A stretch of DNA of 32,469 nucleotides from an uncultured Bacteroidota bacterium. Lineage in GTDB: Bacteria > Bacteroidota > Bacteroidia > B-17B0 > Aurantibacillaceae. The notes under the pieces were generated by a model, which worked only from the letters and a program-made list of their open reading frames with translations, had not been told where the DNA came from and ran no database searches. The stretch is taken from NCBI GenBank assembly GCA_903928655.1, contig CAIYSA010000025.1:1-32469 (forward strand). The letters are read 5' to 3'. The translations under genes were made by a program, and so were the position numbers. This document shows, in pieces, positions 1-32,469 of the stretch (positions are counted from its first letter, which is position 1; every line of letters starts with the position of its first letter).

Positions 1-137
1 ATAATTTATTTACATTTGATTACCTTTTAACATCGGTCGTTCTTTTCCTTATTCGAATTAATTAAAATACGAGAAAATCAACAATTTAAAAAGCTGCATA
101 TTGCGAGAATAATAATTTTTTTGATTTTAGCCTTAAC

Positions 138-182
138 TTAACATCATCTTAACATTAAGAAAGGTTAAACCATATACATTTA
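138..182 (+). promoter_or_regulatory. Pho-box-like direct repeat and promoter of the phosphate transporter
   Basis: Two exact TTAACAT heptamers (138-144 and 149-155) are separated by 4 bp, giving an 11-bp period. This is the layout of PhoB/PhoP boxes, and Bacillus PhoP boxes are TTAACA-type repeats. The second heptamer ends 19 nt before TACATTTA (175-182), which is close to the Bacteroidota -7 element TAnnTTTG. There is no TTG at -33, so the repeat occupies the place of the -33 box, as expected for an activator-dependent promoter. The leader to the ATG at 205 would be about 15 nt. The repeat and spacing are seen; the Pho role is inferred from the downstream gene. Confidence 0.5.
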
Positions 183-204
183 CAACTCTAATATTAAATA
201 AAAC

Positions 205-1599
205 ATGTCAACTACCTTAATTATATTTTTAGTACTTTGCCTAGTATTGGCATGTTCGTTTGAATTTGTAAACGGATTTCATGATACGGCTAATGCTGTA
301 GCCACAGTTATTTACACTAACTCTATGAAACCAACTGTTGCAGTTGTTTATAGTGGCTTTTTGAATTTTTTAGGAGTAATGACTGGAGGGATTGCCGTAG
401 CAATGGGAATTATCAATTTATTACCAATGGAGGTTTTAGTAGACAATAACGTATATCATGGTATTTCGATGATATTAGCTTTATTGCTTTCTGCTATTAT
501 TTGGAATTTAGGGACTTGGTTTTTTGGTTTGCCGGCATCAAGTTCTCATTCTTTAATTGGCTCTATTTTAGGAATCGGTTTAGCGTTTTATTTTTTACCT
601 GATAATATTGGAGGAAGTGCGGTAAACTGGGATAAAGCAAAAGATACTGGTTTAGCTTTATTAATTTCTCCTTTAGCAGGGTTTTCATTAGCAATTTTAA
701 TGATGTTCATTTTTAAACGTTTCATAAAAAACGACGCCATTTACAAAGAACCCATTCCTGGAAAAAAACCCCCATTATGGATTAGAATGTTACTTTGGAC
801 AACTTGCGGATTGGTAAGTTTTTTTCACGGACAAAATGATGGGCAAAAAGGGGTTGGTTTAGTGATGATGATTTTAATAGCCATTATGCCGGGTTATTTT
901 TCTTTAGATAATTCTGTAAACCTACAAAGCATAAATGCAAATGTTCAATTTATGCAATCAGCTATTTTAAAGGCTGACACTACAATTCTTTCTAAAAAAG
1001 AAATGATTTCTTATAATGATCTCCAAAATTACAGCACTCATTTTTCTAATGAAACGTCAGGGAAAACAAAATCTGATGATGTTGATATTGCAACTCGTTT
1101 TAGCTTAAGAAAAGATATCTTAAAAATCACGAAAGGCTGCGAAAAACTTATTGCAGGAGGGAATTTATCTTTATCCAAAAAGGAAATAATTTCGTTAAAA
1201 TCAGAAATTAAATCTTCCAAAAAACTAGTAGAATATGCGCCGTCTTGGGTAATCATTATGATTTCAATATCATTAGGATTAGGAACGATGATTGGCTGGA
1301 AACGAATTGTGAAAACAATTGGGGAAAAAATAGGGAAACAACACATGAGCTATGCGCAAGGCGCTTCAGCTGAATTAGTAGCTTCTATTGGCATTGGAGT
1401 TGCTACACGCTTTGGTGTGCCTGTGAGTACAACACACATGTTAAGCTCTGGTATAATGGGAAGCATGGTTGCTAAAAGAGGATTGAAAAATTTACAAAAA
1501 GGTACTGTAATAAATATTGTGTTAGCATGGGTTCTCACATTGCCTGTAACTATTCTTCTTTCGGGAGGATTGTTTTTATTATTTAGAGCTATCTTGTAA
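205..1599 (+). CDS. PiT family inorganic phosphate transporter
   Basis: This is a 464-aa multi-pass inner-membrane protein of the PiT (PHO-4) family, which imports phosphate, usually as a metal-phosphate complex coupled to the proton or sodium gradient. The two internally homologous signature regions are visible: GFHDTANAVATVIYT near residue 25 and GVPVSTTHMLSSGIMGS near residue 400. HGQNDGQKG near residue 210 is part of the first repeat half. A hydrophilic insert of about 100 residues (roughly 235-335) separates the two membrane halves, as in many Bacteroidota PiT proteins. The gene stands alone and converges on the rpoC operon. Its upstream region carries a TTAACAT direct repeat, so phosphate-starvation control is likely. 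Sulfate permeation by a PiT relative cannot be excluded, but phosphate is much the likelier substrate. Confidence 0.92.
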   Translation: MSTTLIIFLVLCLVLACSFEFVNGFHDTANAVATVIYTNSMKPTVAVVYSGFLNFLGVMTGGIAVAMGIINLLPMEVLVDNNVYHGISMILALLLSAIIWNLGTWFFGLPASSSHSLIGSILGIGLAFYFLPDNIGGSAVNWDKAKDTGLALLISPLAGFSLAILMMFIFKRFIKNDAIYKEPIPGKKPPLWIRMLLWTTCGLVSFFHGQNDGQKGVGLVMMILIAIMPGYFSLDNSVNLQSINANVQFMQSAILKADTTILSKKEMISYNDLQNYSTHFSNETSGKTKSDDVDIATRFSLRKDILKITKGCEKLIAGGNLSLSKKEIISLKSEIKSSKKLVEYAPSWVIIMISISLGLGTMIGWKRIVKTIGEKIGKQHMSYAQGASAELVASIGIGVATRFGVPVSTTHMLSSGIMGSMVAKRGLKNLQKGTVINIVLAWVLTLPVTILLSGGLFLLFRAIL

Positions 1600-1620
1600 T
1601 ACTCATTAAACATTGAATTT

Positions 1621-1641
1621 AAAAGGTAGCTACCTTTTTTT
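1621..1641 (+). terminator. Rho-independent terminator of the PiT gene
   Basis: The short hairpin AAAAGGT-agct-ACCTTTT is followed by a T-run, 22 nt after the transporter stop codon. The stem is only 7 bp, but position and T-tract fit a terminator for the plus-strand gene. Confidence 0.6.
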
Positions 1642-1800
1642 GTCTTGAAAAAAATGTTAATACTGTTATTTTTAATAACGGATTAACCCATTTATTTAAT
1701 GTCTTGACGAATCTAGTTATGGGTGACCTAACGTTTTGGGCTATTTTATAATTTAACTAATAAGCTTACCCCTAAAATTTATTTAAATTCCATAAAACAA

Positions 1801-1836
1801 AAAACCCTCAACAGTTTGTTGAGGGTTTTAATTATT
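1801..1836 (-). terminator. Terminator of the rpoBC operon (possibly bidirectional)
   Basis: Perfect 13-bp arms AAAACCCTCAACA / TGTTGAGGGTTTT enclose a 3-nt loop. On the minus strand the stem is followed by TTTTTTGTTTT, a strong intrinsic terminator about 55 nt past the rpoC stop. On the plus strand the tail is also T-rich, so it may back up the PiT terminator. Confidence 0.85.
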
Positions 1837-1881
1837 TATTTTTAAAGAGATGCTGAATCAGGTTCAACAATATTGAAACTA

Positions 1882-4800
1882 TTACGCTTCTTCTTCTATC
1901 TCTTCTTTACTAGCCATTAATCGCTCGTACTCTTCTTTGCTTCCTACTACAATTTTCTCGTATTGGCGTAAACCTGTACCAGCAGGAATTAAATGCCCAA
2001 CAATTACGTTTTCTTTTAATCCTTGTAATGTATCCACTTTTCCGTGCACTGCAGCTTCGTTTAACACCTTTGTAGTTTCCTGGAAGGATGCCGCAGAAAT
2101 CCAACTATTTGTTTGTAACGATGCTCTTGTAATACCTTGTAATATTGGTGTTGCTGTAGAAGGAACTGCATCACGCGCTTCAACTAGTTTTAAATCTTTA
2201 CGACGTAATACTGAGTTCTCATCACGTAATCTACGCGTAGTAACAATTTGACCGCGTTTTAAGTTTTCAGAATCACCAACTTCAACAACCACTTTTTTAC
2301 CATACAATTCATCATTCTCAGCCATAAATTGAATTTTATTAATCAATTGTGCTTCTAAGAAAGAAGTATCTCCTGGATCTTCAATTTGAACTTTACGCAT
2401 CATCTGACGAACAATCGTTTCGAAATGCTTATCATTCAATTTTTGTCCTTGTAAACGGTAAACCTCTTGTATTTCGTTCACTAAGTATTCTTGAACAGCT
2501 GTTGGCCCTTTGATTGATAAAATATCACCAGGAGAAGTTGCTCCATCAGATAATTGCTCACCTGCTTTTACAAAATCATTCTCTTGAACCAAAATATGTT
2601 TAGATAAAGAAACTAAATAACGGTGTTGTTCGCCAGTTTTAGCTTCAACTACAACCTCACGGTTACCACGTTTAATTTTACCGAAAGAAACGATACCATC
2701 AATTTCAGATACAACTGAAGGATTACTTGGGTTACGTGCTTCAAATAACTCAGTTACTCGAGGTAAACCTCCTGTAATATCTCCTGTTTTACCAGTAATA
2801 CGAGGGATCTTAACTAAAATTTGTCCTAATTCAACTTTTGCTCCTTCATTAATAACAATGTGTGCAGCAATAGGTAAATTGTATGTTTTTAAAGGCTCCC
2901 CTTTTTTGTCAACAATTCTTAATAAAGGACTTAATGTTTTATCTCTACTTTCAATAATTACTTTCTCACGGAAGCCTGTTTGTTCATCAGATTCTTCACG
3001 ATAAGTAATGTTTTCTTTAATACCTTCAAAGTCAACTGTACCTGCAAATTCAGAAACGATAACTGCGTTATACGGATCCCAATCACAAATTAAATCTCCT
3101 TTTTTAAGTTTAGCATTTGGTTTAATATATAACTGAGAACCGTAAGGAATATTTCCTGTAGTTAATGTTATACCAGTATTTCCATCAACAATACGAACTT
3201 CAGTAGAACGACCAATAACAACATTAGCTTTAACGCCATCTGCATTAACACGTTCAACAGTTCTTAATTCATCGATTTCAGCAACACCATCATATTTAGC
3301 CACTAAGCTAGATGATGCAGCAGTATTTGATGCTGTACCCCCAACGTGGAACGTACGTAATGTTAACTGTGTACCTGGTTCACCAATAGATTGTGCAGCA
3401 ATTACACCAACAGCTTCACCTAATTGAACTTGACGTCCGTTAGATAAGTTACGGCCATAACATTTAGCGCAAACTCCTAATTTACTTTCGCAAGTTAATA
3501 CTGAACGAATTTCAACAGATTCGATTGGAGATGCTTCAATTAATTCACAAACATCTTCAGTAATCATTTCACCACCTGTAACGATTAATTCGCCAGTTGT
3601 TGGATGATATAAATCGTTTGTTGAAATACGACCTAAAACTCTTTCTCCTAGTGATTCAACGATATCATCGTTATTTTTAAGAGGAATAGCCGTTAAACCA
3701 CGTAAAGTACCACAATCTTCTTCGTTAATAATAACATCTTGCGCAACGTCAACCAAACGACGAGTTAAGTAACCCGCATCTGCTGTTTTTAAAGCCGTAT
3801 CCGCTAAACCTTTACGAGCACCATGCGTAGAAATAAAGTATTCTAAGATGGATAAACCTTCACGGAAATTAGATAATACAGGGTTTTCAATAATTGAAGC
3901 CGTTGTATCACCCGCTTTTTGAGGCTTAGCCATCAAACCACGCATTCCACTTAACTGTTTAATTTGTTCTTTAGATCCACGAGCTCCAGAATCAAGCATC
4001 ATGTAAACAGAGTTGAATCCTTGTTTATCGGTACTTAACACATCCATTACTTTTTTAGTAACTTTAGAGTTAGCATGTGTCCAAATATCAATTACTTGGT
4101 TGTAACGTTCGTTGTTAGTAATAAAGCCCATTGAGTAATTACTCATAACTTCATCAACTTGAACGCGCGCATCTTTAATAATTTTGAATTTCTCAGCTGG
4201 AGTTTCAATATCACCTAAGTTAAATGATAATCCACCTTTGAAGGCCGTTTTAAATCCTAAATCTTTGATATCATCTAAGAATTTAGCAGTTTTAGCCATA
4301 CCTGTTTTCTTAACTACCATTCCGATAATATCACGTAATGATTTTTTAGTTAAAAGTTCATTGATATAACCAACTTCGTGGGGCACAACTAAGTTAAACA
4401 TAACACGACCAACAGTCGTTTCAATTAATTTAGAAACTAATTCTTTCCCTTCAACTGCATTTGTAACTCTTACTTTTATTTGTGCATGGATGTCAACTTG
4501 CCTTTCATTTAAAGCAATAATAACTTCGTCTGAACTATAAAATATTTTTCCTTCGCCTTTAACAGCATCATTAGGTAAATTCTTTTTAGATTTAGTTAAA
4601 TAATATAAACCTAAAACCATGTCCTGAGATGGAACTGCTACTGGTGCACCATTTGAAGGATTTAAAATGTTATGAGAAGCTAACATTAAAATTTGTGCTT
4701 CTAATACTGCGGCATGTCCTAATGGAACGTGTACCGCCATTTGATCCCCGTCAAAATCGGCGTTGAATGCCGAACAAACTAATGGATGTAATTGGATTGC

Positions 4801-6177
4801 TTTTCCTTCAATTAATTTTGGTTGGAATGCTTGAATACCTAATCTATGTAATGTAGGCGCACGGTTTAACATAACCGGGTGACCTCTTAATACGTTTTCT
4901 AAGATATCCCAAACAATTGGCTCTTTTTTATCTACAATTTTCTTGGCAGATTTTACCGTTTTCACGATACCACGCTCAATCATTTTACGGATAATAAATG
5001 GCTTGAATAATTCAGCTGCCATATCCTTAGGTAAACCACACTCATGTAATTTCATTTCAGGTCCTACAACAATTACCGAACGAGCCGAATAATCCACACG
5101 TTTTCCTAATAAGTTTTGACGGAATCTACCTTGTTTACCCTTTAATGAATCAGATAATGATTTTAATGGGCGGTTTGATTCTGTTTTAACTGCGTTAGAT
5201 TTACGAGAGTTGTCAAATAATGAATCAACTGACTCTTGTAACATACGTTTTTCATTACGTAAAATTACATCTGGCGCTTTAATTTCAATTAAACGTTTTA
5301 AACGGTTGTTACGAATAATAACACGACGGTATAAATCATTTAAATCAGAAGTAGCAAAACGACCACCATCTAATGGCACCAAAGGACGCAATTCTGGCGG
5401 AATAACCGGAACCGTTTTAATAATCATCCATTCAGGACGATTTTCAATATGTTTGTTCGCAGAACGGAAAGCCTCAATAACTTGTAAACGTTTTAATGCT
5501 TCGTTTTTACGTTGTTGAGATGTTTCTGTATTTGCTTTATGACGTAATTCGTAAGATAATTCATCTAACTCTAAACGTGCTAATAAATCTTGTAAAGCTT
5601 CGGCTCCCATTTTAGCAATAAATTTATTAGGATCTGCATCGTCTAATAAAGCATTTTCTTTTGGAAGCGTGTCTAATAAATTTAAATATTCTTCTTCAGA
5701 TAAAAAATCTAAATATTGTGTGCCACCTTGCGCAGCAACACCTGCATTAATTACTACATAACGCTCGTAGTAAATAATCATATCTAATTTTTTAGTTGGT
5801 AAGCCTAATAAATAACCAATTTTATTTGGTAATGAACGGAAGTACCAGATATGAGCAACAGGAACAACTAAGTTAATGTGACCCATACGTTCTCTACGAA
5901 CTTTTTTCTCTGTAACCTCAACACCACAACGGTCACAAATAATCCCCTTGTAACGGATACGTTTGTATTTACCACAGTGACATTCGTAATCTTTAACTGG
6001 TCCGAAAATACGTTCGCAAAACAAACCATCTCTTTCTGGTTTGTATGTTCGGTAATTGATGGTTTCTGGTTTCAAAACCTCACCACTACTACGTTGAAGA
6101 ATAGTTTCTGGAGAAGCTAAACTAATAGTGATTTTTGAGAAGTTTGATTTTACTTTGTTATCTTTTCTTAAAGCCAT
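1882..6177 (-). CDS. rpoC: DNA-directed RNA polymerase subunit beta'
   Basis: This is the largest subunit of RNA polymerase and, with RpoB, forms the catalytic cleft. At 1431 aa it has the usual Bacteroidota length. The N-terminal zinc-binding cysteines are C66, C68, C81 and C84. The catalytic loop NADFDGDQM lies at residues 472-480, with Mg2+-binding aspartates D474, D476 and D478. The bridge-helix/trigger-loop region ([19 protein letters not shown]) and the second zinc site ([16 protein letters not shown]) follow in order, and the C-terminus is the conserved [10 protein letters not shown] segment. It lies 97 nt downstream of rpoB and is the last gene of the operon, before a strong terminator. 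Confidence 0.99.
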
Positions 6178-6225
6178 TTTTTTGCTTTTTGGGTTTAGTG
6201 ATAATAAAAATTTATTTACTTTTTT

Positions 6226-6260
6226 CCTTTGTTGACTTCGAGTGCCTCAGTCAACAAAGG
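6226..6260 (-). other. Conserved-looking stem-loop in the rpoB-rpoC spacer
   Basis: Perfect 12-bp arms CCTTTGTTGACT / AGTCAACAAAGG with an 11-nt loop occupy the 97-nt spacer. On the coding (minus) strand an A-rich stretch follows the stem, not a U-tract, so it is unlikely to be a strong terminator. An mRNA processing or stability element is more likely. Confidence 0.6.
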
Positions 6261-6274
6261 AGTTAAAGTGTCTC

Positions 6275-9200
6275 TTAGTCAAGTGTTACATCTAATGCCA
6301 ATCCACGTAATTCGTGCATTAATACATTAAACGATTCAGGTATCCCCGGAGTTGGAATGTTTTCGCCTTTTACAATTGCTTCATAAGCTTTTGCACGACC
6401 CATTACATCATCCGATTTAATAGTTAACAATTCTTGTAGCACATTGGCTGCACCGTATGCTTCTAGTGCCCAAACCTCCATCTCACCAAAACGCTGACCA
6501 CCAAATTGTGCTTTACCACCAAGAGGTTGTTGTGTAATTAATGAGTATGGCCCTATTGAACGAGCGTGCATTTTATCATCAACCATGTGACCTAATTTCA
6601 ACATATAGATAATACCTACAGTAGCTGGCTGATCAAATTTCTCACCTGTTCCGCCATCAATTAAATAAGTACGACCGTATTGAGGAATTCCTGCTTTAGT
6701 TGTATAACTATCAATTTGTTCCATTGTAGCACCATCAAAGATTGGTGTAGAGAATTTCAATCCTAATTCTTTACCAGCCCAAGCTAATACTGTTTCGTAA
6801 ATTTGTCCGATGTTCATACGAGATGGCACACCTAATGGATTTAATACGATATCAACCGGAGTTCCATCATCTAAATAAGGCATATCTTCATCACGAACAA
6901 TACGTGCAACAATACCTTTATTTCCATGACGACCAGCCATCTTATCACCTACTTTTAACTTACGTTTTTGAGCGATGTAGATTTTTGCTAATTGTACAAT
7001 TCCGTTTGGTAATTCATCACCAACTGTAATTTGGAATTTAGTACGTTTGTATTGACCTAAGAAATCATTGAACTTAATCATGAAATTGTGCATTAAACGC
7101 TCAATTTGCTCGTTTTTATCTTTATCAGTTGTCCAATTACCTGGATTTACTTCCGAGTAATCAACTTTTTCTAATAATTTTTGAGTAAACTTAGTTCCTT
7201 TTGCAATAATTTCTTCTCCTAAGATATTAGAAACACCTTGAGAAGTGCGACCATTAACTAGTTCAAATAATTTTTCGATTAATTGGTATTTAAGGTTTGC
7301 AACATTTTTATGATGATCAGCATCTAATTTATCAATTAACGGTTTCTCATCGGCTTTTTGTTTTTTATCCTTAATCGCACGAGAGAATAATTTTTTGTCA
7401 ACGATAACACCTTTTACAGACGGAGAAACACGCAATGAAGCATCTTTCACATCACCTGCTTTATCACCAAAGATAGCACGTAATAATTTTTCTTCTGGAG
7501 ATGGATCAGTTTCACCTTTTGGAGTAATTTTTCCAATTAAGATATCACCTTCTTTAACCTCAGCACCAACACGAATAACACCTTTTTCATCTAAATCTTT
7601 AGTTGCTTCTTCACTTACGTTAGGAATATCTGGAGTTAATTCTTCCATTCCACGTTTTGTATCACGCACTTCTAAAGAATACTCATCAATATGAATAGAT
7701 GTAAATACATCATCACGAATGATACGTTCAGAAATAACAATGGCATCCTCAAAATTATACCCTTTCCAAGGCATGAACGCAACTTTTAAGTTTCTACCTA
7801 AAGCTAATTCACCTTTGTCTGTTGCATAACCATCACATAATACTTGTCCTTTAGTTACTTTATCACCTTTCTTAACGATTGGCTTTAAGTTCATACAAGT
7901 ACTTTGATTTGTTTTTTGGAATTTAGTTAATTTATAAGTTCTAACATCACCTTCAAAACTCACTAATTGCTCGTCTTTAGTTCTGTTGTAACGTATAATA
8001 ATTTCACGAGCATCAACGTATTCAACAATACCATCGCCTTCAGCATTAATTAATACACGGCTATCTTCAGCTACACGAGCTTCGATACCAGTACCAACAA
8101 TTGGCGCTTCAGGGCGTAATAAAGGAACTGCTTGACGTTGCATGTTCGAACCCATTAAGGCACGGTTGGCATCATCATGCTCCAAGAAAGGAATTAATGA
8201 CGCAGCGATAGAAGCAATTTGATTTGGAGCAACGTCCATTAAATTTACTTTACCTGGCTCAATTACTGGAAAATCTCCTTCGTAACGAGCTGTAACTTTA
8301 TTATTAACAAAATTACCTTTGTCATCTAATTCAGCACTTGTTTGTGCAATGTTTTGTGAATCTTCTTCTTCAGCAGTTAAATAAGTAATTGGTTTATTAA
8401 CATCAACTCTACCATTTGTTACCGAACGGAAAGGAGTTTCAATAAATCCTAATTTATTAACTTTTGCAAAAACGCAAAGTGAAGAAATCAATCCAATATT
8501 TGGTCCTTCTGGAGTTTCAATTGTACATAAACGGCCGTAGTGAGTGTAGTGAACGTCACGCACCTCAAAACCTGCACGCTCACGAGATAAACCTCCTGGC
8601 CCTAGTGCCGATAAACGACGCTTATGCGTAATTTCCGATAATGGGTTGGTTTGATCCATGAACTGCGATAATTGATTGGTTCCGAAGAACGAATTAATTA
8701 CAGAAGATAATGTTTTTGCATTAATTAAATCGGTTGGTGTAAATACCTCGTTATCACGAACATTCATACGTTCACGAATAGTACGAGCCATACGTGCTAA
8801 ACCAACACCAAATTGAGAAAATAATTGCTCACCAACAGTACGAACACGACGGTTAGACAAGTGATCAATATCATCCACATCAGTTTTAGAATTAATTAAC
8901 TCGATCAAATATTTCATGATTAAGATAATATCTTCTTTAGTTAAAACACGAATATTCATTGGAATATCGATATTCAACTTTTTGTTGATACGGAAACGAC
9001 CTACTTCTCCTAAATCATAACGTTTGTCAGAGAAAAATAATTTATCAATAACGCCACGAGCAGTTTCTTCATCAGGTGGTTCGGCATTACGAAGTAAACG
9101 GTAGATATACTCGATTGCTTCTTTTTCAGAATTTGTAGAATCTTTTTGTAACGTATTATAGATAATAGCAAAATCAGCCGTATTAACGTCTTCTTTATGT

Positions 9201-10087
9201 AAAATAATAGATTTAACACCAGCATCAGCAATTAAGTCGATATGAATATCATCTAAAATCGTTTCACGATCTACAATAACTTCGTTACGCTCGATAGAGA
9301 CAACTTCCCCAGTATCCTCATCAACGAAATCTTCAATCCATGTTTTTAAAACACGAGCTGCTAATCTACGTCCTACTTCACGTTTTAACCCAGCTTTTGA
9401 AACTTTCACTTCATCAGCAAGACCAAATATTTCTAAAATTTGTTTATCGCTTTCAAAACCGATAGCACGTAATAACGTGGTTACTGGTAATTTTTTCTTA
9501 CGATCGATGTAAGCATACATTACATTATTAATGTCTGTAGCAAATTCAATCCAAGAACCTTTAAAAGGGATAACACGAGCACTATATAATTTAGTACCAT
9601 TAGCGTGACGGCTTTGGCCGAAAAACACACCTGGTGAACGATGTAATTGAGAAACGATAACACGCTCAGCTCCGTTGATTACGAAAGAACCTTTTGGAGT
9701 CATGTAAGGTATTGTTCCTAAATAAACATCCTGCACAATGGTTTCAAAATCTTCATGTTCAGGATCAGTACAATAAAGCTTTAATTTAGCTTTTAAAGGC
9801 ACTGAATAAGTTAAACCACGGCTAATACACTCTTCTAGAGCATAGCGTGGTGGATCTACGAAATAATCCAAAAATTCTAACACGAAATTGTTTCTCGCAT
9901 CAGAAATAGGAAAGTTTTCGGCAAACACTCGGAATAAACCTTCGTTTTTACGATTGTCCGGTGTTGTTTCTAATTGAAAGAAATCTTGGAAAGATTTCAC
10001 TTGTATATCCAAAAAATCTGGATATTCAATTGGAAATTTGTTCGAAGAGAAATTGATTCTCTGTGATTTTTTTATTTGTGTAGCCAA
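6275..10087 (-). CDS. rpoB: DNA-directed RNA polymerase subunit beta
   Basis: This is the 1270-aa beta subunit of RNA polymerase. The rifampicin-binding segment begins at about residue 472 ([20 protein letters not shown]) and keeps the usual sensitive-type residues D478, H488 and S493 (E. coli D516, H526 and S531), so no classical rifampicin-resistance change is visible. GRHGNKGIV in the C-terminal half and the terminal switch/clamp region ([13 protein letters not shown]) are intact. It follows rplL after a 121-nt spacer that contains an attenuator-like hairpin, and precedes rpoC. Confidence 0.99.
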
Positions 10088-10145
10088 TGTAATTAAGTTA
10101 ATTAGTTAGTATTCTTAAAAGATTCACGACAAATTACTAAAAATA

Positions 10146-10193
10146 GAAAAAAGGGTTAAGGTGTTTTGACTAGCAAATACACCCTAACGCCTT
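10146..10193 (-). terminator. Attenuator-like hairpin between rplL and rpoB
   Basis: Read on the minus strand, AAGGCGTTAGGGTGT pairs with ACACCTTAACCCTT, leaving one bulge and one mismatch, and is followed directly by a U-rich tail (TTTTTTCTATTTT). This has intrinsic-terminator form yet sits inside an essential operon, so it is best read as a partial terminator that sets the ribosomal-protein to polymerase-subunit ratio. E. coli has an attenuator in the same spacer; function here is inferred. Confidence 0.6.
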
Positions 10194-10208
10194 AGTTTTG
10201 TAAGTAAA

Positions 10209-10577
10209 TTATTTTACTTCTACTTTTGCACCAGCTTCTTCTAAAGTCTTTTTGATAGACTCTGCTTCTTCTTTAGAGATACCTTCTTTAACTGGTTTTG
10301 GAGCACCGTCAACTAAATCTTTAGCTTCTTTTAATCCTAATCCTGTTAAGTCTTTTACAACTTTAACTACACCTAATTTAGCTGCACCTGCTTCTAACAA
10401 AATTACATCAAAAGATGTTTTTGCTGCAGCGGCATCAGCGCCACCACCTGCTGCTACAACTACTGCTGCTGCTGCTGGTTCGATTCCGTATTCGTCTTTT
10501 AATACTGTTGCTAATTCTTGAACCTCTTTAACTGTCAAGTTTACTAATGTTTCAGCGATTGCTTTTACGTCTGCCAT
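10209..10577 (-). CDS. rplL: 50S ribosomal protein L7/L12
   Basis: This 122-aa acidic stalk protein binds L10 as dimers and recruits translation factors to the 50S subunit. The N-terminal dimerisation domain (about 1-35) is followed by an alanine-rich hinge ([18 protein letters not shown]) and the C-terminal factor-binding domain (about 52-122) with the conserved [21 protein letters not shown] segment. It lies 92 nt after rplJ. The plus-strand 89-aa ORF in the track is an antisense shadow of the alanine-rich hinge. Confidence 0.98.
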
Positions 10578-10669
10578 TTTTTTATTAGTTTAATTTGTTA
10601 TTTTTATTAATTTAATTTGTTTTGCTTACACTATGTAAGACTAGTTTATTCTTTGTATTCAGTATCAAT

Positions 10670-11173
10670 TTAAGCTGCTACTTCTTCGCTTTCTTTGGTT
10701 TTGTTTTCTAAACCACCTATTACACGTTGAATTGGAGCTTGAAGTAATGCGATAACATCTGCGATTAACTCGTTTTTCGATTTTAATCCTACTAATGCAT
10801 CTAATTTATCGTCGCCAATAAATATCATTTCTTCAACGTAAGCTGCTTTTAATTGAGGTTTATCAGTTCCTTTGCGAAACTCTTTAATTAACTTAGCAGG
10901 CACATTAGATGTTTCTGTTAAGATTAAAGCTGTTTGGCCTTTTAGTGCTGGAATAAGTTGCGCAAGATTGCTATCGTTTGCACGCTCTAAAGCTTTCGCT
11001 AATAGAGTGTTTTTAACAACAGACATACTTACGTTTTTCTCATAACAAGAACGGCGTAATTGATTTACCTTTTCTACTGACAAAGAAGAACAATCTGCTA
11101 AATAGATTTTTGTATTAGCATTTAAAATGCCAACTAAACGATCTATTTCTTGTGTTTTTTCTTGTTTGTTCAT
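10670..11173 (-). CDS. rplJ: 50S ribosomal protein L10
   Basis: This 167-aa protein forms the base of the ribosomal stalk, binding 23S rRNA with its N-terminal domain and L7/L12 dimers with its C-terminal helix. The N-terminal region reads LVGILNANTKIYLADCSSLS and contains the RRSCYEKNVSMSVVKNTLL segment typical of the family. It starts 18 nt after rplA, so there is no room for a long autoregulatory leader directly in front of rplJ. The 92-nt gap to rplL is AU-rich. Confidence 0.97.
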   Translation of the reverse strand: MNKQEKTQEIDRLVGILNANTKIYLADCSSLSVEKVNQLRRSCYEKNVSMSVVKNTLLAKALERANDSNLAQLIPALKGQTALILTETSNVPAKLIKEFRKGTDKPQLKAAYVEEMIFIGDDKLDALVGLKSKNELIADVIALLQAPIQRVIGGLENKTKESEEVAA

Positions 11174-11191
11174 AGTAATAAAGTTTGTTTA

Positions 11192-11884
11192 TTAATTAAA
11201 TGTTTTTGGATCGATTAAAATACCCGAACTCATAGTACTGCTCATGTAAACCGACTTAACGTAAGTTCCTCTTGCAGACGATGGTTTTAATTTCATAATA
11301 GCTTGTAAAACTTCCATTGCGTTTTCAGTTAATTTTTGAGCGTCGAAAGATGCTCTACCAATTCCTGTGTGTACAATTCCAGCTTTGTCTACTTTAAAAT
11401 CAATTTTACCACCCTTTGAATCAGTTACTGCTTTACCAATATCCATGGTAACAGTTCCTGTTTTAGGGTTAGGCATTAAACCACGAGGTCCTAATACACG
11501 ACCTAATGCACCAACTTTCCCCATTACTGAAGGCATAGTGATAATTACGTCGACATCTGTCCACCCGTTTTTAATTTTTTCGATGTATTCGTCTAATCCA
11601 ACGAAATCCGCTCCTGCTGCTCTAGCTTCTGCTTCCTTATCAGGAGTAACAATTGCTAAAACGCGCAATACTTTACCCGTACCGTGAGGCAAGGTAACAG
11701 TTCCACGAACCATTTGATTAGCTTTACGAGGATCAACTCCTAAACGGATCGCAAGATCCACGGACGCATCAAATTTTGTAGTTGTGATTTCTTTCACAAC
11801 TTTTGAAGCTTCAGCAACAGTGTGTGCTTTGTTCGAATCGAACTTAGCATCTGCTACTTTTCTTTTTTTAGTTAACGTTGCCAT
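11192..11884 (-). CDS. rplA: 50S ribosomal protein L1
   Basis: This 230-aa protein forms the L1 stalk next to the E site and in many bacteria represses its own operon by binding the rplK leader. The signature [19 protein letters not shown] lies near residue 130, with a complete N-terminal helix ([13 protein letters not shown]) and C-terminal region ([15 protein letters not shown]). It lies 39 nt downstream of rplK, in its usual position. Confidence 0.98.
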
Positions 11885-11923
11885 TTTTTAAAAAGCTTGT
11901 TTTTTGATTAATAATTAATTGAA

Positions 11924-12367
11924 TTAGTTTTTTACAGGTGCTTCTCCTGTTGTGGTGATTCCCATGCTACGTGCAGTTCCCGCAACCATCGACATTGCAG
12001 CTTCAATTGTAAAACAGTTCATGTCTACAATTTTGTCTGTTGCTATGGTACGAATTTGATCCCATGAAATAGAACCAACTTTTTTACGGTTACTTTCGCC
12101 AGAACCTTGTTTAACCTTAGTTACCTCTAATATTTGAACTGCTACTGGTGTACGTTTGATAATAAAATCAAAAGTTTTGTCAGCGTATACATTAATCAAA
12201 ACAGGTAATACTTTACCAGCTTGTTCTTGAGTTCTAGCATTAAATTGCTTACAGAACTCCATAATGTTAACACCTTTTGCACCTAAAGCAGGACCAATTG
12301 GAGGCGACGGGTTAGCAGCTCCACCTTTAATCTGAAGCTTTACAATTGCTGATAACTCTTTTGCCAT
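11924..12367 (-). CDS. rplK: 50S ribosomal protein L11
   Basis: This 147-aa protein forms part of the GTPase-associated centre of the 50S subunit. The N-terminal domain has the typical proline-rich helix ([20 protein letters not shown]), and the C-terminal RNA-binding domain ends with [12 protein letters not shown]. It is preceded by a 119-nt spacer from nusG that contains a nested inverted repeat, a candidate L1-responsive leader. Confidence 0.98.
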
Positions 12368-12412
12368 TTTTTTGTTTTTATTTGTTTGTTACATTGTTGG
12401 GTATAAATCGTT

Positions 12413-12462
12413 TAGTTAAATTGACTTTGAGTTGGAAGCAGCAAAGGATCTCATTTTAACTA
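12413..12462 (-). promoter_or_regulatory. Candidate structured leader of rplK-rplA
   Basis: On the minus strand TAGTTAAA ... TTTAACTA (8 bp) encloses an asymmetric internal loop (ATGAGATC opposite TCAA), an inner CTTTG/CAAAG stem and a 12-nt terminal loop. A helix with an asymmetric internal loop in front of rplK is where L1 autoregulatory sites are found in other bacteria. The pairing is seen; the L1 role is inference, and the specific L1 consensus was not confirmed. Confidence 0.35.
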
Positions 12463-12486
12463 GATTTACACCATTCAATTTTTTAA

Positions 12487-13059
12487 TTATTCTCTTTCTA
12501 CTTCGCCGAAACTTAATTCAACAGGTGTTTTACGACCAAAAATCTTAACAGTAACTTTAATTTTTTTCTTCTCTTCGTTAATTTCTTCAATTGTACCATT
12601 GAAACCATTAAATGGTCCGTTAATTACTTTAACTGATTCGCCAATAATATAATTACTAGTTACAACACTTTCTGATTCTGTTAATTCATCAACTTTTCCT
12701 AAAATACGATTTACCTCTGATAAACGCATTGGTACGGCATCACCACGTTTTGATTCTCCTAAAAAACCAATAACACCAGTAATGTTTCTAATAACGTGAG
12801 AAACTTCACCTACCAAAGCGGCCTCTATTAAAACATAGCCAGGGTAAAACGAACGTTCTTTTTGAAATTTCTTACCATTACGAATTTGAATAAATTTTTC
12901 GGTTGGGATAAGAACTTGAGCAACATAATCATTCATTTTTAAACGATTAATCTCAACTTCAATATATTGTTTTACTTTTTTCTCTTGACCACTAATAGCA
13001 CGCACAACGTACCATTTTTTTTCAATCGAAGAAGGTTCTTTATTTACTATTTCAGCCAT
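12487..13059 (-). CDS. nusG: Transcription termination/antitermination factor NusG
   Basis: This 190-aa protein has an N-terminal NGN domain (KKWYVVRAISGQEKKVKQYI, about 14-33, through FYPGYVLIEA) that binds RNA polymerase. The C-terminal KOW domain (GESVKVINGPFNGFNGTIEE, about residues 138-157) contacts Rho or ribosomal protein S10. It begins 17 nt after secE, its normal partner across bacteria. No insertion domain is seen. Confidence 0.97.
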   Translation of the reverse strand: MAEIVNKEPSSIEKKWYVVRAISGQEKKVKQYIEVEINRLKMNDYVAQVLIPTEKFIQIRNGKKFQKERSFYPGYVLIEAALVGEVSHVIRNITGVIGFLGESKRGDAVPMRLSEVNRILGKVDELTESESVVTSNYIIGESVKVINGPFNGFNGTIEEINEEKKKIKVTVKIFGRKTPVELSFGEVERE

Positions 13060-13076
13060 TTTGTCAGTGTAATTAA

Positions 13077-13277
13077 TTATAAACCATTAACCATTTGATA
13101 AGCTAATTCCATTAACTTACTAAATGCCATATCCATTCCCCAAACTAATAACCCAATAATTGTTGAAGCTATCATTACTAATATAGCACTATTTTGTAAT
13201 TCTGGCCAAGTTGGCCAAGTTACTTTATTAAATAATTCATCTTTAGTTTCTTCGATGTATGTTCCAATCTTGCTCAT
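13077..13277 (-). CDS. secE: Preprotein translocase subunit SecE
   Basis: This is a 66-aa single-span form of SecE, the clamp subunit of the SecYEG inner-membrane channel. An amphipathic N-terminal stretch (YIEETKDELFNKVTWPTWPEL) contains the conserved K-V-x-W-P motif. One transmembrane helix (about 29-50, SAILVMIASTIIGLLVWGMDM) follows. The short length is normal outside the enterobacteria. It sits between tRNA-Trp and nusG, as in many phyla. Confidence 0.95.
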   Translation of the reverse strand: MSKIGTYIEETKDELFNKVTWPTWPELQNSAILVMIASTIIGLLVWGMDMAFSKLMELAYQMVNGL

Positions 13278-13361
13278 TTTCTTTTTGATTTAAGATTAAT
13301 TATATAAATTTTAATTCTAATTTCGAACGTAAATTCATTATTCAACTTTGTTTCTTTATAG

Positions 13362-13432
13362 CACGGGTGGAGGGATTCGAACCCCCATCAGCGGTTTTGG
13401 AGACCGATATTCTACCCTTGAACTACACCCGT
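13362..13432 (-). tRNA. tRNA-Trp (anticodon CCA)
   Basis: The reverse complement folds as a cloverleaf. The 7-bp acceptor stem is ACGGGTG/CACCCGT, the anticodon loop CTCCAAA gives CCA, the T-loop is TTCGAAT and the discriminator is G. The 3' CCA is not encoded. It lies between tuf and secE and is probably processed from the common transcript. Confidence 0.96.
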
Positions 13433-13453
13433 AAAATAGTGTTTTTATTAAAT

Positions 13454-13490
13454 AACAAAATGGCTAAGCCTTTCGGCAAGCCATTTTGTT
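13454..13490 (-). other. Hairpin downstream of tuf
   Basis: The outer arms AACAAAATGGC/GCCATTTTGTT (11 bp) have an inner GCC/GGC pair closing a 4-nt loop. The element lies 19 nt past the tuf stop and before tRNA-Trp. The minus-strand tail is only moderately U-rich (ATTTAATAAAAAC). It may be a partial terminator or a processing site that sets tuf apart from the tRNA-secE message. Confidence 0.5.
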
Positions 13491-13508
13491 AAAAAACTAC
13501 ACTTTTAA

Positions 13509-14696
13509 TTACTCAGTAATTTCAGTTACTTGTCCAGCACCAACTGTACGTCCACCTTCGCGCATTGCAAAACGTAAACCTTTAGCCATTGCTACTGCAG
13601 AGTGTAACTCAACATTAATTGTAACGTTATCACCAGGCATAACCATTTCGCGTCCTTCTTCTAAAGTAATCTCTCCAGTTACGTCCGTTGTACGTAAATA
13701 GAATTGAGGACGGTATTTGTTATGGAATGGAGTATGACGTCCACCTTCTTCTTTTTTCAAGATATAAACCTCAGCTTTAAATTTTTTGTGTGCTTTAATA
13801 GAACCTGGTTTAACGATAACCATACCACGACGGATATCAGCTTTGTCAATACCACGTAATAATAAACCAACGTTATCTCCAGCTTCACCGTAATCTAAAA
13901 TTTTACGGAACATTTCAACACCTGTAACAGTTGATGTTAATTTTTCATCACCCATACCTAAGATCTCAACTGGATCATTAGAGTTGATTACACCTGTTTC
14001 AATACGACCAGTAGCAACTGTTCCACGACCAGTAATTGTAAACACGTCTTCAACTGGCATCAAAAATGGCTTATCTTTTTCACGTGGAGGTAATGGAATG
14101 AAAGTATCAACCGCATCCATTAATTCCATAATTTTATCAACCCATTTAGGATCGTTATTTAAACCACCTAAAGCAGAACCTTGAATAATAGGAGTGTTAT
14201 CACCATCAAACTTATAGAATGATAATAATTCACGGATTTCCATTTCAACTAATTCTAACAATTCAGCATCTTCAACCATATCCACTTTATTCATGAATAC
14301 AACGATTGTAGGAACACCAACTTGACGAGCTAATAGGATATGTTCACGAGTTTGAGGCATTGGACCATCAGTTGCAGCTACTACTAAAATAGCTCCATCC
14401 ATTTGTGCAGCACCAGTAATCATGTTCTTAACATAATCAGCATGTCCTGGACAATCTACGTGAGCGTAGTGACGAGTTGCAGTAGAATACTCAACGTGAG
14501 AAGTATTAATAGTAATACCACGTTCTTTTTCTTCAGGAGCATTATCAATAGAAGAGAAATCTCTAACTTCTGATAAACCTTTTGATGCTAATACAACTGT
14601 AATAGCAGCAGTTAATGTTGTTTTACCGTGATCTACGTGACCAATTGTACCAATGTTTACATGTGGTTTGGAACGGTCGAATTTTTCTTTAGCCAT
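13509..14696 (-). CDS. tuf: Elongation factor Tu
   Basis: This 395-aa GTPase delivers aminoacyl-tRNA to the ribosomal A site. The P-loop GHVDHGKT is at 19-26, DCPGHADYV at about 80, and the guanine-specificity motif NKVDM at about 135. The beta-barrel domains 2 and 3 follow, ending with [12 protein letters not shown]. It sits between tRNA-Thr(GGT) and tRNA-Trp, the position of tufB in E. coli. Strong, even codon use fits high expression. Confidence 0.99.
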
Positions 14697-14759
14697 TGTT
14701 ATTTTTTTTTATTGTTATTATTTATTTTTAATTTAATTTTCTCTCTTTCAATCTTGTTG

Positions 14760-14831
14760 AGCTGTTGAGCGGGATTGAACCGCCGACCTCCTCCTTACCA
14801 AGGAGGTGCTCTACCACTGAGCTACAACAGC
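14760..14831 (-). tRNA. tRNA-Thr (anticodon GGT)
   Basis: The reverse complement begins GCTGTTGTAGCTCAGTGG. The acceptor stem is GCTGTTG/CAACAGC, the anticodon arm is CCTCC-TTGGTAA-GGAGG and the T-loop is TTCAATC. The discriminator is T and no CCA is encoded. It is directly upstream of tuf, as thrT is in E. coli. Confidence 0.95.
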
Positions 14832-14885
14832 TTGTTAAATCTGCCGTTTGCTTTATTTTAAAGAACTGTACTTTTGTATACACGA

Positions 14886-14911
14886 AAAGTCCCATGAAAT
14901 GTAGGGACTTT
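14886..14911 (-). other. Hairpin in the tRNA-Gly to tRNA-Thr gap
   Basis: Arms AAAGTCCC/GGGACTTT (8 bp) with a 10-nt loop lie in the otherwise featureless 167-nt gap between tRNA-Gly and tRNA-Thr(GGT). The other tRNAs of this cluster are separated by only 37 nt (Tyr-Gly) and 8 nt (Thr-Tyr). A processing or attenuation site in front of the tRNA-Thr/tuf segment is possible. No good promoter for tuf was recognised here. Confidence 0.4.
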
Positions 14912-14998
14912 CAAAAAAAGTTAAACCGCATGCACAGATTCTTCCTTTTTTGTCCGCTTATACGGTTATTCAACAACTTCACTTTCCATTTACTATAG

Positions 14999-15071
14999 AG
15001 CGAAAGACGGGTCTCGAACCCGCAACCTCCAGCTTGGAAGGCTGGAGCTCTACCAATTGAGCTACTTTCGC
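14999..15071 (-). tRNA. tRNA-Gly (anticodon TCC)
   Basis: The reverse complement begins GCGAAAGTAGCTCAATTGG. The acceptor stem is GCGAAAG/CTTTCGC, the anticodon arm is CCAGC-CTTCCAA-GCTGG and the T-loop is TTCGAGA. The discriminator is T and no CCA is encoded. It corresponds in position to E. coli glyT. Confidence 0.96.
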
Positions 15072-15108
15072 TTAATCTTGCTTCAATGCGACAACCATTG
15101 CTTGCTTG

Positions 15109-15189
15109 TGGGGACAGGAGGATTCGAACCTCCGAAGCTCGCGCAACAGATTTACAGTCTGTCCCATTTGGCCACTCTGGTATATCCCC
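15109..15189 (-). tRNA. tRNA-Tyr (anticodon GTA)
   Basis: The 81-nt reverse complement begins GGGGATATACCAGAGTGG. It has the long class II variable arm expected of bacterial tRNA-Tyr. The anticodon arm is ACAGA-CTGTAAA-TCTGT, the T-loop is TTCGAAT and the discriminator is A. No CCA is encoded. Confidence 0.96.
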
Positions 15190-15197
15190 AAATTAAG

Positions 15198-15270
15198 AGC
15201 CGAAGAAGGGACTCGAACCCCCGACCTACTGATTACAAATCAGTGGCTCTACCAACTGAGCTACTTCGGC
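15198..15270 (-). tRNA. tRNA-Thr (anticodon TGT)
   Basis: The reverse complement begins GCCGAAGTAGCTCAGTTGG. The acceptor stem is GCCGAAG/CTTCGGC, the anticodon arm is ACTGA-TTTGTAA-TCAGT and the T-loop is TTCGAGT. The discriminator is T and no CCA is encoded. It is the first gene of the minus-strand tRNA-tuf-rpo block, 8 nt before tRNA-Tyr. Confidence 0.96.
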
Positions 15271-15314
15271 TTAATTTTATACTTTAAAAGAACGTCCCCT
15301 TATTTTTGGGATTG

Positions 15315-15345
15315 CAAATTTAGAAAGAAATTCCATTGTTGCAAA
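15315..15345 (-). promoter_or_regulatory. Promoter of the tRNA-tuf operon
   Basis: On the minus strand TTTG (15345-15342) is followed by 19 nt and then TAAATTTG (15322-15315). This is an exact match to the Bacteroidota housekeeping sigma consensus TTTG/TTG-N19-TAnnTTTG. It ends about 45 nt upstream of tRNA-Thr(TGT), as expected for a stable-RNA promoter, and is the clearest promoter in the window. Confidence 0.75.
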
Positions 15346-15717
15346 AAAAAACATAACTTTTTTTCGTTTTTATAGAAAATAGTTTTTTATTGCGTTTATC
15401 TTTTATTTGATATTATGAATTTAGTATTGATAAATTGTTTTAATTATATCGTGCATTTTTAAAAAAATACTGCCCAAAAACCATGCTGTAATATAGTGAT
15501 AGAAAGGGTTTGTATTAAAAAATAATGAATAGTAATTGTCTTTAATTCGTTAATCAATTGCACAATAAAACAACAACAAAATGTCCTAACAACTAGTGAT
15601 TCAATAGAACTCAACTAGCCTAATAGTGTTATCTACTTAGATAAAGCTTGCAAAATATGTTAAATCTCTGATTAAGAGTAAGACATAATTGTATATATTT
15701 ACAGTCACAAAAAAATT
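15346..15717. other. Intergenic region between the tRNA operon and the PASTA operon
   Basis: This is about 370 nt of AT-rich sequence between divergent transcripts. No ORF or convincing hairpin is seen. TATATTTA about 25 nt before the PASTA start resembles a -7 box but has no clear -33 partner. Confidence 0.5.
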
Positions 15718-16320
15718 ATGAAAGAATTCTTTATTTTTTTAAAATCTAAACTTTTTTTTAAGCATTTAGCCATTGCTATTATTACTCTAATGATTGCTAT
15801 TTGGGCTATTGTTAAGTTTTTGGATATATACACTCATCATTCAGAAACAGCAGAAGTTCCAAATTTTAAAGGAAAACTAATGTCTGAATTAGACAATTTT
15901 ATTGAAGGGAAAAACGTAAGGTATATAATTATTGATAGTATTTACGACCCTTCAGAAAAACCTGGCATTGTTGTTAAGCAAGATCCAGAAGAAAAAAGTT
16001 TAGTAAAACACAATAGAATTATCTATTTATACGTTACTAGTACGCAAGCTCCACAAATTGCAATGCCAAAATTAGTAGATAGAAGTGACAGACAGGCAAT
16101 TTTTATGATTGAAAGTTATGGACTTAAAGTTGGGAAAATTACAGAAATAAGTGGCGATTGTAAAGGCTGTGTTTTAAAACAATTTTATAACGGCAAAGAA
16201 ATTGAAGTGGGTGTTGCAATAAAAAAAGGAAGTAAAATAGATTTATTCGTTGGGAAACGTGAAAGTGATTACAATGTTATAACAACAGATAGCATTGTAA
16301 ATGATGAAGAACCTGAATAA
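15718..16320 (+). CDS. PASTA domain membrane protein
   Basis: This 200-aa protein has a short cytoplasmic N-terminus, one transmembrane helix (about 17-36, LAIAIITLMIAIWAIVKFLD) and two periplasmic PASTA repeats. The first repeat (about 45-112) opens EVPNFKGKLMSELDNFI, and the second (about 115-185) opens AMPKLVDRSDRQAIFMIESY. PASTA domains in other proteins bind muropeptides or beta-lactams, or act as spacers, in penicillin-binding proteins and Ser/Thr kinases. No catalytic domain is present, so the role (cell-wall sensing or scaffolding) is not established. It starts an operon with the T9SS protein (15-nt gap) and the RluD-type synthase. Confidence 0.85.
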   Translation: MKEFFIFLKSKLFFKHLAIAIITLMIAIWAIVKFLDIYTHHSETAEVPNFKGKLMSELDNFIEGKNVRYIIIDSIYDPSEKPGIVVKQDPEEKSLVKHNRIIYLYVTSTQAPQIAMPKLVDRSDRQAIFMIESYGLKVGKITEISGDCKGCVLKQFYNGKEIEVGVAIKKGSKIDLFVGKRESDYNVITTDSIVNDEEPE

Positions 16321-16335
16321 TCATAAAACCAATGA

Positions 16336-18240
16336 ATGCGTAAGATTTTAATAAATAAACATATTGTTTTAATACTATTTTTTGGTATTTTATTTAATGG
16401 ATTAGCTCAAGAGCAGTTGCGCCCTTTGAGTGGAAATATTAATTTACAAACTAAACAAACCAACAATACACTTGCTAGCAAATCAACAACTTTAGTTGCG
16501 CTTGATACACTACCTTTTTTTGATGATTTTTCTTATTCTACTAAAAGTCCTTATCCTACAACTAAGCATTGGATTGATTCAAATGTTTACATCAACAATG
16601 GGTTTCCAATTGCACCAATTAGCATTGGCGTTGCAACATTTGATGGATTAAATAAAAAAGGATATCCTTATTATATGGCTGCACCAGTTGGAAGTTCGGC
16701 AAGAGCAGACACCCTAACATCACGAAAAATAAACTTAGAAAAAAAAGGAGCATTAGTTTACAGTCCTGCTGATAGTGTTTATTTAAGTTTTTATTACCAA
16801 GCAGAAGGCAGAGGTGATGCGCCTGAGCCTGCAGATGAATTGGCATTAGAATTTTACAATCCTACTACAACTATTTGGAGCCGAATATGGTATAAGCCCG
16901 GTTATAATCCATCGGCAACAGATACAGCTTTTAAAAGAGTGATGATCCCAATTACAAATGTTCAATATTTTGATAGTCTATTTCAATTTCGCTTTATTAA
17001 TAAAGCAACATTGAGTGGCAGTTTAGATCATTGGCATATAGATTATGTTTATCTGAACAAAAACAGATCGAAAAGTGACACAATTATTGAAGACGTAACA
17101 TTTGGTTACCAAAGCACGCCGTTTTTAAAAAATTATTCAACAATGCCCTACCGTCAATTTGTTGTTGGAGAAATGGCAACCAACATTCATACATACATCA
17201 GAAATAATTCATTAGTAGCAAAAACAAAAAGCTACAAGTTTGATATTTATCCTAAAACTGGTGGGCCGAGTTTATTTAATTATTCAGGAGGAACAAATCC
17301 AATAACCCCTTTTCAGCCAAACGGATGGCATAATAATCCTTCAGATTTTAATCCAACATTTAGTTATGTTTTTCCAACGCTCATTGATTCTACATTTTTT
17401 AAAATAGTACATACAGCAATTGCAACGCCCGATTACGTTAGAGCTAACGATACACTTGTGCAAATACAAAAACTAACTAACTATTACGCGTATGATGATG
17501 GCACTGCCGAGCAAGGCTACTACGTAAATACTTATGGCGCAAAAACCGCGGTTAGATTTACATTAAATGCTCATGATACGATTAAAGGTTTAAAAATATA
17601 TTTTGACCCTATTGTGAATGGCCCCGCAATTATTGGTTCAGCATTTAGAATAATAATTTGGGCTGATGGTGGCAGTGGGCCAAGTAGCTCAACACTAATT
17701 TATAAAGATAGTCTTACGTATCCGCAATACCTTCAAGGAAACTATAACTTAATTCCGTTTTACAAATTAACTAGCTGTTTACCGCTTAATGCAGGAACCT
17801 ATTATTTTGGAATACAACAACAAACTAGCACAGCTTTAAACATTGGTTTTGACAGAAACACAAACCACATGGATGCTTTGTATTATGATATTGGTAGTGG
17901 TTGGACACAATCTACAATTCCTGGTTCGTTAATGATAAATCCTGTTTTAGGATGTTACGAACCGCCTATAGTTATTGGCTTACAAGAGCAAAACAAAAAC
18001 ACAGATTTAGTTTTATATCCTAATCCTGCTCAAAATAACCTCACTATAAAAACAAATTCTACAAAACTAGAAAATGCATTTATGGAAATAATGAACATGA
18101 TGGGACAATCCGTTTTAAAAACCACCTTTAATACTAACGAAGCTATAGATATAAGCACATTACCTAACGGAATTTATTTTGTTTTACTTGCAGGAAGTGA
18201 GCAAACCGTTAGTCCTAAAAAATTAATTATTTCAAGATAA
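16336..18240 (+). CDS. T9SS type A sorting-domain secreted protein
   Basis: This 634-aa exported protein has a signal peptide (about 1-24, cleavage after GLAQ) and a beta-rich N-terminal region with a concanavalin/MAM-like look (DTLPFFDDFS through LDHWHIDYVYLNKN, about 57-242). A long domain without recognisable motifs follows, then a T9SS type A C-terminal domain (about 555-634) with LVLYPNPAQNNLTI and LPNGIYFVLLAG. That domain directs export across the outer membrane by the gliding/Por secretion system. The ATG at 16336 is chosen because the ATG at 16332 runs into a stop after three codons. It is sandwiched between the PASTA and rluD genes with almost no spacer, so all three are probably co-transcribed. 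Ligand or enzymatic activity is unknown. Confidence 0.88.
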   Translation: MRKILINKHIVLILFFGILFNGLAQEQLRPLSGNINLQTKQTNNTLASKSTTLVALDTLPFFDDFSYSTKSPYPTTKHWIDSNVYINNGFPIAPISIGVATFDGLNKKGYPYYMAAPVGSSARADTLTSRKINLEKKGALVYSPADSVYLSFYYQAEGRGDAPEPADELALEFYNPTTTIWSRIWYKPGYNPSATDTAFKRVMIPITNVQYFDSLFQFRFINKATLSGSLDHWHIDYVYLNKNRSKSDTIIEDVTFGYQSTPFLKNYSTMPYRQFVVGEMATNIHTYIRNNSLVAKTKSYKFDIYPKTGGPSLFNYSGGTNPITPFQPNGWHNNPSDFNPTFSYVFPTLIDSTFFKIVHTAIATPDYVRANDTLVQIQKLTNYYAYDDGTAEQGYYVNTYGAKTAVRFTLNAHDTIKGLKIYFDPIVNGPAIIGSAFRIIIWADGGSGPSSSTLIYKDSLTYPQYLQGNYNLIPFYKLTSCLPLNAGTYYFGIQQQTSTALNIGFDRNTNHMDALYYDIGSGWTQSTIPGSLMINPVLGCYEPPIVIGLQEQNKNTDLVLYPNPAQNNLTIKTNSTKLENAFMEIMNMMGQSVLKTTFNTNEAIDISTLPNGIYFVLLAGSEQTVSPKKLIISR

Positions 18241-18241
18241 A

Positions 18242-19303
18242 ATGACAGACGATTTAGATGAAGTTGAAAATGGTGAAGAAGAAAAAGAACTTTACGAACA
18301 CAGCAAAATCATAGTAGAAAAAGGGCAAGTAATGATGCGTATCGACAAGTATTTGATGATACGCGTTCCAAATGCAACACGCACAAAATTGCAACACGCT
18401 ATTGATGAGAGTTGTATTTTAGTAAATGGAAAATCTATAAAATCTAATTATAAGATTAAACCCTTTGATGAGATTTCAATTTTAATGACAACACCGCCGC
18501 GTGATGTGGAAGTGTTTGCAGAAGATATTCCTATTAATGTTGTGTATGAAGATGATTACGTTTGTGTTGTAAATAAAGAACCAGGTATGGTTGTACATCC
18601 AGCATACGGCCATTATTCGGGTACATTAGTAAATGCTTTAGCATACCGTTTTAAAAATTTACCAACTTCTAAAACTCAATTAACGGCAGATTTATCAATT
18701 GATAGACCAGGTTTAGTACATCGTATTGATAAAAACACTTCGGGAATTATTATTGTTGCTAAAACAGAATTAGCGATGACGCGCTTAGCAAAAGATTTTT
18801 TTGATAGAAATTTAGATCGTAAATACATTGCCATTGTTTGGGGCGATGTAAAACAAGATGAAGGAACCATTACTTGCAATGTAGCTCGCGATTTAAAAAA
18901 CAGAAAAGTAATGGCTTGCTTTCCGGATAGCGAACATGGTAAACACGCCATTACACATTATAAAGTGCTTGAACGTTTTGGATATGTAACCGTTGTAGAA
19001 TGTAAGTTAGAAACAGGACGCACACACCAAATACGCATACACATGAAACATATTGGGCACCCCTTATTTAATGATAATGAATATGGAGGCGACCGTGTTT
19101 TAAAAGGTTTACCAAGTAATAAATACAAACAGTTTATTGAAAATTGTTTTCAAATTTTACCGCGCCAAGCTTTGCATGCCAAAACATTAGGCATTACACA
19201 TCCTATCACAAAAGAACCCATATTTTTTGAAAGTGATTTGCCAGACGATATGCAACAAGTGATTGACAAATGGAGAAAATATTCTTATGTGATTGAGGAT
19301 TAA
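18242..19303 (+). CDS. rluD: RluA/RluD family 23S rRNA pseudouridine synthase
   Basis: This 353-aa enzyme isomerises uridine to pseudouridine, most likely in helix 69 of 23S rRNA if it is the RluD orthologue. The N-terminal S4 RNA-binding domain (about 30-85) contains RIDKYLMIRVPNATRTKLQ. The catalytic domain carries the motif GLVHRIDKNTSGIIIVAKT near residue 157, with the catalytic aspartate in HRIDK, and RTHQIRIHMKHIGHPLFND near residue 260. It begins one nucleotide after the stop of the T9SS gene. RluD is the best fit by domain layout; RluA or RluC paralogues cannot be excluded, so the symbol is provisional. Confidence 0.9.
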   Translation: MTDDLDEVENGEEEKELYEHSKIIVEKGQVMMRIDKYLMIRVPNATRTKLQHAIDESCILVNGKSIKSNYKIKPFDEISILMTTPPRDVEVFAEDIPINVVYEDDYVCVVNKEPGMVVHPAYGHYSGTLVNALAYRFKNLPTSKTQLTADLSIDRPGLVHRIDKNTSGIIIVAKTELAMTRLAKDFFDRNLDRKYIAIVWGDVKQDEGTITCNVARDLKNRKVMACFPDSEHGKHAITHYKVLERFGYVTVVECKLETGRTHQIRIHMKHIGHPLFNDNEYGGDRVLKGLPSNKYKQFIENCFQILPRQALHAKTLGITHPITKEPIFFESDLPDDMQQVIDKWRKYSYVIED

Positions 19304-19313
19304 ATTAGTTGAT

Positions 19314-19416
19314 ATAACGGTATAAAGCTTTGCGGCATATAATTTAAATTCTGTTTTAAAAATATTAGAATTATTTTATTTCACAAACCGTTATGGAAAT
19401 TTGCGATTGCAAATTT
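19314..19416. repeat. Inverted-repeat element in the convergent rluD/LamG spacer
   Basis: ATAACGGT (19314-19321) and ACCGTTAT (19387-19394) form 8-bp inverted ends of an 81-bp segment. Immediately after it, AAATTTGC-gatt-GCAAATTT (19397-19416) is a perfect 8-bp hairpin. The origin is unknown; it may be a small extragenic repeat or a relic of a recombination site. Confidence 0.4.
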
Positions 19417-19439
19417 GAATTTAATGGCTTCATATTATT

Positions 19440-19486
19440 AATTAAAAAAGCACAATTTGAATAATTCATATTGTGCTTTTTTAATT
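19440..19486. terminator. Bidirectional terminator between rluD and the LamG gene
   Basis: AATTAAAAAAGCACAAT (19440-19456) pairs perfectly with ATTGTGCTTTTTTAATT (19470-19486) around a 13-nt loop. The T6 runs on both strands serve the convergent plus-strand rluD operon and the minus-strand LamG gene. Confidence 0.85.
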
Positions 19487-19572
19487 AACGAAATTTATCC
19501 AAATTGATAAATTCCATATGTAGTATAGTTTTTTTAATTCTTAGGTTTAAAAATATTTCTTAAAAATTAAAT

Positions 19573-21789
19573 CTACTGTTTAATTAATTTTCCTGTTTTT
19601 ATCAAATTAGAGTTATTTAAAACTTTAAAAGTATAGATACCATCAACTAAATTATAAATATTAATTGTGTTTAATTCATTTACTAAAACTTGTTTGAAAA
19701 CTAATTTTCCTAAAGCATCATAAATTTCTAATGAAGAATTTTGAGATAATTCAGCAATTAAACTAATATTTAAAAATCCATTAGTGGGATTAGGATAAAC
19801 ATAAATTGAATTTTCTAAAAGTTCATTTATTCCTGTACAAGCATTTACTGTAACCATAACCGTTGATGAAGCAACACATGCCGCAGCATTAGAAACACTA
19901 ACAGTATACGTTGAAGTAATTGTTGGTGAAACCGAAACCGACATTGTTGTAGCACCAGTATTCCAAGTATAAGATGTTGCTGAAGTTGATGCCGATAATA
20001 AAGCGTTTTCACCTAAACAAATTAGTGAATTAGAAGAAGAAGCGGCAACAGTCGGATTAATATTTACAGTAACAGAACTAACAGCAGTGTTTGAACTCAC
20101 ACAACCTAATGAATTTGTTCCAACAACACTATAACTCGTACTTGCCGTTGGCGTAACAATTGCAGATCCGCTTGAATAAGTATAAGTGCCAGCGCCAGTA
20201 GCAACCATTGTAAATGATTTACCTGCACATATTGCGCCACTAGTTACAGAAATTGTAGGAGTTGCATTTACCGTAACTGAACTCACTGCAGTATTTGTAC
20301 AGCCTTCAACACTTGCCCCTGTAACTGAATAAGATGAGCTAATTGAAGGAGTAATAATAGCCGAACCACTAGAATAAGAATAAGTACTAGCTCCACTTGC
20401 GGCCATTGTAAATGAATTACCAGAACAAATTACACCACTATTTACTGTTACTATAGGATTAACATTTACAGTAACTGAACTAATTGCTGTATTAGAACCA
20501 ACACAACCTAAAGTACTAGTTCCTGTAACACTATAACTTGTATTGGTTGTTGGCGTAACCACTACTGAACCTCCAGAATAAGTATAAGTGCCGGCACCAC
20601 TAGCAACCATTGTAAATGGATTGCCTGCACATATTGCACCACTAGTTACAGAAATTGTAGGAGTTGCATTTACCGTAACTGAGCTTATTGCCATATTAGT
20701 GCAGCCATTAATAGCAGTTCCTGTTACACTATACGTTGCACTTGAAGTTGGCGAAACTATTGCAGAACCTGAAGAATATGAATAGGTGCTAGTTCCTGAA
20801 GGTGATATAGTAAATGCAGAGCCTGAACAAATTGTGCCACTTGTAACTGAAACGGTTGGATTAGGTATTACAATTAAACTTTTGGTTGCTACAATATTGC
20901 AACCAGCAGTAGTTGTTCCGTTTACTGTATAGCTTACACTTATAGTTGGGGTAATTACAATGCTTGTTGCATTACTTGCATTGCTCCAAGTATAAGTTGA
21001 TGCCCCGCTTACTGATAAAGTTGTGCTTTTACCTGCACAAATAGTTGAACTTGAGGCGGTAATATTAAAACTTGGATTATTGTATAACTGACAAACTTCA
21101 GTTGCAGTTAATGCACGATTCCACATACCTAAATCATCAATTTTACCTTGAAAAGGTATATTAGCATATGAAGTATTACCAATACCAAAAACACTAGAGG
21201 ATGTCCCTAAAGTTAAAACTGCTGTAGAATCATTAATTACTCCATCTATATACATTTTTACCCTGGTTCCAGGGCCACCATACGTTGTAACTACGTTATG
21301 CCAAAATCCATCATTTACAGGGCTTGCCGAATAAATTTGATTAAGCGATGATCCAGATTCAAAATAAGACCTTCCGGTAGGGGCAACGACCATTTGATCA
21401 AAGATAACAGCCCCTGAAGTTGGATTACCATAACCTGTTATGGCCTGTAAATTAGGGTATTGACTTGTTGGTATTGCTCCACTAGTTGTATTAAACCAAG
21501 CATGAACAGAACGCGGCGCGCTTCCTAATGGTAATGTAGATGGTGTTGCTGTTATAGAGTTAGTAAGGCCATTAAAAGAATAAGCACAACTCGGATTTCC
21601 GTATCTATCAGTTGTTAATGTTGCACCATAAACAGTTCCATTGTTTAAATTAACACTATTATCATTAGCGTTCCCAGTAAATGGCCACCAGCCAATAAGT
21701 CCGCTTGTAGGCACGTAAGATGGCAATTGCGCCATCGAAATTGTTAGTAAACCAAAAGCTGAAATTGCAGTTAGTAGTAATTTTTTCAT
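19573..21789 (-). CDS. LamG-domain repeat surface protein with T9SS sorting domain
   Basis: This 738-aa secreted protein has a signal peptide (about 1-20, ending ISMAQ). A LamG/concanavalin-like domain (about 25-235, starting LIGWWPFTGNANDNS, with GKIDDLGMWNRALTATE near its end) follows, as found in carbohydrate- or protein-binding surface adhesins. Six immunoglobulin-like beta repeats of about 67-72 residues come next, each with a conserved ICxG motif and an SYSV/TYTV strand. A T9SS type A C-terminal domain (YVYPNPTNGFLNIS ... GIYTFKVL) ends the protein. Repeats 1-2 and 3-4 are copies of one dimeric unit 402 bp long. The protein is predicted to be exported to the cell surface, and adhesion is plausible. 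The upstream palindromic element also occurs upstream of the neighbouring Kelch-like gene. Confidence 0.85.
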   Translation of the reverse strand: MKKLLLTAISAFGLLTISMAQLPSYVPTSGLIGWWPFTGNANDNSVNLNNGTVYGATLTTDRYGNPSCAYSFNGLTNSITATPSTLPLGSAPRSVHAWFNTTSGAIPTSQYPNLQAITGYGNPTSGAVIFDQMVVAPTGRSYFESGSSLNQIYSASPVNDGFWHNVVTTYGGPGTRVKMYIDGVINDSTAVLTLGTSSSVFGIGNTSYANIPFQGKIDDLGMWNRALTATEVCQLYNNPSFNITASSSTICAGKSTTLSVSGASTYTWSNASNATSIVITPTISVSYTVNGTTTAGCNIVATKSLIVIPNPTVSVTSGTICSGSAFTISPSGTSTYSYSSGSAIVSPTSSATYSVTGTAINGCTNMAISSVTVNATPTISVTSGAICAGNPFTMVASGAGTYTYSGGSVVVTPTTNTSYSVTGTSTLGCVGSNTAISSVTVNVNPIVTVNSGVICSGNSFTMAASGASTYSYSSGSAIITPSISSSYSVTGASVEGCTNTAVSSVTVNATPTISVTSGAICAGKSFTMVATGAGTYTYSSGSAIVTPTASTSYSVVGTNSLGCVSSNTAVSSVTVNINPTVAASSSNSLICLGENALLSASTSATSYTWNTGATTMSVSVSPTITSTYTVSVSNAAACVASSTVMVTVNACTGINELLENSIYVYPNPTNGFLNISLIAELSQNSSLEIYDALGKLVFKQVLVNELNTINIYNLVDGIYTFKVLNNSNLIKTGKLIKQ
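20222..20700 (-). repeat. 402-bp higher-order tandem duplication in the LamG gene
   Basis: The block CCTGCACATATTGC... starting at 20222 recurs at 20624. The segment through TTTACCGTAACTGA is nearly identical in both copies over about 60 bp. The spacing of 402 bp equals 134 codons, or two of the Ig-like repeats. Recent in-frame duplication of a two-repeat unit explains the pattern. Confidence 0.75.
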
Positions 21790-21903
21790 TATAATTTATA
21801 TTTTAAACACCTCTACTCTAATGGCTTTTCGAGTTCCGCCTAATTTTCTTTTAAAAATTATATGCAAAACAAAGATTAAAGTATCTGAAAATCAATTGGT
21901 AGC

Positions 21904-21943
21904 GGTTTCATAATAGGTATCATGCGCCTCATGAAACCTATTT
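21904..21943. promoter_or_regulatory. Palindromic element, copy 1 (upstream of the LamG gene)
   Basis: GGTTTCATAATAGGTATCAT is followed by the inverted arm CATGAAACCTATTT. AATAGGTATCATG (21912-21924) pairs with CATGAAACCTATT (21930-21942) with one mismatch. It lies about 115-155 nt upstream of the LamG start and just past the Kelch-like gene stop. No U-tract follows on the minus strand, so it does not look like a simple terminator. A near-identical element lies at 23351-23390. Confidence 0.6.
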
Positions 21944-21977
21944 AATAAAGAAAAATGATGGATAAAGGAAGACCTAT

Positions 21978-23276
21978 TTACAATTTGGAGTTATAAAATT
22001 TTTCTAAAATAGCTCTGTTTAATAAAAATGTAAATCGTCGCTTATCGTTTTCAGCTTTATTACGCGTAATCATTCCTTCAGGGAAATCTTTTAAAAGTCG
22101 GTGCCGGCGGAGCTTTCGGCTGTCTCCTTCTAAATGGGAGATGTTCAAAATCTTATCCATTTCGTCCCAATTAATTTCCGAAACAGTTAAATCCATAAAT
22201 ACTTGTGTAATTCGCTTTAACTCTTTGTGATCGGCGTGCGATTCTGCTTTTACTTGAACTGGTTCCAAAACCTTTTCTAATTGATTGTTAACAGTATTTA
22301 TGATAGAGGCTCGGTGTTGCTTTCGCCTTGTATAAATTAAACAAAGTATTAAACCTATGGCTAATAAAACAATAATCATTATAATTTGAAATCTAGATGT
22401 GTTTTTATGTTCCTGTGCTTGCCAAATTATATCCTTAGCCTTTACTGTATTAGATTTCCAAATGTGATCAAAATCTAGAGTAATATCATTAAATCGATCA
22501 TCATGAAACCGATTAAAATAACAGGTATTGCCATTTACCAAATTCAATTTAGTGGCCAGTCCAATGCCATAATCTTCATTATTTATCACCTTAAATTGAT
22601 TAAGGTGGGTGGCAATTACCATTGTTTTCAAATCATTAAATAAGATTAAATAATCCCTCATGAAAATAAATTTTGATTTTGGAAAAAAAGCATGGTGGTC
22701 CATGCTACTAGAAATGCGTTGCCACTGCATGGTTTTTAAATTGAGCCTATAATCATTAGAATCAAGTAAATCAGGCTCTACATTATTGCCTGCTTTAAAA
22801 TTATTAAACGAGTAAATATATTCGCCATGCTTAAAAGCGGGCCCTAAAATAAAAGGAGGAACGTCACCAACAGTTTTTACATAACACCATTCTTTTAATC
22901 TTAAATTAAAATATTTTAAATTATTATTGGTTGTAAAATAACCATATCCGCCTAAGGCATATAAATTATGATTATACGTGAATAAAAACCTATTGTTATC
23001 GCCACCGTGAAACAATGAATGATCTAAACGTTCGAGCGAATCACCTTTTAAATGAAACACATAATGAAACCCTTGAGGATTGAATAAAGTATCACCGTCT
23101 AAATACTGAAAGGTTGCAGCGCCTATTTGCAACAAACAACTTTGCGCATGAAGTTCTCCAAATTGAAAGGCAATGGTGTTTCTAATCGCTTTTTCTTGTT
23201 TTGAGGTAAGCGTTTGAGCCAAAATCGAATAAGAAAGTAACAGAAATGAGAAAAAAAATAAATTGCATTTTGACAT
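21978..23276 (-). CDS. Kelch-like periplasmic domain, transmembrane helix, basic cytoplasmic tail; possible membrane-bound regulator
   Basis: No characterised family was recognised for this 432-aa protein. It has a signal peptide (about 1-20, ending SILAQ) and an extracytoplasmic part with Kelch-like strand pairs, such as HNLYALGGYGYF...LKYFNLRLKEW and GEYIYSFNNF...YRLNLKTMQW. One transmembrane helix follows (about 297-316, IIMIIVLLAIGLILCLIYT), stopped by RRKQHR. The tail of about 115 residues is helical and basic; its end (WDEMDKILNISHLEGDSRKLRRHRLLKDF...NDKRRFTFLLNRA) has the charge and helix pattern of a small DNA-binding domain. The layout of propeller sensor, membrane helix and cytoplasmic output resembles Bacteroidota one-component and hybrid sensors, but no kinase motifs are present. 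It may control itself and the downstream LamG gene through their shared upstream palindrome. That role is inference. Confidence 0.55.
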   Translation of the reverse strand: MSKCNLFFFSFLLLSYSILAQTLTSKQEKAIRNTIAFQFGELHAQSCLLQIGAATFQYLDGDTLFNPQGFHYVFHLKGDSLERLDHSLFHGGDNNRFLFTYNHNLYALGGYGYFTTNNNLKYFNLRLKEWCYVKTVGDVPPFILGPAFKHGEYIYSFNNFKAGNNVEPDLLDSNDYRLNLKTMQWQRISSSMDHHAFFPKSKFIFMRDYLILFNDLKTMVIATHLNQFKVINNEDYGIGLATKLNLVNGNTCYFNRFHDDRFNDITLDFDHIWKSNTVKAKDIIWQAQEHKNTSRFQIIMIIVLLAIGLILCLIYTRRKQHRASIINTVNNQLEKVLEPVQVKAESHADHKELKRITQVFMDLTVSEINWDEMDKILNISHLEGDSRKLRRHRLLKDFPEGMITRNKAENDKRRFTFLLNRAILEKFYNSKL

Positions 23277-23735
23277 CTTAAGCTAAATTTAAAAAATAAA
23301 TTTATAAAAATGCAAAAAAACCAATTATTGCATCATAATGGCGTTTTTTTGGTTTCAAAATAGGTTTCATTGCAAAATGAAACCTATTTTTTCATGTGTT
23401 TCAGTTAAAAATGCCTTTTTAAATCAGAAATTAAGATTGTTTATAGTGTTTTTATAAAAATCAAAATCAAAAAAGAGTTTGTTTCAAAAGGATAAAATCA
23501 CCAGCAATTGTTCATGCTTTTCGTTGCAAAAAAACCATGATTTTCAAAATTGTGCTATTGTTTCGGTGTTGGAACTTTTATTTCCTTCAGCCATTTTTAA
23601 ATTAATTATCAAGTCCATAATCATGTAGACTTAACAACTTTTAAATTACTTGAAATTTAGAATAAAAATAGGTTGCTCAGAGACTTGCTTAATTAAATCG
23701 CTTAACTGCAATTTGTTGAATTAAACTTAACCTAA
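23277..23735. other. Intergenic region upstream of the Kelch-like gene
   Basis: This is about 460 nt of AT-rich sequence without a credible ORF. It contains the palindromic element at 23351-23390 and, beside it, an imperfect inverted pair CAAAAAAACCA / TGGCGTTTTTTTG. The rest (about 23400-23735) shows no recognisable feature. The gap is unusually long for this compact window. Confidence 0.5.
23351..23390. promoter_or_regulatory. Palindromic element, copy 2 (upstream of the Kelch-like gene)
   Basis: GGTTTCAAAATAGGTTTCAT is followed by ATGAAACCTATTTT. The arms AAAATAGGTTTCATT (23357-23371) and AATGAAACCTATTTT (23376-23390) are a perfect 15-bp inverted repeat around a 4-nt loop. It lies about 80 nt upstream of the Kelch-like start codon. 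No gene ends close by, so a terminator role is unlikely; an operator or structured leader is more plausible. Confidence 0.65.
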
Positions 23736-24044
23736 CTAATTAATACAAATTAAATAATCAACTGTTTTAGTATAGGCTTTTTCACGCAAGTCGTTTAAAG
23801 CATTAAACTCGGGGCTTGCTAACATATCTTTTATAGCTGTCACATCAGGGAAAGTAAAAATAGCCGTTGTTTTAACACCACTATTACCAATAACTTGTTC
23901 AATAGTTCTGTAGCGACACACGTTGACAGCTCTGTATAAATTAAATATACTAGCAATTTGAAAAACATAAGAGTTATAGCTAAACACATCATCCGGATTA
24001 GGAATAGCGCTTACTATTAAATATATATTCTTATCCTCTTGCAC
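23736..24044 (-). CDS. DUF1330-like small protein
   Basis: This 102-aa protein resembles DUF1330, a dimeric alpha/beta-barrel fold of unknown function. It opens with a short strand (IYLIVSAIPNPDDVFSYNSYV) and a central strand (TTAIFTFPDVTAIKDMLASPEF), with SPEFNALNDLREKA matching the family's 'SPEYQ...R..A' segment. It has no signal peptide, so it is probably cytoplasmic. The start is GTG; an in-frame TAA lies four codons upstream, and there is no ATG near the N-terminus. It is 103 nt downstream of rnhB on the same strand. Confidence 0.6.
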   Translation of the reverse strand: MQEDKNIYLIVSAIPNPDDVFSYNSYVFQIASIFNLYRAVNVCRYRTIEQVIGNSGVKTTAIFTFPDVTAIKDMLASPEFNALNDLREKAYTKTVDYLICIN

Positions 24045-24147
24045 AAAAAATCGGTTTTATAATTTGCTAATTTAATAGAATTTTATTAAAAACACACATC
24101 TAGGCAAAATTCTTCTATTTTTTTGAGAAATAAAAACTCGCCGTAAT

Positions 24148-24747
24148 CTAAAATTGTAATTCTAACTGTTTGGGTAATAACTGAAAAGTCATGCGGTGCA
24201 ATGGTGTAGTACCAAATTGCCTGATAGCTTCGCGGTGTTTTTTGGTAGGGTAAGCCATATTTTGTTCCCAACTGTATTGAGGATAAATAATGGCTTGCTC
24301 TTTCATATAATCATCGCGGTAAGTTTTTGCTAAAATACTTGCTGCCGCAATGCTTAAGTATTTACTATCGCCTTTTACAATACACTGATGCGGCGTTTTT
24401 TTATATGGAGTAAATCTATTTCCATCAATCAAAAGTAATTCGGGTTTTTGTTTAAGCTTTGCAATGGCACGGTGCATTGCTAAAAACGAAGCTTTCAAAA
24501 TATTTATATCGTCTATTTCAACATTATCAACAACGCCAATTGCCCAAGCAATCGCTTTACTTTCAATTTCAGGCCGAAGTTCGTAACGTTGTTTATCAGT
24601 TAGTTTTTTGCTATCATCTAACCATCTGTTTTTATAGTTTTTTGGTAATATTACAGAACTTGCATAAACAGGACCTGCTAAACAACCTCTGCCCGCTTCA
24701 TCACAACCAGCCTCTATTAAATTTTTATCGAAATAAGATTTAAGCAT
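24148..24747 (-). CDS. rnhB: Ribonuclease HII
   Basis: This enzyme of about 199 aa cuts RNA in RNA-DNA hybrids and starts removal of misincorporated ribonucleotides. The catalytic acidic pair lies in [14 protein letters not shown] (about residues 14-27 from the ATG), with LLIDGN and [21 protein letters not shown] further on, all typical of type 2 RNase H. The track begins at a TTG four codons earlier; the ATG at 24747 is preferred because homology begins after it. The length is normal for the family. Confidence 0.95.
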
Positions 24748-24897
24748 TTTAATTTTCAATTAATAGAACGCAGGCGAAACAGATAAATATAATTTGTTAA
24801 GATGAAAATGTAGCGGATTATAAAATGTTAGATTTTTTTATGTTACACATTGAATAAGAAAAACATAATAAATCATTTAATATGCTTTCCATCATAA

Positions 24898-25365
24898 CTA
24901 TATTTTCTCTAAACAAGCCTTAATTGAATCAAAGTTTGGTTGTTTACCGGCATCTTCTAAAACCTCAGCATATTGTAAAATACCATTTTTATCAACCACA
25001 AAAGCCGAGCGCTTAGATACGCCTTGCATACCAAAAGCAAATGTTTCGTATAAGGTGTCGTAATCTTTTGAAGCCGTTTTATTAAAATCAGACAATAAAT
25101 CGAAATTATAATTTTCTGAATTTTTAAATTTTTCTAATACAAATAACGAATCAACTGAAATGCCAATTACCTCAGCATTTAGTGATGTGTAAACATTATA
25201 ATTGTCTCTAATATTACATAGCTCGGCAGTACAAACGCCTGTAAATGCGAGAGGGAAAAATAAAATAACTACATTTTTACCTTTATAATCGGTTAATGAA
25301 ATTTCTTTTTTTTCAGTATTAAATAAAGTAAAATTTGGTGCTGATTGTCCTATTGTTAATGGCAT
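24898..25365 (-). CDS. Peroxiredoxin (AhpE/PrxQ-like, C-x4-C)
   Basis: This 155-aa cytoplasmic thiol peroxidase has the AhpC/TSA fold. The active site FFPLAFTGVCTAELCNIRD contains the peroxidatic C45 and a possible resolving C50. The C-x4-C spacing is typical of PrxQ/BCP enzymes, while the FTGxCxxEL context is AhpE-like, so subfamily is uncertain. The electron donor is unknown, probably thioredoxin. It is divergent from a 2-Cys AhpC-type peroxiredoxin across a 151-nt spacer. Confidence 0.85.
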   Translation of the reverse strand: MPLTIGQSAPNFTLFNTEKKEISLTDYKGKNVVILFFPLAFTGVCTAELCNIRDNYNVYTSLNAEVIGISVDSLFVLEKFKNSENYNFDLLSDFNKTASKDYDTLYETFAFGMQGVSKRSAFVVDKNGILQYAEVLEDAGKQPNFDSIKACLEKI

Positions 25366-25474
25366 TTTAGTTTTGGTTTAGTATGAATACTTAAAAAAAA
25401 TTTAATATAAATCCTCTTTTATTAATTATTTGTTAAACAATTTTAAAATTAAATGGTTTAAACAAAGTAAATGA

Positions 25475-25482
25475 TAATTTTG
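25475..25482 (+). promoter_or_regulatory. -7 element of the AhpC-type peroxiredoxin gene
   Basis: TAATTTTG matches the Bacteroidota -7 box TAnnTTTG exactly and lies 34 nt before the ATG. The -33 region is poor (ATGG in place of TTG at the 19-nt spacing), so an activator may be needed. It sits in the divergent peroxiredoxin spacer. Confidence 0.45.
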
Positions 25483-25516
25483 TACAAAAAATTATTAATC
25501 TTAAAAAAACAATAAC

Positions 25517-26146
25517 ATGGCATTAGTAGGAAAAAAAGCACCTTCATTTACTGCAGCAGCAGTACTTAACGGAATGGAAATAGTAGAAAATTTTTCGTTA
25601 GATCAATACATTGGTAAAAAACACGTTATATTTTTCTTTTACCCAAAAGATTTTACATTTGTTTGTCCAACAGAATTACACGCGTTTCAAGAGAAATTAG
25701 CAGAGTTTGAAAGCCGTAGTTGTGCAGTAGTTGCGTGTAGCACAGATACAGAACAAAGCCATTGGGGTTGGTTACAAGTTGAGAAAAATGCAGGTGGAAT
25801 TAAAGGAATTACTTACCCAATTGTAGCAGATACTACAAAAATAATTTCATTAAATTTTGATACATTATTTGGTGATTATGATGTAGATGATAATGACAAC
25901 TTAATTGCAACTGGACCAATGATTGCTTTCCGTGGATTATTTTTAATTGATAAAGCAGGTATTGTTCGTCATCAATTAATTAATGATTTACCATTAGGCC
26001 GTAATGTTGATGAGGCAATAAGAGTTTTAGATGCTTTACAATTTACTGAAGAAAATGGAGAGGTTTGTCCTGCAAACTGGGTAAAAGGGAAAGATGGTAT
26101 GCAAGCTGACCATAAAGGTGTTGCTGATTATTTAACAAAACACTAA
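25517..26146 (+). CDS. 2-Cys peroxiredoxin, AhpC/Prx1 type
   Basis: This 209-aa typical 2-Cys peroxiredoxin reduces hydrogen peroxide and organic hydroperoxides. The peroxidatic C50 is in YPKDFTFVCPTELHAF, and the resolving cysteine is near residue 184 in GEVCPANW. The ...GWLQVEKNAGGIKGITYPIV segment is typical of the AhpC group. The C-terminal tail after the resolving cysteine is present, as in robust or semi-sensitive enzymes. There is no AhpF partner here, so the reductant may be thioredoxin. It is divergent from the AhpE/PrxQ-like gene and ends at a perfect palindromic terminator. Confidence 0.95.
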   Translation: MALVGKKAPSFTAAAVLNGMEIVENFSLDQYIGKKHVIFFFYPKDFTFVCPTELHAFQEKLAEFESRSCAVVACSTDTEQSHWGWLQVEKNAGGIKGITYPIVADTTKIISLNFDTLFGDYDVDDNDNLIATGPMIAFRGLFLIDKAGIVRHQLINDLPLGRNVDEAIRVLDALQFTEENGEVCPANWVKGKDGMQADHKGVADYLTKH

Positions 26147-26172
26147 AATTCTTTTTCAGAATTAATTAAATT

Positions 26173-26204
26173 AAAAAAGCGAAACAAATTTGTTTCGCTT
26201 TTTT
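26173..26204. terminator. Bidirectional terminator after the AhpC-type gene
   Basis: The 32-nt perfect palindrome AAAAAAGCGAAACAAA/TTTGTTTCGCTTTTTT has T-runs on both strands. It lies 26 nt after the AhpC-type stop and 17 nt beyond the minus-strand acyltransferase stop, so it serves both. Confidence 0.88.
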
Positions 26205-26221
26205 TGATGCGTACATTCCTA

Positions 26222-27454
26222 TTATTTAAAAGGGTTTCGTGGAATCCATTCTGTTGGTTGTAAAAATTGCATAAACGGTTTTAAAATTAATTTAGACACA
26301 GCATTTTGTGGTTTAATGTAACACAATAATTCGTGAGCTTTTGCCCCAACGGTTGTTTTAATTTCGGAGGCCGTTCTTCCTAAATTAATTTTTGATTTCT
26401 TTTTAGTGATTGCCTCTTCAATATAACCATATAAAATAGTTTGGTATAATTCAAACTCTTTATTTTTTTTATAATCAAATCCTACATAGTGCGCTTCAAT
26501 TTCATTGGTTAAATAAAAGCCACTCGCAAAAGAAACAATCTCATTATTTAAAAACCACGCGTTCACGTAAAACAAATCGGATTGTGTTTTAATTACATCG
26601 CTAAAATATGTTTTTGAAAGTTGCACTAGCTTAAATTTGGCTTGTGTAAACACTTGAAAATACAAGCTGTATAGCGTGTCGTTTTATTTTATAACTTCAT
26701 CAACAGTAAGTTGTTTTTTTATTAAGGGCGCGCTTGCTTTTAAAATTCCTTTTGCTCTATTTCGGTATTTTTTAGAAAAACTATTTAAATAATCTGTTAA
26801 GTTTAAAACACTTTCTGGTAAATCAATAATCATATTTGGCTCAACATTAAAGTGTTTAAACTTTGTGCAGTACCAGCAGTCTTTATCTCCAAACCCTTCT
26901 TCGTAAAAATCTTTTACAAGTACGGCTGATATTTTGCCTCTTAATTTTTCGGCACGCGATACGCAGTCAATAATGCCTTCAACAATTTTAAAAGTTGTTT
27001 TTTTACTATTTACATTTAAATAAAAGCCATGCTCACCACTAATAAAATTATTGCCACACGTTACTAAACGCATAATAGTTTCGTCTTCATTATGCTTAAT
27101 GTATTTTTGAAATACAGAATTTTTTTTACTCTGCAATTCATTTATTTGATGTGCCATAAGCTCTCCAAATAAAGAAGCTGAAAAATCATTTATCTGAAAA
27201 TAAACAACTCCAATTGGCTTTATTCGATTATAAACAATAACATATTTAAATCTAAAGTTATCAGTTTTTTGTTTGTGTATGATGCCTAAATAGGAATGTG
27301 ATAAAAAATGATTTTCATCTTTTATAGCCTCTTTCCATTGGTCAATTGGAATGTTATCAATTTCATCAAAACATGAAAAAGAATAGTTTCCAAATAATTT
27401 TTTATATGGTTTAAATTTGTTTTTTTGTATTAATCTATCGCAAAGAGCAAACAT
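26222..27454 (-). pseudogene. GNAT/FemAB-like acyltransferase gene interrupted by one in-frame TAA
   Basis: The track shows two ORFs (26684-27457 and 26222-26665), but they lie in the same frame, with only a TAA at 26686-26684 and six sense codons (NDTLYS) between them. Joined, they give about 410 residues that read through smoothly: ...LTVDEVIK-stop-NDTLYSLYFQVFTQAKFKLVQL. The N-terminal half ends in SFSKKYRNRAKGI, and the C-terminal half has the GNAT-like ...LNLGRTASEIKTTVGA-type core (here INLGRTASEIKTTVGA) and ends PTEWIPRNPFK. This is the layout of Bacteroidota FemAB/BioF2-like acyltransferases. The second ORF begins with TTG inside a domain and is not an independent gene. The ATG at 27454 overlaps the cysC stop (TGATG), so the genes are translationally coupled. 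Substrate unknown. A fresh nonsense mutation, a sequencing error or stop-codon readthrough are all possible. Confidence 0.8.
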
Positions 27455-28056
27455 CAAATTGTAATTAAAGGGAAAATATCATCAAATAAAATATCAGTAC
27501 TTTTGTTGATTGTTGAATTACTTGTATCAATATTAAAGGTTGCGGTTGTTGGCATTTCAAAAGGGTTTGAAATCCCGGTAAAGTTTTTTAATTCGCCACT
27601 TCTTGCTTTTGCATAATGACCTTTTACGTCGCGTTGCTCACAAATATCTAAAGGCGTAGAAATATGATAAAGTTTGAAATAATTTTGCCCAATTATGTTT
27701 TCGGCCAATAACCTTAGTGCATTTGTTGGTGTAATTAAACTACAAATAACAACAATGCCACAACTAGCTAATTCTTTAGCCATTTCAGCAGTACGTCTAA
27801 TGTTTTCAGTCCTGTCTTCAGTACTAAAACCTAAATCTTTGTTAATTCCAGTCCTTAAAACATCGCCATCTAAAACCTTTGTCAAAATACCTTTATCAAA
27901 AAGTTTTTTTTCTAAATGATACGCCAAAGTTGTTTTTCCGGAACCCGAATAACCAGTCATCCAAATTACAAGGCCTTTATGCGATAACTTATTTTCTTTA
28001 TCGCTTACACTTACAAGCTCGTTATGATTTGAAAAAACAGAAGTGTTACTTTGCAA
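27454..28056 (-). CDS. cysC: Adenylyl-sulfate (APS) kinase
   Basis: This 200-aa kinase phosphorylates adenosine 5'-phosphosulfate to PAPS, the sulfate donor for sulfotransferases and, in some bacteria, for reduction. The Walker A motif GYSGSGKTT lies at about 35-43, LDGDVLRTGINKDLGFS at about 63-79, RTENIRRTAEMAKEL at about 82-96 and the ...HYAKARSGELKNFTGIS lid near the C-terminal third. There is no ATG before residue 33, and starting there would remove the first beta strand (GLVIWMTG). The TTG at 28056 is therefore the likely start; an in-frame stop lies six codons upstream. No sulfate adenylyltransferase or sulfotransferase is in the window. The downstream acyltransferase overlaps by TGATG. 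Confidence 0.93.
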   Translation of the reverse strand: MQSNTSVFSNHNELVSVSDKENKLSHKGLVIWMTGYSGSGKTTLAYHLEKKLFDKGILTKVLDGDVLRTGINKDLGFSTEDRTENIRRTAEMAKELASCGIVVICSLITPTNALRLLAENIIGQNYFKLYHISTPLDICEQRDVKGHYAKARSGELKNFTGISNPFEMPTTATFNIDTSNSTINKSTDILFDDIFPLITI

Positions 28057-28164
28057 AATACTTAATATTAGAATTTAAAAATACAATATTTTATTTTTAT
28101 ATTTGATTGAATTATCAGTTTTGTGTATAATTAACAAGCGCGAAATAAGTTTTTATAAAACACT

Positions 28165-29067
28165 ATGGAATACAATTTTAAAAATAGCCCAACAGTTGAC
28201 CAAGTAGGTATAGAAGAACGAGTGGCCCGCTTTAATACACGAAGTATAAAAAAGGAAAGTAAAGTTAAGGCTTTAAAGCTTGCTTTAAACATGATTGATT
28301 TAACCACGCTTGAAGGGAAAGATACTGACGGAAAAGTAAAACAAATGTGTTATAAAGCCATGCATCCGCACGATGCTTTACCTGATTTACCTTCAACTGC
28401 GGCCGTGTGTGTTTATCCAACATTTGTAAAAACCGCTAAAGAGGCATTAAAAGGCAGCAATGTTAAAGTAGCATCTGTTTCAACTGCATTTCCGAGTGGA
28501 AATTCAACTTTACAAATTAAATTATTAGATACGCAATTAGCTTTAGATTATGGTGCTGATGAAATTGATATGGTGATTAGTCGTGGCGAATTTTTAAAAG
28601 GAAATTACAATTTTGTGTTTGATGAAATTGCCACAATAAAAGAGGCTTGTAAAAAACACAACGCTAGATTAAAAGTTATTTTTGAAACTGGAGAAATTTC
28701 AACCCTTGATAATGTTAGAAAAGCAAGTGATATTGCAATTTATGCAGGAGCAGATTTTATAAAAACATCAACTGGAAAAATTGGAGTTGCTGCAACTATG
28801 CCCGTAACATTAGTGATGCTTGACGCGATAAAAGATTATTATTACAAAACTGGGATTATGATTGGGATGAAGCCAGCAGGCGGGATAAGTACAGCAAAAG
28901 GATCTATTCAGTATTTAGTAATGCTTCACGAAACACTTGGAAATGCATGGTTAGATAATAAATGGTTTCGATTTGGCGCAAGCAGTTTAGCTAATGATAT
29001 TATTTTACAATTAGAAAAAGAAGTAAGAGGCGTTTATTTTAGTAAAGATTATATTTCTGTAGATTAA
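28165..29067 (+). CDS. deoC: Deoxyribose-phosphate aldolase
   Basis: This 300-aa class I aldolase splits 2-deoxyribose 5-phosphate into glyceraldehyde 3-phosphate and acetaldehyde in deoxynucleoside catabolism. The Schiff-base lysine is K200 in GADFIKTSTGK, and the second active-site lysine is K236 in MIGMKPAGG. VCVYPTFVK and EIDMVISRGEF are further family motifs. The N-terminal extension of about 35 residues before LALNMIDLTTLEG makes it longer than the E. coli enzyme and is common in the long DeoC branch. It stands alone here, without deoA, deoB or deoD, and ends at a strong bidirectional terminator. Confidence 0.95.
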   Translation: MEYNFKNSPTVDQVGIEERVARFNTRSIKKESKVKALKLALNMIDLTTLEGKDTDGKVKQMCYKAMHPHDALPDLPSTAAVCVYPTFVKTAKEALKGSNVKVASVSTAFPSGNSTLQIKLLDTQLALDYGADEIDMVISRGEFLKGNYNFVFDEIATIKEACKKHNARLKVIFETGEISTLDNVRKASDIAIYAGADFIKTSTGKIGVAATMPVTLVMLDAIKDYYYKTGIMIGMKPAGGISTAKGSIQYLVMLHETLGNAWLDNKWFRFGASSLANDIILQLEKEVRGVYFSKDYISVD

Positions 29068-29089
29068 AAAACTAATTATATATAAAAAT

Positions 29090-29123
29090 AAAAGGTCCGT
29101 TTACAAATGTAAACGGACCTTTT
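29090..29123. terminator. Bidirectional terminator between deoC and the response regulator gene
   Basis: AAAAGGTCCGTTTAC and GTAAACGGACCTTTT form perfect 15-bp arms around AAAT. The T/A flanks suit termination of both convergent genes. Confidence 0.9.
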
Positions 29124-29142
29124 AAAAAAATTATTTCTTTAT

Positions 29143-29832
29143 TTAAAACTCAAATTTATATCCAATACCCTTAATAGTTTTAATATAATTATCCCCTAAT
29201 TTTTCGCGAAGTTTTCTAATATGAACGTCAATTGTTCTATCTCCAACTACAACTTCATCACCCCAAACTTGTTCTAAAATATACTCTCGGGTAAATACTT
29301 TGCCCGGTTTACTAGCAAGTAAAACCAATAGTTTAAATTCTTTTTTAGGAAATGTAATTTCTACACCACCTTTATATACTGCATACTTTTCTTTATCAAT
29401 TTTGATATCCCCTAAGTTAACTTGTTCATCTTTTGCTTGGTTAGGAGCAAATCTGCGAAGTAATGCTTTTATACGACTTGTAAAAACTCTAGGCTTAATT
29501 GGTTTAGTAATATAATCATCAGCACCAACTTCAAAACCCGCAATTTGAGAATAATCTTCGTTTCTTGCACTCAAAAAAGTAACCATTACATCTTTTAAAT
29601 TTGGTATAGAACGAATTTCACGACACGTATCAATTCCATCCATATCAGGCATCATAACGTCTAACACAATTAAGTGAGGGATTTCTTTTTTAGCTATGTT
29701 TACTGCGTCGCGTCCGTTTAACGCAGTAAAAACTTGATATCCTTCCTTATTTAAATTGTAGCTTAAAAAATCTAAAATATCTTGTTCGTCATCAACTAGA
29801 AGAATTTTATAAGCATTATTTTGAGTATTCAT
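29143..29832 (-). CDS. PhoB/OmpR-family response regulator, orphan
   Basis: This 229-aa two-domain DNA-binding response regulator has a receiver domain (about 8-122) with acidic residues D14 and D15, phosphoacceptor D58 (HLIVLDVMMPDMDG), switch residue S88 and K110. The OmpR/PhoB winged-helix domain (about 135-229) ends TIDVHIRKLREKLGDNYIKTIKGIGYKF. LNLGDIKIDKE-type entry into the effector domain and overall length match PhoB. No histidine kinase lies next to it, since deoC is convergent and a surface protein gene is divergent. Its promoter region carries TTAACAT repeats like those before the phosphate transporter, which supports PhoB-like identity and autoregulation, but sequence alone does not prove it. 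Confidence 0.9.
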   Translation of the reverse strand: MNTQNNAYKILLVDDEQDILDFLSYNLNKEGYQVFTALNGRDAVNIAKKEIPHLIVLDVMMPDMDGIDTCREIRSIPNLKDVMVTFLSARNEDYSQIAGFEVGADDYITKPIKPRVFTSRIKALLRRFAPNQAKDEQVNLGDIKIDKEKYAVYKGGVEITFPKKEFKLLVLLASKPGKVFTREYILEQVWGDEVVVGDRTIDVHIRKLREKLGDNYIKTIKGIGYKFEF

Positions 29833-29851
29833 ATTATAATAATATATTGTT

Positions 29852-29896
29852 CAAATGTATATCTAAATGTGAACTATAATGTTAAGTAAACATTAA
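29852..29896 (-). promoter_or_regulatory. Promoter with Pho-box-like repeat for the response regulator gene
   Basis: On the minus strand TTAATGT-N4-TTAACAT (29896-29879) is followed by 19 nt and TACATTTG (29859-29852), an exact TAnnTTTG -7 element. No TTG lies at -33. The spacing TTAACAT-N19-TACATTT is identical to that before the phosphate transporter at 149-182. A further TTCACAT lies inside the 19-nt spacer. The pattern is seen; binding by the regulator is inferred. Confidence 0.45.
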
Positions 29897-29985
29897 TAAA
29901 TATAGTGAATAATATTATTAAGTTAATCAAAGTGGATTCTATTTTGGCCAAAATATACAAATGAGTAAATATAGTCTTTAGCTTA

Positions 29986-30016
29986 TTGAATAATTCATTT
30001 TACTACTCTAATTTTT
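29986..30016 (+). promoter_or_regulatory. Possible promoter of the T9SS type B protein gene
   Basis: TTG (29986-29988), 20 nt and TAATTTTT (30009-30016) approximate the Bacteroidota consensus, with one mismatch in the -7 box, about 40 nt before the ATG. The match is moderate in AT-rich DNA. Confidence 0.3.
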
Positions 30017-30057
30017 ATACATTGCATAAAATAACTAAAAAAGAATTCGAAAGAGTA

Positions 30058-32469
30058 ATGAAAAAATTCAACACTTCGCTGCTTCTATTAATTATATTGA
30101 TTGCAGGTTCAACAAAATCACTAAAAGCAGCTCATGGTTTACCGTTAATAGGTTTTTCTTATACTATAGGTTCAACTGGCGTTACAATTTCAGGCTCCTC
30201 TGACCCTGCAACTTGTGGTAATGGTCCCTTTTGGATGCAAACAAAAGTTACTTGCAGCCCATTACTCTTTTCAAATACCGCATTAGATGCGTGCTTAAAA
30301 ACTTATCTACAAACCTGGACTGGCGCGGGAACATCTTTCAACTCGTTTCCATGGTTCAATTCTCTTTTAAATGTTCCTGGGTATACTGCCGCTTTAGGTT
30401 GGTCCGACGGTTGTGTTTTAGAGCCATATCACACTACTTTTATTCCCTTTATAGATTTATGCCCTGGAAAGGTATATTATTTTGCAAGTCGCGAAATAGT
30501 AGGAGGTTCGGGAGGCGTTTCATATTTTGGTCCTTTTGGTCCAATTAATTCATTTACGGTTCCTGGAGTCAGCGTTCCATGCGTTCCAGGTTTTATTACT
30601 TCAAGTCCGCCAACATCCCTAGGAGCTCCATCCTGCGGAGGTCCAGTTATCCTTACATTCAATCTCCCTAGTGGTTGTAAAGAAAAGAAAACTTTAATAC
30701 CTGGGTGTAGTACCTGTGATTCAATTGTTTGGCGAGGACCTTTAGGGGTTATTGCAGTAAATACTACAACAATTATGGTAAATCCTTTATCAACAACTAC
30801 CTATACTGTAGCTTGGGATACCTGTAGTCCAATCAAAAAAGTTCAATGTAGTTGCGGTATTCTCAATCCAACAATTACAGTGTATATTGGCTCAATGAAT
30901 GCTTTATTTGCTTCCCCACCAACCTTATGCGCAGGAAGCACAGCTAACTTCACATCCTTAGCTTCTGGAGTAGAAAGCTGGTCCGTCAGTCCTTCAATCG
31001 GAGTTAGCCCTTCAACATCAACACTCTCCACATTTAATCCCGTCTTTAGCGGTCTGGGTACATATACTATTACTCATATTGCCTCTACTGGGCTTTGTAG
31101 TAGCACTTCTTCCAACGTTATAAGTATAACTCCTGGCCTAACCTCAACTATCACAACTGCAGGGGGGGGTTGCGGGCTTTTATCAGGAACAGGAACGGCA
31201 TCCGTTGCGGTTTCATCTACAGCTGGATTAACTTATGCATGGAGTTCCGGCGTATCTACAAGTTCAGTTGCCATAGGCTTAGCATTTGGAACCGTATATA
31301 CGGTTACCTTATCTAATGGTGGTTGTATTAATACAAATACTTTACTAATAAATAATTATCCAAGTCCTTTTGTATCATCCTTCAGCATATCTCCAGTATT
31401 ATGTTTTGGTCAATCTACTGGATCAATTGTTGCAACAATTGGAAGTGGTAGCCCGCCTTTTACGTGTGCTTGGTCACCTGTAATAACAACAACTTCCAAT
31501 ATTGTTATTGGTTGTGCGGCAGGCACGTATTCATTAATTGTAACAGATTTAAACGGCTGTACTACAAATAGTGTTGTAACAGTAAGTCAACCTACTCCGA
31601 TTTTTTTATCACTTGGCTCTAACACTACAACTCTTTGCAGTGGCAATAGTGCAACGCTAACAAATACCTTAACTGGTGGTGTACCTGTTTATTCTTACAC
31701 CTGGAATCCTGGCGGACTTACAGGCCCTGGACCACAAACGGTTACGCCCGCAACAACTACTATATATACGGTTATTGCGCAAGATGCTAACAGCTGCAAC
31801 ATAACAAGTACAATTACCATAAATGTATTAGCGCCATTAAATATTACAGGTAGCTCACAAACAGTTTGCATTGGCAATAACACTAATCTAATTTGTGCGG
31901 GTACAATTTCTCCAGCACTTACTTATACATGGTTGCCTATTGCAGGAAGCACATCTTCAATTACAATTCCAAACATCACAACTGGTGTTCAAACCTATAC
32001 TGCAATTGTTTCTGACGGATGTAGTATTCCAACAACCGTTGTAGTGTTTACTGTAACTACAAATCCAAATCCAACCGCAAGTATTGTTGCAGATGCATTA
32101 TCAGGAATTGCGCCTTTAACAATTAATTTTTCTGATTTAGGAACTGGTGGAACTTCATTTAATTGGAATTTTGGAAACGGAAGCACTTCTCTAAACCACA
32201 CTCCAGGATCTCAAATATATAACTCTGGAGGTATTTATTTAGTAACTTATTCCGTAACAAATTCTTTTGGTTGCAGTGCATATGATTCGTTATACATCAA
32301 CGCAATTGATGCAGAAGCAATAATGATTATTCCCAATGTATTTACTCCAAATGGAGATAAATCAAATGACTTTTTTGAAATAAAAGGAACCAATATTGTA
32401 AATTTCGAATGTTTGATTTATAATAGATGGGGGAAATTAGTATTTAGCTCAACAGACATAAAAATACCG
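30058..32469 (+). CDS. Large T9SS type B surface protein with PKD and CHU_C domains, 3' end beyond the window
   Basis: An uninterrupted frame of 804 codons runs from the ATG at 30058 to the last base. It is absent from the ORF track, probably because no stop is reached. The signal peptide is about 1-25 (KKFNTSLLLLIILIAGSTKSLKAA). A long cysteine-containing region of Ig-like/SprB-type repeats follows, with motifs such as GCTTNSVVTVSQPTP and LCSGNSATL that are typical of gliding-motility adhesins. A PKD domain (about 669-750, PTASIVADALSGIAPLTINF) comes next, then the start of a gliding-motility-associated C-terminal (CHU_C) domain from about 758 (IPNVFTPNGDKSNDFFEIKG, LIYNRWGKLVF). Only a few dozen residues of that domain are probably missing. 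It is a predicted T9SS type B cell-surface protein, adhesin-like. A G8 run occurs at 31162-31169. It is divergent from the response regulator. Confidence 0.87.
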   Translation, partial: MKKFNTSLLLLIILIAGSTKSLKAAHGLPLIGFSYTIGSTGVTISGSSDPATCGNGPFWMQTKVTCSPLLFSNTALDACLKTYLQTWTGAGTSFNSFPWFNSLLNVPGYTAALGWSDGCVLEPYHTTFIPFIDLCPGKVYYFASREIVGGSGGVSYFGPFGPINSFTVPGVSVPCVPGFITSSPPTSLGAPSCGGPVILTFNLPSGCKEKKTLIPGCSTCDSIVWRGPLGVIAVNTTTIMVNPLSTTTYTVAWDTCSPIKKVQCSCGILNPTITVYIGSMNALFASPPTLCAGSTANFTSLASGVESWSVSPSIGVSPSTSTLSTFNPVFSGLGTYTITHIASTGLCSSTSSNVISITPGLTSTITTAGGGCGLLSGTGTASVAVSSTAGLTYAWSSGVSTSSVAIGLAFGTVYTVTLSNGGCINTNTLLINNYPSPFVSSFSISPVLCFGQSTGSIVATIGSGSPPFTCAWSPVITTTSNIVIGCAAGTYSLIVTDLNGCTTNSVVTVSQPTPIFLSLGSNTTTLCSGNSATLTNTLTGGVPVYSYTWNPGGLTGPGPQTVTPATTTIYTVIAQDANSCNITSTITINVLAPLNITGSSQTVCIGNNTNLICAGTISPALTYTWLPIAGSTSSITIPNITTGVQTYTAIVSDGCSIPTTVVVFTVTTNPNPTASIVADALSGIAPLTINFSDLGTGGTSFNWNFGNGSTSLNHTPGSQIYNSGGIYLVTYSVTNSFGCSAYDSLYINAIDAEAIMIIPNVFTPNGDKSNDFFEIKGTNIVNFECLIYNRWGKLVFSSTDIKIP

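Follow-up and report, generated by a model that had tools for sequence, protein, structure and literature searches.

A Kelch-type membrane protein with phased GAAACC arrays as a candidate transmembrane transcription regulator of surface genes in Bacteroidota

Closest Described Systems

Transmembrane transcription regulators (TTRs), such as ToxR, CadC, and TcpP, are one-component, single-pass inner-membrane proteins that combine a periplasmic input part with a cytoplasmic winged helix, act on DNA from the membrane, and often control exported or surface proteins. Few examples of membrane-bound one-component regulators are known, and these have been counted by Pfam models. A census of TTRs found their DNA-binding domains with such models, and its main text mentions neither MarR nor Kelch (PMC10269533). 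A family whose DNA-binding tail is recognised by no model has been invisible.

The window analysed here (the whole stretch of 32,469 nucleotides from an uncultured Bacteroidota bacterium) contains the gene of a Kelch-like protein that is predicted to share the above features of TTRs, including action on DNA from the membrane and control of a surface protein. On the other hand, its predicted winged helix is C-terminal and MarR/SarA-like instead of N-terminal and OmpR-like, and its input part is a Kelch propeller. By analogy, this protein would work like the ToxR/CadC-type TTRs while standing, without an N-terminal OmpR domain, outside the ToxR/CadC family. Since Pfam models miss its tail, the census mentioned above would miss a family with the order Kelch propeller, transmembrane helix, and winged helix. 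A literature search with partial coverage retrieved no report that links Kelch proteins to bacterial transmembrane regulators and none on this architecture.

Several other described systems resemble individual parts of the locus. MarR/SarA proteins share the predicted fold of the tail; however, the tail has no significant sequence membership in them and, with 90 residues, lacks the MarR dimerisation helices, the window protein is membrane-anchored, and the predicted sites in the family are mainly 11-bp direct repeats rather than one palindrome. Judged by its sequence, the regulator falls outside the MarR family. Operators of the OmpR/PhoB type, such as the Pho box, consist of 11-bp direct repeats arranged head-to-tail just upstream of the promoter. 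Similarly, the sites described below are head-to-tail hexamer/heptamer units placed 11 bp apart just upstream of a promoter, but their sequence is GAAACC, the predicted winged helix is different, and up to seven units are present. In addition, leader RNAs of the DUF805/DUF805b clan (RF03081, RF02914) are found between array and output gene at half of the close loci, although in the genus they are also common without regulator or array.

The Proposed Regulator and Its Predicted Winged-Helix Tail

The regulator gene (432 aa) lies at 21978..23276 on the minus strand and was annotated from the open reading frame, a Kelch match, Foldseek, and homologues across the class. The layout read by the earlier note (signal peptide, Kelch-like periplasmic part, one transmembrane helix, and basic tail) is that of the gene. 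The Kelch model PF24681 matches the protein at 8.8e-07, which is below its curated cut-off, and Foldseek with the full-length AlphaFold model, whose confidence is moderate (pLDDT 65), returned Kelch propellers at a probability of 1.00. The transmembrane helix (residues 294-318; 22323..22397, minus strand) was assigned from the AlphaFold helix and the sequence. Because its inner end carries the basic residues RRKQHR and the following residues are also basic, the tail is taken to be cytoplasmic under the positive-inside rule. By prediction, the membrane helix and the winged helix thus share one chain. No Pfam or NCBIfam match to a kinase or receiver domain was found in the protein, nor did an N-terminal OmpR-type winged helix (Trans_reg_C) match, the N-terminus being occupied by the signal peptide and the propeller.

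The earlier note had suggested a structure prediction for the tail, which was carried out on residues 343-432 (21981..22250, minus strand) with an alignment of 31 tails. The AF2 model (pLDDT 85.6) has the order H-E-H-H-E-E-H, which is that of a winged helix, and the top 50 PDB matches in Foldseek are all DNA-binding proteins of the MarR/SarA type, several of them solved with DNA (best match: E 3e-3, probability 1.00, TM about 0.52). With good confidence, the tail is therefore predicted to be a nucleic-acid-binding winged helix, an assignment that draws on AF2, Foldseek, and conservation in the family. None of the Pfam DNA-binding families exceeded the threshold in the 31 tails (best HTH_27, 0.01), and none of these tails reached the curated cut-off of MarR (PF01047; best E 0.038); MarR is the sub-threshold match found in the largest number of tails. 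Searches of the PDB with the tail sequence gave weak matches, many of which are MarR regulators. The tail is strongly conserved across the family and, within the genus, is restricted to Kelch proteins. Its most conserved part, DSRKLkRhR...GfI.R.kd..DKRrF.Y, corresponds to the recognition helix and wing of the predicted fold.

Two Elements in the Window and GAAACC Arrays in Its Relatives

Two elements of about 40 bp had been noted in the window, and both are present. Copy 2, a predicted operator upstream of the regulator gene (23351..23390, minus strand), contains GGTTTCAAAATAGGTTTCAT at 23351-23370, followed by the inverted arm. Copy 1, also a predicted operator, lies between the regulator stop and the LamG gene (21904..21943, minus strand) and contains GGTTTCATAATAGGTATCAT at 21904-21923, again followed by the inverted arm. 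Read on the coding (minus) strand, copy 2 is GGTTTC-N10-GAAACC-N6-GAAACC (units at 23384-23379, 23368-23363, and 23356-23351) and copy 1 is GGTTTC-N11-GATACC-N6-GAAACC (21938-21933, 21921-21916, and 21909-21904), so that both consist of one inverted and two direct hexamers. With up to three mismatches allowed, the 20-mer has three matches in the window against 0.12 expected, the third (23052, three mismatches) lying within coding sequence. Compared with L021, the nearest relative of the window's locus (68% identity of the protein), the sequence in front of the regulator gene has diverged, the main exceptions being the hexamers (GGTTTCAtt, TGAAACC, and TTTGAAAC) and short stretches near the start codon; the hexamers of copy 2 hence appear as an island of conservation in this sequence comparison.

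Whether the element tracks homologues of the Kelch-like protein, a point raised by the earlier note, could be followed in relatives, and GAAACC arrays do track them. In all 14 close loci, arrays lie before the regulator gene, after it (before the next gene), or in both places. Within 200 nt of the regulator gene, GAAACC reaches a density of 6.2/kb on the upstream side and 10.0/kb on the downstream side, about 16-27 times that of the remainder of these loci (0.37/kb). When one mismatch per unit was allowed and the expectation was taken from dinucleotide shuffles, 29 unit pairs spaced by 11 bp were counted in the 14 loci against 0.29 expected, with a second peak at 22 bp. With one locus kept per subclade (L022, L023, and L024 counted as separate), 19 pairs at 11 bp remained against 0.16 expected, and 10 at 22 bp against 0.14.

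Individual loci illustrate the layout. On C505, another contig of the window's own genome, GTAACCaatccGTTACCaatatGCAACCgagttGTTACCaatctATTACCaacttGAAACC stands before the regulator and a near-identical array before its LamG neighbour, each with about seven 11-bp units. On contig C8 of G003, GAAACCaaaacGAAACCgatttGAAACC and GAAACCgttttGAAACCgaaacGAAACC are the arrays before the regulator and after its stop. Direct repeats of 11 bp prevail in most of the family, and the arrangement of one inverted and two direct units belongs to the window's subclade. Among 30 retrieved matches to GAAACCN{4,6}GAAACC in 20 genomes, seven of the nine intergenic ones are located at a regulator, compared with none of the 21 in longer ORFs (Fisher 1.8e-5; sites were called intergenic with a threshold of 80 residues for ORFs, which one of the two intergenic cases away from regulators misses only narrowly). 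The feature shared among relatives is the hexamer unit GAAACC in a helically phased array and not the palindrome. Accordingly, the palindrome or hairpin was dropped as the functional unit, most relatives having direct repeats alone; of the proposal that a palindromic element serves as operator, the operator-like site is retained and its unit becomes the phased array. GAAACC is not enriched around 19 homologues that are more distant, and distant homologues show no consistent repeat at 10-12 bp, apart from the inverted pairs of the nearer homologue L161 described below.

Promoter Geometry and Direction of Control

The -7 consensus of Bacteroidetes promoters is TAnnTTTG. Downstream of copy 1, a candidate -7 box, TTGTTTTG, was found at 21865..21872 on the minus strand; it agrees with the consensus at 5/6 positions, and its distance from the first base of the last GAAACC is 37 nt. 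When 27 arrays were scored by the offset from their last GAAAC[CT] unit, a single peak appeared at 37 (mean 3.89 of 6, compared with 2.2, sd 0.41, at other offsets). A box of at least 5/6 is present at this offset in 10 of the 27 arrays and at 36 in three more, a count inflated by the near-identical rows L025, L027, L028, and L040, and many arrays have a weak or no match at 36-37. The independent subclades with a -7 box at 36-37 include those of the window, C505 (L024), L025, L026, and L043.

Since the array is held at a fixed spacing from the -7 box, it most likely recruits RNA polymerase. This arrangement, in which the array directly precedes the -33 region, is the pattern expected of a class II activator, and the regulator probably activates rather than represses its targets.

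Proposed Mechanism and Alternative Explanations

Based on computed arrays, phasing, tracking of the protein, promoter spacing, predicted fold, and neighbour exchange, we propose, with a probability of about 0.8, that the Kelch-like protein is a transmembrane one-component transcription regulator with the GAAACC arrays as its operator. The periplasmic Kelch propeller would be the input part and would sense something in the periplasm, a single helix would span the inner membrane, and the MarR-like winged helix of the basic tail would bind DNA from the membrane. Its targets would be the GAAACC hexamers, which in most of the family are 11-bp direct repeats on one face of the helix. From the array upstream of its own promoter the regulator would probably activate itself, and from the same kind of array upstream of the next promoter it would probably activate the neighbour, which is an exported or membrane protein, often a type IX-secreted LamG protein, exchangeable while operator, promoter, and DUF805-type RNA leader stay in place. 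The sense-and-display module with its own operator and membrane-bound regulator, as imagined in the earlier note, gains support from the tracking arrays and the predicted winged helix.

The opposite sign of control would have the array overlap or abut the -33 region and block polymerase until the propeller senses a ligand. Relatives of MarR are mostly repressors, autorepression is common, and the last unit is close to the -33 region; nevertheless, where arrays are long, the added units lie only upstream of the promoter and the downstream end keeps the fixed spacing from the -7 box, and several of the promoters have no obvious -33 TTG, which fits a class II activator better, so that repression is regarded as unlikely. 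The arrays might also be sites of an unrelated soluble regulator, with the Kelch-membrane protein merely co-regulated in the same regulon, as binding of the tail to the arrays is a prediction and other DNA-binding proteins act in trans. However, intergenic paired sites are scarce away from Kelch genes, the tail itself is a predicted winged helix, and each paralogue on contigs C25, C487, and C505 is flanked separately by its own arrays, which makes this explanation improbable.

It is even harder to view the elements as RNA hairpins, that is, attenuators or terminators acting in transcripts instead of DNA operators. Copy 2 does fold stably, its 15-bp stem being perfect, as had been claimed, and closed by a loop of 4 nt (-16.1 kcal/mol, z -4.5); the fold of copy 1, which is located 35 nt past the regulator stop, is imperfect (z -2.0). 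The arms co-vary between the upstream copies of the window and L021. Against this, most relatives carry nothing but direct repeats, which are unable to form this hairpin, and the fixed promoter spacing places the arrays upstream of transcription. The terminator reading was dropped: at both copies the GC-rich stem with U-tract typical of intrinsic terminators is absent, the coding strand has no U-tract (in agreement with the earlier note), and a pattern scan called no terminator-like site at either copy. Overall, a role as RNA hairpins is very improbable. As for a dispersed extragenic palindrome (REP/MITE-like) unrelated to the genes, the two copies are palindromic and intergenic, but the genome-wide search that had been suggested, which covered the whole assembly of 3.25 Mb, returned no other match to the 20-mer below three mismatches; the element is therefore not a dispersed repeat, it tracks homologues in other genomes, and this possibility was dropped as practically negligible.

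The reading as a regulator with its own phased operator may extend beyond the window. At roughly even odds, the locus would represent an undescribed phylum-wide family of Kelch-propeller transmembrane regulators with a C-terminal winged helix, each driving itself and a swappable surface or membrane gene via phased arrays (GAAACC in the window's clade), often together with a DUF805-type leader RNA, as a portable two-layer sense-and-display cassette. The recurrence of the regulator-operator pairing in related bacteria points to a sensor family that surveys built on Pfam would overlook. Its predicted operator, promoter geometry, and adjacent target make the family directly testable, and, if true, the proposal would name the controller of a group of type IX-secreted surface proteins with LamG domains and place DUF805-type RNAs in a regulated transcript.

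Proposed Output Gene, Neighbour Exchange, and Leader RNA

The output gene of the window (19573..21789, minus strand, 738 aa) was annotated with Pfam/NCBIfam as a LamG protein with repeat domains and a type IX secretion sorting domain (LamG PF13385, 60.6 bits; sorting domain PF18962, 47.6 bits), which bears out the exported repeat adhesin that had been read from the sequence. A search of the genome found three LamG (PF13385) genes, two of which directly follow a regulator of the Kelch family; the third (C269) was set aside as uninformative, its contig being truncated and the domain lying in a different large protein. LamG genes were also called by likeness to the window's protein, immediately after the regulator in L022, L042, and L046 and close by in L025, L161, and L164. 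A LamG adhesin is thus the partner in the window and often elsewhere, but not always, as it is swapped between loci. On the downstream side of the regulator gene, the window and L021 share nearly identical operator, presumed promoter, and leader sequences, although unrelated genes follow, namely a LamG gene in the window and the gene of a small membrane protein in L021. Conservation of the leader ahead of differing genes is seen again in L025, L027, L028, and L040. That the neighbour changes while operator and leader remain constant suggests a modular route by which an existing sensor could gain control of new surface genes. The genes around the L021 cassette differ from those around the window's, and the cassette therefore seems to have moved.

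The leader of the LamG gene contains a candidate DUF805b-like cis-regulatory RNA (21810..21842, minus strand; RF02914, 29.3 bits, E 8.9e-06, against a gathering score of 35.6), whose core is identical in L021, where it is upstream of a different gene. DUF805 RNA (RF03081) scores above its cut-off in four relatives, and, when the window is counted with its below-cut-off match, 7 of the 14 loci have an RNA of this clan between the array and the output gene. Because DUF805-type RNAs are common in the genus at loci without regulator or array, they are considered a separate, independent second layer, and the idea of an obligatory partner of the array was dropped, most such RNAs in the genus having no array. 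In G004, DUF805-type RNAs also form tandem clusters (C43:68553-72065 and C77:34194-35439), with several copies inside a few kb; those on C77 precede genes of small lipoproteins and membrane proteins that lie downstream of a regulator.

Two other features of the window were also recorded. The LamG gene and the gene at 18242-19303 converge, and the space between their ends holds a 38-nt inverted repeat at 19425-19501 (82% complementary, 1 nt between the arms), probably a bidirectional terminator. Positions 1882-15270 appear to be an rpoC-rpoB-ribosomal protein-tuf region with five tRNA genes.

Distribution of the Family

Of 20 genomes examined in the genus, 5 contain homologues of the regulator; these number nine, with three in the window's own genome, and further ones occur in the family and class. 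Those in G003, G004, G014, and G015, on the own contigs C487 and C505, and in further MAGs are 31-68% identical, and no viral relatives were found in IMG/VR. In the tree, array-bearing rows are confined to one clade of 19 rows, across about five deep subclades, united by a fork of moderate support (91). Five rows of this clade have no counted array, including L162, whose contig ends after the gene, and L161, in which two GTTTCA-N6/7-TGAAAC inverted pairs lie between a divergent LamG gene and the regulator. In the L024 gene (G000:C505, 3731-4993), one TAA falls within the wider alignment, but reading from the gene's own ATG gives an uninterrupted frame of 420 aa.

In L042/L046 (5872-7877), L043 (609-2569), and L045 (5464-7424), membrane winged-helix proteins occur as tandem pairs. 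One protein of each pair has a Kelch propeller and the other only about 80 residues on the outer side; arrays surround the pair or lie between its members, and such pairs are possible heteromeric regulators.

The architecture of Kelch part, transmembrane helix, and tail recurs phylum-wide in most of the matches read, and a scan of three distant members recognised no Pfam DNA-binding domain. L194, L195, L197, L198, L200, L203, and L204 encode Kelch-TM-winged-helix proteins with lengths of about 500-600 aa, and the tail motif of this phylum-wide set is YDYRRrLRNetIkaIN..D.RR.LYg. L202 appears to hold two such proteins in tandem. In L173, L174, and L177, a distant homologue lies just 5' of a common conserved membrane-enzyme gene (about TYYLTPVVIQVVKLKRLFEKLSERSSHATHIPSFGG), perhaps a WecA/MraY-like glycosyltransferase, and this shared neighbour hints at an envelope target.
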